From Lentzea albida (lineage in GTDB: Bacteria > Actinomycetota > Actinomycetes > Mycobacteriales > Pseudonocardiaceae), in the NCBI RefSeq assembly GCF_900111005.1, contig NZ_FOFV01000015.1, positions 124,001 to 188,000 on the forward strand: a DNA stretch of 64,000 nucleotides, given 5' to 3'. This document shows, in pieces, positions 1-64,000 of the stretch (positions within the stretch are counted from its first letter, which is position 1; every line of letters starts with the position of its first letter). The translations under genes were made by a program, and so were the position numbers. Under the pieces are notes generated by a model, which was not told where the DNA came from, ran no database searches, and was given only the letters and a program-made list of their open reading frames with translations.

Positions 1-847
1 CGAGGACCGAGGCGAGCCACTTCAGTTCGTCGGTGAGGGCTCGGGTCTGCTCGCGGTCGACGATCTTGCCGAAGGCCTGGAGGGCCGAGCGCATGCGGCG
101 GGTGGCCACGCGCATCTGGTGGACGGCGTCGTGCTCGTCGCGGCGGACGCGCGGGTCCTGGTTCTGCAGGGCCGCCCGCTGTTCGTAGAGGTACGCGAGG
201 ACCACGTCGCCCGCCGTCGGCTTCTTGCCCAGGGTGGGGCCGGAGTCCCGCTTCACGCCGATCACCTGGGAGAGCTTGGACTTCGACGACGACGGGTGGA
301 TGCCCGCGTCGCCCAGGTGGCGTTCGACGGTGTCGAGCAGCTCGCGGTCGCCGCTCTCGCCGAGCTCCACCTCGATCTCGCGCCACGAGGTGGTCGTGGT
401 GGAGGAGCCCATGGTCTGGGCGGTGACCACGTCGTCGACGACCTCGGCCAGCATCTCGCCCTGGCCGTTCGAGAGCTGCCAGCGGCGGCGGTTCGTGCGG
501 ATCTCGGCCACGGGCGTGAGGCTCTGGCCTCGGGTGTGGGCGCGGACCAACGAGGAGAGGTCCTTCGGGGGCTTCTTCACCGTGCGGCCGAGAGGAACGC
601 GGACCTCCTGACGGGAGTCCTCACCCGCTGGCAGCTTGAGGTGCCAGCCCTCGTCCGAGCCGCCCGTCCTCCGGCGCAGGGTCACGCCCGCGCGGGCCAG
701 GCGGTAGTCGTCGGTGTCGAAGTACGTGGCTTCGAGGTCGAACTCTTCCGGTCCGGTCGCCACGCCGGTGATCTCTGTGAGGTCCGGCAGACTCGCGTCC
801 GATGGTGCCTCGTACTTGCGTTCGGTCTCAGTAACGGAGGTCGCCAT
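1..847 (-). CDS. CYTH and CHAD domain protein, C-terminus cut off by the window edge
   Basis: The reading frame begins at an ATG (845-847) and runs off the left end without a stop, so about 282 residues are visible. The N-terminus carries the CYTH signature ExExK (ETERK near residue 8), followed by charged beta-strand segments such as ATYFDTDDYRLA and GVTLRRRTGG typical of the triphosphate tunnel fold. From about residue 210 the histidine-rich helical CHAD domain begins (EHDAVHQMRVATRRMRS near residue 245), which in known proteins binds polyphosphate. CYTH domains hydrolyse triphosphate-containing substrates; the CYTH-CHAD pair is usually taken as a polyphosphate-associated triphosphatase. 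The family assignment is firm; the substrate is inferred. It is transcribed away from the divergent gene at 999. Confidence 0.85.
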   Translation of the reverse strand, partial: MATSVTETERKYEAPSDASLPDLTEITGVATGPEEFDLEATYFDTDDYRLARAGVTLRRRTGGSDEGWHLKLPAGEDSRQEVRVPLGRTVKKPPKDLSSLVRAHTRGQSLTPVAEIRTNRRRWQLSNGQGEMLAEVVDDVVTAQTMGSSTTTTSWREIEVELGESGDRELLDTVERHLGDAGIHPSSSKSKLSQVIGVKRDSGPTLGKKPTAGDVVLAYLYEQRAALQNQDPRVRRDEHDAVHQMRVATRRMRSALQAFGKIVDREQTRALTDELKWLASVL

Positions 848-998
848 TTTCTATTAATACCTCGTTTTGTCCGGGTTCACCCAGCGTCGTGACGGTGCGT
901 GAGGGGTGGTGCCACGGGTGGGCGGAACCACGCCTCGAATGCGTGTATTGGGCGGGTACCCGCTTTGCGCGGTCCTCAGTGTCCGGTTCGCTGGTCGC

Positions 999-1808
999 GT
1001 GCCCACGGAGAAGGAACGGCTCGACGTGGTCGAGCCGCAGATCGCCACCCTGATCAGCCACGTCGGTCAACTCGGCGCCGAGCTCGAGCGCGTCACGGCC
1101 CGGCTGACCGTGCTGGAGCGGCGGCTCTCCGGTGCCGGCGACGGGCCGCTGGTGGACCTCGACGCCGTGGCCGGCGACGTCGAGCCGGTGGTCGAGGCGC
1201 TGCGCAAGGCGTGGGACGCCGAGCAGGAGATCCTCTCCGGCCCCGCGCGCGTCGAGCTCAGGCAGGAGGTGCTCGAGTTCGACGGCCTCAAGGCCCGCCG
1301 CGACGACGCGCGGTCCAAGTTGGACGGTGGGCGGGTGCCGCGGTTCGAGCGGGACGCGCTGTCGCACGAGGTGCGGCAGATGGAGTGGCTGATCAACGCG
1401 AACGAGGCGAGCGCGCGGCGGGCGGCGGAGCGGCTGGAGGCCGACGAGGACGCCTCCGGTGAGGAGTGGCGCACCGAGGCCGTGCTCGCGGGCGACAAGG
1501 CGCGTGAGGAGATCAAGGACGCGGCCGCGCGGCGCATCTCCGACGCGCTCGGCCAGTACGCGCGCATGCCCGTGTGGTTCCGCGTCGGACTGGGTGAGAT
1601 CCCCACGCCGGACCCGTCGTTCTGGCTCGAGTCTGCGATCGCCGTGCTCGCGTACCGGCTGGAGTACGGCGTCACGGACGCGGTCACGCCGCTCGGCACG
1701 CCACCGTCCGCCGCGTCCGGCAGCCAGAACTGGGTGCGCCGCGCGAACGTCCACGCCGACATCACCGACCGCCTCACGACGCTGGCCGCGACCTTCCACC
1801 TGCAGTAG
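999..1808 (+). CDS. Coiled-coil-rich protein of unknown function
   Basis: I do not recognise a named family. I chose the GTG at 999, giving 269 residues, because the in-frame sequence upstream to 906 looks non-coding; no clear Shine-Dalgarno sequence marks either start. The N-terminal 50 residues read as a heptad-like helix (IATLISHVGQLGAELERVTA), followed by long charged helical segments rich in Glu, Arg and Ala up to about residue 190. The C-terminal third contains a compact segment with WFRVGLGEIPTPDPSFW and ends in a helix. No signal peptide or membrane span is visible, so it is probably cytosolic. It converges on the amidohydrolase at 1819 with a 10-bp gap. Confidence 0.7.
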   Translation: MPTEKERLDVVEPQIATLISHVGQLGAELERVTARLTVLERRLSGAGDGPLVDLDAVAGDVEPVVEALRKAWDAEQEILSGPARVELRQEVLEFDGLKARRDDARSKLDGGRVPRFERDALSHEVRQMEWLINANEASARRAAERLEADEDASGEEWRTEAVLAGDKAREEIKDAAARRISDALGQYARMPVWFRVGLGEIPTPDPSFWLESAIAVLAYRLEYGVTDAVTPLGTPPSAASGSQNWVRRANVHADITDRLTTLAATFHLQ

Positions 1809-1818
1809 CGGGCGGCGA

Positions 1819-3354
1819 TCAGCCCGAGCGCTGCGGCACCAGGTTCCCGCCGACCATCGTCGCCAGCACCGGGATGTCCGCGATCGCGTCGCTCGTGCGC
1901 GGGTCCTCGCCGAGCACGACGAGGTCCGCGAGCTTGCCGGGCGTGAGGCTGCCCAGCACGTCCTCCTTGCGGCACGCGTAGGCGCCGCCGAGCGTGTACG
2001 CGCGGATCGCCTCCTCGACGGTGACCGCCTCGTCCGGACCGACCGCCCGGCCACCGGACGAGCGCCGCCGCACCATGAACTCGATGGCGCGCAACGGCGC
2101 CCCGTCCGCGACGGGCCGGTCGGAACTGCCCGCGACGGTGATGCCGTGGTCGAGGAACGAGCGCCCGCGGTACATCCACGGCGCCCGCCGGGGGCCCATG
2201 ATCTCGCTGTAGTCGTCGCCGTAGGCGTGCAGGAACGTCGGCTGGACGACGGGGATCATGCCGAGCTCCGCGATCCGGCCGAGCTGGTCGGGACGGACGA
2301 GCCCGCAGTGCTCGATGCGGTGCCGGGCGTCGGCGCGCGGCCGTTGCCGCTGGGCCTCGGCCACCGCGTCCAGGGTGAAGTCGATGGCGCGGTCACCGAT
2401 CGCGTGGATCGCGAGCTGCCAGCCCGCGCGGTGCCCGTCGAGGATCGCCGCCCGCATGAACTCCTCGGACTCGGCGAGCTGACCGGAGTTGTCCGTGCCC
2501 GCGTACGGCTCGGTCAACGCGGCCGTGCGCGCGATCATGCCGCCGTCGGTCCACAGCTTCATGGCGCCCAACGACAGCATGTCGTCGCCGAAGCCCGTGT
2601 GCAGGCCCAGGTCGATCGCGCGCGGGATCCCGTCGGCCGGGTCGGCGGCGACGTCGTGCAGGACGTACGCGGACACCATGAGCTGCACGCGGATCGGCAG
2701 CCGGGCGCGCTGGTACGCGGCCGCTTCCAGGGGACTGCTGGCGATCAGGCCCGCGCCGATGCCCGCCTCCGCGCACGTCGTCACGCCCTCGGCCAGCACC
2801 TGCCCGGCACTCGTCCGCAGTTCGGCGACGATCTCGTCGAGCGAGTACGGCAGTCGCAACGTGCGCGCGGCCAGTTGCTCGTTCTCGGTCAGCCAGCCGT
2901 CGCTCGTGATGCCTGGGAGTTGGCGCAGCACGACGGAGTTGACGACGCACGCGTGCCCGGACAGGTCGGCCACGTACACGGGCCTGCCGCCGCTGATGCC
3001 GTCGAGGTCGGTGGCGGTGAGCGGGCGGTCCATGATCCGCGGGTCGTACCCGGACGCCTCGATCCACCCGGTGCCGGGAGCGCCGGCGAGCCGGTCGAGG
3101 ACCCCGGACACCGTCGCCAGTCCGGTGACGTCGATCGTGCGGCGGCCGTTCCACGCGAGGTGGGTGTGGGCGTCGATGAAACCGGGCAGCACCACGGCGC
3201 CGCCCAGGTCGACGGTCTCGGCGGCGGGCAGGCCCTCGACCTGCTCGTCCAGCCCGGCGATGCGGCCCTGCCAGATGCCGATCGTGTGCGCGGCGGGGCG
3301 TGCCGGGTCCATCGTGAGGGCCCGGCAGCCCGTCAGCTTGAGGTCGAGTTGCAC
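1819..3354 (-). CDS. Amidohydrolase family 3 (YtcJ-like) metal-dependent hydrolase
   Basis: This 511-residue protein has the signatures of the amidohydrolase_3 family: the beta-sandwich entry followed by the HxH metal motif in GFIDAHTHLAWNG (about residue 68), the conserved HAIGDRAID around residue 325, the RIEHCGLV segment, the metal-proximal Asp in AGSSDRPV, and the C-terminal GKLADLVVLGEDP. Members hydrolyse C-N bonds of amides or cyclic ureas; the substrate cannot be read from sequence. The GTG at 3352-3354 lies 11 bp after the stop of the ornithine monooxygenase upstream, so the two are probably co-transcribed. Association with siderophore metabolism is suggested only by that context. 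The same frame stays open far upstream, but that extension is antisense to the monooxygenase and is ignored. Confidence 0.88.
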   Translation of the reverse strand: MQLDLKLTGCRALTMDPARPAAHTIGIWQGRIAGLDEQVEGLPAAETVDLGGAVVLPGFIDAHTHLAWNGRRTIDVTGLATVSGVLDRLAGAPGTGWIEASGYDPRIMDRPLTATDLDGISGGRPVYVADLSGHACVVNSVVLRQLPGITSDGWLTENEQLAARTLRLPYSLDEIVAELRTSAGQVLAEGVTTCAEAGIGAGLIASSPLEAAAYQRARLPIRVQLMVSAYVLHDVAADPADGIPRAIDLGLHTGFGDDMLSLGAMKLWTDGGMIARTAALTEPYAGTDNSGQLAESEEFMRAAILDGHRAGWQLAIHAIGDRAIDFTLDAVAEAQRQRPRADARHRIEHCGLVRPDQLGRIAELGMIPVVQPTFLHAYGDDYSEIMGPRRAPWMYRGRSFLDHGITVAGSSDRPVADGAPLRAIEFMVRRRSSGGRAVGPDEAVTVEEAIRAYTLGGAYACRKEDVLGSLTPGKLADLVVLGEDPRTSDAIADIPVLATMVGGNLVPQRSG

Positions 3355-3365
3355 CCCGTGAGTCT

Positions 3366-4616
3366 CTACGCCGTCGCGAGGACCGGCACGGGGGTGTTCG
3401 TCAGCACGGACGCCAGGATCTCGCCCGAGCGCACCGCGACGTTGGACAGGAGCGACGACGTGATGCCGTGCGAGTGCTCGGTGCCGCCCTGCAGGTAGAT
3501 GCCGCCGCGCAACGACGTCTGCACGCGGTAGTCGCGGCCCACGACGAGACGGCCCCTCTGGTCCCGTTCGCACGCCGTCTCGAGAGAGCCGAGCATCGGC
3601 GCGGCCTCGTCGTAGCCGGTCGCGAGCAGCACGAGGTCGGTGTCGACGAACTCCTGTTCGCCGGTGACCAGCGACTGGATCACCGCGCGGACGCCCTCCG
3701 CGGTCTCCTCGACCGCCACGAGCCGGGTCATCTTCATCATCTTCAGCCGCTCGGTGCCGAGCACCTTCTCCTGGTACGCGGTGCGGTAGAGCTGCGCGAT
3801 GAGGTCGACATCGACCACGGAGTAGTTGGTGTTGCGGTGGTAGTCCATCAACCGCTGCTTCACCGCGACCGGGGCGTCGTAGTAGTGGTCGACGGCCTCG
3901 GGGTCGAAGATCCGGTTCGCGAACGAGCTGTCGTCGGCGGGGGAGTAGCCGTAGCGGGAGAACACCGAGCACACCTCGGCACCGGGGAACTCGCGGTGCA
4001 GGTACGCCACGGCCTCGGCGGCGCTCTGCCCGGCACCGACGACGACGCAGCGCTCCGGGTTCTTCAGCTCGCCCACGCGGTGCAGGAACTCGCTGTTGTG
4101 CCACACGCGGTCCGACAGCGTGATGCCGTCGGGAACGGACGGCCTGAGTCCGGTGGCGAACACGACGTTGCGGGCGTGGTACACGTCACCAGTGGCCGTC
4201 GTCACCTCGAACAGGTCGTCCTGGATCGCTTCCACGCCAACGGCTTCGGTGCCGTACGCGACCACGTCGTCGACCTGCGCGGCGGCCCACTCGAAGTAGT
4301 CGTGGAACTCGACGCGCAGCGGGAACAGGTTCTTGTGGTTGACGAAGTCGATCAGCCGGCCGCGGTCCCGGAGGTAGCACAGGAACGAGAAGCGGCTGGT
4401 CGGGTTCCTCATGGTGACGAGGTCCTTGAGGAACGACACCTGCATGGTGGCGTCGTCGAGGAGCATGCCCCGATGCCAGCCGAAGGCCTGCTGGCGTTCC
4501 AGGAACACCGCGGTGACAGGGGTTTCGGCCTGCTCGTTGTGCTCGGTCAGAGCGATGGCGAGCGCCAGGTTCGAGGGACCGAACCCGATACCGACGATGT
4601 CGTAGATCGGATGCAT
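3366..4616 (-). CDS. L-ornithine N5-monooxygenase (siderophore biosynthesis)
   Basis: This FAD- and NADPH-dependent enzyme of the SidA/PvdA/IucD family makes N5-hydroxyornithine, a hydroxamate precursor. The N-terminus has the FAD-binding GIGFGPSNLALAIAL. The segment MQVSFLKDLVTMRNPTSRFS is the family-specific substrate-side signature, VVVGAGQSAAEAVAYL near residue 200 binds NADPH, and LLATGYD is the C-terminal fingerprint. The length of 416 residues is normal. I chose the ATG at 4616; a GTG two codons upstream (4622) is an alternative. An iron box lies 12 bp upstream, so expression should be repressed by IdeR/DmdR when iron is plentiful. It is divergent from the formyltransferase that would use its product. 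The NRPS that would assemble a siderophore is not in the window. Confidence 0.93.
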   Translation of the reverse strand: MHPIYDIVGIGFGPSNLALAIALTEHNEQAETPVTAVFLERQQAFGWHRGMLLDDATMQVSFLKDLVTMRNPTSRFSFLCYLRDRGRLIDFVNHKNLFPLRVEFHDYFEWAAAQVDDVVAYGTEAVGVEAIQDDLFEVTTATGDVYHARNVVFATGLRPSVPDGITLSDRVWHNSEFLHRVGELKNPERCVVVGAGQSAAEAVAYLHREFPGAEVCSVFSRYGYSPADDSSFANRIFDPEAVDHYYDAPVAVKQRLMDYHRNTNYSVVDVDLIAQLYRTAYQEKVLGTERLKMMKMTRLVAVEETAEGVRAVIQSLVTGEQEFVDTDLVLLATGYDEAAPMLGSLETACERDQRGRLVVGRDYRVQTSLRGGIYLQGGTEHSHGITSSLLSNVAVRSGEILASVLTNTPVPVLATA

Positions 4617-4627
4617 GAGCACCGAAC

Positions 4628-4646
4628 TTAGGGCAGCCTAAGCTTG
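4628..4646. promoter_or_regulatory. Iron box serving the ornithine monooxygenase
   Basis: TTAGGGCAGCCTAAGCTTG matches the 19-bp IdeR/DmdR1 consensus TTAGGTTAGSCTAACCTAA at about 14 positions, including the strong left half. It sits immediately upstream of the leftward monooxygenase gene, where an iron-bound repressor would block transcription. Confidence 0.65.
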
Positions 4647-4662
4647 CTTGGCAAGCCGTCAG

Positions 4663-4681
4663 TTAGGTTAGCCTGACCGTA
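4663..4681. promoter_or_regulatory. Iron box serving the formyltransferase
   Basis: TTAGGTTAGCCTGACCGTA matches the IdeR/DmdR1 consensus at 15 of 19 positions, with a perfect left half TTAGGTTAG. It lies 28 bp upstream of the rightward start at 4710. Together with the box at 4628 it indicates that both divergent genes belong to one iron regulon. Confidence 0.8.
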
Positions 4682-4709
4682 TCGCACCGAGGTGAAGGAG
4701 GACACCCCC

Positions 4710-5657
4710 ATGAGGGTCGTCATGTTCGGGTTCCAGACCTGGGGTCATCGCACCCTGCAGGCACTTTTGGCGTCCGAGCACGAGGTCGTCCTGGTGGTGA
4801 CCCATCCCAAGGGTGAGGGCGCGTACGAGAAGGTCTGGAGCGATTCGGTCGAGGACCTGGCCCGGGAGAACGGCGTAGACGTGATCGTCCGCGAACGCCC
4901 GGAGGACCAGGAGCTGCTCGACGCGCTCAAGGCCGCCGAGCCCGACGTGATCGTCGCCTGCAACTGGCGGACCTGGATCCCGCCGCAGGTCTTCGCGTTG
5001 CCCAAGCACGGCACGTTGAACGTGCACGACTCGCTGCTGCCGAAGTACGCGGGCTTCTCGCCGTTGATCTGGGCGCTTCTCAACGACGAGAAGGAAGTCG
5101 GCGTGACGGCCCACATGATGGACGACACGCTCGACGCCGGCGACATCGTGCTGCAGCGCTCGGTCCCGGTCGGCCCGCGCGACACGACCGCGGTGCTGTT
5201 CGAGAAGACGCTGGAGCTCTTCGGCCCGATCACGGTCGACGGCCTCGCCGAGATCGCGTCCGGCCGCACGGACTTCACCAAGCAGGACCGTTCGCAGGCC
5301 TCGTTCTTCCACAAGCGCGCGGAAGAGGACCTGCGCATCGACTTCACCTGGACGGCCGAGGAGCTCGACCGCCTGGTGCGCGCGCAGTGCGCGCCGTACC
5401 CCAGCGCGTTCTGCTTCCACCGCGGCCAGCGCCTGGAGGTCATCGAGGCGGACGTCTCCTCCGAGGTCTACGGCGGAACCCCCGGCCGGATCTTCTACCG
5501 CGAGGGCGACGGCGTGGCGATCGTCGCGGGGGCCGAGGCGCGGCGCGGCCGCAGCAAGGCGTTGCTGGTCAAGAAGGTTCGCACCGCCGATGGCACCGAG
5601 CTCAAGGCGCACGAGTACTTCAAGAACATGGGCGGTTACCTGACTTCCCGTCCCTGA
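4710..5657 (+). CDS. N5-hydroxyornithine formyltransferase (siderophore biosynthesis)
   Basis: This 315-residue protein is a folate-dependent formyltransferase. The N-terminal formyl_trans_N domain contains the catalytic segment TLNVHDSLLPKYAGFSPLIW (about residues 107-126, with the SLLP motif) and GVTAHMMDDTLDAGD. The C-terminal domain resembles that of methionyl-tRNA formyltransferase. It is divergent from an ornithine N5-monooxygenase and carries its own iron box, so the likely substrate is N5-hydroxyornithine, as for CchA of coelichelin, rather than Met-tRNA. The start is fixed by AAGGAGGA at 4695-4702, eight bases before the ATG; a longer frame from 4692 would have to start inside this ribosome-binding site. 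The product would be N5-formyl-N5-hydroxyornithine, a building block for an NRPS encoded elsewhere. Confidence 0.88.
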   Translation: MRVVMFGFQTWGHRTLQALLASEHEVVLVVTHPKGEGAYEKVWSDSVEDLARENGVDVIVRERPEDQELLDALKAAEPDVIVACNWRTWIPPQVFALPKHGTLNVHDSLLPKYAGFSPLIWALLNDEKEVGVTAHMMDDTLDAGDIVLQRSVPVGPRDTTAVLFEKTLELFGPITVDGLAEIASGRTDFTKQDRSQASFFHKRAEEDLRIDFTWTAEELDRLVRAQCAPYPSAFCFHRGQRLEVIEADVSSEVYGGTPGRIFYREGDGVAIVAGAEARRGRSKALLVKKVRTADGTELKAHEYFKNMGGYLTSRP

Positions 5658-5719
5658 CACGACACGCGGAACACGGGCCGGGTGACCGGCTCGTGATCCG
5701 CATGGTCGATCATTGCCGC

Positions 5720-6370
5720 ATGAATCGCGCGGCGGTGACGTCACTGGTGGTCTTCGTGCTGCTCGTGGCGTTGGGTTGGTACCTCACGAATCTCCAGTCC
5801 TCCCAGGAGAACCCGCCCACGCCGCCCGTGCCCACCGGTTCCGCTCCGGCCGGATCGTCCGATCTGGGCGCCTTGGCGATCGCGCCGGAGGGCAAGATGG
5901 CCGGCTACAGCCGCGACCGCTTCCCGCACTGGGCCTCGCAGGGGAACTCCTGCGACACCAGGGAGATCGTGCTGCAGAAGCAGGGCACCGACGTCAAGAC
6001 CGACAAGGACTGCAAGGCCGTCTCCGGCACCTGGAACAGCGTCTACGACGGCGTGGTGATCAAGGAGGCCGGCGAGGTCGACATCGACCACACCGTCCCG
6101 CTGGCCGAGGCGTGGCGTTCCGGCGCCGACAAGTGGACCGACGACGAGCGCAAGGCGTTCGCCAACGACCTCGGCGGCATCCAGCTGCTCGCCGTGACCG
6201 CGAAGTCCAACCGCAGCAAGGGCGACCAGGACCCGGCGAAGTGGAAGCCGCCGGTCGCGGCGTACGGGTGCACGTACGCGCAGCACTGGATCGCGGTGAA
6301 GATCACCTACAAGCTGACCGTCGACCAGGCGGAGCACGACGCGCTGGCCGCGTTGCTCAAGACCTGTTAG
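5720..6370 (+). CDS. Membrane-anchored or secreted HNH nuclease-like protein (DUF1524 type)
   Basis: This protein has 216 residues. The first 25 residues form a hydrophobic segment (SLVVFVLLVALGWYL) acting as signal peptide or membrane anchor, followed by a Pro/Thr-rich linker to about residue 50. The remainder is a DUF1524-like HNH domain: YSRDRFPHW, cysteines likely paired outside the cell, the active-site DIDHTVPLAEAW (about residues 117-128), and the partner N in AVTAKSNRSKGDQDP. Such secreted proteins are common in actinobacteria and are presumed extracellular nucleases. The 3' end overlaps the convergent SMI1/KNR4 gene by 4 bp. Confidence 0.85.
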   Translation: MNRAAVTSLVVFVLLVALGWYLTNLQSSQENPPTPPVPTGSAPAGSSDLGALAIAPEGKMAGYSRDRFPHWASQGNSCDTREIVLQKQGTDVKTDKDCKAVSGTWNSVYDGVVIKEAGEVDIDHTVPLAEAWRSGADKWTDDERKAFANDLGGIQLLAVTAKSNRSKGDQDPAKWKPPVAAYGCTYAQHWIAVKITYKLTVDQAEHDALAALLKTC

Positions 6371-6825
6371 CCCGGCCAGAACCCCGGGTTTCGGGTGGGC
6401 GTGAAGTCGAGGAGCCCGCTGCGGAACCCGCCGGTGAGCAGGTCGAGCAGGAACGCGCTCACCGGCCCGTCATGGTCCTCCCGGCTGGAGAACTCGGCGT
6501 CGCACAAGGTGATCGTCCACCGGTCCGGCTCGCCGTCGGCGCGCCAGAACAAGGTGACGCCCCTGTCCGCCGTGCCCCACGGGACGAGACCGTCCGGTGC
6601 CTCGTGCAGGGCGCTCAGGTAGTCGTCGAGCGACTCGTCGTCCGCGATGGGCGAGACCACCTCGACGACGTGGTCGAAGACGCCGTTGCCCAGTGCGGAC
6701 ATCAACTCCTTGTAGTCGCCGGGGAACACGAGCCCCAGGTGCTCCTCGGCCTCCGCCCACAACTGTCCGGGCACACCCTTCGGCTCCCGCCCGAGCACCC
6801 TGAGCAGGTCCGCGCTCCCCGGCAA
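6367..6825 (-). CDS. SMI1/KNR4 family protein
   Basis: This protein has 152 residues. The pattern LWAEAEEHLGLVFPGDYKEL followed by ALGNG and a D/E-rich second half ending in FLLDLLTGGF matches the SMI1/KNR4 (SUKH) fold. In bacteria this fold is often an immunity protein against contact-dependent toxins, but single copies also occur as housekeeping proteins. No toxin gene is adjacent, so immunity is only a possibility. The start is a TTG at 6823-6825 preceded by AGGGAGAAG, a good ribosome-binding site at normal spacing. The gene converges on the DUF1524 nuclease. Confidence 0.8.
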   Translation of the reverse strand: MPGSADLLRVLGREPKGVPGQLWAEAEEHLGLVFPGDYKELMSALGNGVFDHVVEVVSPIADDESLDDYLSALHEAPDGLVPWGTADRGVTLFWRADGEPDRWTITLCDAEFSSREDHDGPVSAFLLDLLTGGFRSGLLDFTPTRNPGFWPG

Positions 6826-6969
6826 CTCTTCTCCCTAGTGGTGCGGGCGGTGCGACACGGCCCGACCCCCCAGGCGGGCCGCATCGCTCCCCCTCGTGCC
6901 CGACCCGCCCCCGGCAGGCCGGTTTCCCCCGCAGCCCGGCCCGTCCCCCGACAGGCCAGGCGCGTCCCC

Positions 6970-7620
6970 CTACCCGACCTGGACGGACTCGAACAGGCCG
7001 GACAGCTTCCAGTGCGTCACGTACCCCATCGCCTCGGCCGCGATCAGCACGTCGAGCTTGCCGAGGTTCGTGCGCGCCGGCATCTGGTACGCCTTGCCGC
7101 GCCGCGCGTCGAGCACCATCGGGACGGCGCCCGGCAGCGTGTCCGCGACCGTGTGCTGCAGGATCCGCAGCCCGACGTTGGCCGCCTCCCTGGTCAGCGG
7201 CACCTCCTTGGTGTGCACGAGCACCGCGTACGTCGTGCCGTCCTTCTTGCGCAGCCCCAGGTGCGGCCGCACCTTCAACGTGAGCTCACCGGCGCGGTAG
7301 GTGGCCCCCTCCACGGGCACGCCGGTCGCCTTGAACGACGTCAGCCAGGGCAGGAAGCCGTCGGCGATCTCCTCGAACGCCCGCGGCTGGCCCGTGCGGT
7401 TGGCGTTCTGGACCGCCTTCTTGAGCTCGATCTCCGGTTCGGTCGAGTTGACCGCTCGTCGCATGGCGTCGCGGATCGGGTTGTAGAACCCGCAGACCCT
7501 GGTGTCCGAGGCCAGGTACATCCCCCGCTGTTCCGACACGATGTTGATGCGTCCACGCTGACCGCTCATGACGTACTCGGTGAACGACAGTGCGGTGACG
7601 CTGACGTTGTTGTCCGGCAA
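6970..7620 (-). CDS. Conserved-looking hypothetical protein
   Basis: I do not recognise this 216-residue protein. I chose the TTG at 7618-7620 because GAGGGGAG lies six bases upstream; a GTG ten codons further up lacks such a site. It has no signal peptide or membrane span. It reads as a mixed alpha/beta protein with segments such as GRINIVSEQRGMYLASDTR, LTLKVRPHLGLRKKDGTTYA and a C-terminal helix. It may sense or bind a ligand, but nothing catalytic stands out. The 144-bp gap to the SMI1 gene downstream is C-rich with repeated CCCCC runs and no recognisable gene. Confidence 0.65.
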   Translation of the reverse strand: MPDNNVSVTALSFTEYVMSGQRGRINIVSEQRGMYLASDTRVCGFYNPIRDAMRRAVNSTEPEIELKKAVQNANRTGQPRAFEEIADGFLPWLTSFKATGVPVEGATYRAGELTLKVRPHLGLRKKDGTTYAVLVHTKEVPLTREAANVGLRILQHTVADTLPGAVPMVLDARRGKAYQMPARTNLGKLDVLIAAEAMGYVTHWKLSGLFESVQVG

Positions 7621-7936
7621 CGTTTTCTCCCCTCGTACCGCGAGCTTCACCTGACGTTATCCGAGGGGTCCGACAAAAATGGCGCTGCTCCGAACGGTCC
7701 AACGGTCACGGAATGTTGAACAATCACTCGATTAGGTGACATGTAGAGTTGCGACCTCGATCGCAATCGGTGAACGGACTGTGACGAACCGGCAACCGAT
7801 CACGGACATGACCGTTCGTCTGCCGTTCGCCGACGCTCACCGAACGCTCACCGCAAGACCAGCGGCTGTAACACTCCGTAGAAGATCAACACGGAAGAAT
7901 GGACTTCGTCAGGAAGAGTTTCGGCGAGGGAGCACG
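7621..7936. other. Divergent intergenic region with an inverted repeat
   Basis: This 316-bp stretch separates two divergent genes and holds no gene I can support. It contains an 18-bp inverted repeat TTGCGA-N6-TCGCAA at 7749-7766, and several repeated ACGGTC/GACCGT and CGAACG words between 7690 and 7860. These are plausible operator sites, but I cannot name the regulator. Confidence 0.45.
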
Positions 7937-8194
7937 ATGGCGGTCAAAGCGGAGCGTTCACCCGATAGAGCGGGTGACGTGGAGGTTCCGCAGTCGTGGC
8001 AGCCGGCGAGATGGCCGGCCCACCTCGCCACCTGGCCGCACGCGGTCCAGGTGACCGTGATCCTCGTGCTGATCGCGCTGCTGCTGTGGGCGATCGCCGT
8101 GACCCTCGGCCCCGACCAGGCCTTCATCGTCGGCTCCGCGGGCGTCGCGGCCAAGCTGATCTGCATGTACCTCGACACCCGCGAGCGCGACTAG
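7937..8194 (+). CDS. Small single-span membrane protein
   Basis: This protein has 85 residues. The ATG at 7937 has GAGGGAG a few bases upstream. The N-terminal 35 residues are hydrophilic and Trp/Pro-rich. One strong membrane span follows (VTVILVLIALLLWAIAVTL, about residues 40-58) and then a shorter hydrophobic stretch ending in DTRERD. The family is unknown. The 3' end overlaps the convergent DUF2277 gene by 4 bp. Confidence 0.65.
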   Translation: MAVKAERSPDRAGDVEVPQSWQPARWPAHLATWPHAVQVTVILVLIALLLWAIAVTLGPDQAFIVGSAGVAAKLICMYLDTRERD

Positions 8195-8460
8195 CGCCCG
8201 TAGCGCTCCGCCGAACGCGCTTTGGCCTTCGCCGCCTCGACCTCCCGGTCCTTCGGCGGCGCCGTCGTGACCAGCGCGTCGAGCAGTTCCTGCGTCGCCG
8301 CCGCCACGGCCGCGACCGCCTTGTCGAACGCGGCCTGGTTCACCGCAGACGGCTTGGTCGACCCGCCCACCTTCCGCACGTACTGCAGCGCCGCGGCCTG
8401 CACCTCGTCGGACGTGGCGGGCGGTTCGAAGTTGTGGAGCACCCGGATGTTTCGGCACAT
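8191..8460 (-). CDS. DUF2277 domain protein
   Basis: This 89-residue protein begins MCRNIRVLHNFEPPATSDEV and continues AALQYVRKVGG, the near-invariant opening of DUF2277. The Cys-Arg-Asn start and FEPPAT are diagnostic. The family function is unknown. The last 20 residues form a charged Ala-rich helix. The gene lies just downstream of the XRE-cupin regulator (7-bp gap) on the same strand, so they probably share a transcript. Confidence 0.88.
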   Translation of the reverse strand: MCRNIRVLHNFEPPATSDEVQAAALQYVRKVGGSTKPSAVNQAAFDKAVAAVAAATQELLDALVTTAPPKDREVEAAKAKARSAERYGR

Positions 8461-8467
8461 GCCTCCA

Positions 8468-9028
8468 CTATGACCTGCCGGGCGGCGCCGCGCGGGTGTG
8501 GATGCGTTCTCCCTGCTTGCCGAACAGGCTGAGGATCTCGGCAGGCCGCCCGTCCGCGCTGCTGAAGCTGTGCGGCTGCCGGCAGTCGAACTCGGCCACC
8601 TCGCCCGCGCGCAGCACGACCTCCTGGTCGCCCAGGCGCAGCCGGATCCGCCCGCTCAGCACGTAGAACCACTCGTACCCCTCGTGCACGCGCGGTTCGT
8701 GCAGGTCGGAGTCGGTGATGATCATCTTCCACGCCTGCAGCGGCCCGATCGACCTGGTCAGCGGGATGCCGACACGGCCGTGACCCAGTTCGCGCGGCTT
8801 CATCACGACGCGCGGATCACCCACCTCGGGCGCGCCCACCAGGTCGTCCAGGGTCACCTGGTAGGTCCGCGACAGCGGCATCAGCAGCTCCAGCGTCGGC
8901 TTGCGCTGGTCGGTCTCGAGGCGCGACAGCGTCGACTTGGAGATGCCCGTCATCTCGGACAACGCCGCCAGCGTCAGGTCGTGCTCCGCTCGCAGCGCGG
9001 CGAGCCGTTGCCCCACGGTTGTTGCCAT
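8468..9028 (-). CDS. XRE family regulator with C-terminal cupin sensor
   Basis: This protein has 186 residues. Residues 5-60 form an HTH_3 domain (LTLAALSEMTGISKSTLSRL is the helix-turn-helix). Residues 105-175 form a cupin_2 domain with EGYEWFYVLSGRIRLRLGDQ and the histidine-containing second motif CRQPHSFS. Such regulators bind a small ligand in the cupin barrel. A 17-bp palindrome overlaps the start codon, so autoregulation is likely, and the same site faces the divergent flavoprotein gene at 9079, its probable target. Confidence 0.92.
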   Translation of the reverse strand: MATTVGQRLAALRAEHDLTLAALSEMTGISKSTLSRLETDQRKPTLELLMPLSRTYQVTLDDLVGAPEVGDPRVVMKPRELGHGRVGIPLTRSIGPLQAWKMIITDSDLHEPRVHEGYEWFYVLSGRIRLRLGDQEVVLRAGEVAEFDCRQPHSFSSADGRPAEILSLFGKQGERIHTRAAPPGRS

Positions 9029-9037
9029 AATGGCAAC
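9021..9037. promoter_or_regulatory. Palindromic operator overlapping the XRE-cupin start
   Basis: GTTGCCATAATGGCAAC is a perfect 17-bp palindrome around a central A. It covers the ATG of the regulator on the minus strand. A further half-site TTGCCA lies at 9043-9048, spaced so that TGGCAA-N6-TTGCCA forms a second overlapping inverted repeat. It is most simply the binding site for the XRE-cupin protein. Confidence 0.7.
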
Positions 9038-9078
9038 TTACTTTGCCAAAACTGGACTGTCGACCGCACCCTCGAACC

Positions 9079-9891
9079 ATGACGTACGAAGTGGTGATCA
9101 TTGGTGGGGGAGCGGCCGGGCTGAGCGCCGCCCTGATGCTGACCAGGGCGCGCCGCAGCGTGCTCGTGGTCGACGGTGCCGAGCCGCGCAACGCCCCGGC
9201 CGCGCACATGCACAACTACCTCTCTCGAGACGGCCTTTCGCCGTTGGAGCTGCTCAAGCACGGACGGGCCGAGGTCGAGGGATACGGCGGCGAGATCGTC
9301 AACGACGAGGTGCGCGGCGTGACGAAGACCGACGACGGGTTCGCTGTGGAGCTCTCCGGACGAACCGTGCACGCCCAGCGCCTGCTGTTCGCGACCGGCC
9401 TGGTCGACGAGGTGCCGGACGTCCTGCGCGCCCGCTGGGGCCGTGACGTCTTCAGCTGCCCGTACTGCCACGGCTACGAGGTCCGCGACCAGAAGCTCGT
9501 GGTGTTCGGCGAGGAGATGAAGGTGGCGCTGGTCCGGCAGTGGTCGGACGACGTCACGCACGTCCCGTCGGTGGACGACGTCGAGGTCGAGGACGACAGG
9601 CTGGTCGCGGTGATCTCGAACGGTGAGCGCGTGCCGGCCGATGCGCTCGTGTACTCCGCACCGGTCAAGCCGCGCGACGAGTTCCTCCTGGCGTTGGGCG
9701 CCGAAACCGAGGAGACCATGCTCGGTCCGTTCGTGCGCACGGACGCGAAGGGCCGCACGAGCGTTCCCGGCGTCTACGCGGCAGGCAACGTCACGGATCC
9801 CGCGGCCATCGTGATCGTCGCCGCCGCCCAGGGCGCCCAGGCGGCCGGGATGATCAACGTGGACCTGCTGGGGCTCATGCCGGCAGGCTGA
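9079..9891 (+). CDS. Thioredoxin-reductase-like flavoprotein with a degenerate NAD(P) site
   Basis: This protein has 270 residues. The N-terminal FAD motif VVIIGGGAAGLSAALML is intact, a CxxC redox pair sits in FSCPYCHGYEV near residue 135, and the C-terminal FAD-contact segment VPGVYAAGNVTDPA is present. Related enzymes are about 300 residues and have a glycine-rich NADPH loop right after the CxxC region. Here that place reads KLVVFGEEMKVALVRQW, with most glycines lost and the domain shortened. FAD binding is therefore well supported but the pyridine-nucleotide site is doubtful. The gene is divergent from the XRE-cupin regulator. Its 3' end overlaps the histidine kinase gene by 17 bp, tail to tail. 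Confidence 0.85.
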   Translation: MTYEVVIIGGGAAGLSAALMLTRARRSVLVVDGAEPRNAPAAHMHNYLSRDGLSPLELLKHGRAEVEGYGGEIVNDEVRGVTKTDDGFAVELSGRTVHAQRLLFATGLVDEVPDVLRARWGRDVFSCPYCHGYEVRDQKLVVFGEEMKVALVRQWSDDVTHVPSVDDVEVEDDRLVAVISNGERVPADALVYSAPVKPRDEFLLALGAETEETMLGPFVRTDAKGRTSVPGVYAAGNVTDPAAIVIVAAAQGAQAAGMINVDLLGLMPAG

Positions 9892-11584
9892 TCCGGAACG
9901 TGGAGCCCTCACCGAGCGCGCTGGTCACCGACACCGTGCCGCCGTGCGCCTCCACGAGGTGCCGCGTGATCGCGAGCCCGAGCCCGCTGCCGCCGGTGCG
10001 ACGGCTGCGGGACTTGTCGGCCCGCCAGAACCGGTCGAACACGTGCGGCACGTCCTCGGGCGCGATGCCGGTGCCGGTGTCGGTGACCTCCAGGACCGCG
10101 TTGTCCTGCTCCCGGAACAGCTTCACGACGACCTCGCCTCCGGGCGCGGTGTAACGGACGGCGTTCGCGACGAGGTTGCCGAGCGCCTGCCGCAGCCGCA
10201 CCGGGTCCGCGGTGATGTGCACCGGCGTGGTCTCGGCGCGCAGCAGGACCTCGCGGTTCTGCTGCGCGGTGACGACCTGCTCCACGACGTCGTCAAGCGC
10301 GATCGGCTCGGGGTGCAGCCGCAGCGTGCCCGCGTCGGCCTGGGCGAGGTCGTGCAGGTCGTCGACGAGTCGTTGCAGCAGAAGGGATTCCTCCAGCAGG
10401 ATGCCGATCAGGTGCGGGTCCGGCTCGGCCAGCCCGTCCTGCGTCGCCTCCAGCCAGCCGGTGATGTTGCCCAGCGGTGTGCGCAGCTCGTGGGCGACGT
10501 CGCTGACCATCGCCTGCCGCTGCCGTTCGGTCTCGGCGAGCTTCTCCGACATGGCGTTGAACGACTTGGCCAGCTCGCCGATCTCCCCGGCACCGCCGTC
10601 GACCCGTGCCGTGCGGTCGCCTTCCGCCGTGCGCTTGGTGGCGGCCGTGAGCGCCCGGATCGGCCGCACGAGCTGCGTCGCGGTGACCCAGGACGCGAAG
10701 CCGGCGATCGCGAGGATTCCCAGCGCCACCAGCGTGATCCGGGTCGCGCCGGTCGTCGACAGGTCGATCGGCCGGGGCTCGTCGCCCGTCACCTGCGTGA
10801 GGAACAGCTGCACCGGCTCGGCGACGTACGGCTCGAGCTGCTCGCGGCGCGCGGTGTCCATGCAGCTCACCACGTCCGGCGGGGAGTCGCGGACCATCAG
10901 GACGTCCCAGTCGAGCATCACCCTGCTCGGCGGTTTGTCCACGATGGATGGTTCACCTTCCTGCGCGGCGAGGCACTTCGTGAACAACGCCTGCAGTTCC
11001 TCGTACGCGGCGGTCTCCGTGGCCGTGAGGGTGTAGAGCCGGTCGCCGACCGTGCAGTCCTCCCACTTCGACAGGTTGCCGGGCTGGTCGTTGGAGAGCC
11101 GCGGCCTGCCGTTCGGCGCGTCCACGATGGTGATGTAGCGGTTGCATTCGCTGAGCTGCGCCGAATAGGCGTGCAGGAGCCGGTGCTCCTCGTCGGTCAG
11201 CTTGAACGGCCCGACCGCCCGCCGGTCGATCTCGCCGTTGACGTTCAACGGGTCGACGACCGCCCTGGGGGTGATGGGCAGCTGCGGCGAGTTCTCGTTG
11301 CCGGTGTCGACGAGCTTCCTGCCGGTGCGGTCGGCCAGCGCGATGCGCCGGTCGTACTTCCGCGCGATCTCGTCCGCCGTGCCCTTCGCGCCCGACCAGT
11401 CCCTGTGCGTGGCCGCGTACCCCACCAGTTCGTCGACGATCGCGGCGTCGGTCTCGAGCGCCTCGCCCTGCTCCTGCCGGATCGCGCCGGTCGTCGCCTG
11501 GCTCGCGAGCCACGCCGTGACGGCGATCGAGCAGGCCGCGATCACCAGGGAGAACAGGAAGAACCGGACGAGGAGGCTTTTCAT
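9875..11584 (-). CDS. Sensor histidine kinase
   Basis: This protein has 569 residues. An N-terminal membrane span (residues 5-27) and a second one around 276-296 enclose a roughly 250-residue extracytoplasmic sensor region with several cysteines. A HAMP linker follows, then HisKA with the phosphorylated histidine in SDVAHELRTPLGN (about residue 365). The HATPase_c domain carries DTGTGIAPEDVPHVFDRFW and the G2 box GGSGLGLAI. It is translationally coupled to the response regulator upstream: the ATG at 11582-11584 overlaps the regulator's TGA by 4 bp. The signal is unknown; the cysteine-bearing outer domain suggests an envelope or redox stimulus, which is inference. Confidence 0.93.
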   Translation of the reverse strand: MKSLLVRFFLFSLVIAACSIAVTAWLASQATTGAIRQEQGEALETDAAIVDELVGYAATHRDWSGAKGTADEIARKYDRRIALADRTGRKLVDTGNENSPQLPITPRAVVDPLNVNGEIDRRAVGPFKLTDEEHRLLHAYSAQLSECNRYITIVDAPNGRPRLSNDQPGNLSKWEDCTVGDRLYTLTATETAAYEELQALFTKCLAAQEGEPSIVDKPPSRVMLDWDVLMVRDSPPDVVSCMDTARREQLEPYVAEPVQLFLTQVTGDEPRPIDLSTTGATRITLVALGILAIAGFASWVTATQLVRPIRALTAATKRTAEGDRTARVDGGAGEIGELAKSFNAMSEKLAETERQRQAMVSDVAHELRTPLGNITGWLEATQDGLAEPDPHLIGILLEESLLLQRLVDDLHDLAQADAGTLRLHPEPIALDDVVEQVVTAQQNREVLLRAETTPVHITADPVRLRQALGNLVANAVRYTAPGGEVVVKLFREQDNAVLEVTDTGTGIAPEDVPHVFDRFWRADKSRSRRTGGSGLGLAITRHLVEAHGGTVSVTSALGEGSTFRISLPA

Positions 11585-12246
11585 ACGAGCTTGTACCCGA
11601 TGCCGTAGACGGTGAGGAGGCGTTCCGGCCGGCGCGAGTCCTGCTCGATCTTGCGGCGCAGCTTCATCATGTGCACGTCGACCGTGCGCGCGGTGATGAA
11701 CCCGTCCTCCAGCAGCTGTTCGCGCGTGAACACCCGTTGCGGCTGCGCGGCCATCTTGGCCAGCAGGCGGAACTCCGCGGGCGTGAGGCTCACCAGTTCG
11801 TCGTTGATGCGCACTTCGTGACGGATCGGGTCGACGGTCAAATCCCCGACCTTGAGCACCGTGGCGTTCGTCTCGCGCGCACGGCCGGTGCGCCGCAGGA
11901 TCGTGCGCACGCGCGCCACCATCTGCCGCGGCCGGAACGGCTTGGTGATGTAGTCGTCGGCGCCGAGGTCGAACCCGAGCAGCACGTCGTCCTCAGTGGA
12001 CCGCGCGGTGAGCAGCACGATCGGCACGTCGGACTCGGCGCGGACGGCGCGCATCACGTCGATCCCGTCGACCAGCGGCATCATGACGTCGAGGACCAGC
12101 AGGTCGGGATTGCGCCGCCGCGTCTCGTCGATCGCCGCCCGCCCGTCGTGGACGACCACCACCGAATGCCCGTCGTGCTGGAGGTACCGGCGGACGAGCT
12201 CGGCCTGGTGAACGTTGTCCTCGGCGACGAGGATGTGGGCACACAC
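11581..12246 (-). CDS. OmpR/PhoB-type response regulator
   Basis: This protein has 221 residues from the GTG at 12244-12246. The frame stays open further upstream, but that part is antisense to the DUF3152 gene. The receiver domain shows the acidic pair AEDN, the phospho-acceptor Asp in LLVLDVMMPLVDG (about residue 52), the conserved Thr region LLTARST and Lys in TKPF. The C-terminal winged helix has LTPAEFRLLAKMA and RTVDVHMMKLRRKI, ending in TVYGIGYKL. It forms a cognate pair with the kinase that overlaps its stop codon. Confidence 0.93.
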   Translation of the reverse strand: MCAHILVAEDNVHQAELVRRYLQHDGHSVVVVHDGRAAIDETRRRNPDLLVLDVMMPLVDGIDVMRAVRAESDVPIVLLTARSTEDDVLLGFDLGADDYITKPFRPRQMVARVRTILRRTGRARETNATVLKVGDLTVDPIRHEVRINDELVSLTPAEFRLLAKMAAQPQRVFTREQLLEDGFITARTVDVHMMKLRRKIEQDSRRPERLLTVYGIGYKLV

Positions 12247-12325
12247 AGAGCGAGTATGCAGTCCTTCACGACAGTCAAGCGGAACGCAAACAGGTTCTTC
12301 ATCAGTTCCGGCGAGCGTGGCCGTC

Positions 12326-13108
12326 ATGAAGGTGCACCTGGCCCTGGCGGCCGTCGGCCTGACGGCCCTGCTGCTCACGACGACCCAGCTGGCAGGCGAA
12401 ACAGCTCCCGCGGCCGCGCCGACCACCACCACCACGTCGTCGTCGCCGGAGCCCGTCCCGGTCCCGTCAGCGCCGCCGGTTCGGATGTACGCGTCCAGCT
12501 CGGACCTGCCGGACGGCCCGGAGTTCCCGGTGGTCGGCGCGGGCACGTTCCGCGTGGTCCCGGGAAACGGCCCGGTCGTCGGCACAGGCCCGTTGCGCAC
12601 CTACGCCGTCGAGGTCGAGAACGGCATCACGGTCGACGAACAGGCGTTCGCGGCGTTCGTGGACGCCACACTCACGGACCCGCGCGGCTGGACGGCCCGT
12701 GGCGCGCGCTCGGTGCAACGCGTGTCCGGCGCCGCGTCGGTGCGCATCCGGCTCACGTCGCAGCAGACAGCGCGTTCCGTCTGCGGGTTCGAGATCCCGG
12801 TCGACGTCTCGTGCCGTGACGGCAACTTCGTGTTCCTGAGCGCCGCCCGCTGGTTCCGCGGCGCGGTCGCGTTCCTGCCGGACCTGACGGCCTACCGGAC
12901 GTACATGGTCAACCACGAGGTCGGGCACGCGTTCGGGCAGGGTCACGCGCCGTGCGGCGTGGCGGGCGGTCCGGCGCCGGTGATGATGCAGCAGACGTTC
13001 AGCGTGTCCAACGACGAGATCGTGCGCATCACCCAGGGCGTGCCGCAGGGCGCGGTCATCCCGCAGGACGGGAAGGTGTGCACGCCCAATGGTTGGCCGT
13101 ACCCGTGA
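12326..13108 (+). CDS. DUF3152 secreted metalloprotease-like protein
   Basis: This protein has 260 residues. An N-terminal signal segment (VHLALAAVGLTALLL) precedes a Thr/Pro/Ser-rich linker to about residue 55. The C-terminal domain holds the zinc motif HExxHxxGxGH (HEVGHAFGQGH, about residues 197-207), matching the extended metzincin-like pattern of DUF3152. Four cysteines in the exported domain are probably disulfide-bonded. Proteolysis is inferred from the motif; no substrate is known. It is divergent from the two-component system, with only about 80 bp between them, which suggests possible control by it. Confidence 0.9.
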   Translation: MKVHLALAAVGLTALLLTTTQLAGETAPAAAPTTTTTSSSPEPVPVPSAPPVRMYASSSDLPDGPEFPVVGAGTFRVVPGNGPVVGTGPLRTYAVEVENGITVDEQAFAAFVDATLTDPRGWTARGARSVQRVSGAASVRIRLTSQQTARSVCGFEIPVDVSCRDGNFVFLSAARWFRGAVAFLPDLTAYRTYMVNHEVGHAFGQGHAPCGVAGGPAPVMMQQTFSVSNDEIVRITQGVPQGAVIPQDGKVCTPNGWPYP

Positions 13109-13117
13109 GCCGTCCCG

Positions 13118-13879
13118 TCACGCGCTGACGGCGCACCGGCTGCGACACTCGCTCGGACTGAACCCGTGCACACGCTTGAACGCGGCGCTGAACCCGAACG
13201 CGTCCGCGTACCCGACCTTGCGCGCCACCGACGCCACCGTCGCCGACGACTCGGCCAGCAGATCGGCCGCCAAGGCCATCCGCCACTCCGTGAGGTATGT
13301 CAGCGGCGGCACGCCGACCAGCTTGGCAAACCTGCTGGCCAGCGTCGTCCGCGCCACCCCGGCCTCCCGAGCCAGCAACGCGAGCGTCCAGGGCCGTTCG
13401 GGATGGGCGTGCATCGCCTTCAGCACCGGCCCGACCACCGCGTCCGCCTGAGCGCCCAGCCACCCGTCCCCGTGCTCGCGGTCGAACCACTCCTTGAGCG
13501 AGCAGACCATCAGCCAGTCCAGCAACCGGTCCGCCACCACAGCCGGCCCACCCGTGCCGATGGAGTCGTAGAACTCCGCGCACCCGCCCTCCCCAGGCGC
13601 CACGAGCGCCGCCGGCAGGACCTCGGTGAGCTTCCGCGCCACCGACCCCATGACGTCGTACGTACCACTGATCATCGTCGCGTCCCCCAGCACCGCGACA
13701 GACCCCTGCACCACCAGCACGTCACCGGCCCGCGCCACCACGTCCGCGGCCCGCACCTCCCCGGCCGTCACCGCGCACAGGGTGAGCCCGCCGAACACCT
13801 CCGACCCCGACACCTCGGTCCGGCGCACCCCGGCCCCATCCGCCCGCATCCCCCGCAACAGCTCGTCGAACGGCTCCAT
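13118..13879 (-). CDS. AraC family transcriptional regulator
   Basis: This protein has 253 residues. The N-terminal half is a cupin-like sensor domain of the AraC cupin_6 type (AGDVLVVQGSVAVLGDA). The C-terminal 100 residues form two HTH units: LALLAREAGVARTTLASRFA and VASVARKVGYADAFGFSAAF, with the conserved WRM between them and the end GFSPSECRSR. It is divergent from the NmrA-like oxidoreductase at 13967 with an 87-bp gap, a common regulator-target arrangement. Confidence 0.92.
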   Translation of the reverse strand: MEPFDELLRGMRADGAGVRRTEVSGSEVFGGLTLCAVTAGEVRAADVVARAGDVLVVQGSVAVLGDATMISGTYDVMGSVARKLTEVLPAALVAPGEGGCAEFYDSIGTGGPAVVADRLLDWLMVCSLKEWFDREHGDGWLGAQADAVVGPVLKAMHAHPERPWTLALLAREAGVARTTLASRFAKLVGVPPLTYLTEWRMALAADLLAESSATVASVARKVGYADAFGFSAAFKRVHGFSPSECRSRCAVSA

Positions 13880-13966
13880 GCCTCCAAGATACGGCCCGAA
13901 CGATCGAACATCATCGATGAACTCTCACCCATGTTGCCTTCGCGGCCCTCGCGGTTGGCTGGCCTC

Positions 13967-14758
13967 ATGACAGACGACATCCTGGTTCTGGGCGCAACGG
14001 GCAAGACGGGCCGCCGCGTGGTCGACTCCCTCGAGGCCGCAGGGGTGACGCCGCGCAGGGCGTCCCGCGCCACCGGCTTCGACTGGAACGACCCGACGAC
14101 CTGGAAGCAGTTCCTCCACGAGGTCACCGCCGTGTACCTGATCGCCCCGCAGGACCCGGCGCACGCGGCACAGTTCACAGACCTGGCCACGACCGCGGGC
14201 GTACGCCGCCTGGTCCTGCTCTCCGGCCGTTCCCTGGACCAGGTCCCCACGACCTTCGCACCAGGCATGCACGCCGCCGAGGCAGCCCTCCGAACCGGCA
14301 GCACCCCGTGGACCATCCTGCGGGCCAACAACTTCAGCCAGAACTTCTCCGAAGAGGCCTGGACCGCGGCCGACCTGGCCCTCCCGGTCGACGACACCCC
14401 GGAACCGTTCGTGGACGTCCGCGACATCGCCGAGGTGGCAACCCTCGCCCTCACCACGGACGACCACCACGGCCAGACCTACGACCTGAGCGGCCCGCAG
14501 GCCCTGACCTTCGACGAGGCCGTCGCCAAGATCTCCGCCGCCACGGGCCACCGCAAGACCCTGACCCGCCTGACCCCGGCCGAGTACCGCTCGTACCTCC
14601 TGGCAGAAGGCCTACCGGAAGAGGTGGCGACAGAACTCAACGCGCTCTACGACGCAATGCGAGCAGGCCTCCTGGTCACCCCGACAGACGACATCGCCCG
14701 CCTCCTCGGCCGTCCGGCCACCAGCTTCGACACCTACGTCTCGGACACCTGGCGCTGA
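13967..14758 (+). CDS. NmrA-like NAD(P)-binding oxidoreductase
   Basis: This protein has 263 residues. It starts with a Rossmann motif DILVLGATGKTGRRVVDSL and follows the atypical short-chain dehydrogenase (NmrA/NAD(P)H-binding) pattern: a short second strand with SRATGFDW, VYLIAPQD, the hydrophobic helix AGVRRLVLLSGRS and ILRANNFSQNF. The classical Tyr-x-x-x-Lys pair is absent, as usual for the group. The substrate is unknown. An alternative ATG at 13931 would add 12 residues. It is probably controlled by the divergent AraC protein. The 3' end overlaps a convergent membrane protein gene by 25 bp. Confidence 0.88.
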   Translation: MTDDILVLGATGKTGRRVVDSLEAAGVTPRRASRATGFDWNDPTTWKQFLHEVTAVYLIAPQDPAHAAQFTDLATTAGVRRLVLLSGRSLDQVPTTFAPGMHAAEAALRTGSTPWTILRANNFSQNFSEEAWTAADLALPVDDTPEPFVDVRDIAEVATLALTTDDHHGQTYDLSGPQALTFDEAVAKISAATGHRKTLTRLTPAEYRSYLLAEGLPEEVATELNALYDAMRAGLLVTPTDDIARLLGRPATSFDTYVSDTWR

Positions 14759-15117
14759 CGGGGCAACAACAGGTGCACGGCAAATCCGGACGCCGTGGCC
14801 AGCACCGCCTGGTAGACGACCGACACCTGGTACCCGCCGCCGACCATGAACGCGGCCTCCAGCCCGGTCGTCCACCAGCCGGCCAGCTCACCGAGCCCGA
14901 GCACGTGCCACCCGAAGAACCCGGCACACCACCCGGCCACCGCCCAGGCGGCCGTGCCGCCCCGCTTGACGAAGAGGAAGGTGGACACCGCGGCCACGGC
15001 GTTGAAGGCGAGGGCGATGCCGGTCAGCGTTGCGTCGGCGCTCCAGGCCAGGCTCGCCACCGTTTGCAGCACGAGCACGCCGACGACCAGCCCAACACCC
15101 AACCGCGTCTTGTCCAC
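14734..15117 (-). CDS. Small four-span membrane protein
   Basis: This protein has 127 residues. Four hydrophobic segments are visible: LGVGLVVGVLVLQTVASLAW, LTGIALAFNAVAAVSTFLFV, AWAVAGWCAGFFGWHVLGLG, and a last one covering QAVLATASGFAVHLLL. I do not recognise the family. It begins with ATG at 15115-15117 and converges on the NmrA-like gene. Confidence 0.65.
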   Translation of the reverse strand: MDKTRLGVGLVVGVLVLQTVASLAWSADATLTGIALAFNAVAAVSTFLFVKRGGTAAWAVAGWCAGFFGWHVLGLGELAGWWTTGLEAAFMVGGGYQVSVVYQAVLATASGFAVHLLLPRQRQVSET

Positions 15118-15232
15118 GTGCCGATTATTCAGCCGAGGTCTTTCGGGCGTACGCCGACCACCGCCGTGCCGCGCTCCTCCATTGCTGCATCTGGCGGCTG
15201 TTTGCTCGGCGTTCGGTTGAAATCGTCTTCAG

Positions 15233-16810
15233 GTGGGACTTGGGGACATCACCGCTGATGCGGTGCGTGCGGCGCTGGCGGAGCACGACCGGATGGGGCT
15301 GGCGGAGTTCTGCGACCACCACGGCTTCGACCAGTTGCGCAACTACGTGATCGCCGCCGGCGGACGTAGGTACGGCACACGGGTGATCACAGCTGTCGCT
15401 CACGGCCACCTACCTGGCCAGGCGCCTCTGAAACCGCAGGACGTGGGAGACGACGACCTCGTCAACCAGACGCTGGAAGCGCTGCACTTCGAGGTCAAGG
15501 AACTGCGCCCGCCCAAGTGGACGCGCGAGGAGCTCACCCTGGCCTGTTCGCAGCTGTTCTCGAACGACAAGGTGGCCCAGCGGTTCCACGATCCGGCCGT
15601 GCAGGAGCTCGCGGCGTTCCTGCAGCAGCTGCCGTTCCACGCTCCGCAGGACCGCGGCCTGAACTTCCGCTCGGCCAACAGCGTGCAGCGCAAGCTCTTC
15701 GACCTGGGAACCAGGCTGTCGGGCTACAAGGGTAAAAGGACCCGCGGCGGCGCCTTGGACAACGTCATCGTTGCGGAGTTCGAGGCTGACCCGGCATCCA
15801 TGCACCGCCGGGCGGCGGAGATCCGGGCCGAACACGAACCGAAGGCCTGGATGCTCTTCTTCGGGGAAGGAGAGCGGAAGTACGGCGGTGATCTGGACGT
15901 CCTGGGGTCGAGCTACGTGTACGACGACGAGGCCGACCGCGCGCACCAGGTCCGCGAAGGCCATGTGATCGTCATCCGCGACAGCGAGGACGTGCTCGGC
16001 ATCGGCCGGATCAGCCGCATCGACCGCCAGGACGGTGTGCTGAGGCAGCAGGAGGTGTGCCCTCACTGCGAGAGCGGACAGTTCGACGAACGCGGGAAGC
16101 AGCGCCCTCGTCACCGATGCCGCCGTGAGGGCTGCAACCACGAGTTCGATGAACCGAGCACCAAGCACATCACCGTTACGCAGTACGTCGCGTACTACGG
16201 CGGTACCTGGCGCGCACTCGATGGAGCCATCACCGCAGACGAGGTCGAGGAAGCCTGCACCGACGAGGCGTGGGAAAACACCATTCGGCCTCTCGAGCTC
16301 GGCAAGCTCGAAGCGATGCTGGCACAAGTGGCAGTGCCACTGCCCTCTCTGGAGGCTGAGGCCCGTACCGCAGCAAAGGTGAAATCAGCGCGCAGCGCCA
16401 TCTCTGGCGAAGGCGACGGAAACGCCCCCAAGGGCGGTCGACGTGAGAGCAAGACGAAGGCGCGCAACGGCCAAGGGGGGTTCCGGAAGGCACTGATCAA
16501 GCGGTACGGCCACGTCTGCGCGATCACCGGCCCTTGCCCGGCCGAGGTGCTGCAAGCAGCACACCTGCGCAATTTCGCCGAGCACGAGACCCACAACCCG
16601 ACCGAGGGCGTGTTGCTGCGCGCGGACGTGCATCTGCTGTTCGACAACGACCTGCTCGCGGTTGACCCCACCACCTGGCGCGTCGTGCTGGCCCCGTCCC
16701 TGAGCGACTACCCCGCCTACGCCTCGCTCGACGGCGCCGAGTTCGCTGACGGCCCTTGTGAGAAGGCGATCACCGACCACTTCATCGCGGTCACGAGCAC
16801 GTGGGCCTGA
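15233..16810 (+). CDS. Multidomain HNH protein, probable type IV (ScoMcrA-like) restriction enzyme
   Basis: This protein has 525 residues. Residues 1-80 match the head domain seen in ScoMcrA-type enzymes (AALAEHDRMGLAEFCDHHGF, then GTRVITAVAHGHLPGQ). Residues 95-185 resemble a sulfur-binding domain, with WTREELTLA and the FRSANSVQRKLFDL element typical of DNA-phosphorothioate readers. Residues 195-340 form a second module with VLGIGRISRI and a CxxC-x17-C-x4-C zinc-binding pattern (about 275-303), possibly another modified-base reader. The C-terminal HNH domain (about 425-490) has CAITG, AAHLRNFAEHETHNP and LLRADVHLLFDNDLL. Together these suggest cleavage of modified foreign DNA. The GTG start has a weak ribosome-binding site. 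The gene lies 89 bp outside the left att site of the integrated element, so it belongs to the chromosome rather than to the element. Confidence 0.75.
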   Translation: MGLGDITADAVRAALAEHDRMGLAEFCDHHGFDQLRNYVIAAGGRRYGTRVITAVAHGHLPGQAPLKPQDVGDDDLVNQTLEALHFEVKELRPPKWTREELTLACSQLFSNDKVAQRFHDPAVQELAAFLQQLPFHAPQDRGLNFRSANSVQRKLFDLGTRLSGYKGKRTRGGALDNVIVAEFEADPASMHRRAAEIRAEHEPKAWMLFFGEGERKYGGDLDVLGSSYVYDDEADRAHQVREGHVIVIRDSEDVLGIGRISRIDRQDGVLRQQEVCPHCESGQFDERGKQRPRHRCRREGCNHEFDEPSTKHITVTQYVAYYGGTWRALDGAITADEVEEACTDEAWENTIRPLELGKLEAMLAQVAVPLPSLEAEARTAAKVKSARSAISGEGDGNAPKGGRRESKTKARNGQGGFRKALIKRYGHVCAITGPCPAEVLQAAHLRNFAEHETHNPTEGVLLRADVHLLFDNDLLAVDPTTWRVVLAPSLSDYPAYASLDGAEFADGPCEKAITDHFIAVTSTWA

Positions 16811-16858
16811 CGCACCACGAGTGGCTCCACGGCGTGGCCCGTGCCCGGACACGAAGAA

Positions 16859-16890
16859 GGCCGCTGACCTGTTCACGCAGGTCAGCGGCC
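16859..16890. terminator. Strong hairpin terminator, now orphaned from the tRNA gene
   Basis: GGCCGCTGACCTG and CAGGTCAGCGGCC form a perfect 13-bp stem around a 6-base loop. It lies 48 bp after the HNH gene and just outside the left att repeat. Before integration it would have stood directly downstream of the leftward tRNA-Arg gene, so it probably terminated both. Confidence 0.8.
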
Positions 16891-16899
16891 ACATGTTCC

Positions 16900-16941
16900 A
16901 GCGCCCCTGGCAGGATTCGAACCTGCGACCTCGGGATTAGA
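16900..16941. repeat. attL: 42-bp direct repeat of the tRNA-Arg 3' half
   Basis: These 42 bases are identical to 29759-29800, which lie within the complete tRNA-Arg gene. They cover the tRNA 3' end through the T arm to the anticodon loop. The tRNA body is missing here, so this is the far junction of a site-specific integration and not a functional tRNA. Confidence 0.92.
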
Positions 16942-17072
16942 GATCCACATCTCGCAGTGTTCGTGGTCGTCTGCCGTTGCGGCCTCTGACCTGCGCAGAT
17001 CGCGATTCGAGGCCGTCGCCTTGGACGATCGTTTGTCGATGGCTGGCATCGTTTGGCCTGGGTAACTGCTGG
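16919..17072. repeat. Left-arm repeat, copy A
   Basis: This stretch (partial att core plus its element-side flank) aligns over about 155 bp with 17462-17620, with many scattered differences (roughly three quarters identical by eye). Shared words include ATTAGAGATCCAC, GGCCTCTGA and TGGACGATC. It is non-coding. Confidence 0.75.
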
Positions 17073-17300
17073 AAACGATCTTCGATCGGGCAGGTCGCCT
17101 CGCTTGGCTGTGACCATCACACTGCCAGCAACGAGCGGGTTACCCGACTCTCGTGTTCGTCCAGCTCGGGAACCGCCGGCCATGGTGCTTAGGCGTAGCA
17201 GTTGCAGCGGTCGTTGCGGTCAGAGTCAGCTGGGGCTTTAGCTGCGTGCGACACCGCCGACCACTCCTCCCCCGTCCCCTTGTCCCTGCTGCGCTTAGCT

Positions 17301-17376
17301 CCCAGAGAGCTGTGTCGAGAGTGGCCTTCAGGCCATCGCGTAGCGACGCGTAGCGCTCTCGACACAGCTCTCTGGG
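17301..17376. repeat. Perfect 21-bp inverted repeat with a structured loop
   Basis: The arm at 17301-17321 (CCCAGAGAGCTGTGTCGAGAG in two readable parts, CCCAGAGAGC and TGTGTCGAGAG) is the exact reverse complement of 17356-17376. The 34-base spacer itself contains a small hairpin TGGCC-TTCA-GGCCA and a direct repeat of CGCGTAGCG. No transposase is nearby. It could be a miniature inverted-repeat element, a recombination or transfer site, or a strong cruciform. Confidence 0.8.
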
Positions 17377-17461
17377 TGTTAAACGATGGCCGGGACAGGG
17401 GCGGCGGGGGAGCTCCCGTGCGGCTACCGTATTGCGACTCACCGATAACCCTTGCTGTCCG

Positions 17462-17620
17462 CGAACCCGCGACCTTGGAATTAGAGATCCACTTCTCGCG
17501 GCTGGTCGTGGGCTTCTGCCGCCGTGGCCTCTGATCTGCGCGGATCGCGAACCCGAGTCATCACTGTGGACGATCATTTGTGGGTGTCTGGCGTCCTTTG
17601 GTCTGGACAACCACTGGATT
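17462..17620. repeat. Left-arm repeat, copy B, with a degenerate att core
   Basis: It is homologous to 16919-17072. Its first part, GAACCCGCGACCTTGGAATTAGAG, reads in two blocks GAACCCGCGACC and TTGGAATTAGAG as a mutated version of the att core GAACCTGCGACC / TCGGGATTAGAG. It looks like a relic of an earlier att junction. Confidence 0.7.
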
Positions 17621-17767
17621 TGATCATGACCACCCTGGAGGGGCAGCACGGGCCATCACCTTTGGCAGGCCCTCGGCGCTGGAGGGGTGAACCGACACTG
17701 CGCACCCCTGTCGCTCCTGGTGGTGTCGGTCACACTGTTCAGGGCATGGTTGAGTAAGCTGCTGCCT

Positions 17768-19063
17768 GTGGGTAGAAGTGCGAAGCGCCGACACAAGCAG
17801 GCCAGCCGCATGTCGCGACGAGTGGCGAACTCTAGGCTGCCCGCTCCAGGGCGCGACTTCTTCGGGCTCTCCAAAGAGTCGGCGATCGCTCAGTCAGGGG
17901 TCCGTGCAGTATTTACCCCACATCAGCCGATTAGTAGCATGGAACTACTGTTCGGTCGCCAGGAAGAAGTTAGTAAACTTGTTGAGACTCTAAATACACC
18001 TGGGCAGCATGTTCTTCTATATGGCGAACGTGGCGTCGGAAAAAGTTCGCTGGCGAACGTCGTGTCCGAAGTTCTCCTGCATGCAGTGCAGCCAGCGATC
18101 TTCGTAAAACGGTGTGATCGCTCGGATAATTTCGAATCAATTATTCAGAAGCCACTTCGTGCCGTAGGTGCCGATCATCTTCTTCAACAGGTTTCTAGTT
18201 CGCGTGCAATTTCCAACAAGGATTCACTGAAGCTGGGCTTTGCTGAGATAGGAAACGAAGAGTCTCAGGACCTCGTGCATACCTACACGGTTTCCAATGT
18301 GATTTCACCATCGACTGCCGCAGAATCGTTGCACGAGCTCGATGGCTTGCTTGTTGTAGACGAATTCGACGCGATCGCTTCGGATGAAGATAGAAGTAAG
18401 GTCGCTGAGCTCATCAAGCACCTGAGTGACTCCGGATCAAACCTTAAACTGATGGTCGTAGGTATCGCCGAGACCGGAGATCAGCTGACGGCGGCGCATC
18501 CTTCGGTACAGCGATGTCTTCGTGAGACGAAGCTCAGGAGAATGGGACGAGCGGAGCTTGAAGAAATCGTTATTGCAGGTGCCAATGCGCTTCGCCTGCG
18601 ATTTGATACGTCAGTTGTTGAGTCGATTGTTCGCCTGAGTGCAGGCTATCCGCACTTTACGCATCTCCTGGCCTTGAAATGCGCTGAAGATGCAATCGGC
18701 GAGGGCAGCTTTCTGATTATGCCTCATGACTTGTCAAAGGCCATGGATCGCGCGGTTTCGGACGCCGAGGGTACACTGAAGCGTATTTATGACGATAGCG
18801 TTCGAGCGCCGAGTCCAATGTACCGACACATCCTCGCGGCCGCAGCATCGCTTGATTCAGATGAGTTCAGCGCAAATGATGTTCGGAATGCCGTTATTTT
18901 GCGGACCGGAGAAGACATCTCTCAAGGTTCTCTCAATAACTACTATAAGCGCCTAATATCAACTGACGGCACGACGATCTTGCGGCGGGCTGGCCGTGGG
19001 TTTTACAGATTCGAAGACCCTCGTATGCGTAGCTATATCCGGCTGATTGAGCGAATGGTGTAA
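17768..19063 (+). CDS. AAA+ ATPase with C-terminal winged-helix-like domain, AT-rich cargo gene
   Basis: The protein has 431 residues from the GTG at 17768. The start is uncertain: an ATG at 17810 or a GTG at 17687 are alternatives, and none has a good ribosome-binding site. Walker A is YGERGVGKSSLANV (about residues 85-98) and Walker B is LLVVDEFDAI (about 195). A sensor-like MVVGIAETGD follows, then a lid region with SAGYPHFTHLL. The C-terminal 90 residues look like a winged helix (SANDVRNAVILRTGEDISQG). The layout recalls Orc1/Cdc6-like or AAA_16 ATPases. Base composition is far closer to 50% GC than any neighbour, with A/T-ending codons, which points to recent acquisition from another source. 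The cellular role is unknown; defence or plasmid maintenance is possible. Confidence 0.8.
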   Translation: MGRSAKRRHKQASRMSRRVANSRLPAPGRDFFGLSKESAIAQSGVRAVFTPHQPISSMELLFGRQEEVSKLVETLNTPGQHVLLYGERGVGKSSLANVVSEVLLHAVQPAIFVKRCDRSDNFESIIQKPLRAVGADHLLQQVSSSRAISNKDSLKLGFAEIGNEESQDLVHTYTVSNVISPSTAAESLHELDGLLVVDEFDAIASDEDRSKVAELIKHLSDSGSNLKLMVVGIAETGDQLTAAHPSVQRCLRETKLRRMGRAELEEIVIAGANALRLRFDTSVVESIVRLSAGYPHFTHLLALKCAEDAIGEGSFLIMPHDLSKAMDRAVSDAEGTLKRIYDDSVRAPSPMYRHILAAAASLDSDEFSANDVRNAVILRTGEDISQGSLNNYYKRLISTDGTTILRRAGRGFYRFEDPRMRSYIRLIERMV

Positions 19064-19139
19064 CAACACTACTTAGTGCCGCTCTAGGCCCCTTTCTTGT
19101 CTACCTCTGTTTGATCGCAGCCTGTGTAGGCGCGCCTTT

Positions 19140-19229
19140 GCCCGCTGGCGGGCCAGGGTGGCGGAGCCGGGCCCCTGGCCCTTGCCAAGCGGGCTCAAGC
19201 ACAGTGGCGCGCGGCCCCGCAGGGGCCGC
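19140..19229. other. GC-rich, heavily folded intergenic segment between convergent genes
   Basis: Several inverted repeats are packed in 90 bp. GCCCGC-TG-GCGGGC lies at 19140-19153, an imperfect long-range pairing of GCCCGCTGGCGGGCCAGGG with CCCTGGCCCTTGCCAAGCGGGC spans about 19140-19196, and a perfect stem GCGGCCCC-GCA-GGGGCCGC lies at 19211-19229. The simplest reading is back-to-back terminators for the ATPase and phosphatase genes. A single-strand replication origin or transfer site of the element is also possible. Confidence 0.55.
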
Positions 19230-19259
19230 CTTGATGAAGAGAAGAAACTCTGGACACGC

Positions 19260-20072
19260 CTAGGAGTCAGAGCGCCAGCGGACCAGGACCTTGTCGTCAT
19301 GTTGCTTCGCCCTCGGGAGAAACTTTCCGGCTGGGTCGTCGAACTGCTCCCAGCTGTGAAGGCGTTGAAGTAGCTGAGCAAGCTCGGCACTGTCCATAAG
19401 GGCAATGTCCTCCCAGGACAGACCCAAATGGTCGATGACCCGCTGAGCGCCATCAGTCGCTAGGACGAGCCAGGCGACGTCATCGATTACGAAGTCACGC
19501 CGAACGGCCTCGCGTGAAGCGTCAGGTTGAGCCTCGGCGATCCAGTAGCCCTGGTCCGTGTTCCTGAGCTGACGCTCGTGGCGCTGAAGCTCGCCTAGCA
19601 ACGTGCGGTGCGTGTCGTCGTACCCTGCGCCGGCTTCAAGTCGCGACCGGTACTGACGTCGAAGGTCGGCCGCCGTCCGGGAAAGGCGATCATCCGTTAC
19701 ACGGTGAACAGCACCGTCAGCCGTCTTCACAACGGCCGTGCTGTCGCCAAGCGCTAGTAGCTCCAGGCGCGACTCGCGCTCACGGGCGAGCAGGACGGTG
19801 GAAGAAGGTCCATCTCCCGCCTTCACTCGCAGTTGGTTGGCGGTCGCGTGAATGGCTTCCCCTAGCGAGGCGCCAAGGTCCTCCGGGGAGCTGATCCGGG
19901 CTGAGATCTCCCTCATCAGATGATCGACGTACTCAGACGCATCGGCAGTGGCTGGAGTGAAACTCGACGCTCCGTCCAGGACGATTGCGGCGCTACCTGT
20001 TGTACACCAACGATCGTGTCCTTTCCCCGGCCCTCCTGGGAGTGACGCACCCTCGAATGACATCACTCCCAC
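19260..20072 (-). CDS. PP2C family protein phosphatase
   Basis: This protein has 270 residues. It has PP2C landmarks: an N-terminal segment with HDRWCTTGSAAIVLDGASS supplying metal-binding Asp, GPSSTVLLARE, LLALGDSTAVV, LVLATDGAQRVID and the final metal motif DDKVLV. It is a soluble Ser/Thr phosphatase of the bacterial type. The gene starts inside the upstream HTH gene (10-bp overlap), so the two proteins are made together and probably act together, for instance with the phosphatase acting on or signalling through the HTH protein. That coupling is inference. It is cargo of the AICE. Confidence 0.85.
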   Translation of the reverse strand: MGVMSFEGASLPGGPGKGHDRWCTTGSAAIVLDGASSFTPATADASEYVDHLMREISARISSPEDLGASLGEAIHATANQLRVKAGDGPSSTVLLARERESRLELLALGDSTAVVKTADGAVHRVTDDRLSRTAADLRRQYRSRLEAGAGYDDTHRTLLGELQRHERQLRNTDQGYWIAEAQPDASREAVRRDFVIDDVAWLVLATDGAQRVIDHLGLSWEDIALMDSAELAQLLQRLHSWEQFDDPAGKFLPRAKQHDDKVLVRWRSDS

Positions 20073-20902
20073 CTCCTCGGCGGCACTAGAACCTCGATGC
20101 TGGTAGGCGTAAGCCCGTCGAACTCGGTCGTGACAGCCATACTGAACTCGCTGTCGCCGAACCTGGCGAACAGCTCGGGCAGGTTGCGGGTGATGTAGTG
20201 AGCAGCGCCCACGGAGCCCGCGGCGTGAAGGCCGGCGATGTGCACGACGGTCCAGTTACCCAGTTTTCGCCGTGCTATGTAGGCGTGGTCGGCCTTGCGT
20301 GGCTCCGGCTCATCCATTGGAGAGAGGAACCGTTCGCCGGTGACCTCGTCGGTGAGGTACCACTGCACGTTGTCGCCGATGGTCATGCGCAAGTAGGGGT
20401 CGGCGGCCATGAGCTGATGCCCGATGTGCGCGGATGCCGGGCCGCAGATGACCACGGCGTCACTAGTGGGCTCCCACTCGTCACGCGGATCGAGGACGAC
20501 TCGCTCATTGATCGCAAATGCCAGCTTCTCCAGCTCTGCTGCAAGGTGGGCGCCTGTGGCGTCATCGGGTCCTGCGATGACGAGGTCGTCCCGCTCGCGA
20601 ATGATCCGGCCAGGTAGCGCAAGCGCAACTGGGCCAACACCGAAGAAGGCACGTTCAGGCCCTGGCGCACTGTTGCGGATCTGGGTGACCCGTCCCTTCG
20701 TGATGCCGAGCTTCGCCGCGATCTCGGTGTAACTCATGTCGAGTCGGGAGCGCGCTTCCTCGATTGCCGCCCGACGCAGCCGCGCAAGTTCGGTGGCTCG
20801 CTGCTGGTAGAGCGTGATCAGCTCTCCTGCTCGCTGGCCACGCCTGATCGGGTCAGGGTCCGTGCGCACAGCCTCGAACTCGTCCGGGTCAGGCGTCGTC
20901 AT
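20063..20902 (-). CDS. HTH DNA-binding protein with C-terminal Rossmann-like sensor domain
   Basis: This protein has 279 residues. Residues 35-75 form a sigma-region-4-like helix-turn-helix (MSYTEIAAKLGITKGRVTQI). The remaining 200 residues form an unfamiliar alpha/beta domain with two glycine-containing turns, DLVIAGPDDATGAHLAAEL and DAVVICGPASAHIGHQLM. A conserved-looking WYLTDEVTGERFLSP and a third turn TVVHIAGLHAAGSVGAAHYI follow. The pattern suggests nucleotide or small-ligand sensing. It overlaps and precedes the PP2C gene. Three iterons lie just upstream and are good candidates for its binding sites. I could not assign the C-terminal domain to a named family. Confidence 0.75.
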   Translation of the reverse strand: MTTPDPDEFEAVRTDPDPIRRGQRAGELITLYQQRATELARLRRAAIEEARSRLDMSYTEIAAKLGITKGRVTQIRNSAPGPERAFFGVGPVALALPGRIIRERDDLVIAGPDDATGAHLAAELEKLAFAINERVVLDPRDEWEPTSDAVVICGPASAHIGHQLMAADPYLRMTIGDNVQWYLTDEVTGERFLSPMDEPEPRKADHAYIARRKLGNWTVVHIAGLHAAGSVGAAHYITRNLPELFARFGDSEFSMAVTTEFDGLTPTSIEVLVPPRRWE

Positions 20903-20910
20903 GCCCTCCA

Positions 20911-21008
20911 GTTTAGCCCCCCTTGACAGCTTTTCGGGTCAGGCGTAGCTTGTGTTTAGACCCCCTCAACTAGAGGGGGTTCGCTCGGCCCGAAAGTTTA
21001 GGCCCCCT
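20911..21008. repeat. Three 13-bp iterons GTTTAGNCCCCCT spaced 42-43 bp
   Basis: Exact copies of GTTTAGNCCCCCT lie at 20911-20923, 20954-20966 and 20996-21008, all in the same orientation. The spacing of 43 and 42 bp is four helical turns, so proteins bound to all three would face the same side of the DNA. The middle copy is followed by its partial inverse (CCCCCTC-AACTA-GAGGGGG, 20961-20979). They span the control region between the HTH/PP2C pair and the rightward transfer genes. Confidence 0.85.
20923..20951 (+). promoter_or_regulatory. Consensus-like sigma-70 promoter for the transfer operon
   Basis: TTGACA at 20923-20928 is a perfect -35 box, followed after exactly 17 bp by TAGCTT at 20946-20951. 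The first iteron ends on the -35 box and the second begins three bases after the -10 box, so a bound repressor would cover the promoter. It probably drives the gene at 21026 and perhaps the genes beyond it. Confidence 0.7.
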
Positions 21009-21025
21009 ACACAAGAAGGACTCTC

Positions 21026-21358
21026 ATGAAGAACATGTCGATCATCCTGAGCGACCGTCGTCTGATGCTGACGGAGCTGCCGACGCTGAAGACGCGTGAG
21101 GTCGACGGCCACACCGAGATCGTGACGGACAAGGACGGTGCGCAGCAGTTCGTCGTGTCGCTGTTCATGAAGGCCAAGGGGGAGAAGGGCGAAGAGGTCA
21201 AGGTGACCCTCGGGACCGACCCCGGCGACGAGTTCGAAGAGGGCGACATCGTGGACCTGGTCGACCCTCGCGCGTCGTTCTACTCGTTCAAGAACGGTCG
21301 GGGCGAGACGGTCTCCGGCATCGCTTACCGAGCGATGGGCTTGACCAAGATCGCCTGA
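21026..21358 (+). CDS. Small soluble AICE protein, possibly OB-fold
   Basis: This protein has 110 residues, with AGAAGGA eight bases before the ATG. I do not recognise a named family. The sequence alternates short strands and turns (QQFVVSLFMKAKGEKGEEVK, VTLGTDPGDEFEEGDIVDLV) without a signal peptide or membrane span. That is compatible with a small OB-fold ssDNA-binding protein as found in rolling-circle replicons, but this is a guess from pattern only. It is the first gene after the iteron-controlled promoter and is followed by a hairpin (GTGACGC-TCTGC-GCGTCAC, 21373-21391). Confidence 0.7.
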   Translation: MKNMSIILSDRRLMLTELPTLKTREVDGHTEIVTDKDGAQQFVVSLFMKAKGEKGEEVKVTLGTDPGDEFEEGDIVDLVDPRASFYSFKNGRGETVSGIAYRAMGLTKIA

Positions 21359-21387
21359 TCTGCGCCCTGCTGGTGACGCTCTGCGCG

Positions 21388-21594
21388 TCACGTTCGGTCT
21401 GGCCCCCGTGACCGTCGAACCGCCTTCGTGAATCCGCGTCGGCAGGCGATGTTGTCGCACAGCGGGGGAATCCTTTGTTCTTTGAGAATTACATAGTGGG
21501 CCAATTCATGCCTTTTTCCGGCGTATTTCTCGCGCCGGGGATTCACGTTGACCTCCGGCCAGTTCGTTTGTCCGGTGGTCTTCGTGGTTCCCAT
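21388..21594 (-). CDS. Doubtful small protein on the opposite strand
   Basis: This is a 68-residue open frame between two rightward genes, with ATG at 21592-21594 and no clear ribosome-binding site. It reads as a basic soluble protein with a Cys pair in PPLCDNIACRRGF. Local composition is mixed and less GC-rich than the surroundings. It is either a real orphan gene in the control region or a chance frame; the 258-bp interval otherwise holds only a hairpin near 21373 and the ribosome-binding site of the next gene. Confidence 0.25.
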   Translation of the reverse strand: MGTTKTTGQTNWPEVNVNPRREKYAGKRHELAHYVILKEQRIPPLCDNIACRRGFTKAVRRSRGPDRT

Positions 21595-21617
21595 GAGGAA
21601 AGAGGAGGTGCACGATC

Positions 21618-21896
21618 GTGGCGATTCAGATCATCGAGGACTACAAGACCAAGAAGGCCCTCGAACGGTACGGCCACTTCATCGGCGCGATGGACACCCT
21701 GGAGGAGGGGTTGATCGAGGCCGGAAAGTTGATCGAGCGCGTGGACGACGCCAAGGCCGGCGCGGGGTTCTCACTGCCGACCAGGGACGAACTGGCGGCA
21801 CAGCTCAAGAAGGTCTACGAGCAGGTCGGGACGCTGCGGGCCAGGGCGAAGAAGCACGAGGCGGACCTGATCTCGCGCGAGTGGGCGGTGAAGTGA
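21618..21896 (+). CDS. Small helical AICE protein
   Basis: This protein has 92 residues and starts with GTG; AGGAGG lies about 10 bases upstream. It is predicted almost entirely helical and charged (DTLEEGLIEAGKLIERVDD, then VYEQVGTLRARAKKHEADL). It has no membrane span. The function is unknown. It is the first gene of the tightly packed rightward block and ends one base before the ATG of the next gene, so translation is probably coupled. Confidence 0.7.
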   Translation: MAIQIIEDYKTKKALERYGHFIGAMDTLEEGLIEAGKLIERVDDAKAGAGFSLPTRDELAAQLKKVYEQVGTLRARAKKHEADLISREWAVK

Positions 21897-21897
21897 C

Positions 21898-22080
21898 ATG
21901 TCGTACGCGGTGGACAACGTGCTGGACGAGATCGCGATCGGGATGAAGGTGCTGCGCGACACGACCAAGGGCATTCCGGACGTCGGCGGAATCCGTGCCT
22001 CGCACGAGCGGGCACGTAAGGCGGTCGGCGCTCTGGTGGTCGCACTGGAGGACGTGCGATCGAAGATCAGTGACAGTTAG
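21898..22080 (+). CDS. Small hypothetical AICE protein
   Basis: This protein has 60 residues and is helical, with IAIGMKVLRDTTKGIP and a basic centre (ASHERARKAVGALVVALED). The ATG directly follows the previous stop codon. The function is unknown. A short stem CGTGGAG-N9-CTCCACG at 22094-22116 follows it and separates it from the translocase gene, acting as attenuator or RNA-stability element. Confidence 0.65.
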   Translation: MSYAVDNVLDEIAIGMKVLRDTTKGIPDVGGIRASHERARKAVGALVVALEDVRSKISDS

Positions 22081-22093
22081 GAAATAGACGATG

Positions 22094-22116
22094 CGTGGAG
22101 GCGGCCTGGCTCCACG
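22094..22116 (+). promoter_or_regulatory. Hairpin upstream of the translocase gene
   Basis: CGTGGAG (22094-22100) pairs with CTCCACG (22110-22116) around a 9-base loop in the 94-bp gap before the tra gene. There is no T-run, so it looks more like a processing or attenuation element than a strong terminator. GGAAGG before the ATG at 22175 is the ribosome-binding site. Confidence 0.4.
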
Positions 22117-22174
22117 TGGACTGTGAACGCTTTTCTCGTGGGGTTGGGCTTCTCCCCAGGAAGGGCGATTCACG

Positions 22175-23533
22175 ATGAAGTATTCCAACCGCAAGACGGG
22201 TGTTGAGTGGCGGGCTTTGCTGTGGACGGCCCGGCACCCCGGCATGGTGGTGCTGCCCGGTGCCCTGGGGACCTCCACGGTGCTGCTCGGCACCTCGACC
22301 ACGGGCATGCTCACCGGTGGCACGTTGACGGCGTTGGGGAGCTGGTACCGGGCGCACCCGGACAGCTTCGACTACTTCGCGGCCCCGGTGCTGCGGGCGT
22401 GGCGTCGTCGCTGGTTCTCGCGCTACACGGGCAAGTGGTGGCGGGACACCATGCTGGCAGTCGACCTCGCGCCGGCGCACCGCAAGACCGGTGAGCACCA
22501 GGTCCCTCGCATCACCAAGCTGCGCTCCGCGGCGTCCTCGGTGGACACGGTGTACGTGCGGATGATCCCTGGCCAGACGGCGAAGTTGTGGGAGAGCAAG
22601 ACCGAGGAGCTGGCCGTCGCGCTCAACGCCGAACGGGTCGGGATCGAGCAGGTTCGCCCGCAGATCGTCGCGCTCGTCGTCCAGCGGCGGGAGTCGTTCA
22701 CCGAGGTCATCGAGGCTCCGGCGCTGTCGTGGGACGCCGACGCGGTGGACCTGGACAACGTCGTGATCGGTGAGGACGAGTACGGCAACGACTGGCGCGT
22801 GCCGGTGATCGGTCAGCACATCTTCGGCGCGGGTGCGACCGGCTCGGGCAAGGGCTCGCTGGTCTGGTCGCTGCTGCGGGCGCTGGCCCCGTTGATCCGG
22901 GACGGCCTGGTGCGGCTGTGGGTGTTGGACCCGAAGCGGATGGAGCTGGTCAAGACCGAAGGCATCGCCTACCGCTACGCGGCTGAGCCTGAGGACTGCG
23001 TCGACGTGGTCGAGGAGTTCGTGCAGGACCTCGAACGTGTCCAGCGGGTGTTGGCGGAGCAGGGAAAGCGGAAGTTCTCGATCTCGCGTGAGACCCCGCT
23101 GAACCTGCTGATCGTGGATGAGATGGGCGCGTTGCTCGGGTTCGGTGAGATCGCGGTGACCCGTGCGATGCGCAAGGCCATGTCCTACATCGGGACTCAG
23201 GGCCGCGCGACCGGTCACAGCATGTGCGGCTTCGTGCAGGAGCCCTCCAAGGACGTCGTCCCGGTCCGCGACCTGTTCACGGTCCGGATCTGCCTGCGCG
23301 TCACGAGTGCGGCACACGTGGACATGACCCTGGGCGAGAACGCGCGCTTGCGCGGAGCCCTGGCCGACGAGATCTCCAACGACGTCAGCACGGCCGGCAT
23401 CGGCTACGTGGTGCAGGAGAAGTCCCGCGTTCCTCTGCGCGTCCGAGCGTCCTATGTGGACGACTCCGAGATCCAAGAGTTGATCGAGTTCGTGACGAGT
23501 GGCCGTTCCAGCGGCCTGAAGGTGGTGGCCTGA
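22175..23533 (+). CDS. tra: FtsK/SpoIIIE-type DNA translocase for conjugal transfer (TraB/TraSA-like)
   Basis: This protein has 452 residues. Hydrophobic segments near residues 27-60 (MVVLPGALGTSTVLLGTST) would anchor it in the membrane. Walker A is GAGATGSGKGSLVW (about residue 220), Walker B is LNLLIVDEMGALLG (about 312), and an FtsK-like TQGRATGHSMCGFVQEPSKD follows. In pSAM2-type elements one such hexameric pump is sufficient for double-stranded DNA transfer between mycelia. The usual gamma-like winged-helix at the C-terminus is short here. A small membrane protein gene follows by one base, as in Streptomyces conjugative replicons. Confidence 0.9.
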   Translation: MKYSNRKTGVEWRALLWTARHPGMVVLPGALGTSTVLLGTSTTGMLTGGTLTALGSWYRAHPDSFDYFAAPVLRAWRRRWFSRYTGKWWRDTMLAVDLAPAHRKTGEHQVPRITKLRSAASSVDTVYVRMIPGQTAKLWESKTEELAVALNAERVGIEQVRPQIVALVVQRRESFTEVIEAPALSWDADAVDLDNVVIGEDEYGNDWRVPVIGQHIFGAGATGSGKGSLVWSLLRALAPLIRDGLVRLWVLDPKRMELVKTEGIAYRYAAEPEDCVDVVEEFVQDLERVQRVLAEQGKRKFSISRETPLNLLIVDEMGALLGFGEIAVTRAMRKAMSYIGTQGRATGHSMCGFVQEPSKDVVPVRDLFTVRICLRVTSAAHVDMTLGENARLRGALADEISNDVSTAGIGYVVQEKSRVPLRVRASYVDDSEIQELIEFVTSGRSSGLKVVA

Positions 23534-23534
23534 G

Positions 23535-23741
23535 ATGTGGAAGTTCGGTTTCGCCCTTTGGGCGTCGTGGCAGATGGTGCGCTGGGCCCTCGTCGGCGCG
23601 GCGGTGCTGTTCGTGCTCTACCTGTGGGGCGGCGTCAACGGCGCGTTCCTCCTCGCAGCGCTCGGTGTCGCCCTGGGCCTGTATGGCCTGAAGCGGACGC
23701 TGGGCAATCTGTACCGCCGTGAACTCGCGGACAGGCGGTGA
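23535..23741 (+). CDS. Small two-span membrane protein, SpdB-like by position
   Basis: This protein has 68 residues. The hydrophobic stretch WALVGAAVLFVLYLWGGVNG is followed by FLLAALGVALGLYGL and a basic tail. Size, hydrophobicity and its place directly after the translocase resemble spread proteins (Spd) that help distribute transferred DNA within a mycelium. Sequence identity to Spd proteins cannot be judged here. The ATG follows one base after the tra stop. Confidence 0.65.
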   Translation: MWKFGFALWASWQMVRWALVGAAVLFVLYLWGGVNGAFLLAALGVALGLYGLKRTLGNLYRRELADRR

Positions 23742-23746
23742 CGGCG

Positions 23747-24105
23747 ATGACCACGCCGCTTCGCCTCGCCGGACTCGGTTCGCCGGCGTCCTGGCTGACC
23801 CGCTGCTACGACCTCGACCGTGACCGGGTGCTGCGGCTGCTGTCCGAGGTCGACGGCAACACGCTGGCTTCTCGCTCACCGTGGACCGCGCGTACCGGCT
23901 CACCGACTCCCGCAACGCCGTCCGCGTCAACGCCGACGACCAGCAGGCCGTGACCGCGCTGATCGGCGCCGGCGTGCTGGTCCCTGGCCGGGGGGACTGG
24001 CTGGCGGTGGACGGCTGGCCGCCCCGCGACTACGTGCTGACGCTGTTCATCAGCTCCGCCACCGGCCGCGGCTTCCACGCGGAGCTGCTCGGGGGTGAAC
24101 AGTGA
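23747..24105 (+). pseudogene. Frameshifted AICE gene of unknown function
   Basis: Two adjacent frames read as one protein. The first gives MTTPLRLAGLGSPASWLTR through RVLRLLSEVDGNTL; after a -1 shift at about 23866 the next frame continues GFSLTVDRAYRLTDSRNAV and ends HAELLGGEQ at 24105. At the break the sequence is CTGGCTTC where CTGGGCTTC would restore the frame, so a single G was probably lost from a GGG run. The repaired protein would have about 119 residues. The stop overlaps the next gene's ATG. It may be a true null allele, a sequencing error, or a programmed shift; no classical slippery heptamer is present. Confidence 0.65.
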
Positions 24106-24524
24106 TGGCACGCCGTGGTCCTGTGGTCGTGGAGGTGCCTGGTCAGATCGACCTGTTCGGCGGGGACGTCGAGCAGTCCGAGGCTTCTCCCGCTCCCGGC
24201 CGGCCTATCGTGAAATCGGGGTTCGGCGGTAAGCCCGATGTGGTGGCCGAGGTGCTCGGCGAGATCCGGGACGGCCGCTACGGACGCCTGGACAGCAACG
24301 ACCGCATCGTGCGTATCGAGCGCGGCGAACGGTGCCGCTACGCCTCGGATGCTGAAGCTGAAGCGGTAGAAAGCCTGCTGGCGCAACGGTATGCCCAACT
24401 CGGTGCGGTCGTGGAGCTCCGACACGGAGTGATCGCCAAGGGCGTGTACCGGATCAGGCTTACGCCAGGTGGACGGGGCCTGCTGGAGCGCTGGTTCTCC
24501 CTGCGAATCAGGAAGCACCCATGA
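24105..24524 (+). CDS. Hypothetical AICE protein
   Basis: This protein has 139 residues, with ATG overlapping the preceding TGA (ATGA). The first 50 residues are Pro/Gly-rich and probably flexible. The rest reads as a small mixed domain (VVAEVLGEIRDGRYGRLDSN, then AVESLLAQRYAQLGAVVELR, ending in RIRLTPGGRGLLERWF). This could be a winged-helix-like fold, but the family is not recognised. The stop overlaps the next start by 4 bp. Confidence 0.65.
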   Translation: MARRGPVVVEVPGQIDLFGGDVEQSEASPAPGRPIVKSGFGGKPDVVAEVLGEIRDGRYGRLDSNDRIVRIERGERCRYASDAEAEAVESLLAQRYAQLGAVVELRHGVIAKGVYRIRLTPGGRGLLERWFSLRIRKHP

Positions 24525-24745
24525 CCGCCGCTTACCCGGTCGCCACCCAGGCCGACGTCCTGAGCCTGGCCGACGACTACGACGCGATCGTCCGGCGCTT
24601 CGCCAACGACCACGGCGAACTACCCCACGCGCACGCGGTCGATGCGGCGCAGATCGCGCACCGCCTCGCCGAAATCCACGAGGAACAGGCCGAGCACTGG
24701 CGCCGGCTGTCCCGCGAACACCGAGAAGGAAGGACCCAGCGATGA
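24521..24745 (+). CDS. Small helical AICE protein
   Basis: This protein has 74 residues, acidic and helical, with DVLSLADDYDAIVRRFAN and AQIAHRLAEIHEEQAEHWRR. It lacks hydrophobic segments. The function is unknown. It overlaps both neighbours by 4 bp (ATGA), so it is translated in a coupled chain from the gene before to the gene after. Confidence 0.65.
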   Translation: MTAAYPVATQADVLSLADDYDAIVRRFANDHGELPHAHAVDAAQIAHRLAEIHEEQAEHWRRLSREHREGRTQR

Positions 24746-25092
24746 ACACGATCCCGTTCCCCACCCCGTCGTGGTGGAAGAACTTCCCGCCGGCCTGGAT
24801 GAAAGAGGACGTCAAGGAGGTGTTCCGGTACGTCGCCCCTGGACAGGCCTACGCCCGCGAGGCGAACGACGCGTGCTTCTTCGTCTGGGTCTACTTCGGC
24901 GACGGTCGGCCGGCCGAGTCGGTCGGGGACGACGTGGACTCCGCGACTCAGGTCCTGATCGAGCGGGGTTACCTGGCCGAGGCGGAGCGGATCACGCTCA
25001 CCCGCGACTGTGGTGAGCCCTTCCCCGCGCACCGCCTCGTGTTCACCCCGGCCGGTTCCCAGCTCCATGAGCAGTTGTCCAAGGAGGACTGA
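24742..25092 (+). CDS. AICE protein of a tandem paralogous pair, copy 1
   Basis: This protein has 116 residues; GAAGGAAGGA lies before the ATG. Key features are FPPAWMKEDVKEVFRYV, ACFFVWVYFGDGRPAE, QVLIERGYLAEAERITL and RLVFTPAGSQLHEQL. The same skeleton recurs in the next gene, so the two are diverged tandem duplicates. It has no signal peptide or membrane span. I do not recognise the family. Confidence 0.7.
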   Translation: MNTIPFPTPSWWKNFPPAWMKEDVKEVFRYVAPGQAYAREANDACFFVWVYFGDGRPAESVGDDVDSATQVLIERGYLAEAERITLTRDCGEPFPAHRLVFTPAGSQLHEQLSKED

Positions 25093-25097
25093 GCCCG

Positions 25098-25418
25098 GTG
25101 GCCGGAATCATCTTCCCGCCCGCCTGGGTACTGCACGACTGCGAGTACCTGCTGGATCTCGTCGCGAAGCAGACGTTGTTCGTCGACATGCAGGACGACT
25201 ACGACTTCGCCTGGGTCCGCGATGACGAGTTCCAGCCCGCGCGGCTGATCGAGATCGACCGCGCCCTGTCAACCGAGGCGTTGCTGACCGGCAACTTCTT
25301 GGGTCTCGGGGACGCCGTGACTCTCATCAGCGAGACCGGCACCGAGGTCGTCGCCGAAATGCTGGTGTTCCAGCCGACCGGCCACCAGCTCTACGAGTAC
25401 ATCAGCTCTGGGAGGTGA
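25098..25418 (+). CDS. AICE protein of a tandem paralogous pair, copy 2
   Basis: This 106-residue protein starts with GTG, 5 bp after copy 1. FPPAWVLHDCEYLLDLV, YDFAWVRDDEFQPAR, EALLTGNFLGLGDAVTL and MLVFQPTGHQLYEYI align in order with copy 1 over nearly the full length, though identity is low. A duplicated, diverged pair suggests a heterodimer or two related binding specificities. The function is unknown. The stop overlaps the next gene start. Confidence 0.7.
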   Translation: MAGIIFPPAWVLHDCEYLLDLVAKQTLFVDMQDDYDFAWVRDDEFQPARLIEIDRALSTEALLTGNFLGLGDAVTLISETGTEVVAEMLVFQPTGHQLYEYISSGR

Positions 25419-26281
25419 AACCCTTGCAGGACAACGACTCAGACGAGATCAACGAGGCGGCCGGGGTCACGAAGCGAGTCGTTGACCTGCGCCGCCGCAA
25501 GGCCGAATCCGCCCATCTGCGCGGCTTGGTGGACGACCCCGACATGGTCGCGGTCCGCATCGAGTCCCAGCGGCGGACGATCACGCGCGGCATGTGGTTC
25601 TTCCTCACCCTCGGACTCGCGTTCACCACCGCCGGCGTCCAGGACTTTCTCGCCGGACACCGTGAGCACTCGGACCCGCTGTGGTGGGCCGCGTGGCTCG
25701 CGGAACCGATGCTCGCGGGAATCCTGATCATGCTGCTGATGTTCGAGGCGGAGATCCTCTCGCGCGGCCTGACGATCACCGACGTGTGGGTCGGGCGGCT
25801 CAAGAAGGTGCTGCTGTCCTCCACGCTGGTGATGAACGTGTGGCCGGCGGTCGCGCCGTGGCTGACCGGGAACGAGCCGTTCGACGGCGGCAACCTCGCC
25901 ATCCACATCATCGTCCCGGTCGTGGTGTTCGGCGTCGCCGAGGTCATGCCGGTGATCCAGCACAAGTTCAACGAAGCGATCACCCGCGCCTACCGCGACG
26001 CCGCACACCACACCCGCAACGCATCACCCGCGCCCACCGCGCAACCAGCCGTGCCGACGGTCGAGGCTCCCCCATCACGACCTGCCGTGCTCGCCACGGC
26101 AAGCCGCGTGAAGCTGCCCCCGCAGATCCTCGACCAGGTCAAGGCCAAAGCCACCGAACTTGCGAACGAGGGACGCGAACTGACCGCTGACGATGTCCGC
26201 CAGGTCGTCCGGGTCTCACCCGACATGGCCGCCCAGATCGCCGCAGAAGTCCAGCAGCGCAACGGACACGCCTTCACCTGA
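25415..26281 (+). CDS. DUF2637-like multi-span membrane protein
   Basis: This protein has 288 residues. After a 60-residue charged N-terminus come about four membrane spans (MWFFLTLGLAFTTAGVQDFL, AEPMLAGILIMLLMFEAEIL, VLLSSTLVMNVWPAVAPWL, IIVPVVVFGVAEVMPVI). A Pro/Ala linker and a small C-terminal cytosolic domain with ELTADDVRQVVRVSPDMAAQ follow. The membrane pattern fits the DUF2637 proteins of actinobacterial plasmids and AICEs, which probably belong to the transfer or spread machinery. The GTG start overlaps the preceding stop. The following 100 bp contain a hairpin GGGCACGGCC...GGCCGTGCCCC (26318-26348) that may act as terminator. Confidence 0.75.
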   Translation: MKPLQDNDSDEINEAAGVTKRVVDLRRRKAESAHLRGLVDDPDMVAVRIESQRRTITRGMWFFLTLGLAFTTAGVQDFLAGHREHSDPLWWAAWLAEPMLAGILIMLLMFEAEILSRGLTITDVWVGRLKKVLLSSTLVMNVWPAVAPWLTGNEPFDGGNLAIHIIVPVVVFGVAEVMPVIQHKFNEAITRAYRDAAHHTRNASPAPTAQPAVPTVEAPPSRPAVLATASRVKLPPQILDQVKAKATELANEGRELTADDVRQVVRVSPDMAAQIAAEVQQRNGHAFT

Positions 26282-26317
26282 CCCTGGCAGCACAACCCCT
26301 CTGCTGCCCACATGAGC

Positions 26318-26348
26318 GGGGCACGGCCACCTTCCCAGGCCGTGCCCC
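26318..26348 (+). terminator. Hairpin between the DUF2637-like and methyltransferase genes
   Basis: GGGGCACGGCC and GGCCGTGCCCC pair over 11 bp around a short loop (ACCTTCCCA). It lies 36 bp after the stop of the membrane protein and may end or attenuate that transcript before the methyltransferase gene. Confidence 0.6.
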
Positions 26349-26381
26349 GCTTCTCATGCGCCACAATGGAAGGAGACATCC

Positions 26382-26993
26382 GTGCAACCGACCATGCTCG
26401 ATCTGTACAGCGGGGCGGGTGGCGCTGCCTACGGCTACCGCATGGCTGGCTGGCACGTCACCGGCGTCGACATCAACCCCCAGCCCCGCTACGCGGGCCA
26501 CGTCTTCCATCAGGGCGACGCGCTCGAATTCCTCGCCGCACACGGCCACGAGTTCGACGCCGTGCACGCCTCCCCGCCCTGCCAGCACTACGCCAACGTC
26601 ACCCGATGGCGCGGCGACCAGGACGAACACGTCGATCTCCTCGCCGACACACGTGACGCACTCACCAGGTCATACGCCCCGTGGGTGATCGAGAACGTCC
26701 CTGAAGCACCGCTGCGGCCGGACTTCCTGCTCTGCGGTTCGATGTTCGACCTGCGCGTACGCCGACACCGCGCGTTCGAGACCTCCGGCTGGGGCCTCCA
26801 GCTCACCGCACCATGCAACCACCGGATGGGATTGCGGCCGTTCAACCACAGCAACGAACGCGCCTACGCCGACGCGATGGGCTGCAGCTGGATGTCCGCT
26901 CGTGAAGGACGCCAGGCCGTACCGCCTGCCTACACCGAGCACATCGGGCTGACCCTGCTCGACCAACTCCCTGCCCTGACCACCGCTGCCTGA
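26382..26993 (+). CDS. Short DNA cytosine-5 methyltransferase
   Basis: This protein has 203 residues, starting with GTG after AAGGAGA. Motif I is LDLYSGAGGAAYGYRMAG, motif IV carries the catalytic Cys in ASPPCQ (about residue 67), motif VI is WVIENVPEAPL, and RVRRHRAFET resembles motif VIII. It is much shorter than typical C5 methyltransferases, which have 300 or more residues, and resembles compact phage-borne versions with a minimal target-recognition region. No partner endonuclease lies in the element, so it is probably a solitary enzyme that protects the element from host restriction or marks its DNA. Confidence 0.85.
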   Translation: MQPTMLDLYSGAGGAAYGYRMAGWHVTGVDINPQPRYAGHVFHQGDALEFLAAHGHEFDAVHASPPCQHYANVTRWRGDQDEHVDLLADTRDALTRSYAPWVIENVPEAPLRPDFLLCGSMFDLRVRRHRAFETSGWGLQLTAPCNHRMGLRPFNHSNERAYADAMGCSWMSAREGRQAVPPAYTEHIGLTLLDQLPALTTAA

Positions 26994-27009
26994 CGAGAGG
27001 AGACGCCCC

Positions 27010-28362
27010 GTGCTGCCCGCAGACCCGACCACCAGCCTGGAAGACCGCATCGTCCGCAAGCTGCGCTCGGTCGACTACCGCGACTGGCGCGACAAGGTCA
27101 CCGCCATCGGCGGCTGCGCCCAACCGATCCGCATGTTCGGCGCGTGGCAGCTGCACGACCGGAACGGGAAGGTTCTCGAGCACAAGGGCGGGGACATCAT
27201 GGTCCCGTGCGGCAATCGCCGGCAGAGCGTCTGCCCGGCCTGCTCCGACCGCTACGCCGCAGATGCCTACCACCTCATGCACGCCGGACTCGCCGGCGGC
27301 TCCAAGAACATCCCGACCACCGTTACTGAGAAGCCCCGCGGCTTCGCCACCCTCACCGCCCCCTCGTTCGGCAAAGTCCACTCTGCACGCCAGAGCAGCC
27401 GGGGCAAGACCATCCCGTGCTCGTGCGGCTCCTGGCACCACCCCGACGACCCCCGCATCGGAACCCCTGTCGACCCCGACACCTACGACTACATCGGCTC
27501 GATCCTGTGGCAGGCCAACGTGGGTGAGCTGTGGGGCCGGTTCATCCGCAACGTCAAGCGCGCCCTGATGAAAGCGGCCGGGCTGCGCGCCGGCGACTTC
27601 AAGCACCACGCCCGCCTGTCCTACGCCAAGGTCGCCGAATACCAGCGGCGCGGCCTCGTCCACTTCCACGGCGTCATCCGCATCGACGGCCCCGACGGAC
27701 CGCACGACCCGACGCCCCGATGGGCCACGCCCGAACTCTTGGCGGACGCCATCCGCGCCGCCGCCCGCTCGGTGAGCCTGGAGGTCCCCCGCCCTGACGG
27801 TGAGGTCCTGGTCCTGCGATGGGGTGATCAGGTCGACTGCCGCTCCATCCGGCCCAGCAACGCGTCCGACGTCGAGCAGGACGGGGAGATCAGCGAAGCC
27901 CGCTTGGCCGGCTACGTCGCCAAGTACGCCACCAAGGGCACCGGCAAGAGCGAAGCCGCAGACCGCCGCATCCTCTCCGAACTCCACATCGCCCACCTCA
28001 AAGTCTCCGACCACCACCGGCGCATGATCCAAACGGCCTGGGACCTCGGCGGCCTGGACGCCTACGAGTCACTCAACCTGCGCCGCTGGGCGCACATGCT
28101 CGGATTCCGCGGCCACTTCCTGAGCAAATCCCAGCGCTACAGCACCACCTTCAAAGCCATCCGCGAGGAACGGCACGCCTTCCGCACCCTCGAAGTCCTC
28201 GACCGCATGGGCTACGACCCCGACACGGTCACCGTGATCAACGACTGGACCTACACGGGCTCGGGCTACAACACCGACGCCGAACGCACGCTCGCCCTCG
28301 CGATCGCAGAGGGCCGCAAGGAACAACGTCAACGCAAGTACGCAAGGGAGGACGCAGCATGA
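27010..28362 (+). CDS. rep: Replication initiator protein (RepSA-like, rolling-circle type)
   Basis: This protein has 450 residues. The N-terminal part has paired cysteines in MVPCGNRRQSVCPACSDRYA (a zinc-binding pattern typical of actinomycete Rep proteins) and again CSCGSWHHP. The metal-binding HUH-type motif is in RGLVHFHGVIRID (about residue 217), followed by GYVAKYATKGTG with a tyrosine suited to nicking. RepSA of pSAM2 is the reference protein. It allows autonomous replication after excision. The stop overlaps the xis start by 4 bp, giving the classical rep-xis-int operon. Confidence 0.9.
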   Translation: MLPADPTTSLEDRIVRKLRSVDYRDWRDKVTAIGGCAQPIRMFGAWQLHDRNGKVLEHKGGDIMVPCGNRRQSVCPACSDRYAADAYHLMHAGLAGGSKNIPTTVTEKPRGFATLTAPSFGKVHSARQSSRGKTIPCSCGSWHHPDDPRIGTPVDPDTYDYIGSILWQANVGELWGRFIRNVKRALMKAAGLRAGDFKHHARLSYAKVAEYQRRGLVHFHGVIRIDGPDGPHDPTPRWATPELLADAIRAAARSVSLEVPRPDGEVLVLRWGDQVDCRSIRPSNASDVEQDGEISEARLAGYVAKYATKGTGKSEAADRRILSELHIAHLKVSDHHRRMIQTAWDLGGLDAYESLNLRRWAHMLGFRGHFLSKSQRYSTTFKAIREERHAFRTLEVLDRMGYDPDTVTVINDWTYTGSGYNTDAERTLALAIAEGRKEQRQRKYAREDAA

Positions 28363-28538
28363 GCAAGCTGTGGGGCATCAAGGACGTCGCGGACTTCCTC
28401 GGCGTGCCTGCCCAGACGCTGTACCAGTGGAGGACGAAGAACTACGGGCCTCCGGGACGACGGATCGGCAAGTACGTCCGCTACATCCCGGAGGACGTCA
28501 AGGCGTGGTTCGAGTCGCAGCCGCAGGGGGCCGGCTGA
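28359..28538 (+). CDS. xis: Excisionase (MerR-like HTH_17)
   Basis: This protein has 59 residues, with ATG overlapping the rep stop; GGGAGGA is upstream. LWGIKDVADFLGVPAQTLYQ followed by GPPGRRIGKYVRYIPEDVKA is the compact winged HTH_17 fold of AICE excisionases. It would bend att DNA and bias the integrase toward excision. Its stop overlaps the int ATG. Confidence 0.9.
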   Translation: MSKLWGIKDVADFLGVPAQTLYQWRTKNYGPPGRRIGKYVRYIPEDVKAWFESQPQGAG

Positions 28539-29692
28539 TGTCCAAGCCACCGATGGCACTCGGGACGTACGGCGAGATCTGGTTCGTCCGCACTCCGGCC
28601 GGCAAGGTCCGCGCGATCACCAACTACCGCGACTACGACGGAGTGACGCGGCAGGTCGAGCGGACTGCCAAGACCGAGAACGCCGCGAAGAACCGGCTGA
28701 AGGAGGCACTGAGAGATCGAGCTCGTGCGGTGGTGGGGGAGGAGATCACCGATCGCACGAAGGTCTCCGAGGTCGCGGACAAGTACCTCGCGGAGCTGGA
28801 CGAGTCGAAGAAGGCCGCGCGCACCAAGCGGACCTATCGGGAGTCCTGGGACCGCGACCTCAAGGACGCAGTCGGCTCCCTCACCGGGCGAGAGATCACG
28901 ACGGGCACGGCAGAACGCGTCCTGCGGACGATCCGTGACACGGCAGGCCTGGGGAGTGCCAAGCATGCGAAGGTCGTGCTCACCGCGATCATGGGCCTCT
29001 ACGTCCGGTACGACGCGATAGGCACCAACCCGGTCCGCGAGGTCGGGGCGCTGGGGGAGAGCAAGAAGGCCAGGCCGGTCAGGAAGAAGCTCACGAAGAT
29101 CGAGTGGGGCGACTACCTCCGGCTGAGGGCCTACCTGCTGGGCAATGAGCGGGCTCGGAACCTCGACCTGGTCGACCTGGTGGACATGCACGCGGCGGTA
29201 GGTCCGCGGCTGGGTGAGTTCCTGGCGCTCGACTGGACCCGCGTCCGAGAAGACGAGGGTGTGATCCTGCTGGAGGGCACCGTGATCCGGCTGACCGGTG
29301 TCGGGCTGTTCGTCCAGCCCCACACGAAGTCGGTCGCCGGGATGCGGACGCTGAGGATCCCGGCCTGGGCGATGGACGTCCTCCGCAGACGCCGGCCGAA
29401 CTCGGAGAGCGAGTGGGTGTTCCCGTCCTCGTCAGGAACGCTGCGGGATCCGGACAACACCCGGAAGGCGCTGCGCAGCGTCCTTGAGGGCTCAGAGTGG
29501 GAGGGCCTGCATCCGCACGCCTTCCGGCACCTCGTCGCGACGCAGCTCGATGCGGCCGGACTGAGTGCGAGGGAGATCGCCGACTACCTCGGCCACGCCC
29601 AGGTCAGCATGACCCAGGACGTGTACATGAACCGGAAGTCAGTCGGTCACCGGGCGGCGGACGCCCTGGAAGGTCTGAAGCCGACTGAGTGA
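28538..29692 (+). CDS. int: Tyrosine recombinase / integrase
   Basis: This protein has 384 residues. The N-terminal arm- and core-binding domain runs to about residue 175. The catalytic domain carries Arg in GPRLGEFLALDW (about 222), the HxxR box in HPHAFRHLVAT (about 326), His in YLGHAQVSMTQ (about 351) and the nucleophile Tyr in DVYMNRKS (about 361). The ATG at 28538 overlaps the xis stop (TGATG). It ends 66 bp from the right att repeat in tRNA-Arg, the standard position for pSAM2-type integrases, and therefore almost certainly catalysed this insertion. Confidence 0.95.
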   Translation: MSKPPMALGTYGEIWFVRTPAGKVRAITNYRDYDGVTRQVERTAKTENAAKNRLKEALRDRARAVVGEEITDRTKVSEVADKYLAELDESKKAARTKRTYRESWDRDLKDAVGSLTGREITTGTAERVLRTIRDTAGLGSAKHAKVVLTAIMGLYVRYDAIGTNPVREVGALGESKKARPVRKKLTKIEWGDYLRLRAYLLGNERARNLDLVDLVDMHAAVGPRLGEFLALDWTRVREDEGVILLEGTVIRLTGVGLFVQPHTKSVAGMRTLRIPAWAMDVLRRRRPNSESEWVFPSSSGTLRDPDNTRKALRSVLEGSEWEGLHPHAFRHLVATQLDAAGLSAREIADYLGHAQVSMTQDVYMNRKSVGHRAADALEGLKPTE

Positions 29693-29709
29693 ATCCACTG
29701 GATAAGCAC

Positions 29710-29737
29710 TGGGCCGACCTCCGAGGAGATCGGCCCA
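29710..29737. terminator. Element-borne hairpin behind int and the tRNA
   Basis: TGGGCCGA (29710-29717) pairs with TCGGCCCA (29730-29737). It lies between the converging int and tRNA-Arg genes. It would stop int transcripts and also replace the tRNA gene's own terminator, which was displaced to 16859-16890 by the insertion. Confidence 0.7.
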
Positions 29738-29758
29738 CAGTCTTGCTACCTGCGGTGT

Positions 29759-29800
29759 AGCGCCCCTGGCAGGATTCGAACCTGCGACCTCGGGATTAGA
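29759..29800. repeat. attR: 42-bp direct repeat inside tRNA-Arg
   Basis: It is identical to 16900-16941. It spans the 3' end of the tRNA gene through to the anticodon loop, so integration regenerated a complete tRNA here. Confidence 0.92.
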
Positions 29801-29833
29801 AGTCCCTCGCTCTCTCCACTGAGCTACAGAGGC
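29761..29833 (-). tRNA. tRNA-Arg (anticodon UCU)
   Basis: The gene is 73 nt long. The acceptor stem is GCCTCTG/CAGGGGC with discriminator G. The D arm contains TAGCTCAGTGG, the anticodon loop is CTTCTAA with anticodon TCT, and the T arm is GCAGG-TTCGAAT-CCTGC. CCA is not encoded. It is intact despite serving as the AICE attachment site. It reads AGA codons, which are rare in this genome. Confidence 0.95.
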
Positions 29834-29962
29834 TGGAGGGGTGTGAAAGCGGCCACGACGCGTGGCCACCGGTGCCCCCACCGGACACATCGTCCGGAGT
29901 CGATCGACTGTTTCCGCCCTACGTCCAATCGGGTGACCAAAACAGTCTAAACGTGACTCAGA

Positions 29963-31042
29963 TCACTTCCATGGGGCCGTTGAGGCTCTCTCCACGAGGG
30001 AAACGCCGAGTCTCGTCGGGCGGGGCGGTCTACCGCCGGCCAGTAATTTCAGGGCCAGCTCGCCCGCTCTGCGGCCCTTGTCGGCCAGGGGTTGACGCAC
30101 GGTAGTCAGCGGCGGGTCGCTGTAGGCCGCTTCGGGGACGTCGTCGAAGCCGACCACCGAGACGTCCGCGGGAACGGACAGGCTCAGGTCCCGAGCTGCT
30201 TGGAGGGCGCCGAAGGCCAGTTGGTCCGACGCGCACAGCAAGGCGCTCGGGCGTGGCGTGCGGGTGAGCAACCACCGCGCGCCTAGACGTCCGAGCTCGC
30301 GATCACTGCCGCGCGCCTCCCACACCGGAACATTGTCCGGTTTCACCCCTGCTTTTTCCAAAGTGTCGAGGTAGCCGCCCAGGCGGTCCCGGCTCACGCG
30401 GAACGGCACGGCCGAACGGCGCTCGTGCGAGACCGGTCCCTCTAGGCCGTCCGGGCGCAGTGCGAACGTCAGAACGCCGAACCTCGTGTGGCCCAGGTCC
30501 AGGAGGTGTGTCGCGGCCGCGGACGTGCCGGTGTAGTCCTGCACCTCCACGCGTGCGGAGTTCGGCAGTATCGGTTGGTCGATCACCACGAGCGGTAGGC
30601 CTCGGGCGGCCACTGCGTCTAGGGCCGGTGCGTGGTCCGGCAGGGAATAGGCGACCATCACGTCCGCCTGGGCGCGCGACACGATCGACGGGCGCGGGCC
30701 GCCGGTCGAGTCGCCCGGCATCAGGACGAGGCTGTGGTCGTGGCCGTCGACGGTCTGGGCGAGGCCGTCGAGCACGATCGACAGCGCCGGGTCCGAGAAC
30801 GCCCCGGACAGGCCCTGGGGCAGCATGAAGCCCACTGCCGCGGACGAGCGGGTCGCCAGGGAGCGGGCCACCGGGTCGGGGCCCGCGTAGCCGAGGGTGC
30901 GGGCCGTTTCGAGGATGCGTTCGCGCAACGACGACGACAGCTGGTCTGGGCGGTTGTACGCGTTCGACACCGTTGCCCTGGAGACCCCGACGGCCGCGGC
31001 GACGGTGTCCAGCGTCGGCCTGCGTCGGCGGTCGGAGTCCAC
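29963..31042 (-). CDS. LacI family transcriptional regulator
   Basis: This protein has 359 residues from the GTG at 31040-31042; a TTG nine codons upstream is possible. The N-terminal HTH reads PTLDTVAAAVGVSRATVSNA followed by YNRP and the hinge ARSLATRSSAAVGFMLP. The periplasmic-binding-protein-like sensor domain follows with SALLCASDQLAFGAL and VSVVGFDDVPEA. A 14-bp LacI-type operator lies 45 bp upstream, between it and the divergent MFS gene, so it probably represses both. The ligand is unknown, most likely a sugar or nucleoside. Confidence 0.93.
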   Translation of the reverse strand: MDSDRRRRPTLDTVAAAVGVSRATVSNAYNRPDQLSSSLRERILETARTLGYAGPDPVARSLATRSSAAVGFMLPQGLSGAFSDPALSIVLDGLAQTVDGHDHSLVLMPGDSTGGPRPSIVSRAQADVMVAYSLPDHAPALDAVAARGLPLVVIDQPILPNSARVEVQDYTGTSAAATHLLDLGHTRFGVLTFALRPDGLEGPVSHERRSAVPFRVSRDRLGGYLDTLEKAGVKPDNVPVWEARGSDRELGRLGARWLLTRTPRPSALLCASDQLAFGALQAARDLSLSVPADVSVVGFDDVPEAAYSDPPLTTVRQPLADKGRRAGELALKLLAGGRPPRPTRLGVSLVERASTAPWK

Positions 31043-31086
31043 GAACGCATCGTATGCGAGAGATCGCAACGCACCCGCTGGCGCTC

Positions 31087-31100
31087 CTGAAGCGCTTCAG
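31087..31100. promoter_or_regulatory. LacI-type operator
   Basis: CTGAAGCGCTTCAG is a perfect 14-bp palindrome with the central CG typical of LacI/GalR operators. It lies in the divergent gap between the regulator and the MFS permease, just before the permease start. Confidence 0.85.
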
Positions 31101-31102
31101 TC

Positions 31103-32278
31103 ATGCTGGATCGCATGTCCCCGCGTCTGGCCACGTTCGTCGTCTTCCTCTTGAACGGCGCCGTCTTCGGCACCTGGGCCTCCCGCGTGCCCGCGCTCGC
31201 CGAACAGATCGGCGCGGAGGTCGGCAGCCTCGGCCTGGCGCTGCTCGGGGCGAGTGCAGGGTTGGCCTTCACGGCGCCGTTGGCGGCACGGGTATGTGCG
31301 CTCTACGGCTCGCGTTGGGTGCTAATAGCGAGCAGCCTCCTCAGTCCGTTGCTTCTGCCCGTGCTCGCGTTGTCGGAGTCACCGCTGCAGTTCGGACTGA
31401 CGCTTGTGGCCCTGGGGGCGAGCATCGCCGCGATGGACGTGTCGATGAACATGGCCGCGGTCGTCGTCGTCCGCAGTCTGCAGCGGCCGTTGATGCCGCA
31501 GTTCCACGCGGGGTTCAGCGTCGGCGGCCTCATCGGCTCGTTGGGCAGTGCCGCCGCCGCTCAGGCGCAGTGGACGCCCATGAAGCACTTCCTCCTGGCG
31601 GCGCTCGTCGGTGCACTGGTGGCCGTGCTCATCGCGAAGAACGTCCCCGGAGGAGTGGGGGAGCGCCACAGGGAAGAGGCTGCCGAACACGTGAACGTGC
31701 TCAAGAGCCCGGTCCTCTGGCTGTTGGCGGGCGTCGCGCTGTGCAGTGCCATCGCGGAAGGGGCGGCGGCGGACTGGTCTGCGTTGTTCATGGTGCGTGA
31801 GCGCGGTATGAGCGACGCGGCGGGCGCGTACACCTATGCGGGCTTCTCGGTCGCGATGGCGCTCGCACGGTGGTTCGGCGAACCGTTCCAACGCCGCCTG
31901 GGCCCGCATGGCCTGCTCGCCGCGGGTGGTGGCCTCGCCGCGACGGGTCTGGGGCTCGCGGTGCTGGTCCCGGTCCCGGCGGCCGGGTACCTGGGGTTCG
32001 GCCTGGCCGGCCTGGGCCTCGCGTTCTCGTTCCCCGTGGTCATGGACCTGGCGAGCGAGACCGGCAAACGCGCCGACGGCAGCGGTGGGGAGAGGCAACT
32101 CGGGCTGGTCACGACGATCGCCTACAGCGGCTTCCTCGCCGGTCCGCCGATCGTGGGCGGCCTCGCACACGTCAGCTCTCTCGTGGTGTCCCTCGGGTTC
32201 GTGGCGGTCGTCACGGCGCTGATCATCCCGACGACCCTGCTGGCCAGGAGGGCGGCTAGGCAGGCGGCATCCGTTTGA
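31103..32278 (+). CDS. MFS transporter
   Basis: This protein has 391 residues and 12 predicted membrane spans. The first covers ATFVVFLLNGAVFGTWASRV; a long loop after span 6 carries GGVGERHREEAAEHVNVLKS. It resembles the FucP/YfkF-type branch of the major facilitator family. The ATG at 31103 abuts the LacI operator; an ATG four codons later (31115) is also possible. Divergence from a LacI regulator suggests uptake or efflux of the regulator's ligand. Confidence 0.88.
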   Translation: MLDRMSPRLATFVVFLLNGAVFGTWASRVPALAEQIGAEVGSLGLALLGASAGLAFTAPLAARVCALYGSRWVLIASSLLSPLLLPVLALSESPLQFGLTLVALGASIAAMDVSMNMAAVVVVRSLQRPLMPQFHAGFSVGGLIGSLGSAAAAQAQWTPMKHFLLAALVGALVAVLIAKNVPGGVGERHREEAAEHVNVLKSPVLWLLAGVALCSAIAEGAAADWSALFMVRERGMSDAAGAYTYAGFSVAMALARWFGEPFQRRLGPHGLLAAGGGLAATGLGLAVLVPVPAAGYLGFGLAGLGLAFSFPVVMDLASETGKRADGSGGERQLGLVTTIAYSGFLAGPPIVGGLAHVSSLVVSLGFVAVVTALIIPTTLLARRAARQAASV

Positions 32279-32780
32279 GCGCTTCCTGCCTGAGCGGCTC
32301 CAACGCCCTGCTCGCCTCGCTCTCGGTGGCGTCACCGCTCATGCCGACGGCGACCAGCAACGACTCGTCGCGTGTCACGGCGATGGTGGCCGTGCACACC
32401 GTGTCCTTGCCCGCGCCCGGCCGCGTGCAGCTGAGCCAGGTGGCGTGCTTGGACGTCTCGACCTCGCGCCCCTCGGTCTGCGACTTCTTCGACGCCTCGA
32501 ACGACCGGTACGGCACCGCCACCATCACGTACGAGCCCTCGTTGAGCGTGAACAGGCACGAGTTCGCGAGCTCGGTGCGCGGCACGGGCTGGAACTTCAG
32601 CGTGCCGAGCGGCTTGAGGTCCTTCTCCGTCACCAGGGCGCACGGGTCGACGCCGGCGGTCTTGCGCGGGGTCGCGATGGCGAGCGGCGGCAACGGGGCC
32701 GCGACCGGGTCGCCCTGGACCGAGTACGCGCAGCCGGTCAGCGAGACCAGCACGAACAGCAGGAGGAGAGAACGTCTCAC
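32256..32780 (-). CDS. DUF3558 lipoprotein
   Basis: This protein has 174 residues. A signal peptide with lipobox LLFVLVSLTGC places the lipidated Cys at residue 17. The DUF3558 body contains DPCALVTEKDLKPLG, SCLFTLNEGSYVMVAV and the late Cys-containing LSCTRPGAGKDTVC. It is a surface lipoprotein of unknown function found widely in Pseudonocardiaceae. It overlaps the end of the convergent MFS gene by 23 bp. Confidence 0.9.
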   Translation of the reverse strand: MRRSLLLLFVLVSLTGCAYSVQGDPVAAPLPPLAIATPRKTAGVDPCALVTEKDLKPLGTLKFQPVPRTELANSCLFTLNEGSYVMVAVPYRSFEASKKSQTEGREVETSKHATWLSCTRPGAGKDTVCTATIAVTRDESLLVAVGMSGDATESEASRALEPLRQEALKRMPPA

Positions 32781-32815
32781 ACGGGGCAACACTAGAGCGT
32801 CGTAGGCTCCGGGGC

Positions 32816-34747
32816 GTGCCAATCGAACGCTCCACCAGAACGGGTTTGGTGCCCCTCGTCGCCATCGGCTTCGCCGTGGCCGCCCTCGCGGCCGTCGCGC
32901 TGAGCTCGTTCGAGAGCAACCCGCCGGTCGGTGTGCAGATCGTGCGGGTGCTGACCGAGACGGGTGCGGTGGTGACCATCGGCTCGTTGCTGCTGGCGGC
33001 GTTCCTCGTGCCACCGCAGAAGTCCGGCACTCTCGCAGCGGACGGCTACGCGGCGATGCGCACCGCTGGGTGGTTCGCGCTCGTGTGGCTCGTCGGTGCA
33101 CTGCTGTCGGTGCCGTTCACCACGGCGGCCGCGATCGACAGGCCGGTGAGCTCGTTCACCTTCAGCCAGATGATCGCGACGGCGATGCTGCTGGAGCAGT
33201 CGAAGGCATGGCTGCTGACGGCGATCATCGTGGCGTTGCTCGCACTGGGGTGCCGTCTAGTGCTCACGTGGGGATGGACGACCGTCCTGCTGTTCGGCGC
33301 CATCTTCGCGTTGGTGCCGGTCGCCGTCACGGGCCACTCGTCGTCCGGCGGCTCGCACGACATGGCGACGAACAGCCTGTTGTTCCACCTCGTCGCCGCG
33401 GTGCTCTGGGTGGGCGGCCTGATCGCGTTGCTCGCGCACGGCAGACGTGGCGGTGCGCACCTCCCGCTCGCCGCGACGAGGTTCTCGAAGATCGCGCTGG
33501 TCTGCTGGATCGTCATGGCCGTCTCCGGCGTGGTCAACGCGCTGGTGCGCATCACGCCGGCAGACCTGGTGACGTCCACCTACGGCTGGCTGACGCTCGG
33601 CAAGCTGGCGTGTCTGCTGGTGCTCGGCGTGTTCGGCTACTTCCAGCGCGAACGCGGCGTGAAGGGCGTGGTCGACGGCAGGCCGCACGCCCTGCTCAAG
33701 CTGGCCGGCCTCGAGATCCTGCTGATGATGTTCACCATCGGCCTGGCCGTGGCGCTCGCCCGCACGCCCCCGCCCGGCGGCAGCACCGAGCTGCCCAGCC
33801 GCACGGAGATCGCGATCGGCTACGACCTCGACGGGCCGCCGACGCTCGCGGCCGTCCTGTTCGACTGGCGCTTCGACCTGATCTTCGGCACCGCGGCGCT
33901 GGTCCTGGCCGCGCTCTACGTGCTGGGCGTGCGCAGGCTGACCCAGCGCGGTGACAAGTGGCCGGTCGGACGCACCGTCGCGTGGCTCTGCGGCTGCTTC
34001 TCGCTGTTGTTCGCGACGTCGTCGGGCATGGGCCGGTACTCGCCGGCGATGTTCAGCGTGCACATGGAGGCGCACATGGTGCTATCCATGCTGACACCGA
34101 TCCTGTTCGTCCTGGGCGGGCCCGTCACGCTGGCGTTGCGCGCGCTGCCGGTCAACAAGGAGGTGCCGGGGCCGCGGGAGTGGGTGCTGGCGTTCGTGCA
34201 CTCCCCGGTCGCGCGGCTGCTGACGAACCCGTTCGTGGCGCTGGGGTTGTTCGTCGGCTCGTTCTACGCCCTGTACTTCTCGGGGCTCTTCGAGGCCGCG
34301 CTGCCGTTCCACTGGGCGCACCTCGCGATGAACGCGCACTTCATCCTCGCCGGGTACGTCTTCTACTGGCCCGTGATCGGCGTGGACCCGTCACCGAACA
34401 AGCTCCCGCCGCTCGGCCGGTTGGGGCTGTTGTTCGCGTCGATCCCGTTCCACGCGTTCTTCGGCGTCATCCTGATGAGCTCCACGACCGTGATCGGCGA
34501 GCAGTTCTACCGCGGCCTCTCGCTGCCGTGGGTGCAGAACCTGCTGGAGGACCAGCGGCTCGGCGGCGGCATCGCGTGGGCGGCGGGGGAGATCCCGTTG
34601 CTGGTGGTCATGGTCGCCCTGCTCACCCAGTGGGCGCGGCAGGACGGCCGGGACGCGAAGCGGTACGACCGCAAGGCCGACGCCGATGGGGACGCCGACC
34701 TCGAGGCCTACAACGCGATGCTGCGGAAGATCTCCGAGAAGGGTTAG
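32816..34747 (+). CDS. CopD-CtaG fusion membrane protein (copper transport / cytochrome oxidase assembly)
   Basis: This protein has 643 residues. The N-terminal half has about eight spans with a CopD-like region (WMLLF-type helices; HLVAAVLWVGGLIALLAHG is the CopD signature around residue 200). The C-terminal half is a caa3_CtaG domain with MGRYSPAMFSVHMEAHMVLS, LPFHWAHLAMNAHFILAGY and FHAFFGVILMSS, rich in His and Met likely to handle copper. The protein would deliver copper to cytochrome oxidase. It ends in a charged cytosolic tail and overlaps the convergent ABC permease gene by 4 bp. Confidence 0.92.
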   Translation: MPIERSTRTGLVPLVAIGFAVAALAAVALSSFESNPPVGVQIVRVLTETGAVVTIGSLLLAAFLVPPQKSGTLAADGYAAMRTAGWFALVWLVGALLSVPFTTAAAIDRPVSSFTFSQMIATAMLLEQSKAWLLTAIIVALLALGCRLVLTWGWTTVLLFGAIFALVPVAVTGHSSSGGSHDMATNSLLFHLVAAVLWVGGLIALLAHGRRGGAHLPLAATRFSKIALVCWIVMAVSGVVNALVRITPADLVTSTYGWLTLGKLACLLVLGVFGYFQRERGVKGVVDGRPHALLKLAGLEILLMMFTIGLAVALARTPPPGGSTELPSRTEIAIGYDLDGPPTLAAVLFDWRFDLIFGTAALVLAALYVLGVRRLTQRGDKWPVGRTVAWLCGCFSLLFATSSGMGRYSPAMFSVHMEAHMVLSMLTPILFVLGGPVTLALRALPVNKEVPGPREWVLAFVHSPVARLLTNPFVALGLFVGSFYALYFSGLFEAALPFHWAHLAMNAHFILAGYVFYWPVIGVDPSPNKLPPLGRLGLLFASIPFHAFFGVILMSSTTVIGEQFYRGLSLPWVQNLLEDQRLGGGIAWAAGEIPLLVVMVALLTQWARQDGRDAKRYDRKADADGDADLEAYNAMLRKISEKG

Positions 34748-35541
34748 ACCGACAGCGGGCGGCGGAAGCCGCGGACCGCGAAGAACGCGCCGACCGCCGC
34801 GATCACGCCGCTCGTGACCAGTGCGCCGGCCACACCGGTGACCGGGTGGGCGAGCGCCAGGCTGCGGGCGGCGTCGACCGCGTAGGTCAGCGGGTTGACC
34901 TTCGCGATCGCCTGCAGCCAGCCGGGCAGGCCGCTCACCGGCACGAACGCGCTGGACGCGAACATCAGCGGGAACATCGCCAGGAAGCCGACGGTCTGCA
35001 TGAGCTCCGCCTTGCGCACCCAGGCGGCGATCGCGATGAACACCCAGCTCAGCGCCCACCCGACGACCAGGGCCAGGCCCAGTGCGGCGAGGGTGCCGAG
35101 CATGCCGCCGTCCGGGCGGAAGCCGAACACCAGGACGCCGAACGCGATCATCAGCACCAGCTGGAACGCCGTGCGGACCGCGTCGGAGAGGTTGCGCGCC
35201 AACAGGACCGTGCTCGGGCGGATGGGCAGTGATCGGAACCGTGCGAGCACACCGTTCGACATGTCCTGCACGAGTCCGATGCCGGACGCGAGAGAGGACT
35301 GCATCGCGGTGTTCACGAGGATCGCGGGCAGCAGGAAGTTGATGTAGCTCATGCCCGGCGGGAAGTTCGCCGTGGACGTGATGCTGCCGAAGATCTGGCT
35401 GAACAGCGTCAGCATGATCAGCGGCTGCAGGATGCTGAAGAACACGAGTGCGGGCGTGCGCAGCAGCGCGCGCAGAGAGCGGCCGGTCAGTACGAGGACT
35501 TGGGTCGGGTAGCTGCTGCCGTGCCAGGTCAAGGTCGCCAT
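34744..35541 (-). CDS. ABC-2 type drug export permease (DrrB-like)
   Basis: This protein has 265 residues and six predicted spans. Typical DrrB/daunorubicin-type features are LVFFSILQPLIMLTLFSQIF, LVQDMSNGVLARFRSLPI and FVPVSGLPGWLQAIAKVNPL. It pairs with the ATPase gene 8 bp upstream, and both follow a TetR repressor in one operon. The export substrate is unknown. Confidence 0.93.
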   Translation of the reverse strand: MATLTWHGSSYPTQVLVLTGRSLRALLRTPALVFFSILQPLIMLTLFSQIFGSITSTANFPPGMSYINFLLPAILVNTAMQSSLASGIGLVQDMSNGVLARFRSLPIRPSTVLLARNLSDAVRTAFQLVLMIAFGVLVFGFRPDGGMLGTLAALGLALVVGWALSWVFIAIAAWVRKAELMQTVGFLAMFPLMFASSAFVPVSGLPGWLQAIAKVNPLTYAVDAARSLALAHPVTGVAGALVTSGVIAAVGAFFAVRGFRRPLSV

Positions 35542-35549
35542 GATTCCCC

Positions 35550-36473
35550 CTAGTTCGCGGCGAGAGTGAGGTAGACGTCGTCGAGCGTGGGCTCTTTGAG
35601 GCCGATTTCGTGCGCCTCCAAGCCGTTGTCGTCCAACGCGCGCACGACCGTCGCAAGGTCGCGTGACGCGCTGACGGGGGTCGTGAGCGTGAGGCCTTCC
35701 GCGACCGGCGTGAGCCCCACGGAGTTGATGGCCTTGAGCGCCGTGTCCACTTCGGACACCGAGTCGAGCGTGACGGTCACCGTGCGCTGGCCGACCTGCG
35801 CCTTGAGCTCGGCCGAGGTGCCGGACGCGACGACCTTGCCGTGGGACAGCACGGTGATCGAGTCGGCGAGCCGGTCGGCCTCGTCCAGGTACTGGGTCGT
35901 GAGCAGCACGGTCGTGCCGTCCGCGACGAGCTTCTCGACGATCTCCCACATCGCGAGGCGGCTGGCGGGGTCGAGGCCGGTGGTCGGCTCGTCCAGGAAC
36001 AGCACCTCGGGGTTGCCGACCAGGGACGCGGCCAGGTCGAGGCGCCGCCGCATGCCGCCGGAGTAGGTCTTGGCGTTGCGCTTGGCGGCGTCGGTGAGGT
36101 CGAACTGCGCCAGCAGGTCGTCCGCGCGGGAGTGGGCCTGCCTGCGGCTCGCGCCGAGCAGGCGGGCGATCAGGACCAGGTTGTCGTGGCCGCTCAGCTG
36201 CTCGTCGACGGCGGCGAACTGGCCGGTCAGGCCGATGCGGCTGCGGACCTCGTGGCTCTGCTCCACCACGTCGAACCCCGCGACCTTCGCGGTGCCGCCG
36301 GAGGGCGGCAGCATCGTGGTGAGGAGGTTGACCAGTGTGGTCTTGCCTGCGCCGTTGTGGCCGAGGAGGCCGAGAACGGAACCCTTCTTCGCGGTGACGC
36401 TCACGCCGTCGAGCGCGTTCACGTCACCGAACCTCTTGCTCACGTCATGCGCTTCGATCATGAGCTCACTCAT
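35550..36473 (-). CDS. ABC transporter ATP-binding protein (DrrA-like)
   Basis: This protein has 307 residues. Walker A is GLLGHNGAGKTTLVNLL, the signature is YSGGMRRRLDLAASLVG, Walker B is EVLFLDEPTTGLDPASR, and the H-loop follows. The C-terminal extension with TLTTPVSASRDLATVVRALD is typical of daunorubicin-resistance ATPases. Its ATG overlaps the TetR stop by 4 bp. It forms an exporter with the downstream permease. Confidence 0.95.
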   Translation of the reverse strand: MSELMIEAHDVSKRFGDVNALDGVSVTAKKGSVLGLLGHNGAGKTTLVNLLTTMLPPSGGTAKVAGFDVVEQSHEVRSRIGLTGQFAAVDEQLSGHDNLVLIARLLGASRRQAHSRADDLLAQFDLTDAAKRNAKTYSGGMRRRLDLAASLVGNPEVLFLDEPTTGLDPASRLAMWEIVEKLVADGTTVLLTTQYLDEADRLADSITVLSHGKVVASGTSAELKAQVGQRTVTVTLDSVSEVDTALKAINSVGLTPVAEGLTLTTPVSASRDLATVVRALDDNGLEAHEIGLKEPTLDDVYLTLAAN

Positions 36474-37084
36474 CTTGTCTCCCCCTTGAGTGCGCCGTGC
36501 AGGAAAAGCTCGACGATGGCGGCGGGTTCGGCGGCGGTCTGGCCGAAGCCCGAGCCCATGCGGTTCGTGAAGACGGTGCCGAGCAGCATCCGTCCGGCCA
36601 GGTCGGGGCTCACGCGCAGGTCCGCGTCGCCGAACAGGCGGCCGACGGCGTCGGACAGCTGCTGCATGCCGATCGGTGGCCCCTTGTGCTTCTTGTGGTC
36701 CTCGTCGTTCGGGTGGTAGCCGGACTCGCGGAGCGCACCGATGAGGCCCCACATGCGGTCGAGGTAGCCGCTGAACGCGGCGACTCCCGCCGTGAGCCGT
36801 TCCTCCAGCGGCACGTCCGACGGGATGGCATCGAGGCGTGCGACCTCTTCGTCGGAATGCAGCGCGCGCTGGACGCACGCCTCCAACAGCTCCGCCTTGT
36901 CCTTGAAGACCCGGAACACCGTGCCTTCCGCGATGCCGGCCGCGGCGGCGATCTGGCTGGTGGTGACGTTCGCGCCCGCCTTGACGACGAGCGGCAGCGT
37001 GGCCTGGACGATCGCCTCGCGGCGGTCTTCCGGGCTCATCGCGGGGGCGCGGCGGCGGCGTGGTTCCTCTGACACGTCCGCCAC
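36470..37084 (-). CDS. TetR family repressor of the ABC exporter operon
   Basis: This protein has 204 residues from a GTG start. The N-terminal HTH reads TSQIAAAAGIAEGTVFRVFK. The ligand-binding C-terminal domain is variable. The gene leads the operon TetR-ATPase-permease. A perfect 20-bp palindrome lies 4 bp before its start, with a second imperfect copy next to it, so it very likely represses its own operon. Confidence 0.93.
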   Translation of the reverse strand: MADVSEEPRRRRAPAMSPEDRREAIVQATLPLVVKAGANVTTSQIAAAAGIAEGTVFRVFKDKAELLEACVQRALHSDEEVARLDAIPSDVPLEERLTAGVAAFSGYLDRMWGLIGALRESGYHPNDEDHKKHKGPPIGMQQLSDAVGRLFGDADLRVSPDLAGRMLLGTVFTNRMGSGFGQTAAEPAAIVELFLHGALKGETR

Positions 37085-37087
37085 TGT

Positions 37088-37107
37088 ATGAGTGAGTACT
37101 CACTCAT
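37088..37107. promoter_or_regulatory. TetR operator 1, perfect 20-bp palindrome
   Basis: ATGAGTGAGTACTCACTCAT is fully self-complementary. It abuts the start of the TetR gene, the expected place for its own operator. Confidence 0.88.
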
Positions 37108-37112
37108 GTCAA

Positions 37113-37130
37113 TGAGTGGGCGCTCACTCA
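37113..37130. promoter_or_regulatory. TetR operator 2, imperfect palindrome
   Basis: TGAGTGGGCGCTCACTCA repeats the half-sites of the adjacent operator (TGAGTG / CACTCA) with two mismatching positions. The centre-to-centre distance is 24 bp, suggesting two dimers bind side by side. Confidence 0.75.
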
Positions 37131-37298
37131 CTCGCGGCGGCCTAGCACACACCCCTGACGATTCCGCGGTCCGAGCCCGTTCAAGATCTCGACCTGTCCC
37201 CAGCTCGCGAGTTGTCCACAGATCCGCCGCCGCCCCGCCCGGTCCGCCCGCTCCCGGAGCAGCCTGGACCACGACCCCGCGACCTGGAGGCGAGCCCG

Positions 37299-37712
37299 AT
37301 GTCCTGGAATTCCACACTGATCACCTGCGTTGGCACTGTCGTCAGCGAGATCACGTACAAGCACGGCGAAGACGGCAAGACGTACGCGTTCTTCCGCATG
37401 AGTTCGACCGAGCGCCGGTACAACACGGCGGCCGGCGACTGGGAGGACGGGGAGACGTTGTGGATGAACGTCTCGTGCTGGCGGAAGCTCGCCGACAGCG
37501 TGAAGACCACGCTGTCCAAGGGCGATCCGGTGATCGTCCAGGGCAAGTTGCGCATGCGTTATTACGAGAAGGACGACGGGAAGAAGCTCTCCGTTCACGT
37601 GGACGCCATGCACGTCGGGTTGGACTTGAGCCGCGTGCAGTCACTGGGCGCCGCCACGCTCGTTGAGCCTCGGGCCGCCGAAGATCTCTCGGAGGAACCC
37701 GTTCCGTTCTGA
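37299..37712 (+). CDS. ssb: Single-stranded DNA-binding protein, short paralogue
   Basis: This protein has 137 residues. The OB-fold contains LITCVGTVVSEITYKHGEDG, AFFRMSSTERRYN and WMNVSCWRKLADSV, with DPVIVQGKLRMRYYE. It ends EDLSEEPVPF, a reduced form of the acidic C-terminal tip. It is shorter than the essential SSB, which in actinobacteria carries a long Gly-rich linker, so it is probably the second SSB used in special conditions such as sporulation or natural DNA uptake. GGAGG lies 9 bases before the ATG. Confidence 0.9.
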   Translation: MSWNSTLITCVGTVVSEITYKHGEDGKTYAFFRMSSTERRYNTAAGDWEDGETLWMNVSCWRKLADSVKTTLSKGDPVIVQGKLRMRYYEKDDGKKLSVHVDAMHVGLDLSRVQSLGAATLVEPRAAEDLSEEPVPF

Positions 37713-37974
37713 GCCGTTCGGGGCAACCCTGTGCCGGACTTCGGGAACCCACCCGATCGGGTAGCGCGCGCCGGAGAAGATGTAAGTACCGAGATCCACG
37801 GAGAAGGAGGGAAGCTCGTAGGTCGGAGCCGCTGAGGACCGATCGCCGACAACCGTTCACCTTCGAACGGAACAAGCAGGTCACCGACTCACGTGACGCT
37901 CGTCGCGGGTGTGGGCGGCTGCTTGTCGGCGACCGAGGTCAGGAGCCTCTGGGCACCGCTCTACGATCGCCGCC

Positions 37975-39651
<1,677 letters not shown>

Positions 39652-39669
39652 GAGGGCAACGGCGACGTC

Positions 39670-42600
39670 GTGGCGGCGAGGGGCGAGACGCAGGCGAACG
39701 TCGAGGTGAGCACGCTGGTCGTGCCCGCCTGGATGCTGCGTTGGCGCGCACCGGAGCTCGCTCTGGTGCTGGGTGAGCGCGCTGTCGCGCTCGCCTCGAC
39801 CCGCCGCGACGAAGCCGACCGCCTGAGAGCGGAGTCGCTCGTGGTCTTCGCGGGCAACCGCATGGGCCGCGGCGTCCGCGTCGCCGACAGGGCGATCGAC
39901 GCCCTGAAGGCGGCCCAGGTCGCCGGTGAGCACGAGACCGGGTGGCTGCTGCGGGTCGAGCTCGCGGCGTGCGCCCGGTCCGTGGGCGCACCGCTGACGG
40001 GGTTCGCGGCGGTCACCCCGGTGCTGGAAGCGCCGGACGTGCCCGCGGAACTGCGGGCCTCGGCCCTGGTGCAGGCGAGTGAATGCCTCGTCACGGTCGG
40101 CCGCGGCGACGAACCCGCGCGGGCGCTCGCCGAGGCCGATCAGCTCTACGTCGCCGACACCACGCTCGACGAGGACACGCGTCTGCTGCTGCGTGGCCAG
40201 ATCCGTGCCGTGCAGGCCGCCCAGCACCGGCGCTGGGGCGACCTCGCCGCGGCGATCGGGGCCGCACGCGAGGGCCTCGACCTGCTGAGCAGGTTCTCCG
40301 ATCCCGATGCGGACAGCGGTCAGGGCGTCGGCAGGCTCAGGCTGGAACTCGCGCTCGCGCTGATGGACGCGAACCGGCTGCTCGACGCGAGCGACGTCGG
40401 CGCCCCGCTGCTCGACCGCTCGGTGCGCGCGCCTTCGGCGTCCACCACCGGCTGGTTGCGCCTGGCCCTGGCCACGCGGGTGCACCTGCCCGCGGGCAGG
40501 GTCGGACTGGCCCGCGAGATGCTGCGCGAGGCCGTGGCGAGCGCCGAGCGCCACCAGCTCGACACGCTGCTGGCGGAAGGCCTGCTGGCACTCGCCCACG
40601 TGCACGAGGTGTCCGGCGACCTGGCCGACGCGCTGAAGGACCTGCGCTCGGCCCACGCCGCAGAACGCCGCCGCGCCCGCGCCGTCTACGCGGTGCGCGC
40701 CCGGCTCGCCGCGGAGTTCGCCGGTGTGCACCGCCAGCCGGCCGACCTGCACCAGCAACTGGCGAGCGTGCTCAGGCCGGTCGAGGGCATGCAGGTGGTC
40801 ACCGACGGCGTGCTGTCCGCCGCACTGAAGCAACAACTCCGGCAGTGGCGCCCGGTCCAGGTCCGCAAGGGCGACGGGCTGAATGCCAAGCGTGCTCGGC
40901 GCGCTGCCGAAGACATGACCGTGGAGGGTTTGTCCGCGGCCCGACAACACGCCGCCGACCGGTGGCGCATGGTCCAGCCGTTCGGCGAGCCCGATGACAA
41001 GACCCCGGAAGCCGTGGAACCGCCACCCGCACCCCTGCCTTCTTCCTCTCCCTCCTCTTCCCCTTCCGACCGCACGGTCCCCGCGTCGGGCCTGATCGCC
41101 TCCGCGGGCGCCATGGTGAGCGGCCGGCGTCGTGCCGCCCGCGTGGCCGCCGGTGAGATCGACGACGACCGGCCCACCACCATCGCCGAAATCCCCATCA
41201 CCCCCGCGGCTCCCGAGCCGGAGCAGCCGCCCCAGGCCGAGTCGCGGCCCCAGCTGACCGTCGAGCAGGAACGCAAGCGCAAGGTCGAGCAGCAGCTCAT
41301 GGAGCTGCAGCGCGAGGCGCGCCGCCAGATCGAGGCGGAACGCCAGGCCCGCGCCGAACAACGCGCCCAGGCCGAACGCGAGGCCCGGGCCGCCGAGGAG
41401 GCGGCCCGCCAGGAAGCCGCCCGTGAGGAGGCGGCGCGCCAGGAAGCGGCTCGCCAAGAGGCCGCGCGTCAGGAGGCGATCCGCCAGGAAGCGGCGCGCG
41501 AAGAGGCCGCCCGCCTGGAGGCGGCTCGCCAAGAGGCCGCCCGCCAGGAGGCGGCTCGCGAAGAGGCCGCGCGCAAGGAAGCCGCTCGACTGGAGTCGGA
41601 GCGTGAAGCGGCCGCCCGTCTGGAGGCGGCCCGTGCAGAGAGCGCGCGCCAGGAGGCGGCCCGCCTGGAAGAGGCTCGCGCGGAGGCAGCGCGGCAGGAG
41701 GCGGCGCGGGAGCAAGCCGCCCGCGAAGAGGCCGCTCGTCTGGAAGCGGCTCGTGAAGAAGCCGCCCGTCAGCTGGCCGCCCGCGACGAGGCGGTGCGCC
41801 ACGAGGTGGCTCGCCTGGAGAGCGTGCGCCAGGAGGAGGCCCGCCGCGAGGCGGCGCGTCAGGAAGCGGTGCGCAGGGACGTCGCCCGGCAGGAGGCGGC
41901 ACACCAGGAGGTCGCCCGCCAGGCCGTCGAACGCGAGGAGGCCGCCCGCCAGGCCCTCGAACGCGAGGAAGCCGCCCGCGCGGAGGCCGGCCGCGCCGAC
42001 GCGTCCGGGGCGCAGCCGGAAAGCGTCCTCGACATGCTCAAGGCGCAGGGCCTGCGGGCAGGCGGCCGCCGCCGGGCGCGCGAAGCCGAGTCGCAGTCCG
42101 GCGCCCCGTCGTGGCGTGTTGAACCGCCGTCGAGCCGGCGCCGTGACGACCAGGCGGCAGACGCGTCGCCGAACTACTTCGCCGATGCCGGCACCCGCTC
42201 CCGCTCCGAACGGCTGGCCGACCAGGTGAACCCGGACGGTCCGGCGCGGTCCGGCCTGGCCGCGGCGTTCTCGCGCCCACCGGAGTCCCCGGACTTCGGC
42301 CCCCACACCGACGAGCCCGCCTTCCCGCTGCACACCCCGGCCGACGGTTTCCCGGCCGTCACGGCCGACCCGGACGAGCGCAGGCTCCCCGACCTCGACT
42401 TCAGCGGACTGGACTTCAGCGGCCTCGACTTCGGTGCCTCGAAGTCGACCGCGTCCGTCCCGTCCCCGCCGCCCGCGCCCGAGGAGCACCCGGACCCGGC
42501 GGAGCCGGAGAAGAAGCCGCTCCCGCCCCTCCCGGACCCGGTCCCGGACGTGCCGGTCCCGGACGAGATCCCGAAGACCCCCGAACCGGATCTGCTGTCG

Positions 42601-43821
42601 ACGAGCTTCCTGAGCTCGGCCGACGTCGACGACGACCCGTCGGACGTCCCCACGACCCCGGTCCGCGCACAGCAGGCCGAGCAGGCCCAGCCGACCTTCG
42701 GCAGCCAGGCCGGCTTCGGCACGCAACCGACCTTCGGCACGCAGACGTTCGGCACCCAGTCGGCTTTCGGTGGGCAGCCGGCCTTCGGCGGGCAGGCGGG
42801 GTTCGGTGCGCAGCCCGTCTACAGCATCGAGGCGGAGTACGGCAGCGCGCCCAGCCGCAGCACGGAGGCGGGCGGCACCGAGCAGGGCAACGGCGACGAG
42901 TGGGGCGCCGGCACCGGTCCAGGTCGCGGCGCGGGGTCCGGTAGCGGCCAGGAGTCCGCGTACAGCACGGACTTCGCCCACAGCGCGGAGCCCGGGCAGG
43001 CCACCGGCCAGACGGCGTCCCCCGGCTCGGCAGAGCTCACCTCCGACCCGAGCGCGGCGGACCCGCAGCCGTCGACCGCGACGGACCTGGGGTCCAGCGC
43101 GACCGCGTCACCCGACTCGGTCGAGTCGTACGACTTCTTCGCCACCAGGTCCGAGGGCGGGGACGCGGCCACCGAGAAGATCAGCGCCGCCGCGGTGTCG
43201 GAAGACCCGGCGGGCCGTCCGAGCAGTCGCCGCAGGCCGAGCGAGATGAGCCTCGCCGACCTGCTGGCCGAGGCGCTGGTCGCGTACGAGACCGGGCGGC
43301 GCTCGGACGAGGAGCAGCTGGACGCGTCGGACCTGGCCGCTCCGGAGTGGTCGTCCGACGAACCTGCGGCGCAGGCCGCGGTGGTGGACCAGCCGGACCG
43401 TCCCGTCGAGGCCGAGCCCGCGGACACGGGCTTCCGGCCGGGGGAGTCGTTCGGCGCGGTGGCCGAGGAGCGCGCGGTGGGGTCGGACCCGGGAGCGGGG
43501 ACGGCGTTCAGCATGGAGTCGTTGTTCCGGACCGGCCGGCCTGAGGACGACTCGGAGGCCGAGGCCTCCGTGGAGGAGATGTTCGGGTCGGGCGCGTCGT
43601 ACATCGTGCAGCTGAACAGACCTGCCGGGCCCTCTCCGGAGGACCGCGAGAACCACGCGGACGCGCTGTTCCGGGTCGGTGGGCCCGCCTTCGCGGAGTC
43701 CGAGCAGGAGAAGACCGGGCCGATCCGCCCGGTGGCACCGGTGTCGGACACCGAGACGACCGGTCCGATTCGTCCTTTCCGGGCGGACGGGCCTCCCGGG
43801 TGGACGCTGCCGGGGGTGTGA
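39670..43821 (+). CDS. Giant protein with helical-repeat head, long charged single-helix region and FG-repeat segment
   Basis: This protein has 1383 residues. Residues 1-340 form an all-helical TPR-like domain (RAIDALKAAQVAGEHETGWL; ALAHVHEVSGDLADALKDLR). Residues about 530-780 consist of near-uninterrupted EEAAR/QEAAR units, a pattern typical of a single alpha-helix or very long coiled coil. The C-terminal 600 residues are acidic, Pro/Ser/Gly-rich and probably disordered, with DFSGLDFSGLDFG near 915 and about eight FGT/FGG-type repeats near 1007-1050. Short conserved-looking patches occur near the end (MSLADLLAEALVAYETGRR; ADALFRVGG; TGPIRP twice). There is no signal peptide or membrane span. 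It follows ettA by 18 bp. I do not recognise a family; a cytoplasmic scaffold is plausible. Confidence 0.75.
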   Translation: MAARGETQANVEVSTLVVPAWMLRWRAPELALVLGERAVALASTRRDEADRLRAESLVVFAGNRMGRGVRVADRAIDALKAAQVAGEHETGWLLRVELAACARSVGAPLTGFAAVTPVLEAPDVPAELRASALVQASECLVTVGRGDEPARALAEADQLYVADTTLDEDTRLLLRGQIRAVQAAQHRRWGDLAAAIGAAREGLDLLSRFSDPDADSGQGVGRLRLELALALMDANRLLDASDVGAPLLDRSVRAPSASTTGWLRLALATRVHLPAGRVGLAREMLREAVASAERHQLDTLLAEGLLALAHVHEVSGDLADALKDLRSAHAAERRRARAVYAVRARLAAEFAGVHRQPADLHQQLASVLRPVEGMQVVTDGVLSAALKQQLRQWRPVQVRKGDGLNAKRARRAAEDMTVEGLSAARQHAADRWRMVQPFGEPDDKTPEAVEPPPAPLPSSSPSSSPSDRTVPASGLIASAGAMVSGRRRAARVAAGEIDDDRPTTIAEIPITPAAPEPEQPPQAESRPQLTVEQERKRKVEQQLMELQREARRQIEAERQARAEQRAQAEREARAAEEAARQEAAREEAARQEAARQEAARQEAIRQEAAREEAARLEAARQEAARQEAAREEAARKEAARLESEREAAARLEAARAESARQEAARLEEARAEAARQEAAREQAAREEAARLEAAREEAARQLAARDEAVRHEVARLESVRQEEARREAARQEAVRRDVARQEAAHQEVARQAVEREEAARQALEREEAARAEAGRADASGAQPESVLDMLKAQGLRAGGRRRAREAESQSGAPSWRVEPPSSRRRDDQAADASPNYFADAGTRSRSERLADQVNPDGPARSGLAAAFSRPPESPDFGPHTDEPAFPLHTPADGFPAVTADPDERRLPDLDFSGLDFSGLDFGASKSTASVPSPPPAPEEHPDPAEPEKKPLPPLPDPVPDVPVPDEIPKTPEPDLLSTSFLSSADVDDDPSDVPTTPVRAQQAEQAQPTFGSQAGFGTQPTFGTQTFGTQSAFGGQPAFGGQAGFGAQPVYSIEAEYGSAPSRSTEAGGTEQGNGDEWGAGTGPGRGAGSGSGQESAYSTDFAHSAEPGQATGQTASPGSAELTSDPSAADPQPSTATDLGSSATASPDSVESYDFFATRSEGGDAATEKISAAAVSEDPAGRPSSRRRPSEMSLADLLAEALVAYETGRRSDEEQLDASDLAAPEWSSDEPAAQAAVVDQPDRPVEAEPADTGFRPGESFGAVAEERAVGSDPGAGTAFSMESLFRTGRPEDDSEAEASVEEMFGSGASYIVQLNRPAGPSPEDRENHADALFRVGGPAFAESEQEKTGPIRPVAPVSDTETTGPIRPFRADGPPGWTLPGV

Positions 43822-44202
43822 GGGTGGCCAGCGCCACACCTCAAGCCTTGCCCAACCCCTCCCCGCCGGGTACCTGGGCAGAGGTCGCACGAGCGGCCCC
43901 GTGCTCGCCCGGACGGGGCGGCCGGTGACGGCCGGCGGTTCCACGGAGGTCACGCCGTCGTGGGGCCCATGATCGGATGAACGTGTGGAGCGACGGGGTG
44001 TCGGGGCCGGCGGAGACAGCCGGCGTCCTGTCGCGTCCGCGGATGTGGAAAGCCTTGTCCCCACTGATGATGTGACTCGATTCAGCCCACGATTCAGTGG
44101 CCAGTCAGTGCCCCTCCTGTTGCCGGTGACGGCCGCCACCCCATCTATGGTGGGGCCGGACCCGGCACACAGAGGTGCCGGATAGCGTGGAGTCGCCTGA
44201 AC
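43822..44202. other. Promoter-bearing gap before glutamate dehydrogenase
   Basis: These 381 bp hold no gene I can support. Stop codons interrupt all frames that could be coding. The last 60 bp contain TATGGT- and TAGCGT-like -10 words (about 44145 and 44185), reasonable candidates for the promoter of the downstream gene. No operator stands out. Confidence 0.5.
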
Positions 44203-47200
44203 ATGACCTCGACTGGAGCCCCGACCCGAACCGACGACGTCTCCGCGGCCCCCGCCGCGGGTGATGGCAGTCGAACGGCCAGTCCTGAGCAGGTCCGTGA
44301 CGAGCTGATCGAACGGGCCGCCGCCAATGCCCCCGAACTCGCTGACCTGATCCGCCTCTTCTACCGCCACGTGCCCGCCGAGGAAGTCAACGACGACGAC
44401 CCGGTGGACCTGGTCGGTGCGGTGCGGTCGAACTACCAGCTCGCCGAGAGCCGCGTCCCCGGACGCCCCGCGGTGCGCATCCTCAACCCGACGCGCAGCG
44501 CCGACGGGTGGCAGTGTCCTGTCACCGTCGTCCAGGTCGTCACGGACGACATGCCCTACCTCGTCGACTCGGTCGCGTCCGAGCTCACGCGCGGTGGTGT
44601 GCAGGTGCAGCGCGTCGTGCACCCGATCGTCGTGGTGCGGCGCGACCCGGTCACCGGCGAGCGCACCGAGGTGCTGCCGACGGCCGATCCGGCGGATCCG
44701 CCCGCGGACGCGCTGGCCGAGTCGTGGATGAACATCGAGGTCGACCTCATCACCGACGCCGACCGCGCCCGCGAGCTCGAGACGCGCCTGCTGGCGGTGC
44801 TGACCGACGTCCGCGAGGTCGTCGAGGACACCGACCGCATGGTCACCACGGCGTTGCAGCTGGCCGAGGAGCTCGGCAAGGACTCGTCCGAGGCCACCAC
44901 GGACGGCGCGAACCTGCTGAGGTGGCTCGCGGACGGGCACTTCACGTTCATGGGCTACCGGCAGTACGAGCTGGTGCGCGAGGACGGCGAACCGGCGCTG
45001 CGAGCCGTGCTCGCGAGCGGCCTGGGCGTGCTGCGCCAGGACAGCCTCGCCGCGCGCAGCCTGACCGCCGGGCCGGACAACGGCGCGCAGGCCCTGAGCC
45101 CCGACCTGCTGGTGCTGACGCAGGCCAGCGCGCAGAGCAGCGTGCACCGCAGCGTTTACCCCTACTACGTGGGCGTGAAGACTTTCGACGGCGAGGGCAA
45201 CGTCACCGGTGAGCATCGGTTCCTCGGCATCTTCAGCACCACGGCGCTGCACGAGAACGTGCTGGACATCCCGGTGGTCGAGCGCCGCGTGCGCGAGGTG
45301 ATCCACCGCGCCGGCTTCCCGCTGCAGTCGTACTCGGGCCAGCGGATGCTCGAGGTGATCCAGAACTACCCGCGCACCGAGCTGTTCTCCGTCGACACCG
45401 AGACGCTTTACCAGACGACCACGGGCGTCATCGCCCTCGCGGAACGCCGCCGGCTGCGGCTGTTCCTGCGCCGCGACCCGTTCGGCCGCTTCTTCAGCTG
45501 CCTGGTCTACCTGCCGCGCGACCGCTACACGACGACGAGCCGCCTCGCGATGCAGGAGGTGCTGCTCGCCGAGCTCGGCGGCCTGAACCTCGAGTACAGC
45601 GCGCGCATCGGCGAGTCCGCGCTGGCCCGCGTGCACTTCATGGTCCACACGGACCCGGCGCGCACGCTGGAGCCGGACGTGCAGGCGATCCAGGCGAAGC
45701 TGGGCGAGGCCGTCCGCAGCTGGGACGACCGCATGGTCGAGGCCGTCGGGGGCGACGACCTCGGCGCCGAGTCCGCCACGGAGCAGGGCCAGCGATTCGC
45801 CTCGGTGTTCCCCGAGGCCTACAAGGAGGACTTCCCGGCCGCCACGGGCCTCGAGGACTTCCGGCGCATCGAGAAGCTCGTCGAGGGCGACCTCGACATG
45901 GTCTTCTACGTGCCCGAGGACGCCGAACCGGGCGAGCGGCGCTTCAAGCTGTTCGTGACGGGCGAGGGCATCACGCTCTCGGACGTGCTGCCGATGCTCC
46001 AGCGCATGGGCGTCATCGTGGTCGACGAGCGGCCGTACGAGATCGCGCGCGAGGACGGCGTGCAGTGCTGGATCTACGACTTCGGCCTGCGCATCGACAA
46101 GGCCGCGCTCGCGCAGCTCTCCGAGGCCGACCTCGACGGCGTGCGCGTGCGTTTCCAGGACGCGTTCGCGGCGGTCTGGCGTGGTGAGGCCGAGGTCGAC
46201 AGGTTCAACTCGCTGGTGCTGCAGGCCGGGCTCACCTGGCAGCAGGCCGCGATGCTGCGCGCGTACGCGAAGTACCTGCGCCAGGCGGGCACGCCGTACT
46301 CGCAGGACTACATCGAGGACGCCGTGCTCGGCCACACGAGCGTGGCGATCGCGCTCGTGGCGTTGTTCGAGGCCCGGTTCAACCCGGCGCTGAGCGACGC
46401 GACCAGGGCCGCGCACACCGAGACCATGGTCACCGAGATCGGCAAGCTGATCGACGACGTGACGAGCCTCGACGCGGACCGCATCCTGCGCAGCCTGCTC
46501 AGCCTGATCAACGCCACGCTGCGGACGAACTACTTCTTCCGCGACGCCGACGGCAACGGGCGGCCGTACCTGTCGGTCAAGCTCGACCCGCAGGCCATCC
46601 CGGACCTGCCGCAGCCGCGGCCGAAGTTCGAGATCTTCGTGTACTCGCCGCGCGTCGAGGGCGTGCACCTGCGCTTCGGCAGCGTCGCGCGCGGTGGCCT
46701 GCGCTGGTCCGACCGCCGCGAGGACTTCCGCACGGAGATCCTCGGCCTGGTCAAGGCGCAGGCCGTGAAGAACGCGGTGATCGTGCCGGTCGGCGCGAAG
46801 GGCGGCTTCGTCGTCAAGAAGCCGATCCCGGCCACGGGTGACCCCGGCATCGACCGCGAGAACTTCATGTCCGAGGGCATCGCCTGCTACAAGATGTTCA
46901 TCTCGGGCCTGCTCGACCTCACCGACAACCTGATCAACAACGAGGTCGTGCCCGCGCCGCAGGTCGTGCGCTACGACGGTGACGACACGTACCTGGTCGT
47001 GGCCGCGGACAAGGGCACCGCGACGTTCTCCGACATCGCGAACGGCGTGAGCCAGAGCTACGGCTTCTGGCTGGGCGACGCGTTCGCGTCCGGTGGCTCG
47101 ATCGGCTACGACCACAAGGCCATGGGCATCACGGCCAAGGGCGCGTGGGAGAGCGTGAAGCGCTCGTTCCGCGAGCTCGGCGTGGACACGCAGACCGAGG

Positions 47201-49140
47201 AGTTCACCGTCGTCGGCATCGGCGACATGTCCGGTGACGTGTTCGGCAACGGCATGATGCTGTCCGAGCACATCCGGCTCGTGGCGGCGTTCGACCACCG
47301 GCACGTCTTCCTCGACCCGAACCCGGTGGCGGCCACGTCGTTCGCCGAGCGCGTGCGGCTGTTCAACGTCCCGCGCTCGTCGTGGGACGACTACGACCGC
47401 TCGCTGATCAGCGAGGGCGGTGGCATCTTCCCGCTCACGGCCAAGTCGATCCCGATCTCCGAGCAGGCCCGCGTCGCGCTGGGGCTCGACGAGGGCGTCA
47501 CCAAGCTGTCCCCGCCGGAGCTCAAGAAGGCGATCCTGCTCTCGCCGGTCGACCTGCTGTGGAACGGCGGCATCGGCACGTACGTCAAGGCGTCGACCGA
47601 GTCGCACGCCGACGTCGGCGACAAGGCCAACGACACGATCCGCGTCAACGGCGACGAGCTGCGGGTCAAGGTCATCGGTGAGGGCGGCAACCTGGGCCTC
47701 ACCCAGCGCGGCCGCATCGAGTTCGCCCGCAAGGGCGGCAAGGTCAACACCGACGCGCTCGACAACTCCGCCGGCGTCGACTGCTCCGACCACGAGGTCA
47801 ACATCAAGATCCTGCTGGACCACCTGGTCCGGGAGGGCTCGGTGGAGCAGCAGCAGCGCAACGAGGTCCTCGCCGAGATGACCGACGAGGTCGGCGAGCT
47901 CGTGCTGGCGGACAACTACTCGCAGAACAGCGTCCTCGGCGTCAGCCGGGCGCACGCCGCCCCGATGCTGTCGGTGCACGCACGTCTCACGGCGGACCTG
48001 GAGGCGCGCGGCGCGCTCAACCGGAAGCTGGAGGCCCTGCCGAGCCCGGCCGAGTTCAAGGCGCTGGAGAAGAGCGGCCAGGGCCTCACCTCGCCCGAGC
48101 TCGCCACGCTGCTCGCGTTCACCAAGCTCACGCTCAAGGAAGAGCTGCTCTCGAGCGACATCCCGACGATCGACACGTTCACCCGCAAGCTCCCGGACTA
48201 CTTCCCGAGCCTGCTGCGCGAACGCTTCGGCGCCGAGATCCCGAACCACCCGCTGGCGCGGCAGATCATCACCACGGTCGTCGTCAACGAGGTCGTCGAC
48301 GGCGGCGGCATCTCCTACGCCTTCCGCCTGGCCGAGGAGACGAGCGCCTCGGCGACGGACGCGGTCCGCGCGTACGCCGTGGTCACCCAGGTCTTCGACC
48401 TGCCGTCGATCTGGCGCGAGATCGAGGCGCTCGACACCGTGGTGCCGACGGACGTGCAGGACAACATGGTCCTCGAGACCCGCCGCCTGCTGGACCGCGC
48501 GTCCCGCTGGCTGCTGTCCAACCGCCCGCAGCCGCTCGCGGTGGGCTCGACGATCAACCGCTTCCGCAAGGTGGTCGAGGACCTCAGCCCGCACGCCTTC
48601 GACCTGTTGCAGGGCAAGGAACTCGACGTGGTCGCCGGCAAGGCGGACCGCTACGTCGAGCAGGGCGTTCCGGCCGAGCTGGCCCGCAAGGTCGCGGCGC
48701 TGCTCTACATGTACGGCCTGCTCGACGTCACCGAGATCGCCGAGCTGGCCGAGCGCGAGTTCGGCCCGACCGGCGGCGCCGGCCCGGAGCGCACGCACCG
48801 GGAGACGGCCGAGCTGTACTTCGCGCTGTCCGACCACCTCGACATCGACCACATGCTGGACTCGGTGACGAGCCTGGAACGCGGCAACCGCTGGCACGCC
48901 CTGGCCCGGCTGGCACTGCGCGACGACTTCTACTCGTCGCTGCGGGCCATCTCGGTCGACGTGCTGCGGGCGAGCGACGAGGACGACACGGCGAGCGAGA
49001 AGATCGCCAAGTGGGAGCAGGCCAACGCCTCGCGCCTGTCCCGCTCGCGCGGTGCGCTGGAGGAGATCAACCGGGTGCACCAGCTGGACCTGGCGACCCT
49101 GTCCGTGGCCGCGCGCCAGGTGCGGAGCATGGTCAGGTAG
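44203..49140 (+). CDS. gdh: NAD-specific glutamate dehydrogenase, large 180-kDa type
   Basis: This 1645-residue protein matches the length of the L_180 GDH class first described in Streptomyces. It interconverts glutamate and 2-oxoglutarate using NAD, mainly for glutamate catabolism. Landmarks are the long N-terminal regulatory part with YLVDSVASELTRGGVQVQ, the catalytic core around residues 820-1200 with RGGLRWSDRREDFRTEILGL, GAKGGFVVKKP (catalytic Lys), VVAADKGTATFSDIAN and GIGDMSGDVFGNGM, and the NAD-binding VIGEGGNLGLTQRGR. It is a single-gene unit closed by a strong terminator at 49154-49187. Confidence 0.96.
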   Translation: MTSTGAPTRTDDVSAAPAAGDGSRTASPEQVRDELIERAAANAPELADLIRLFYRHVPAEEVNDDDPVDLVGAVRSNYQLAESRVPGRPAVRILNPTRSADGWQCPVTVVQVVTDDMPYLVDSVASELTRGGVQVQRVVHPIVVVRRDPVTGERTEVLPTADPADPPADALAESWMNIEVDLITDADRARELETRLLAVLTDVREVVEDTDRMVTTALQLAEELGKDSSEATTDGANLLRWLADGHFTFMGYRQYELVREDGEPALRAVLASGLGVLRQDSLAARSLTAGPDNGAQALSPDLLVLTQASAQSSVHRSVYPYYVGVKTFDGEGNVTGEHRFLGIFSTTALHENVLDIPVVERRVREVIHRAGFPLQSYSGQRMLEVIQNYPRTELFSVDTETLYQTTTGVIALAERRRLRLFLRRDPFGRFFSCLVYLPRDRYTTTSRLAMQEVLLAELGGLNLEYSARIGESALARVHFMVHTDPARTLEPDVQAIQAKLGEAVRSWDDRMVEAVGGDDLGAESATEQGQRFASVFPEAYKEDFPAATGLEDFRRIEKLVEGDLDMVFYVPEDAEPGERRFKLFVTGEGITLSDVLPMLQRMGVIVVDERPYEIAREDGVQCWIYDFGLRIDKAALAQLSEADLDGVRVRFQDAFAAVWRGEAEVDRFNSLVLQAGLTWQQAAMLRAYAKYLRQAGTPYSQDYIEDAVLGHTSVAIALVALFEARFNPALSDATRAAHTETMVTEIGKLIDDVTSLDADRILRSLLSLINATLRTNYFFRDADGNGRPYLSVKLDPQAIPDLPQPRPKFEIFVYSPRVEGVHLRFGSVARGGLRWSDRREDFRTEILGLVKAQAVKNAVIVPVGAKGGFVVKKPIPATGDPGIDRENFMSEGIACYKMFISGLLDLTDNLINNEVVPAPQVVRYDGDDTYLVVAADKGTATFSDIANGVSQSYGFWLGDAFASGGSIGYDHKAMGITAKGAWESVKRSFRELGVDTQTEEFTVVGIGDMSGDVFGNGMMLSEHIRLVAAFDHRHVFLDPNPVAATSFAERVRLFNVPRSSWDDYDRSLISEGGGIFPLTAKSIPISEQARVALGLDEGVTKLSPPELKKAILLSPVDLLWNGGIGTYVKASTESHADVGDKANDTIRVNGDELRVKVIGEGGNLGLTQRGRIEFARKGGKVNTDALDNSAGVDCSDHEVNIKILLDHLVREGSVEQQQRNEVLAEMTDEVGELVLADNYSQNSVLGVSRAHAAPMLSVHARLTADLEARGALNRKLEALPSPAEFKALEKSGQGLTSPELATLLAFTKLTLKEELLSSDIPTIDTFTRKLPDYFPSLLRERFGAEIPNHPLARQIITTVVVNEVVDGGGISYAFRLAEETSASATDAVRAYAVVTQVFDLPSIWREIEALDTVVPTDVQDNMVLETRRLLDRASRWLLSNRPQPLAVGSTINRFRKVVEDLSPHAFDLLQGKELDVVAGKADRYVEQGVPAELARKVAALLYMYGLLDVTEIAELAEREFGPTGGAGPERTHRETAELYFALSDHLDIDHMLDSVTSLERGNRWHALARLALRDDFYSSLRAISVDVLRASDEDDTASEKIAKWEQANASRLSRSRGALEEINRVHQLDLATLSVAARQVRSMVR

Positions 49141-49153
49141 CAGGCAGCGAAAA

Positions 49154-49187
49154 CGGGGCGCCGCGGAATCCCCTCCGCGGCGCCCCG
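49154..49187. terminator. Terminator after glutamate dehydrogenase, bidirectional
   Basis: CGGGGCGCCGCGGA pairs perfectly with TCCGCGGCGCCCCG over 14 bp around a 6-base loop. It is flanked by AAAA on the left, giving a T-run for transcripts from the right, and lies between convergent genes. Confidence 0.88.
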
Positions 49188-49200
49188 TGCTGTGTCAACG

Positions 49201-49698
49201 TCAGACGACCTGTTCGAGTTCCGCGCGTTGCGCGATCGCCTGTCCCAGCCACTTGCGGCCCAGGTAGACCAGCAACGCCACGCCGACCGCCGCGACCGTG
49301 CCGGCGCCGGATCCCATCCACAGTCCCAGGACCTCCATGCCGTCGGCGGGGGAGGGGATGTCCGCGAACGTCACGTAGACGAACAGGGCCGCCATCACCA
49401 CGGCCCCCGCGGTGATGGCACCGATCGCGACGTTCGTCCAGGTGACCGAACGGGACTCGAACACGGTGTCGTCCCCCGCCCGCTGCAGCATCACTCCGAG
49501 CGCGACCGCCAGCACCTGCAGGCAGGCGACGAAGACGATCGCGAACACCACCAACGGCACCCGCACGGACTCGTACGGCGGGAAGAGCCCGGCCTCGTCC
49601 GCCGCGGTCGTCGGGATCACCACGACCTGGGCGAACAGCCCGCTGAGGAACGCGATGGCGAGCAGGGTCTGCAGGAAGAACACCAGTGCGCGGGTCAT
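49201..49698 (-). CDS. DUF2975-like membrane protein
   Basis: This protein has 165 residues and four spans: ALVFFLQTLLAIAFLSGLFA, VPLVVFAIVFVACLQVLAVA, AIGAITAGAVVMAALFVYVT, and TVAAVGVALLVYLG. The loop after the first span (PTTAADEAGLFPPYES) is characteristic of DUF2975. The function is unknown. It starts with ATG at 49696-49698. Confidence 0.8.
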   Translation of the reverse strand: MTRALVFFLQTLLAIAFLSGLFAQVVVIPTTAADEAGLFPPYESVRVPLVVFAIVFVACLQVLAVALGVMLQRAGDDTVFESRSVTWTNVAIGAITAGAVVMAALFVYVTFADIPSPADGMEVLGLWMGSGAGTVAAVGVALLVYLGRKWLGQAIAQRAELEQVV

Positions 49699-49791
49699 GA
49701 ATCGAGTATCGACAGCTGCCTATCGACTTTCAATCGGCTGGTGTGGAGGTCCTGTGAAGGTTCACGCGGTCGTGGGCGGTAGGGTCCCTCC

Positions 49792-50223
49792 ATGGGTGTC
49801 TTCGTCACTGGTGTGCGGCCGCGATGGTCGGACATGGATGCGTTCGGTCACGTCAACCACGCGAAAACGGTGACGTTGCTCGAAGAGGCCCGGATCGAGC
49901 TGCTGTTCACCGAGGCGGCCCGCCACGGCGTCAAGGAACTGGCCGAGGGCATGGTCGTGGCGAAGCTCGTGGTCGAGTACCTCGCGCCGATCGTGTTCAC
50001 CGGTGAGGACATCGTCGTCGAGATGTCGGTGCGGGAGTTGAAGTCCGCGTCGCTGACGCTCGACTACGTGGTGCGCTCCAGCCGGGACGCGAACAGCCCG
50101 GTGGTCGTCAGGGCGGAGACGCTCATGGCGCCCTACAACGTGACGACAGCACGACCGCGCCGCCTGACCGAGGCCGAGCGCGACTTTCTCGCCGGGTGGC
50201 GGGCAGGGGGAAACGGTGCCTGA
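49792..50223 (+). CDS. Acyl-CoA thioesterase (4-hydroxybenzoyl-CoA thioesterase fold)
   Basis: This protein has 143 residues. PRWSDMDAFGHVNHAKTVTL contains the active-site Asp and the conserved HVNH of the 4HBT hot-dog fold. It then reads LLEEARIELL, VVAKLVVEYLAPIVFTGEDI, and ends in a charged helix. It hydrolyses acyl-CoA thioesters of uncertain chain type. It overlaps the next gene by 8 bp, so translation is coupled. Confidence 0.93.
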   Translation: MGVFVTGVRPRWSDMDAFGHVNHAKTVTLLEEARIELLFTEAARHGVKELAEGMVVAKLVVEYLAPIVFTGEDIVVEMSVRELKSASLTLDYVVRSSRDANSPVVVRAETLMAPYNVTTARPRRLTEAERDFLAGWRAGGNGA

Positions 50224-50842
50224 GCTGGTGTTGGCCGACGCGGCCGAGAGAGACGACCTCGGGGCGTTCGCCGCGCGGGCGGTGCGGCTCGACGCGCAGG
50301 GCGTCGTGCGGCTGCGCAACCGCAACGAGGAGCTGCTGGACGCGTGGGTGGCCACGCCGTTCGACGCGCTCGCCACGCGAACCGTTGCGGGACAGGCGAA
50401 CCCGGCCGACGTGACGGTGTCCGGCTCGGAGCTGCTGACGGGGCTCGCGGTCATGCGCGACGACCGCATCGACCCCGGACCGGCCAAGGACCTGATGTGG
50501 CGCTCGGCCCTGCCGCCCGCCGAAGGCTGGCTCGTGGTCGACCGGCTGCCCGTCGAAGTCGTCGCGAAGATCGCCGACGAGGGCGTCGAGGTGGCGCGCG
50601 AGAACACCGGGCCGCAGGGCACGCCGCCGGCCTCGTTGCTGGACCAGACGGTGCTGACCGTGAGCGGGTCCGGGCTGGACGTCAAGATCCCGCTGCGGGT
50701 CCTGTTCGCGTTGTCGGGCATGGGTTTCCTCGGCGACGACGGCGACGTCCGCGTGACGGCGACCGACTCGTGGCTGCGGATCGACGCCCGGTTCGGCGCG
50801 GTCGTCCGGCGCCGCCACTCCATGCTGCCGCTGCTCGTCTGA
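50216..50842 (+). CDS. Conserved actinobacterial hypothetical protein
   Basis: This protein has 208 residues, starting with GTG inside the thioesterase gene. It is soluble and without a recognised domain. The opening LVLADAAERDDLGAFAARAV and the middle AEGWLVVDRLPVEVVAKIAD are the most ordered-looking parts, and a Leu/Val-rich C-terminal half follows. Its coupling to the thioesterase suggests a shared function in acyl metabolism, but nothing in the sequence proves it. Confidence 0.75.
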   Translation: MPELVLADAAERDDLGAFAARAVRLDAQGVVRLRNRNEELLDAWVATPFDALATRTVAGQANPADVTVSGSELLTGLAVMRDDRIDPGPAKDLMWRSALPPAEGWLVVDRLPVEVVAKIADEGVEVARENTGPQGTPPASLLDQTVLTVSGSGLDVKIPLRVLFALSGMGFLGDDGDVRVTATDSWLRIDARFGAVVRRRHSMLPLLV

Positions 50843-50906
50843 CCTGGAGTTAACTTCAGGTTCTTTTCGGGAAATCACTGCGCCGCAAGCAGATGCGCGT
50901 GGCACC

Positions 50907-52031
50907 ATGTCGCGCGTGTCTGCCGAATCGCCGCAGGAGGAGACCGAGTACCGGGTCTCGACCCTGGAGCTCTTCTTCGACCTGGTCTTCGTCTTCACCA
51001 TCACGCAGCTGACCCAGAAGCTGGCCGACGACATGTCGCCGACCGGTTTCGGGCAGGTCCTGCTCATGCTGTTCGTGATCCTCTGGATGTACTTCGGGTA
51101 CGTCTGGCTCACGAACGCCGTCCCGCCGAACACCACGCTGCGGCGGGTGCTGCTCATGTGCGGCATGGGCGGCTTCCTGATCATCGCGCTGGCGATCCCC
51201 TCCGGGTTCGCCGCCGCCGGGCCCGCGTTCGGGATCGGGTACCTGATCGTGAACCTGGTCCACTCCGGGCTCTTCATCTCGGCGGGCGGGCCGGGGTCGG
51301 CCGCGGCGATGGCCCGGCTGGCGCCGTTCAACCTCGGCTCGGCGGTCCTGGTGCTGGCGGGCGGGTTCCTGCCGCCCGTGTGGCGGGCCGCCGCCTGGTT
51401 CGCGGCCGTGGTGCTCATCGTCATGTCGCCGTACGTGAACCGGCGGCACGGCGAGTTCCGCATCAGGCCGGTGCACTTCGTCGAACGGCACGGGCTCGTC
51501 GTCATCATCGCCCTCGGCGAGTCGATCATCGCGATGGGCATCGGGGCGGCGGGCCTGCCGCTCAACTTCCAGCTCGTCGTGGCGGCCCTGCTGGGCCTGA
51601 CGCTCGCCTACCAGCTCTGGTGGTGCCACTTCGGCCGGGACCAGGACGTCCGGGCCGAGCACAGCCTCGCGGCCATGACGCAGGTCGAACGGTCCCGCGC
51701 GGCGCTGTCGGCGTTCGGCTGGGCGCACGTGCCGATCCTGCTGGGCATCATCGTCGTGTGCGTCGGCATCAAGAAGACCATCGGGCACGCCACCGAGCAC
51801 CTCTACCTCAGCGGCGCGCTGGCGCTGGGCGGGGGAGCGGCCGTCTTCCTGGCCGGGCAGGTGTTCTTCCGCCACCGCATGGGCATCGGCACGGTCCGGT
51901 GGCGGGTGATCGCCGGTGTTGTCGCGCTCGCGACCGTCCCGATCGGCCTGTGGCTGGCGATCGCCCAGGTGGCCGCGCTGGTCCTCGTGTTCGGCGCGCT
52001 GCTGGCCGTGGAGGGCAGGCTGCGGGCGTGA
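50907..52031 (+). CDS. Low-temperature requirement protein A (LtrA) family membrane protein
   Basis: This protein has 374 residues and about ten spans. The N-terminal signature STLELFFDLVFVFTITQLTQ is diagnostic of LtrA, followed by MYFGYVWLTNAVPPNT, VERHGLVVIIALGESIIAMG and WWCHFGRD. The cellular role of LtrA remains unclear; it was named from a cold-growth phenotype in Listeria. A terminator stem overlaps its stop codon. Confidence 0.92.
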   Translation: MSRVSAESPQEETEYRVSTLELFFDLVFVFTITQLTQKLADDMSPTGFGQVLLMLFVILWMYFGYVWLTNAVPPNTTLRRVLLMCGMGGFLIIALAIPSGFAAAGPAFGIGYLIVNLVHSGLFISAGGPGSAAAMARLAPFNLGSAVLVLAGGFLPPVWRAAAWFAAVVLIVMSPYVNRRHGEFRIRPVHFVERHGLVVIIALGESIIAMGIGAAGLPLNFQLVVAALLGLTLAYQLWWCHFGRDQDVRAEHSLAAMTQVERSRAALSAFGWAHVPILLGIIVVCVGIKKTIGHATEHLYLSGALALGGGAAVFLAGQVFFRHRMGIGTVRWRVIAGVVALATVPIGLWLAIAQVAALVLVFGALLAVEGRLRA

Positions 52032-52045
52032 CCGGCACGCCCGCA
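52021..52045. terminator. Terminator stem spanning the LtrA stop codon
   Basis: TGCGGGCGTG (52021-52030) pairs with CACGCCCGCA (52036-52045) around a 5-base loop. It covers the TGA at 52029-52031 and lies between convergent genes, so it probably ends transcripts from both sides. Confidence 0.75.
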
Positions 52046-52058
52046 GCGGGACACGGCG

Positions 52059-53651
52059 TCAGGCCAGCCAGACGGCCGTGTCGGGCGGCAGCTGGTCGCC
52101 GTCCATCGGGCCGGACGACAGCAGCACCTGACCGGGCGGCAGCGGCACGGACGCGCCCGACGTGTTCAGGGCGCAGATCAGCCCGCCGCCCTTGCGGCGG
52201 AACGCGAAGCAGCCGGCCGGGGCGCCGTACCACTCGAGCTCCGTGCCGGCGAACGACGCGTTGGACTTCCGGTGCTCCAGCGCCTCGCGGTACAGCGAGA
52301 GCATCGAGCCCGGGTCCTCGAGCTGCGCCTCGGCCGTGAGGTGGTCCCACTCGTTCGGCTGCGGCAGCCAGGTGTTCACGGCCGTGGAGAACCCGAACGG
52401 CGGGCTCGTGCCCTCCCACGGGATCGGCACGCGGCAACCGTCACGGCCGCGCTCGGTGTGCCCGGAACGCTCCCAGGTCGGGTCCTGCAGGGCCCAGTCC
52501 GGCAACTCCACGTTCGGCAGGCCGAGCTCTTCGCCGTTGTAGAGGTAGATGACGCCCGGCAGCGCCAGCTCGACCAGCGTCATCGCGCGGGCCCGCTGCT
52601 CACCCACCGCGCCGCCGCCGTAGCGGGTCACGTGGCGGACGACGTCGTGGTTCGACAGCGTCCACGTGGCGGGGGTGCCGGTCAGGGCGACCGCGGCCAG
52701 CGAGTGCTCGATCGCCGAACGGACCGCGTCGGCGTCGAAACCCGCCTCGACCAGGCGGAAGTTGAAGCCCAGGTGCAGCTCGTCGGGACGGACGTAGGCG
52801 GCGAAGCGCTCGTCGTCCTTCACCCAGATCTCGCCGACGGCCATGGTGCCGGGGTAGCCGTCCATGACCTTGCGGATCATGCGGTGGATCTCGTGCACGC
52901 CGTCGTTGTCGAACCGCGGGTCGTGCGCGTCGTCGCTCAGCACGCCGGGGGCCTGCGGGCGGATCTCCATGTCCGGCAGGCCCTCGGGCTTGGCCATGCC
53001 GTGCGCCACGTCGATGCGGAAGCCGTCGACGCCGCGGTCGAGCCAGAACCGCAGGGTGCGCTCCAGGTCGGCGCGGACCTCCGGGTGCTCCCAGTTGAGG
53101 TCCGGCTGCTCCGGCGCGAACAGGTGCAGGTACCACTGGCCGTCCGGGACGCGGGTCCACGCGGGACCGCCGAAGACCGACGTCCAGTTGTTCGGCGGCT
53201 GCGAGCCGTCGAAACCGCGGCCCTCGCGGAAGATGTAGCGGGCGCGCTCCATGCTGCCGGGGCCCGCGTGCAGGGCCTCCTGGAACCACTCGTGCAGGTC
53301 GCTCGAGTGGTTCGGCACCAGGTCGACCGTCACCCGGATGTTGTGCTCGTGCGCGTCCGCCACCAGCCGGTCGAACGCGGCCAGGTCGCCGAAGAGCGGG
53401 TCCACGTCGCGCGGGTCGGCGACGTCGTAGCCGTGGTCGGCCATCGGCGAGCGGTAGAACGGGGTGAGCCACAGGGCGTCGACCCCGAGCAGTTCCAGGT
53501 AGCCGAGGCGGGACCTGATGCCGTCGAGGTCGCCGACGCCGTCGCCGTTGGAGTCGGCGAAGGAGCGCACGTACACCTGGTAGAAGACGGCGTCACGCCA
53601 CCAGGCGGCCTCTTCGGCGATCTCGGGGCTGAGGTCGGAGGATCGTCGCAC
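52059..53651 (-). CDS. GH13 alpha-glucosidase / oligo-1,6-glucosidase
   Basis: This protein has 530 residues. The N-terminal strand FYQVYVRSFADSNGDGVGDL and the GH13 regions are in order: VDLVPNHSSD (region I), GFRIDVAHG with the nucleophile Asp (II, about residue 207), VGEIWVKDDE with the acid/base Glu (III) and LSNHDVVRHV with the third Asp (IV). It has no signal peptide, so it acts inside the cell on imported maltose, trehalose or isomalto-oligosaccharides. The exact linkage preference cannot be read. Confidence 0.95.
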   Translation of the reverse strand: MRRSSDLSPEIAEEAAWWRDAVFYQVYVRSFADSNGDGVGDLDGIRSRLGYLELLGVDALWLTPFYRSPMADHGYDVADPRDVDPLFGDLAAFDRLVADAHEHNIRVTVDLVPNHSSDLHEWFQEALHAGPGSMERARYIFREGRGFDGSQPPNNWTSVFGGPAWTRVPDGQWYLHLFAPEQPDLNWEHPEVRADLERTLRFWLDRGVDGFRIDVAHGMAKPEGLPDMEIRPQAPGVLSDDAHDPRFDNDGVHEIHRMIRKVMDGYPGTMAVGEIWVKDDERFAAYVRPDELHLGFNFRLVEAGFDADAVRSAIEHSLAAVALTGTPATWTLSNHDVVRHVTRYGGGAVGEQRARAMTLVELALPGVIYLYNGEELGLPNVELPDWALQDPTWERSGHTERGRDGCRVPIPWEGTSPPFGFSTAVNTWLPQPNEWDHLTAEAQLEDPGSMLSLYREALEHRKSNASFAGTELEWYGAPAGCFAFRRKGGGLICALNTSGASVPLPPGQVLLSSGPMDGDQLPPDTAVWLA

Positions 53652-53708
53652 GGGGGGTCATCCTGCCATTCGTCTCGCTGCTAAAGGACCCGAACGGGTG
53701 ATGGTCGG

Positions 53709-54110
53709 TTACGAGAAGCTGTTCATCAAGCTGTTCGCGGCCATCTCCATGTAGTCCCAGAGCTGCTTGCGGTGAGCCTCGTCCAGGCCGGCTTCGTCGA
53801 CGGCGATCCTCATGCAGCGCAGCCACGCGTCCCGTTCGACCGGTCCGATCTTGAACGGCACGTGGCGCATCCGCAGCCTCGGATGGCCCCGGTTGTCCGA
53901 GTAGGTGTGCGGTCCGCCCCAGTACTGCATGAGGAACAGCCGCAGCCGCTCCTCCGCAGGTCCGAGGTCCTCTTCGGGGTACAGGGGGAGGAGGACCTCG
54001 TCGGACTTCACCTCTTTGTAGAAGCGCGCGACGATGCGGTGGAACGTCTCCTCGCCACCGACCTGTTCGAAGAAGCTCACGGGGTTTCCCACACACCCAT
54101 CCTGACTCAC
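53709..54110 (-). CDS. glbO: Group II truncated haemoglobin (GlbO)
   Basis: This protein has 133 residues from the GTG at 54108-54110; the open frame upstream is probably untranslated. [20 protein letters not shown] is the B-helix region. [20 protein letters not shown] carries the conserved Trp and the group II Tyr-Ser segment. [15 protein letters not shown] includes the proximal His, and the G-helix Trp (RDAWLRCM) is present. It binds oxygen or NO in the cytosol. Confidence 0.93.
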
Positions 54111-54234
54111 GCGGGCCACCTCGTGCAGGGCGCCCCGGGTGTAGGCCGTGCCATAGGGGTGTGAACTGGCAGGACGCCGGGTGATCATCGTCTCGAATGG
54201 GTGTTCCAACTCACCCGGCGCCCGCGTTTGGACC

Positions 54235-55140
54235 TCACTTGGCGGTGAAGCCGGCCTCTTCCAGCGCGGGCATCAGCTGCGCGCGCAGGTTGCGCTGGAC
54301 CGCCCACTGGCGGCCGGGGCGTGTCTTCACGGTGACCCGCAGGGTGATGCCGTCGACGGTGAACTTCTCCACGCCGAGGACCTCGGGCTTGGCCGTGATG
54401 TCCGTCTTGATCGGCTCCTTCTCGGCCACCTCGGCGGCCGTGCGCTCCAGCACGGCGGTGGCCTCGGCGAGGTTCGCGCCGTAGCTCAGCGGCAGGTCGA
54501 CGACGGCGACCGCGAAGCCCTGCGACGAGTTGCCGACGCGCAGGATCTCGCCGTTGCGGACGTACCAGACCGTGCCGCCGGTGTCGCGGATCGTGGTGGT
54601 GCGCAGGGCGACCGCCTCGACGGTGCCGGTGATGGACGGGCCGAGGTCCACGACGTCGCCCACGCCGTACTGGTCCTCCAGCAGCATGAACATGCCGGAC
54701 AGGAAGTCCTTCACGAGGTTCTGGGCGCCGAAGCCGATCGCGACGCCCAGGATGCCCGCCGACGTCAGCACGGGCGTGATGTCCAGCCCGACCACGATCA
54801 TGATCTCCAGGAACGCGATTCCGAAGATCAGGATCGTGACGATGGACTTCAGCACCGAGCCGATCGTGCGGGCGCGCTGCTCGCGGCGCTCGGAGACGAG
54901 GTTCCCGAGCGCCTGCGGAGCGCGTTCCCGCAACGGCTTGAGCAGCCCCGGCTTCTTGCCCTCCTTGCCGGGGATGGTGATCCGGTCGATGACCTTGCGG
55001 AGCAGAGCCCGGAGGATGAAGGCGGCGATCAGGATCACGACGATCTTGATCGCGCCCGTCAGGATCATCGGGCCGTACTTCTCGAAGAAGCCGACCGCCT
55101 GCGCGGTCTTGTTCGAGATGTCGTCCACGGGACTCGTCAC
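54235..55140 (-). CDS. Small-conductance mechanosensitive channel (MscS family)
   Basis: This protein has 301 residues. Three spans include the pore-lining helix region [20 protein letters not shown] and [20 protein letters not shown], the MscS hallmark. The beta domain follows with [20 protein letters not shown], and the C-terminal alpha/beta domain ends in EEAGFTAK. It opens under membrane tension to release solutes. It starts with GTG, 14 bp after the prolyl oligopeptidase gene. Confidence 0.95.
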
Positions 55141-55154
55141 GTGGTCGTGCCCTC

Positions 55155-57251
55155 CTACAACTCCATGCCGGTGGCATTCGCGAGAAACGTCAGTTGGTCC
55201 ACGGCGAGAGACACCGTCCGGCTCACCGACCGTCCGGCGTGACCGACTTCGGTCTCGCGGCGGATCAGCACCGGGTGCTTGGTCGGATCACTTGACGAAG
55301 CGTGCTGCAGCGCCGCGCACATCTTCCTGGCGTGGTTGGGGTCCACACGAGAATCCGACTCGAACACCGTGAACAACACAGAAGGGTACTCAACGTCCGT
55401 TACCACTTGGTGATAAGGCGAGTAGGAGAGCAGCCAGCCCAGTTCCTCGGAAACGCTTGCGCTGCCGTACTCGTCGGCCCACAGCCGCCCGAGCAGGAAC
55501 TTCTCGTAGCGCACCATGTCGAGCAGTGGCGCTGAGCACACCACGGCCGCATACAGCTCGGGGCGCTGGGTCAGCGCGGCGCCCACGAGCAGGCCCCCGT
55601 TGGAGCCTCCCATGATCGACAGCTGCTGCGGCGTCGTCCACCCCGTGCGGACCAGGTGCTCCGCCGCGGCGTGGAAGTCGTCGAACACGTTCTGCTTGTT
55701 GGCGCGCATGCCGGCGACGTGCCAGTCCTCGCCCTCCTCGTCGCCGCCGCGCAACGACACGTGCACCCACACGCCGCCCGCCTCGACCCACGCCAGCGTG
55801 GTCGCGCTGTAGCCGGGGCCGCGGCCGATCGCGAAGCCGCCGTAGCCGGTGAGCAGCGCGGGACGGGGCAGGTCGGGCTTCTGCTCGCCGCTCACGACGA
55901 ACATCCGGACCGTCGTGCCGTCCTTGGAGGAGTACGCGATCTGCTGCGTCGTCACGGCCGGCAGCTCGACGCGACCCGGTGCGGCCTCGTGCAGCACCGT
56001 TTCACCGGTGGCGCGCGAGTACCGGAACACCGACTGGGGCGTCACGAAGTCCGTCCACCCGAACCACACGGTGTCCTGGTCGTGCGGCGTCTGCGAGTCC
56101 ACGACGGACATCCCGTGCAGCGAGCCCGTGCCGGGCAGCGGGATCTCCCGCTTGTGCGCGCCGGTCGCGGCGTCGTGCAGGTGCAGTTCGGACACCGCGT
56201 GCCGGGTGCGCAGGACGACCAGGTCGCCGTCGAGCCAGCGCACGCCGTCGAGCACCGAGTCGGGCTCCTCGGCGATCAGCTCCGTCCACTCGGTGGGGTT
56301 CGCGGGGTCGGCGACGCACAGGCGCTGCCGGGGCGCGCCGTGGTTGGTGTGCAGGTAGAGCCTGCCGTCCCTGGCCACGGACGCGGAGCACTGGACGCCC
56401 GCCTCGGTGAGGATCACCGGCTTGAGCGCGCCGTCACCGTGCAGGTCCGCGATCCACACGGAGTCGTGCTTCAGCGTGCTGGGCGACCCGCTCACGACGA
56501 GCCAGCGGCCGTCGTGCGAGACGGTCACCGAGTAGTAGAAGGTGTGCGCCTGGTCGTCGCCGTGCACGTTGAGGTCGGTCCGCGGGTCCGTGCCGACCCG
56601 GTGGCGCCACACGCGGCGGTGGAACAGCTTCTCGTCCTCGGGCAGCAGCGCCGGGTCGAGCTGGCGCACGTAGTAGAACTCCTCGCCGCCGGGCAGCCAG
56701 CCGATCGCGGAGTAGCGGCACCGGTCGATGGGACCCTCGACGAGCTCGCCGGTCTCGACGTCGATGACGTGCAGCAGCGAGTGCTCGTTGCCGCCGACGG
56801 ACACCTGGTAGGCGAGGCGGGTGCCTTCGAGGCTGGGGGACCAGGCGTCCAGAGTGGTCCTGCCGGACGGGTCGAGGGCGCTCACGTCGAGCAGCACGCG
56901 TTCGGTGCCGTCGCTCTCGCGCACCAGGACGACGGGGTGGTCCTGCTCGGGGCCGCGGCGGGTGAAGAACGCCCTGCCGGCGCGCCAGGTCGGAGTGGAC
57001 ACCGATCCCGTGCGCATCAGCTCCCGCAGCCGGGCGTCGAGGCGCTCGCGGCCGGGCATCGCGTCCAGCCAGGAGCGCGCGAGCACGTCCTGCGCCTGCG
57101 ACCACTCCGCGGTGCGGGGGTCTGCCGTGTCCTCGAGCCAGCGGTACGGATCGGCGACGGTGCGCCCGTGGAGCTGCTCGGCGATGTTCAGCCGCTCGGC
57201 GATCGGGTAGGTGATCGTCGCAGGCAGTGGAGTGGGAGGGACCTCTGTCAC
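55155..57251 (-). CDS. Prolyl oligopeptidase family serine peptidase
   Basis: This protein has 698 residues from the GTG at 57249-57251; the frame is open 29 codons further, but the upstream part lacks family similarity. A seven-bladed propeller spans about residues 70-410. The alpha/beta-hydrolase domain follows with the catalytic Ser in SIMGGSNGGLLVGAAL (about residue 548), Asp in FESDSRVDPNHARKM and His in ETEVGHAG (about 666). No signal peptide is seen. It cleaves short proline-containing peptides. Confidence 0.94.
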   Translation of the reverse strand: MTEVPPTPLPATITYPIAERLNIAEQLHGRTVADPYRWLEDTADPRTAEWSQAQDVLARSWLDAMPGRERLDARLRELMRTGSVSTPTWRAGRAFFTRRGPEQDHPVVLVRESDGTERVLLDVSALDPSGRTTLDAWSPSLEGTRLAYQVSVGGNEHSLLHVIDVETGELVEGPIDRCRYSAIGWLPGGEEFYYVRQLDPALLPEDEKLFHRRVWRHRVGTDPRTDLNVHGDDQAHTFYYSVTVSHDGRWLVVSGSPSTLKHDSVWIADLHGDGALKPVILTEAGVQCSASVARDGRLYLHTNHGAPRQRLCVADPANPTEWTELIAEEPDSVLDGVRWLDGDLVVLRTRHAVSELHLHDAATGAHKREIPLPGTGSLHGMSVVDSQTPHDQDTVWFGWTDFVTPQSVFRYSRATGETVLHEAAPGRVELPAVTTQQIAYSSKDGTTVRMFVVSGEQKPDLPRPALLTGYGGFAIGRGPGYSATTLAWVEAGGVWVHVSLRGGDEEGEDWHVAGMRANKQNVFDDFHAAAEHLVRTGWTTPQQLSIMGGSNGGLLVGAALTQRPELYAAVVCSAPLLDMVRYEKFLLGRLWADEYGSASVSEELGWLLSYSPYHQVVTDVEYPSVLFTVFESDSRVDPNHARKMCAALQHASSSDPTKHPVLIRRETEVGHAGRSVSRTVSLAVDQLTFLANATGMEL

Positions 57252-57403
57252 CTTGTCAAGGGTAGCGGTCTCTTGAAAACCATCTTCGATAGGGAGCGGG
57301 TTCACCCCAGGTTCGATCACGCATCCGTGACGCGTCACTTATCACACGTGATTTTTTCCTGGTAAGTGTGGTCTCCTAGGGCTGAACCGGTGGAGGTGGT
57401 CGC

Positions 57404-58072
57404 GTGCCAGACCGACAACCGACCCCTGTCGGCGGCTCGCTCCAGGGCGAGATCGCGCCGACGGTCCCCCCATGCCGAAATCAGCCCGAGCTGCGGGCGG
57501 TGCCCGACGGGGATCGAGACGGGGGAGGTTCCGGTCCGACGCCGGTGGTTTTCCCCTGGGGCAGACGCAAGGTCCTGCTGCTGAACGCCACTTTCGAGCC
57601 GCTCACGGCGTTGTCGCTGCGCCGCGCGGTCGTGCTCGTGGTCTGCGGGAAAGCCGAGGTCGTCCACGGGGACGCCTCCGGGCTGGTGCTGCACTCGTCG
57701 AAGTCCGAGGTGCTCGTGCCGTCCGTGATCCGGCTGAGCTCCTACGTGCGCGTGCCTTATCGCGGCCGCGTGCCGATGACCCGTGCCGGGCTCATGCACC
57801 GCGACCGGTACCGCTGCGCCTACTGCGGCGGGCGGGCCGAGACGATCGACCACGTCGTGCCGCGCTCGCGTGGCGGACCTCACACCTGGACCAACTGCGT
57901 CGCCTGCTGTGCGAAGTGCAACCACCGCAAGGCGGACAAGCTGCTGTCCGAACTGGGCTGGCGGCTGCGCGTCGTTCCGGCGGCGCCGCGGGGCCCGCAC
58001 TGGCGGTTGCTCGCCGGGGTGGCCGAGGCGGATCCGCAGTGGTTGCCGTACCTGGGTGAACCCGCGGCCTGA
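57404..58072 (+). CDS. HNH endonuclease domain protein
   Basis: This protein has 222 residues, starting with GTG. The N-terminal 50 residues are Pro/Gly-rich and likely flexible. A beta-rich middle (VLLLNATFEPLTALSLRRAV) precedes a zinc-ribbon HNH domain with RYRCAYCGGRAETIDHVVPR, SRGG and NCVACCAKCNHRKADK (about residues 138-187). Genes of this type are common in actinobacteria; the DNA substrate is unknown. It converges on the repeat-protein gene with a 19-bp gap. Confidence 0.9.
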   Translation: MPDRQPTPVGGSLQGEIAPTVPPCRNQPELRAVPDGDRDGGGSGPTPVVFPWGRRKVLLLNATFEPLTALSLRRAVVLVVCGKAEVVHGDASGLVLHSSKSEVLVPSVIRLSSYVRVPYRGRVPMTRAGLMHRDRYRCAYCGGRAETIDHVVPRSRGGPHTWTNCVACCAKCNHRKADKLLSELGWRLRVVPAAPRGPHWRLLAGVAEADPQWLPYLGEPAA

Positions 58073-58091
58073 TCTGCCGCGTCCGGGCGGG

Positions 58092-58694
58092 TCAGGCCGC
58101 GAGGGAGAAGTCGTTCCGGCGTGCCGTGATGCGCACGGAGTCGTCGTGGGCCGTGATGCGGACCGAGTCGTCCGTGGCGGTGATGCGCACCGAGTCGTCC
58201 GTGGCGGTGATGCGGACGGAGTCGTCGTGCGCCGTGATGCGCACGGAGTCGTCGGTGGCGGTGATCCGGACGGAGTCGTCCGTGGCGGTGATGCGCACGG
58301 AGTCGTCGTGCGCCGTGATGCGCACGGAGTCCTGCTGAGCGGTGATGCGGACCGAGTCGTCGGTGGCCGTGATGCGGACGGAGTCGTCGTGGGCCGTGAT
58401 GCGGACCGAGTCGTCGTGTGCGGTGATGCGGACGGAATCGTGCGCCGTGATCCTGACCGAATCGCTCTGAGCGGTGATGCGCACCGAGTCGTCGAGGGCC
58501 GTGATGCGCACCGAGTCGGCGCACGTGATCCTGACCGAATCGCTCGCCGTGATGCGCACCGAATCGGACGCGGTGATCCGAACGGAGTCGTCCCGCGTGA
58601 TCCGGACGGAGTCACGCGCGGTGATACGCACCGAATCGTCCTTGTAGCTCGGAAGAGTGAAGGTCACGGCCTGGGCGGGGGTCATCGTGAACAT
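58092..58694 (-). CDS. Repeat protein built from 20 DSVRIT units
   Basis: This protein has 200 residues, with GGAGG eight bases before the ATG at 58692-58694. A unique N-terminus of about 18 residues (MFTMTPAQAVTFTLPSYK) precedes 20 copies of the hexapeptide DSVRIT. The first units are mostly 8 residues long (DSVRITAS), the later ones mostly 9 (DSVRITAHD or DSVRITATD). A short tail RRNDFSLAA ends it. Alternating hydrophobic residues with Asp pairs at the turns suggest stacked beta-strands with a repeat length like that of RTX nonapeptides, though the sequence differs. There is no signal peptide, membrane span or Cys-rich segment. It is divergent from an MFS exporter (207-bp gap). I know of no family with this repeat. 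Confidence 0.8.
   Translation of the reverse strand: MFTMTPAQAVTFTLPSYKDDSVRITARDSVRITRDDSVRITASDSVRITASDSVRITCADSVRITALDDSVRITAQSDSVRITAHDSVRITAHDDSVRITAHDDSVRITATDDSVRITAQQDSVRITAHDDSVRITATDDSVRITATDDSVRITAHDDSVRITATDDSVRITATDDSVRITAHDDSVRITARRNDFSLAA
58126..58640. repeat. 24/27-bp tandem DNA repeat encoding the DSVRIT units
   Basis: About 20 adjacent units of the form GTGATGCGCACGGAGTCGTC plus 4-7 bases repeat without any spacer. Units at the gene's 3' part are 27 bp and more alike; those at the 5' part are 24 bp and more diverged, which suggests more recent expansion of the 27-bp block. Confidence 0.88.
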
Positions 58695-58901
58695 TTTGTG
58701 TCCTCCAACTCGTCCGGGGCGGGTGCGCAAGACCCGTATAGGTGAAAAGCTAAGAGGTGGGTGATCCGGGAACAAGACCCCAAACCGGCACCCGTTCGCC
58801 TCCGACCGGGTGAGGCCTGACCGGGTGTAACCGCTGCGCCGCACGAGAGCACTCGTTGGCCTTACTGGCCGGTATGGACACGCTCTGTAACGTTCGATCT
58901 G

Positions 58902-60104
58902 ATGGAACGTGATGTGGGTCATACCGTGAAAGGCGTGCGGGAACAGGGTTTCCGAGCGCTCACCAGGGCCTGGGCGGTGTCGCTCGTGGGCGACGGCGTG
59001 CGGGTCGTCGCGCTGCCGTTGTTCACCGCCGCGAGCACCCGCAGTCCGCTCGCCGTGTCCGCTGTGGCCGTCGCACTCACGTTGCCCTGGTTGCTCGTCG
59101 CGCTGCCCGCCGGCGCGCTCGTGGACCGCTGGAGACCCCGGACCGTTGTCCTGGTGGCGCATTCGCTGCGCACCGGGGTGACCGGAGTGCTCGCGCTGGC
59201 GGTCCACACCGGACACGCGACGGTCGTCGTCTTGTGCGCCACGGCTTTCGTGCTGACGTCCGCCGAGACGTTCGCGGACTCGGCGTCCCAGGTGCTGCTG
59301 GTCGAGCTCGCGGGGCCGGGGGAGCTCGAGGCGGCGAACGGCAGGTTCGTGGCCGTCGAGACGGTCGGCATGGACCTCGCCGGTCCGCTGGCCGCCGCGG
59401 CGCTGTTCTGGTGGGACCCGGCGGCCTGCTTCGCCCTCGACGCGCTCTCGTTCGCCGTCGCCGCGGTGCTCGTGTCCCGCGTGCCGGACGTCGCCGCGGA
59501 ACGCTCCGGAGGTGATCTCCGGGGGCAACTGGCCGAGGGCGCGCGGTTCCTCGTGCGGACTCCTGGGCTGCGGTCACTGGTAGTTGCCGTTGCAATCACA
59601 GCTTTCTGCGCCGCCGCGATCAACGCGATGCTGGCGCTCTACTCCATCCAGGTACTCGGCCTCGCCGAACCGGTGGTTCCCGCCCTGGTCGTTTGTATGG
59701 CGGCCGGTGCTCTGCTAGGCGCGTGGCTGTCCCCGCGGCTCGCGAGGCGGTGGGGTGCGGGCCGGGTCATGGTCGGGTTCCTGGCCTTGCTCGGCGCCGC
59801 GTTCGCGTTGTTCGGGCTCACGCCGTGGCTGGTGGTCGCGGTGATCGCCTGCGTGCTGTTCGGCCTGGCGTCCGCGGGGTGGAACGTGCTGTCCGCGACC
59901 CGGCGGCAACGACTCACGCCCGGACCGATGATGGGGCGTGTGACCAGCGCTTACCGGGTGCTCGCCTGGGGCCTCTCGCCGCTGGGCGCGGGCCTCGCCG
60001 GACCGTTGGCGCAGGCCACGTCGCTGGGCGCCGTCTACGTCGTGGCGGGCTCGATCGTGGGATTCACCGCGATCTTGCTGGCCCGGCCGCTCGTGCGCGG
60101 CTGA
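58902..60104 (+). CDS. MFS exporter of the enterobactin-exporter-like (MFS_3) group
   Basis: This protein has 400 residues and 12 spans. The first reads AWAVSLVGDGVRVVALPLF with the typical small-residue pattern. The inter-span segment LPAGALVDRWRPRTVVLVAH carries the MFS motif A (G-x-x-x-D-R). SAETFADSASQVLLVELAGP and RQRLTPGPMMGRVTSAYRVL match the MFS_3/EntS-like branch. The substrate is unknown. ATG at 58902; a GTG at 58914 is possible. Confidence 0.9.
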   Translation: MERDVGHTVKGVREQGFRALTRAWAVSLVGDGVRVVALPLFTAASTRSPLAVSAVAVALTLPWLLVALPAGALVDRWRPRTVVLVAHSLRTGVTGVLALAVHTGHATVVVLCATAFVLTSAETFADSASQVLLVELAGPGELEAANGRFVAVETVGMDLAGPLAAAALFWWDPAACFALDALSFAVAAVLVSRVPDVAAERSGGDLRGQLAEGARFLVRTPGLRSLVVAVAITAFCAAAINAMLALYSIQVLGLAEPVVPALVVCMAAGALLGAWLSPRLARRWGAGRVMVGFLALLGAAFALFGLTPWLVVAVIACVLFGLASAGWNVLSATRRQRLTPGPMMGRVTSAYRVLAWGLSPLGAGLAGPLAQATSLGAVYVVAGSIVGFTAILLARPLVRG

Positions 60105-60124
60105 GTTCGGCTACCGTACCCGCC

Positions 60125-60370
60125 GTGACCATCGTGGAGACCGTTCTCGTCTTCGCGCTGATCCCGCTGGCGATCTACGGCGTGATCACGCTGCTGACGG
60201 TGAGGCCAAAGGCCACCCGGATTCCCCGGTACAGGCCCGGCCAGGAGTGGGGCTACGCCCCGGTGTGGTGGAGCGCGAACCCGGCTGGGTTGAGCGCGGA
60301 CCACCACAGCGTCGCCGAGCCCGGTACCGCGGGCTCGACCGCCAAGGGAGGCGCACGTGGCAACTGGTAA
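60125..60370 (+). CDS. Small single-span membrane protein preceding DUF5130
   Basis: This protein has 81 residues, starting with GTG. One N-terminal span (VLVFALIPLAIYGVITLLTV) is followed by a cytosolic tail with RIPRYRPGQEWGYAPVWWSA. The aromatic-rich tail is conserved-looking in actinobacteria, always next to the DUF5130 gene as far as I recall. It overlaps that gene by 14 bp. The function is unknown. Confidence 0.75.
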   Translation: MTIVETVLVFALIPLAIYGVITLLTVRPKATRIPRYRPGQEWGYAPVWWSANPAGLSADHHSVAEPGTAGSTAKGGARGNW

Positions 60371-60836
60371 GGCGATCGAGGCCGTCGACCCGGCGTCGCT
60401 GCCGCTCGGTGCCGTCGTGACGAACAGCGGCCGGGTGTCCGCGGCGAAGATGTACGAGCCGCACGCACCGGAGCTGCCGTTCACGCCGGCCCAGCTCGCG
60501 CAGCTGGACGAGGCGCTGACGCTCTCCAGCCGCACCACGGGCCTCGACTTCAGCGTGTACCTGGGCGAGCTCGGCTCGAACGCCCACGAGCGCGCTCAGG
60601 AGCTGCACGGCTCCACCGAGCGCCCGTCGCACCACGTCCTCGTGGCCGTGTCGCCGGGTGAGCGCGTCGTCGAGGTCGTGACGGGCGAGGAGTCCCACCG
60701 CCGTCTCGCCGACCGCGGCGCCAAGCTCGCGGTGATGAGCATGGTCGCGTCCTTCAAGGAGGGCGACCTCGCGGGCGGCCTCATCTCGGGCCTGCGCATG
60801 CTGACCGACCAGGCCGGCAGCACGACCCGTTCCTGA
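60357..60836 (+). CDS. DUF5130 family protein
   Basis: This protein has 159 residues, starting with GTG after AAGGGAGG inside the previous gene. LPLGAVVTNSGRVSAAKMYE and LDFSVYLGELGSNAHERAQE fit DUF5130, which has a TPM-like fold. It continues HHVLVAVSPGERVVEVVTGE and has a hydrophobic-moment helix near the end. The function is unknown. The transcript ends at a strong terminator at 60850. Confidence 0.88.
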   Translation: MATGKAIEAVDPASLPLGAVVTNSGRVSAAKMYEPHAPELPFTPAQLAQLDEALTLSSRTTGLDFSVYLGELGSNAHERAQELHGSTERPSHHVLVAVSPGERVVEVVTGEESHRRLADRGAKLAVMSMVASFKEGDLAGGLISGLRMLTDQAGSTTRS

Positions 60837-60849
60837 TCCCGCTTCTCCC

Positions 60850-60880
60850 GAACGCCCCCGGTGCCGCACCGGGGGCGTTC
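60850..60880. terminator. Bidirectional terminator between DUF5130 and GNAT genes
   Basis: GAACGCCCCCGGT pairs perfectly with ACCGGGGGCGTTC (13 bp, 5-base loop). It lies between convergent genes. Confidence 0.88.
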
Positions 60881-60886
60881 GCGCGT

Positions 60887-61522
60887 TCACGGGCTGACGG
60901 CGTTCTGGGCCACCACGAGGTCGGAGATCTTCTCCCAGCCCAGCCCGCGGTACAGGTGCACGCCGTCGGTCGAGGCGAACAGCAGTCCCGTCACCGCGCC
61001 CCTGGCCAGAGCCTCGGTGATCAACGCGCCCATCACGACGCTGCCGAGGCCACGCCGCCGGTGCGCCTCCGCGGTCTCGATGCGGTGGGCGACGGCGTCC
61101 TCCCCGACGACGGCCATCAGCCCGCTCGCCGCCACCTCGCCGTCCGCCAGCACCCGCACACCGATCACCGCGTCCCCGGTCACCTCCACGACGTAGCCCG
61201 CGGGCGGTTCCGGCGCCGGGTGACCCGCCAGCGCGCACCGCATGAACGTCTCGTCCGGCCGTGCCACGACGAGCCCCGCCGCTTCGAGCTCCGCGACCAC
61301 CTTCTGCGGCGAGTGCGTGGGGACGCTCAGCCAACTCGGTTCGGCGGACGCGGCCACGACCGCGGCCAGCGCGGCGGTCTCCGCGTCGTCCGTCGCGATC
61401 CACTCGAACACCCGGTGCGGCCGGTTCACGTGGACGACCAGGTGGCCGTCGCGGTGCTCGGACGTCAGCCCGTCGGCCGCGATCCAGCCGCGGTGCCAGC
61501 GCTCCACCAGTTCACCGATCAT
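60887..61522 (-). CDS. GNAT family N-acetyltransferase
   Basis: This protein has 211 residues. The C-terminal half is a GNAT domain: VAHRIETAEAHRRRGLGSVV carries the acetyl-CoA pyrophosphate loop (R-R-x-G-L-G), followed by LLFASTDGVHLYRGLGWEKI. The N-terminal half has a second, degenerate GNAT-like half (HVNRPHRVFEWIATDDA). The substrate is unknown. The ATG overlaps the stop of the barstar-domain gene by 4 bp, so the two are coupled. Confidence 0.9.
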   Translation of the reverse strand: MIGELVERWHRGWIAADGLTSEHRDGHLVVHVNRPHRVFEWIATDDAETAALAAVVAASAEPSWLSVPTHSPQKVVAELEAAGLVVARPDETFMRCALAGHPAPEPPAGYVVEVTGDAVIGVRVLADGEVAASGLMAVVGEDAVAHRIETAEAHRRRGLGSVVMGALITEALARGAVTGLLFASTDGVHLYRGLGWEKISDLVVAQNAVSP

Positions 61523-62628
61523 GTCTCCCCCTCGTGCGCGTCCGGAGTGGACGACTTCAGCTCGACGGTGACGCCGAAGCTCTCCAAGAGTTCCACGACG
61601 TCCCGCAGGTAGCCGGGGATGGCGTTCCTGGCCACCTGGGCGTCGTTCCACACCAGGGTGAACCCCGGCCGCACGCCCCAGCCACCGCTGAGGCAGTCCC
61701 TGAACGCGTTGTACTCCCGGCCGAAGTACCCGCCGGGCCCCACCAGCGCCTCGCACATCGCGAGGTGCAGGCTCCGGCCGTCGGTGACGTGGCGTCCGTC
61801 CAGCGTGTACACACCGCCCACCTCGTCGGTGCCGAACTTCCCGCGCGCCACCAAGGTGAGGTCACCCCACGCCTCGCGGCCGTCGTCGTCGAACGGGACC
61901 CAGAGGTTGCGTTCGGCCGGAACGCCGTCGCGCCACAGGTCCCACACCGCACGCGCCGACGGGGCCGGCCGGTCGCGCCACCGCGGCGGGTTCCGGGTGG
62001 CGGGCTGGTCGAGCACGACGTCGAAGAGCCCGTCGCCCAGCACGGACGGCGTCACCGACGCGGTGTCGAGGGCGATCGGCACCGCGGCCACGACCCTGCC
62101 GTGGCGGTCCAGCGCGTGCAGGCGGGTCCCGTGGTCGTGGAGATGTGAGCGTTGCCGCGCCGGTCGAACGCGTTCGGGGTGTTCGGCGCCGATCAACGTG
62201 ACGGGCGGCCACTCGTGGCCGTACCAGGGCCGGGGGAAGCCGTCGGCTCCGAGGAACTCACCCAGCTGCTCGTCGTCGCGGAACAGCAGATGACGCGGCA
62301 CCGGTCCGAACGCGGAACCGGCATCATCGAGCCGCACGGCAGCACTCGCGACGACGTCCACCCGGTCGCCGTCCTGGACGGTGCCGTGGACGACCAGGCC
62401 GGTCAGGTCCCACCACTGCACTTCGTCGTCCGTGCAGACCTCGATCGCGAAGTCCCCGGTCAGATCCGCGAAACCGGGCGGGCACCCGCGCAGCACGACC
62501 CGCTCACGCGGGACCGGCAGCGGGTCGGTGAACAGCCCGTCCACGTCGACGGCTCGTGTCACGACCTCCACGACCTCGTCGTCGTCCGTCTCGTACCAGT
62601 GCACGACCTCGTAGCCGAACAAACGCAC
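61519..62628 (-). CDS. Protein with C-terminal barstar domain
   Basis: This protein has 369 residues from the GTG at 62626-62628. The frame is open upstream, but that part lies inside the terminator hairpin of pepN and cannot be the start. The N-terminal 100 residues form a beta-rich domain (FAIEVCTDDEVQWWDLTGLV); the middle is unassigned (WRDGVPAERNLWVPFDDDG). The C-terminal 90 residues are barstar-like: VYTLDGRHVTDGRSLHLAMC, YFGREYNAFRDCLSGGWG and FTLVWND. Barstar inhibits the RNase barnase, and no barnase gene is in the window. It could be an orphan immunity protein. Confidence 0.85.
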   Translation of the reverse strand: MRLFGYEVVHWYETDDDEVVEVVTRAVDVDGLFTDPLPVPRERVVLRGCPPGFADLTGDFAIEVCTDDEVQWWDLTGLVVHGTVQDGDRVDVVASAAVRLDDAGSAFGPVPRHLLFRDDEQLGEFLGADGFPRPWYGHEWPPVTLIGAEHPERVRPARQRSHLHDHGTRLHALDRHGRVVAAVPIALDTASVTPSVLGDGLFDVVLDQPATRNPPRWRDRPAPSARAVWDLWRDGVPAERNLWVPFDDDGREAWGDLTLVARGKFGTDEVGGVYTLDGRHVTDGRSLHLAMCEALVGPGGYFGREYNAFRDCLSGGWGVRPGFTLVWNDAQVARNAIPGYLRDVVELLESFGVTVELKSSTPDAHEGET

Positions 62629-62640
62629 CCCCAGCAGACG

Positions 62641-62681
62641 GGAAGGCCCCGTGCCGCCATCGAAGCGGCACGGGGCCTTCC
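62641..62681 (-). terminator. Terminator of pepN
   Basis: GGAAGGCCCCGTGCCGC pairs with GCGGCACGGGGCCTTCC over 17 bp with a 7-base loop. It lies 13 bp after the pepN stop and just before the barstar-domain gene, separating the two transcripts. Confidence 0.9.
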
Positions 62682-62694
62682 CCACCAAGCGATT

Positions 62695-64000
62695 TCAGGA
62701 GCGGTCGAACTCCTGCGCGGCCAGTGCGCGCACGATGCCCGCCCTGCCCTCGGACACCAGGCGGCGCAGGGCCGGCGGGTGCTCGTCGGCCAGCCACGCG
62801 TCGGCGGCGTCCACAGTGGACTTCGCGATCGACCACGCCGGGAACATGCCCACGACCATCGACTGCGCGCGTTCGGAGGAGCGGCGGTCCCACACGCCCT
62901 TGACGTCGGCGAAGTAACGCTCGACGTATGGCGCGAGCAGCTCCTTCTGGCCGGGGTGGGAGATGCCCGCGATGATCGCCTCGCTGACCGCGTTGGGCAG
63001 CTCGTCGTCGTTCACGGCGCGGTCCCAGGCCTCGTCCTTGGCCTCCTTGGTCGGGCGCAGCGCGCGCGTCGACTGGGCGCGGCGGTGGCCGGTGGAGGTC
63101 GGGTCGCGCTCCTCCTCGGCCGTGATCTCCGCCAGGTCGGCCTTGCCGTGCGCGACGAGCGCCTGCAGCAGGCGCCAGCGCAGGTCGGTGTCGACGTCGA
63201 GGCCTTCGAGGACCGCGGATCCGTCGTACCAGCCGCGCAGGACCTCGACGGTGGCGTCGTCGAGCACCGACGAGGCCAGCGCGTTCACGAACGCCAGCTG
63301 GTGGTCGGAACCCGGCTCGGCCGCCTGGGCCAGTTCGAGGGCCTTCGCCACGAACCGGCGCCAGCCCTCCGCGCGCCACGAGCTGTCCGCGTAGGACGAC
63401 AGCGAGGTCTGCGCCTGCAGCAGAAGGCGTTGCACCACACCGACCTCGGACTCCGAGCCCAGGCCGCCGAGGACCAGGTTCACGAAGTCGCGGGCCTTGA
63501 GCTCGGCCTCGCGGGTCATCTCCCACGCTGCCGACCAGCACAGCGTGCGCGGCAGCGGTTCGGCGATGTCCGAGATGTGGTCGATGAGCCCGGCCAGCGA
63601 GTCGGGGTCGAGGCGCATCGTGCAGTACGTCAGGTCGTCGTCGTTGACCAGCACGATCTTGCCGCGGTGCACGCCGACGAGCTCGGGGACCTCGGTGCGG
63701 TCGCCCGTCACGTCCAGCTCGTGGCGGTGCGTGCGGACGAGCTTGCCGGAGCCGTCGTCGTCGTAGACGCCGATCGCGATGCGGTGCGTGCGCAGCTCAC
63801 CGGCGCCCGGACGCGCGCCGCCCTGCAGCACGGCGAACTCGGTGAACTTGCCGTCGGCGTCCACGGTGAACTTGGGGCGCAACAGGTTCAGGCCCGTCGT
63901 CTCCAGCCACTGCGCGCTCCACCACGACAGGTCGCGGCCGGACGCCTCCTCGAGCGCGCCCAGCAGGTCCGCGAGGGTCGCGTTGCCCCAGGCGTGCTTG
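62695..64000 (-). CDS. pepN: Aminopeptidase N, C-terminal part (N-terminus outside the window)
   Basis: About 434 residues are visible; the frame is open to the right edge, so the gene starts beyond 64000. The visible part begins in the conserved C-terminal half of the M1 family (HAWGNATLADLLGALEEASG; WWSAQWLETTGLN), then the beta domain, then the long helical ERAP1-C-like superhelix (LRWRLLQALVAHGKADLAEI; MFPAWSIAKSTVDAADAWLA). The zinc HExxH and GxMEN motifs are not in the window. It is a cytosolic broad-specificity aminopeptidase of the actinobacterial PepN type. Confidence 0.93.
   Translation of the reverse strand, partial: KHAWGNATLADLLGALEEASGRDLSWWSAQWLETTGLNLLRPKFTVDADGKFTEFAVLQGGARPGAGELRTHRIAIGVYDDDGSGKLVRTHRHELDVTGDRTEVPELVGVHRGKIVLVNDDDLTYCTMRLDPDSLAGLIDHISDIAEPLPRTLCWSAAWEMTREAELKARDFVNLVLGGLGSESEVGVVQRLLLQAQTSLSSYADSSWRAEGWRRFVAKALELAQAAEPGSDHQLAFVNALASSVLDDATVEVLRGWYDGSAVLEGLDVDTDLRWRLLQALVAHGKADLAEITAEEERDPTSTGHRRAQSTRALRPTKEAKDEAWDRAVNDDELPNAVSEAIIAGISHPGQKELLAPYVERYFADVKGVWDRRSSERAQSMVVGMFPAWSIAKSTVDAADAWLADEHPPALRRLVSEGRAGIVRALAAQEFDRS

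Follow-up and report, generated by a model that had tools for sequence, protein, structure and literature searches.

With moderate confidence, we read X, the protein encoded between ettA and gdh (the gene for NAD-glutamate dehydrogenase) in the window (the whole stretch of 64,000 nucleotides analysed here), as a single-copy cytosolic TPR adaptor whose disordered tail bears short motifs and would, in Lentzea, have acquired a helical spacer under selection together with a small FG cluster. Its predicted TPR superhelix would hold one partner, and the long tail, predicted to be disordered from one short relative, would carry docking motifs, foremost among them the LADLLAEALVAYE helix. In the ancestral X, a degenerate GGDEF domain most likely followed the head, and many lineages may have lost it as their tails diverged. 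The Lentzea tail would have gained an EAAR single helix once, under purifying selection; this helix, up to ~38 nm long at 1.5 Å per residue, may keep the head at a distance from the motifs of the tail, and the FG cluster could add weak self-association. The features are as follows.

37975..39651, + strand: ettA, ABC-F translational throttle (NCBIfam EttA equivalog, 927 bits)
39670..43821, + strand: X gene, 1383 aa, TPR head and long tail (ORF call; orthologues between ettA and gdh)
39670..40785, + strand: TPR superhelix head, aa 1-372, a modelled fold (AF2 pLDDT 91; Foldseek and VIA TPR matches; profile matches to TPR chains; dN/dS 0.15)
40915..40989, + strand: segment MTVEGLSAARQHAADRWRMVQPFGE conserved behind the head, aa 416-440 (20 Lentzea proteins average 0.89-0.95 identity across aa 391-450)
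41119..41157, + strand: first basic motif SGRRRAARVAAGE, aa 484-496 ([GS]GRRR in 45/60 tails, mean 0.7 in shuffled tails)
41260..42015, + strand: EAAR/QEAAR helix-forming run, aa 531-782, predicted to be a single alpha-helix (composition and periodicity; dN/dS 0.11-0.13, biased low; neighbouring units codon-randomised)
42022..42081, + strand: SVLDMLKAQGLRAGGRRRAR motif, aa 785-804 (GGRRR[ASPTVQ] in 35/60 tails, 0.2 in shuffled tails; dN/dS 0.20)
42517..42591, + strand: proline-rich PLPDPVPDVPVPDEIP segment, aa 950-974 (visible in translations; strict regex in only 10/60)
42688..42816, + strand: FG block, aa 1007-1049, 7 FG in 43 aa, xFG[TSAG]Q pattern (FG counts against shuffles; dN/dS 0.45)
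43240..43302, + strand: conserved helix SEMSLADLLAEALVAYETGRR, putative recognition helix, aa 1191-1211 (53/60 family proteins, 34 of which trained the matrix; dN/dS 0.07; predicted helix in the disordered tail of a relative)
43702..43782, + strand: C-terminal doublet EQEKTGPIRPV...DTETTGPIRPF, candidate kinase/FHA site, aa 1345-1371 (both TxPI sites in 20/20 full-length Lentzea proteins)
43798..43818, + strand: C-terminal GWTLPGV, aa 1377-1383 (WTLP in 20/20 full-length Lentzea proteins)
44203..49140, + strand: gdh, NAD-glutamate dehydrogenase, 1645 aa (Pfam Bac_GDH_CD, E 2.6e-264)

The 1383-residue protein put forward by an earlier, sequence-only reading of this DNA was confirmed as an open reading frame on the + strand, which begins with GTG, is present in one copy in its own genome, starts 18 nt after the ettA stop codon and ends 381 nt before gdh. 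In Pseudonocardiaceae, all 59 loci read have ettA upstream of X and in its orientation, and 57 of the 59 have gdh downstream; outside the family, gdh adjoins ettA in 9 of 26 ettA loci, for each of which no more than 1.5 kb of flank was visible. An antisense shadow ORF (1680 aa, 37939-42981) was rejected as the real gene because it has no Pfam match and the + frame shows purifying selection, with dN/dS <1 in all regions tested. A literature search on ettA/GDH in Pseudonocardiaceae, GGDEF-TPR proteins, Lentzea and DivIVA, signature proteins and degenerate GGDEF domains, covering mainly open-access papers, gave no description of X among the matches listed. Single-copy and fixed in position throughout a family to which antibiotic producers belong, X offers a clean case of bacterial adaptor evolution: the head persists, as does one 13-residue motif in most lineages, the GGDEF domain degenerates, and each genus rebuilds its tail.

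The X head was found in 139 of 150 Pseudonocardiaceae genomes, across 46/46 genera, and a second query raised the number to 143 of 150. Beyond the family, the matches listed from a class search (197 genomes, single divergent query) start at query residue 311 at the earliest (last TPR helix plus GGDEF), and an order search (121 genomes, single divergent query) gave two weak partial matches outside the family and missed many family members as well. Restriction of X to Pseudonocardiaceae is rated as likely only, because both searches used single divergent queries. Family counts refer to 60 proteins, namely the window protein and those of 59 fetched loci; a sixtieth fetched locus (L082) was left out for want of a tblastn head match, with a TPR-like ORF visible by eye after ettA. 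One member is truncated by a contig end (L050) and two are broken frames (L042 and L075). The Lentzea counts refer to 20 full-length proteins of 23 read, leaving out L138 (contig end), L139 and L140 (broken frame), of which L139 lacks the helix; a 24th, fragmented Lentzea genome (G352) stands outside the counts. Whole proteins span 567-2276 aa, the shortest being a broken frame, and the tails of other genera are filled with different repeats.

Both the helix and the FG block are present in 20/20 full-length Lentzea proteins, and the helix was gained once on the tree. The 56 relatives that do not belong to the Lentzea helix clade all keep the head, and 49/56 keep the C-terminal LADLL motif, but a helix-like run of at least 60 residues occurs in none of them (longest 42), at least four FG within 60 residues occur in only 3/56, and 53/56 have neither feature. 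Judged from these sequences, the helix and the FG block are Lentzea inventions. The sequence-only reading had taken head, helix and FG repeats as one architecture, to be looked for across Pseudonocardiaceae, and had named homologues keeping head and tail without helix and FG segment as what would refute it. Such homologues prevail at the family level, since relatives keep the head and the C-terminal motif without either feature; the architecture holds within Lentzea, where the proposed spacer-scaffold also stays a reasonable reading, but is not that of the family. In Lentzea, a long helix that arose once and is under purifying selection makes the role of bacterial spacers directly testable.

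The TPR-like head proposed earlier is borne out by structural modelling. AF2 places ~16 antiparallel helices (pLDDT 91, pTM 0.88) in a superhelix of helix pairs, and on this model the head is a TPR superhelix fold. As a single sequence, it matches Pfam weakly (TPR_2, E 9.3); the family profile reaches designed TPR chains down to E 1.3e-11, over only ~50 positions. Foldseek gave 58 matches at E<=0.001, the best 50 of the 58 being largely TPR proteins, and VIA gave Z scores up to 25.9, high values being frequent among helical-repeat proteins generally. The comparison covers the matches listed, and others, e.g. the PknG TPR, may exist. Peptide-binding TPRs (NprR, Rap and LGN) are among the best structural matches, and from its fold the head probably binds peptides or other proteins. 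NprR (5dbk; Z 24.9, rmsd 4.5, 313 aligned), Rap (4gyo; Z 23.2) and MalT domain III (1hz4; Z 21.8) align with the head over most of its own length, at a sequence identity of only 8-12%; unlike these systems, X has no recognised HTH, phosphatase or signal-peptide gene and carries a very long disordered tail instead. LGN/Pins is an adaptor that grips extended peptides of polarity proteins, such complexes being named in entry titles. Its TPR is among the top Foldseek matches (E 2.6e-6), but TM-scores of 0.34-0.55 and identities of 13-17% point to a common TPR fold only and lend no support to a polarity role.

A GGDEF-like domain follows the head in 13/60 family members; the Pfam scan covered residues 331-1000, and a full-length scan with a custom profile also gave 13. 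Neither Pfam nor the custom profile found such a domain in the window protein, and by sequence the Lentzea line is without the degenerate GGDEF domain retained by some relatives. With one more member included, the 14 X-family domains are set apart by a single branch from 29 other GGDEF domains (SH-aLRT 99), and the canonical GG[DE]EF occurs in 0/14 of them as against 26/29 of the others, the nearest forms being GGEEL and GGGEF. The members that carry the domain resemble diguanylate cyclases in having it and differ from them in its signature, which is degenerate in all of these members. That X might be the relic of a c-di-GMP signalling protein, still sensing or scaffolding through this domain, accords with its occurrence in 13/60 members and its separate branch; given the lost signature and the window protein without the domain, we regard this as extremely unlikely. 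A kinship of the head with other TPR-GGDEF proteins was also considered and found unsupported: searched against the ORFs of 29 loci (L092-L120) and three more, the head profile matched at E <0.01 only L164, a family member.

Besides the head, the most constant part of the family is the helical LADLL motif, present in 53/60 proteins (34 of the 53 trained the matrix; of the other 26 proteins, 19 pass) and evolving at dN/dS 0.07 in Lentzea. Two further members carry it in a downstream frame, and it is absent from one clade of four (L069, L085, L089 and L090); therefore, it is not indispensable. In the AF2 model of a 694-aa relative, the head reaches ~97 pLDDT and the tail lies mostly below 50 except for short helices, the best of which is LADLL (84 over its first ten residues). 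This conservation suggests that the helix may act as a docking or recognition motif. Outside the head, the helix and LADLL, dN/dS in Lentzea rises to 0.79. Across the own genome, narrow DNA patterns for LADLL and TGPIR (the latter misses the second copy) matched X only. A C-terminal Trp occurs in 33/60 members and is a weak family motif, because shuffles already give 10.2.

The long, regular EEAAR/QEAAR stretch noted earlier is a 252-residue helix-forming run (A 80, E 59, R 51, Q 26, G/P only 2), trimmed to 181 aa by a stricter cut-off, with a residue identity of 0.51 at lag 5. Pairs of E followed by R/K number 40 at i+3, against 13.2 (sd 2.8) in shuffles (z 9.4), and 18 at i+4, against 13.2 (z 1.8), so that the run has the helix-favouring charged composition and favourable pairs by which SAHs are recognised. 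A coiled coil is an unlikely state of the run: in the window helix, the 22 large hydrophobics have a power of 0.00 at the heptad period of 3.5, yet they align at 3.6 residues (power 0.70, reached by 1 in 1000 shuffles), and some packing of this face against a partner is therefore possible. Ten of the 20 Lentzea helices were tested for this periodicity, and in the nine others the 3.6-residue peak is absent, with a few weak peaks at 3.5-3.8. Across Lentzea, the helix measures 73 to 252 aa, so no exact span is required. Its dN/dS in the genus (0.11-0.13) is comparable to that of the folded head, although the aligned-codon estimate is biased downwards in a repeat, whose units pair with similar units in the alignment.

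According to excerpts of the literature, the SAH domains of myosins, INCENP and CAF-1 are long charged helices acting as spacer or spring (PMC4183817, PMC4571873, PMC10335832), and SAHs are already known from many prokaryotic proteins (PMC5378345). The predicted X helix shares the length and charge, but is built of an Ala-rich pentad (EEAAR/QEAAR), whereas these SAHs are dense in E/K/R. Two Pfam matches were set aside: one to a Pericardin repeat, below the cut-off, and one of the run to the histone H1-like nucleoprotein HC2, above it (E 4.6e-12). HC2 repeats are Lys-rich, basic and DNA-binding; the match is compositional, because the run has a net charge of -8 and 3 Lys in 252 residues.

The proposed acidic FG-repeat tail holds up in its FG enrichment and not in its overall character. 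Residues 783-1383 contain 11 FG, whereas 500 shuffled versions average 2.7 and reach 8 at most; in 20/20 full-length Lentzea proteins, the FG count lies above all 500 shuffles. However, seven of the 11 FG fall within the 43-residue block, which has no charged residue, and the tail overall is 24% charged with 1.8 FG per 100 aa; across Lentzea, the FG cores comprise 40-60 aa with 4-9 FG, in tails that are 16-24% charged from residue 783. The block is like Nup98-type domains in its FG dipeptides, uncharged G/T/S/A/Q/P spacers and FGxQ context. In the excerpt of PMC4283134, Nup98 FG domains have a median of 549 aa and 43 FG, one FG per ~12.5 aa, and 2.5% charged residues. Measured against these figures, the X tail falls short of a cohesive Nup98-type FG domain in size, FG count and low charge, and the expression 'acidic FG tail' overstates nucleoporin likeness because the block is ~43 aa long and the tail 24% charged.

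Two further readings concern the helix and the FG block directly. If X were a polar organiser or condensate scaffold, FG cohesion and the long helix would form a spatial hub; the FG excess throughout Lentzea fits this, as does the uncharged FGxQ core, which bears a loose resemblance to the GFGQ motifs described for a trypanosome Nup in the excerpt of PMC4283134, but the small cores within charged tails, the 53/56 relatives without both features and the dN/dS of 0.45 in the FG block make it unlikely. If, alternatively, the tail were an entropic spacer drifting neutrally, with helix and FG runs as functionless slippage expansions, its wildly varying length and composition, the different repeats of other genera and the indel-rich middle of the helix in the Lentzea alignment would follow. 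Against this, the helix is retained in 20/20 full-length Lentzea proteins, its low-biased dN/dS is as in the folded head, residues recur at 5-codon spacing with codons randomised (64 differ, 62.2 expected), and the longest exact DNA repeat is only 20 nt. Neutral drift has, in our view, little chance of being the right account, and the adaptor with a selected helical spacer is the reading that we retain.

The C-terminal doublet suggests one more role, which we consider improbable: Ser/Thr kinases would modify E[TK]TGPIR, and the phosphothreonine would bind an FHA protein (e.g. GarA), relieving or localising its inhibition of the neighbouring NAD-glutamate dehydrogenase. Both TxPI sites are kept throughout the full-length Lentzea proteins, gdh directly follows X, and the doublet stands in the same register as the TSVFR stretch (ERTSVFR) of an FHA protein of the own genome, which we take to be GarA-like. 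The adjacency to gdh may, however, merely reflect an old ettA-gdh pair, and the acidic-TT form occurs in only 8/60 members, so this role cannot be a family-wide function. By sequence, the doublet (EKTGPI…ETTGPIR) partly resembles Ser/Thr-kinase sites. In the excerpt of PMC7164672, the PknA-dependent pThr context has an acid at -1 and -3 to -6, Pro at +2, Leu/Val at +3 and a basic residue at +4; ETTGPIR agrees in Pro +2, a hydrophobic +3 and Arg +4, but has Ile at +3 and acids at -2/-4, with none at -1/-3, position -1 being Thr or Lys in the two sites, and in EKTGPI the basic +4 is missing in most Lentzea. Excerpts of two further papers describe mycobacterial GarA acting directly on GDH, KDH and GltS activity (PMC5448819) and Saccharopolyspora GarA phosphorylated at ETTS, although Saccharopolyspora with a non-phosphorylatable GarA still broke down glutamate (PMC12321487). 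A kinase-site-like doublet next to gdh suggests a concrete, though speculative, link to GarA-type glutamate control. Joined to the adaptor reading, it would make Lentzea X a phospho-regulated outrigger, which is very unlikely as a whole: the TPR head would dock a partner, the helix of up to ~38 nm would fix the spacing, and the distal tail with its FG cluster, LADLL helix and TGPIR doublet would recruit an FHA protein such as GarA, tying amino-acid sensing kinases to the gdh next door. If true, this would represent a genus-specific upgrade of a family-wide adaptor.

The open reading frame at 39670-43821 on the plus strand is a real gene, referred to here as X, that encodes a 1383-residue protein from a GTG start. 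The stop codon of ettA, called as an EttA equivalog by NCBIfam, lies 18 nt ahead of the start of X, and 381 nt separate the end of X from the gene of a 1645-residue NAD-glutamate dehydrogenase (gdh, 44203-49140), whose product strongly matches the Pfam GDH domains and was matched by no NCBIfam model at E 0.1. The most fitting interpretation of the product of X is a TPR adaptor whose disordered tail bears motifs, a protein that is family-wide in the Pseudonocardiaceae; the Lentzea lineage has gained a small FG cluster and a probable single-helix spacer, the latter under selection. Two antisense frames on the minus strand, one of 1680 residues opposite X (37939-42981, no Pfam match) and one of 1990 residues opposite gdh (43108-49080), resemble the shadow ORFs that high-GC coding sequence gives rise to.

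The head of X is present as one copy in its own genome, which named neighbours identify as a Lentzea genome, Lentzea cavernae having 96% head identity. Using the window's head as the query gave matches in 139 of the 150 family genomes, covering 46/46 genera, while the head of a divergent relative recovered 4 of the 11 missed genomes, bringing the total to 143/150. Five of the seven genomes still without a match belong to a single genus (code g5); in a sixth g5 genome, which weakly matches the window's head, a TPR-like ORF (locus L082) lies directly after ettA. Among the 60 loci fetched, 59 gave a tblastn head match; all 59 have ettA upstream in the same orientation, and 57 have gdh downstream, the exceptions being L050, which reaches its contig end, and L062, where gdh was not found within the stretch. 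Outside the family, 26 ettA loci were read in 25 genomes belonging to the order, each with no more than 1.5 kb of flank, and gdh directly follows ettA in 9 of them; X was thus most likely inserted between two old neighbours, the less likely alternative being loss of X elsewhere. Single-protein searches outside the family returned, among the matches listed, only weak partial ones or ones running from the last TPR helix onward, and X is likely restricted to Pseudonocardiaceae. The record L161, which bears the name Nocardia sp. NRRL S-836, carries a head 85% identical to that of the window and is probably a misnamed Lentzea.

The TPR-like head proposed by the sequence-only reading is borne out by an AF2 model based on 60 homologues (pLDDT 91), in which about 16 antiparallel helices are stacked. 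Foldseek and VIA-align group this model with the TPR superhelices of APPBP2, NprR, Rap, APC/C subunits, LGN and MalT. The sequence identity to these structures is 6-17%, and the matches therefore show a common fold, not kinship. Several of the matched TPR proteins bind extended peptides, as entry titles partly indicate, and for this reason the head of X would act as a peptide-binding adaptor. Its dN/dS across 20 Lentzea proteins is 0.15.

A GGDEF-like domain occurs in 13 of the 60 family members, and a branch with an SH-aLRT of 99 separates these domains, together with that of the further member L164, from 29 other actinobacterial GGDEF domains. An intact GG[DE]EF signature was found in 0/14 of the X-family domains, all of which are degenerate, whereas 26/29 of the other actinobacterial domains keep it. 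The pattern fits an ancestral, already degenerate GGDEF domain that disappeared repeatedly, the Lentzea line being one such case; the eight changes that the head tree needs for this domain are compatible with such losses, although the number is soft, since 26 of 61 inner branches are open and many deep forks are weak.

As the tail diverges, total protein length in the family varies between 567 and 2276 residues, the shortest having a broken frame. The most constant tail element is the motif LA[DE]LLAEALVAYE, which in most cases lies close to the C terminus and for which 53/60 proteins beat their own 50 shuffles; because 34 of these supplied the scoring matrix, the independent count is 19/26. 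Seven proteins miss it: two carry the motif in a downstream frame (L042, L075), one stops at its contig end (L050), and the remaining four make up a single clade (L069, L085, L089, L090; SH-aLRT 100). Within Lentzea its dN/dS is 0.07, against 0.79 and 0.65 on the two flanks. In the AF2 model of a 694-residue relative, confidence is near 97 in the head and mostly below 50 in the tail, where four short helices are predicted, the best being LADLL (84 over its first ten residues) and the others reaching about 71-72. Motifs of the form [GS]GRRR are present in 45/60 tails, compared with 0.7 in shuffled tails.

The helix, the FG cluster and LADLLAEAL occur together in 20/20 full-length Lentzea proteins, with helix lengths of 73-252 residues and FG counts of 12-35. 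Three more fetched Lentzea genomes were kept out of the 20: L138 is cut by a contig end and has the helix, in L140 the frame is broken and EAAR repeats lie in the other one, and L139 (genome G360), sister to the remaining Lentzea proteins, lacks the helix and carries repeated GL[AG]A[AT]FGRE and PFSFD/PFGFE stretches, so the F-rich repeats may be older than the helix. Outside the helix clade, a helix-like run of at least 60 residues was found in 0/56 relatives (longest 42 and 33) and four FG within 60 residues in 3/56; 53/56 keep head and tail with neither feature. Such homologues are the ones that the sequence-only reading named as its refutation, and at family level it is refuted: the combination that it took as the architecture of the protein holds throughout full-length Lentzea and does not define the family. 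On the head tree, one gain suffices for the helix.

EEAAR/QEAAR pentads follow one another through residues 531-782, a stretch of 252 residues that includes 80 A, 59 E, 51 R, 26 Q and 2 G/P. Residue identity is 0.51 at lag 5 and 0.57 at lag 10, Glu/Asp is followed by Arg/Lys at i+3 in 40 cases versus 13.2 in shuffles, and the coiled-coil check gave a large-hydrophobic power of 0.00 at the heptad period. By these measures a single alpha-helix describes the segment better than a coiled coil would; with the standard rise of 1.5 Å per residue, the segment would be about 38 nm long and could serve as a spacer. The regular pentads and lack of heptad power are in line with the long isolated helix first proposed, but the 22 large hydrophobics in the helix of X have their peak at a period of 3.6 residues (power 0.70, equalled in 1/1000 shuffles) and would thus lie preferentially along one face of a straight helix, which counts against a featureless rod. 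This peak is absent from nine other Lentzea helices examined, which give scattered weak peaks at 3.5-3.8. Between residues 571 and 760, 115/185 residues match the residue five positions on, with differing codons in 64 of the 115 pairs (62.2 expected under independent draw), and exact DNA repeats reach at most 20 nt; with lag-5 codons near-random and exact repeats this short, the peptide pattern has outlived the DNA repeat. Helix dN/dS is 0.11-0.13 across the 20 Lentzea proteins, the apparent dN being lowered by alignment of repeat units to like units.

In residues 783-1383 of X, FG occurs 11 times, above all 500 shuffles, as do the FG counts from residue 783 on in 20/20 full-length Lentzea proteins. 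Seven of these FG lie in residues 1007-1049, a block with zero charged residues, an xFG[TSAG]Q pattern and a dN/dS of 0.45. The FG domains of Nup98, as described in PMC4283134, have medians of 43 FG, 549 residues and 2.5% charged residues; by comparison the block of X is small and its tail is 24% charged. The FG enrichment is real, but the block is not an FG domain of the Nup98 type; it may add weak cohesion.

Lentzea tails end in E[KR]TGPI followed by ETTGPIR in 18/20 proteins (ESTGPIR and ETTVPIR in the others), with both TxPI sites at most 36 residues from the C terminus in 20/20. The acidic-TT form is found in 8/60 family members versus 0.2 in shuffles. The genome of X has five FHA matches, one of which (L205), which we take to be GarA, carries TSVFRADFL ahead of its FHA domain, in the register ERTSVFR. 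PknA-dependent sites, as reported in PMC7164672, have acid at -1 and -3, Pro at +2, Leu/Val at +3 and a basic residue at +4; X has in common with them the Pro at +2, a hydrophobic residue at +3 and the basic residue at +4 after Thr, but its acid stands at -2/-4 instead of -1/-3 and its +3 residue is Ile, not Leu/Val. By analogy, the Thr doublet could place X under kinase control. In mycobacteria, GarA has a direct effect on glutamate dehydrogenase (PMC5448819), and in Saccharopolyspora it is phosphorylated at ETTS, although there a non-phosphorylatable GarA left glutamate catabolism unstopped (PMC12321487). A hypothetical GarA-X-GDH link would be experimentally testable and could not explain the whole family.

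Other features of the window
16900-29805: AICE-type element, likely integrated, flanked by 47-nt tRNA-Arg-end copies
16900-16946 and 29759-29805: the two flanking copies, 96% alike
17444-17490: third match to the 47-nt repeat (70%), placed 544 nt inward of the left copy; it may be left over from an earlier insertion
32816-34747: single 643-residue ORF joining CopD copper-resistance and CtaG cytochrome oxidase assembly domains
61519-62688, minus strand: 389-residue ORF with a C-terminal Barstar (barnase inhibitor) domain, E 1.7e-12

The AICE-type element contains an nSTAND/AAA ATPase ORF, an FtsK/SpoIIIE ORF, a pSAM2-type RepSA and a phage-type integrase, the last adjoining tRNA-Arg.
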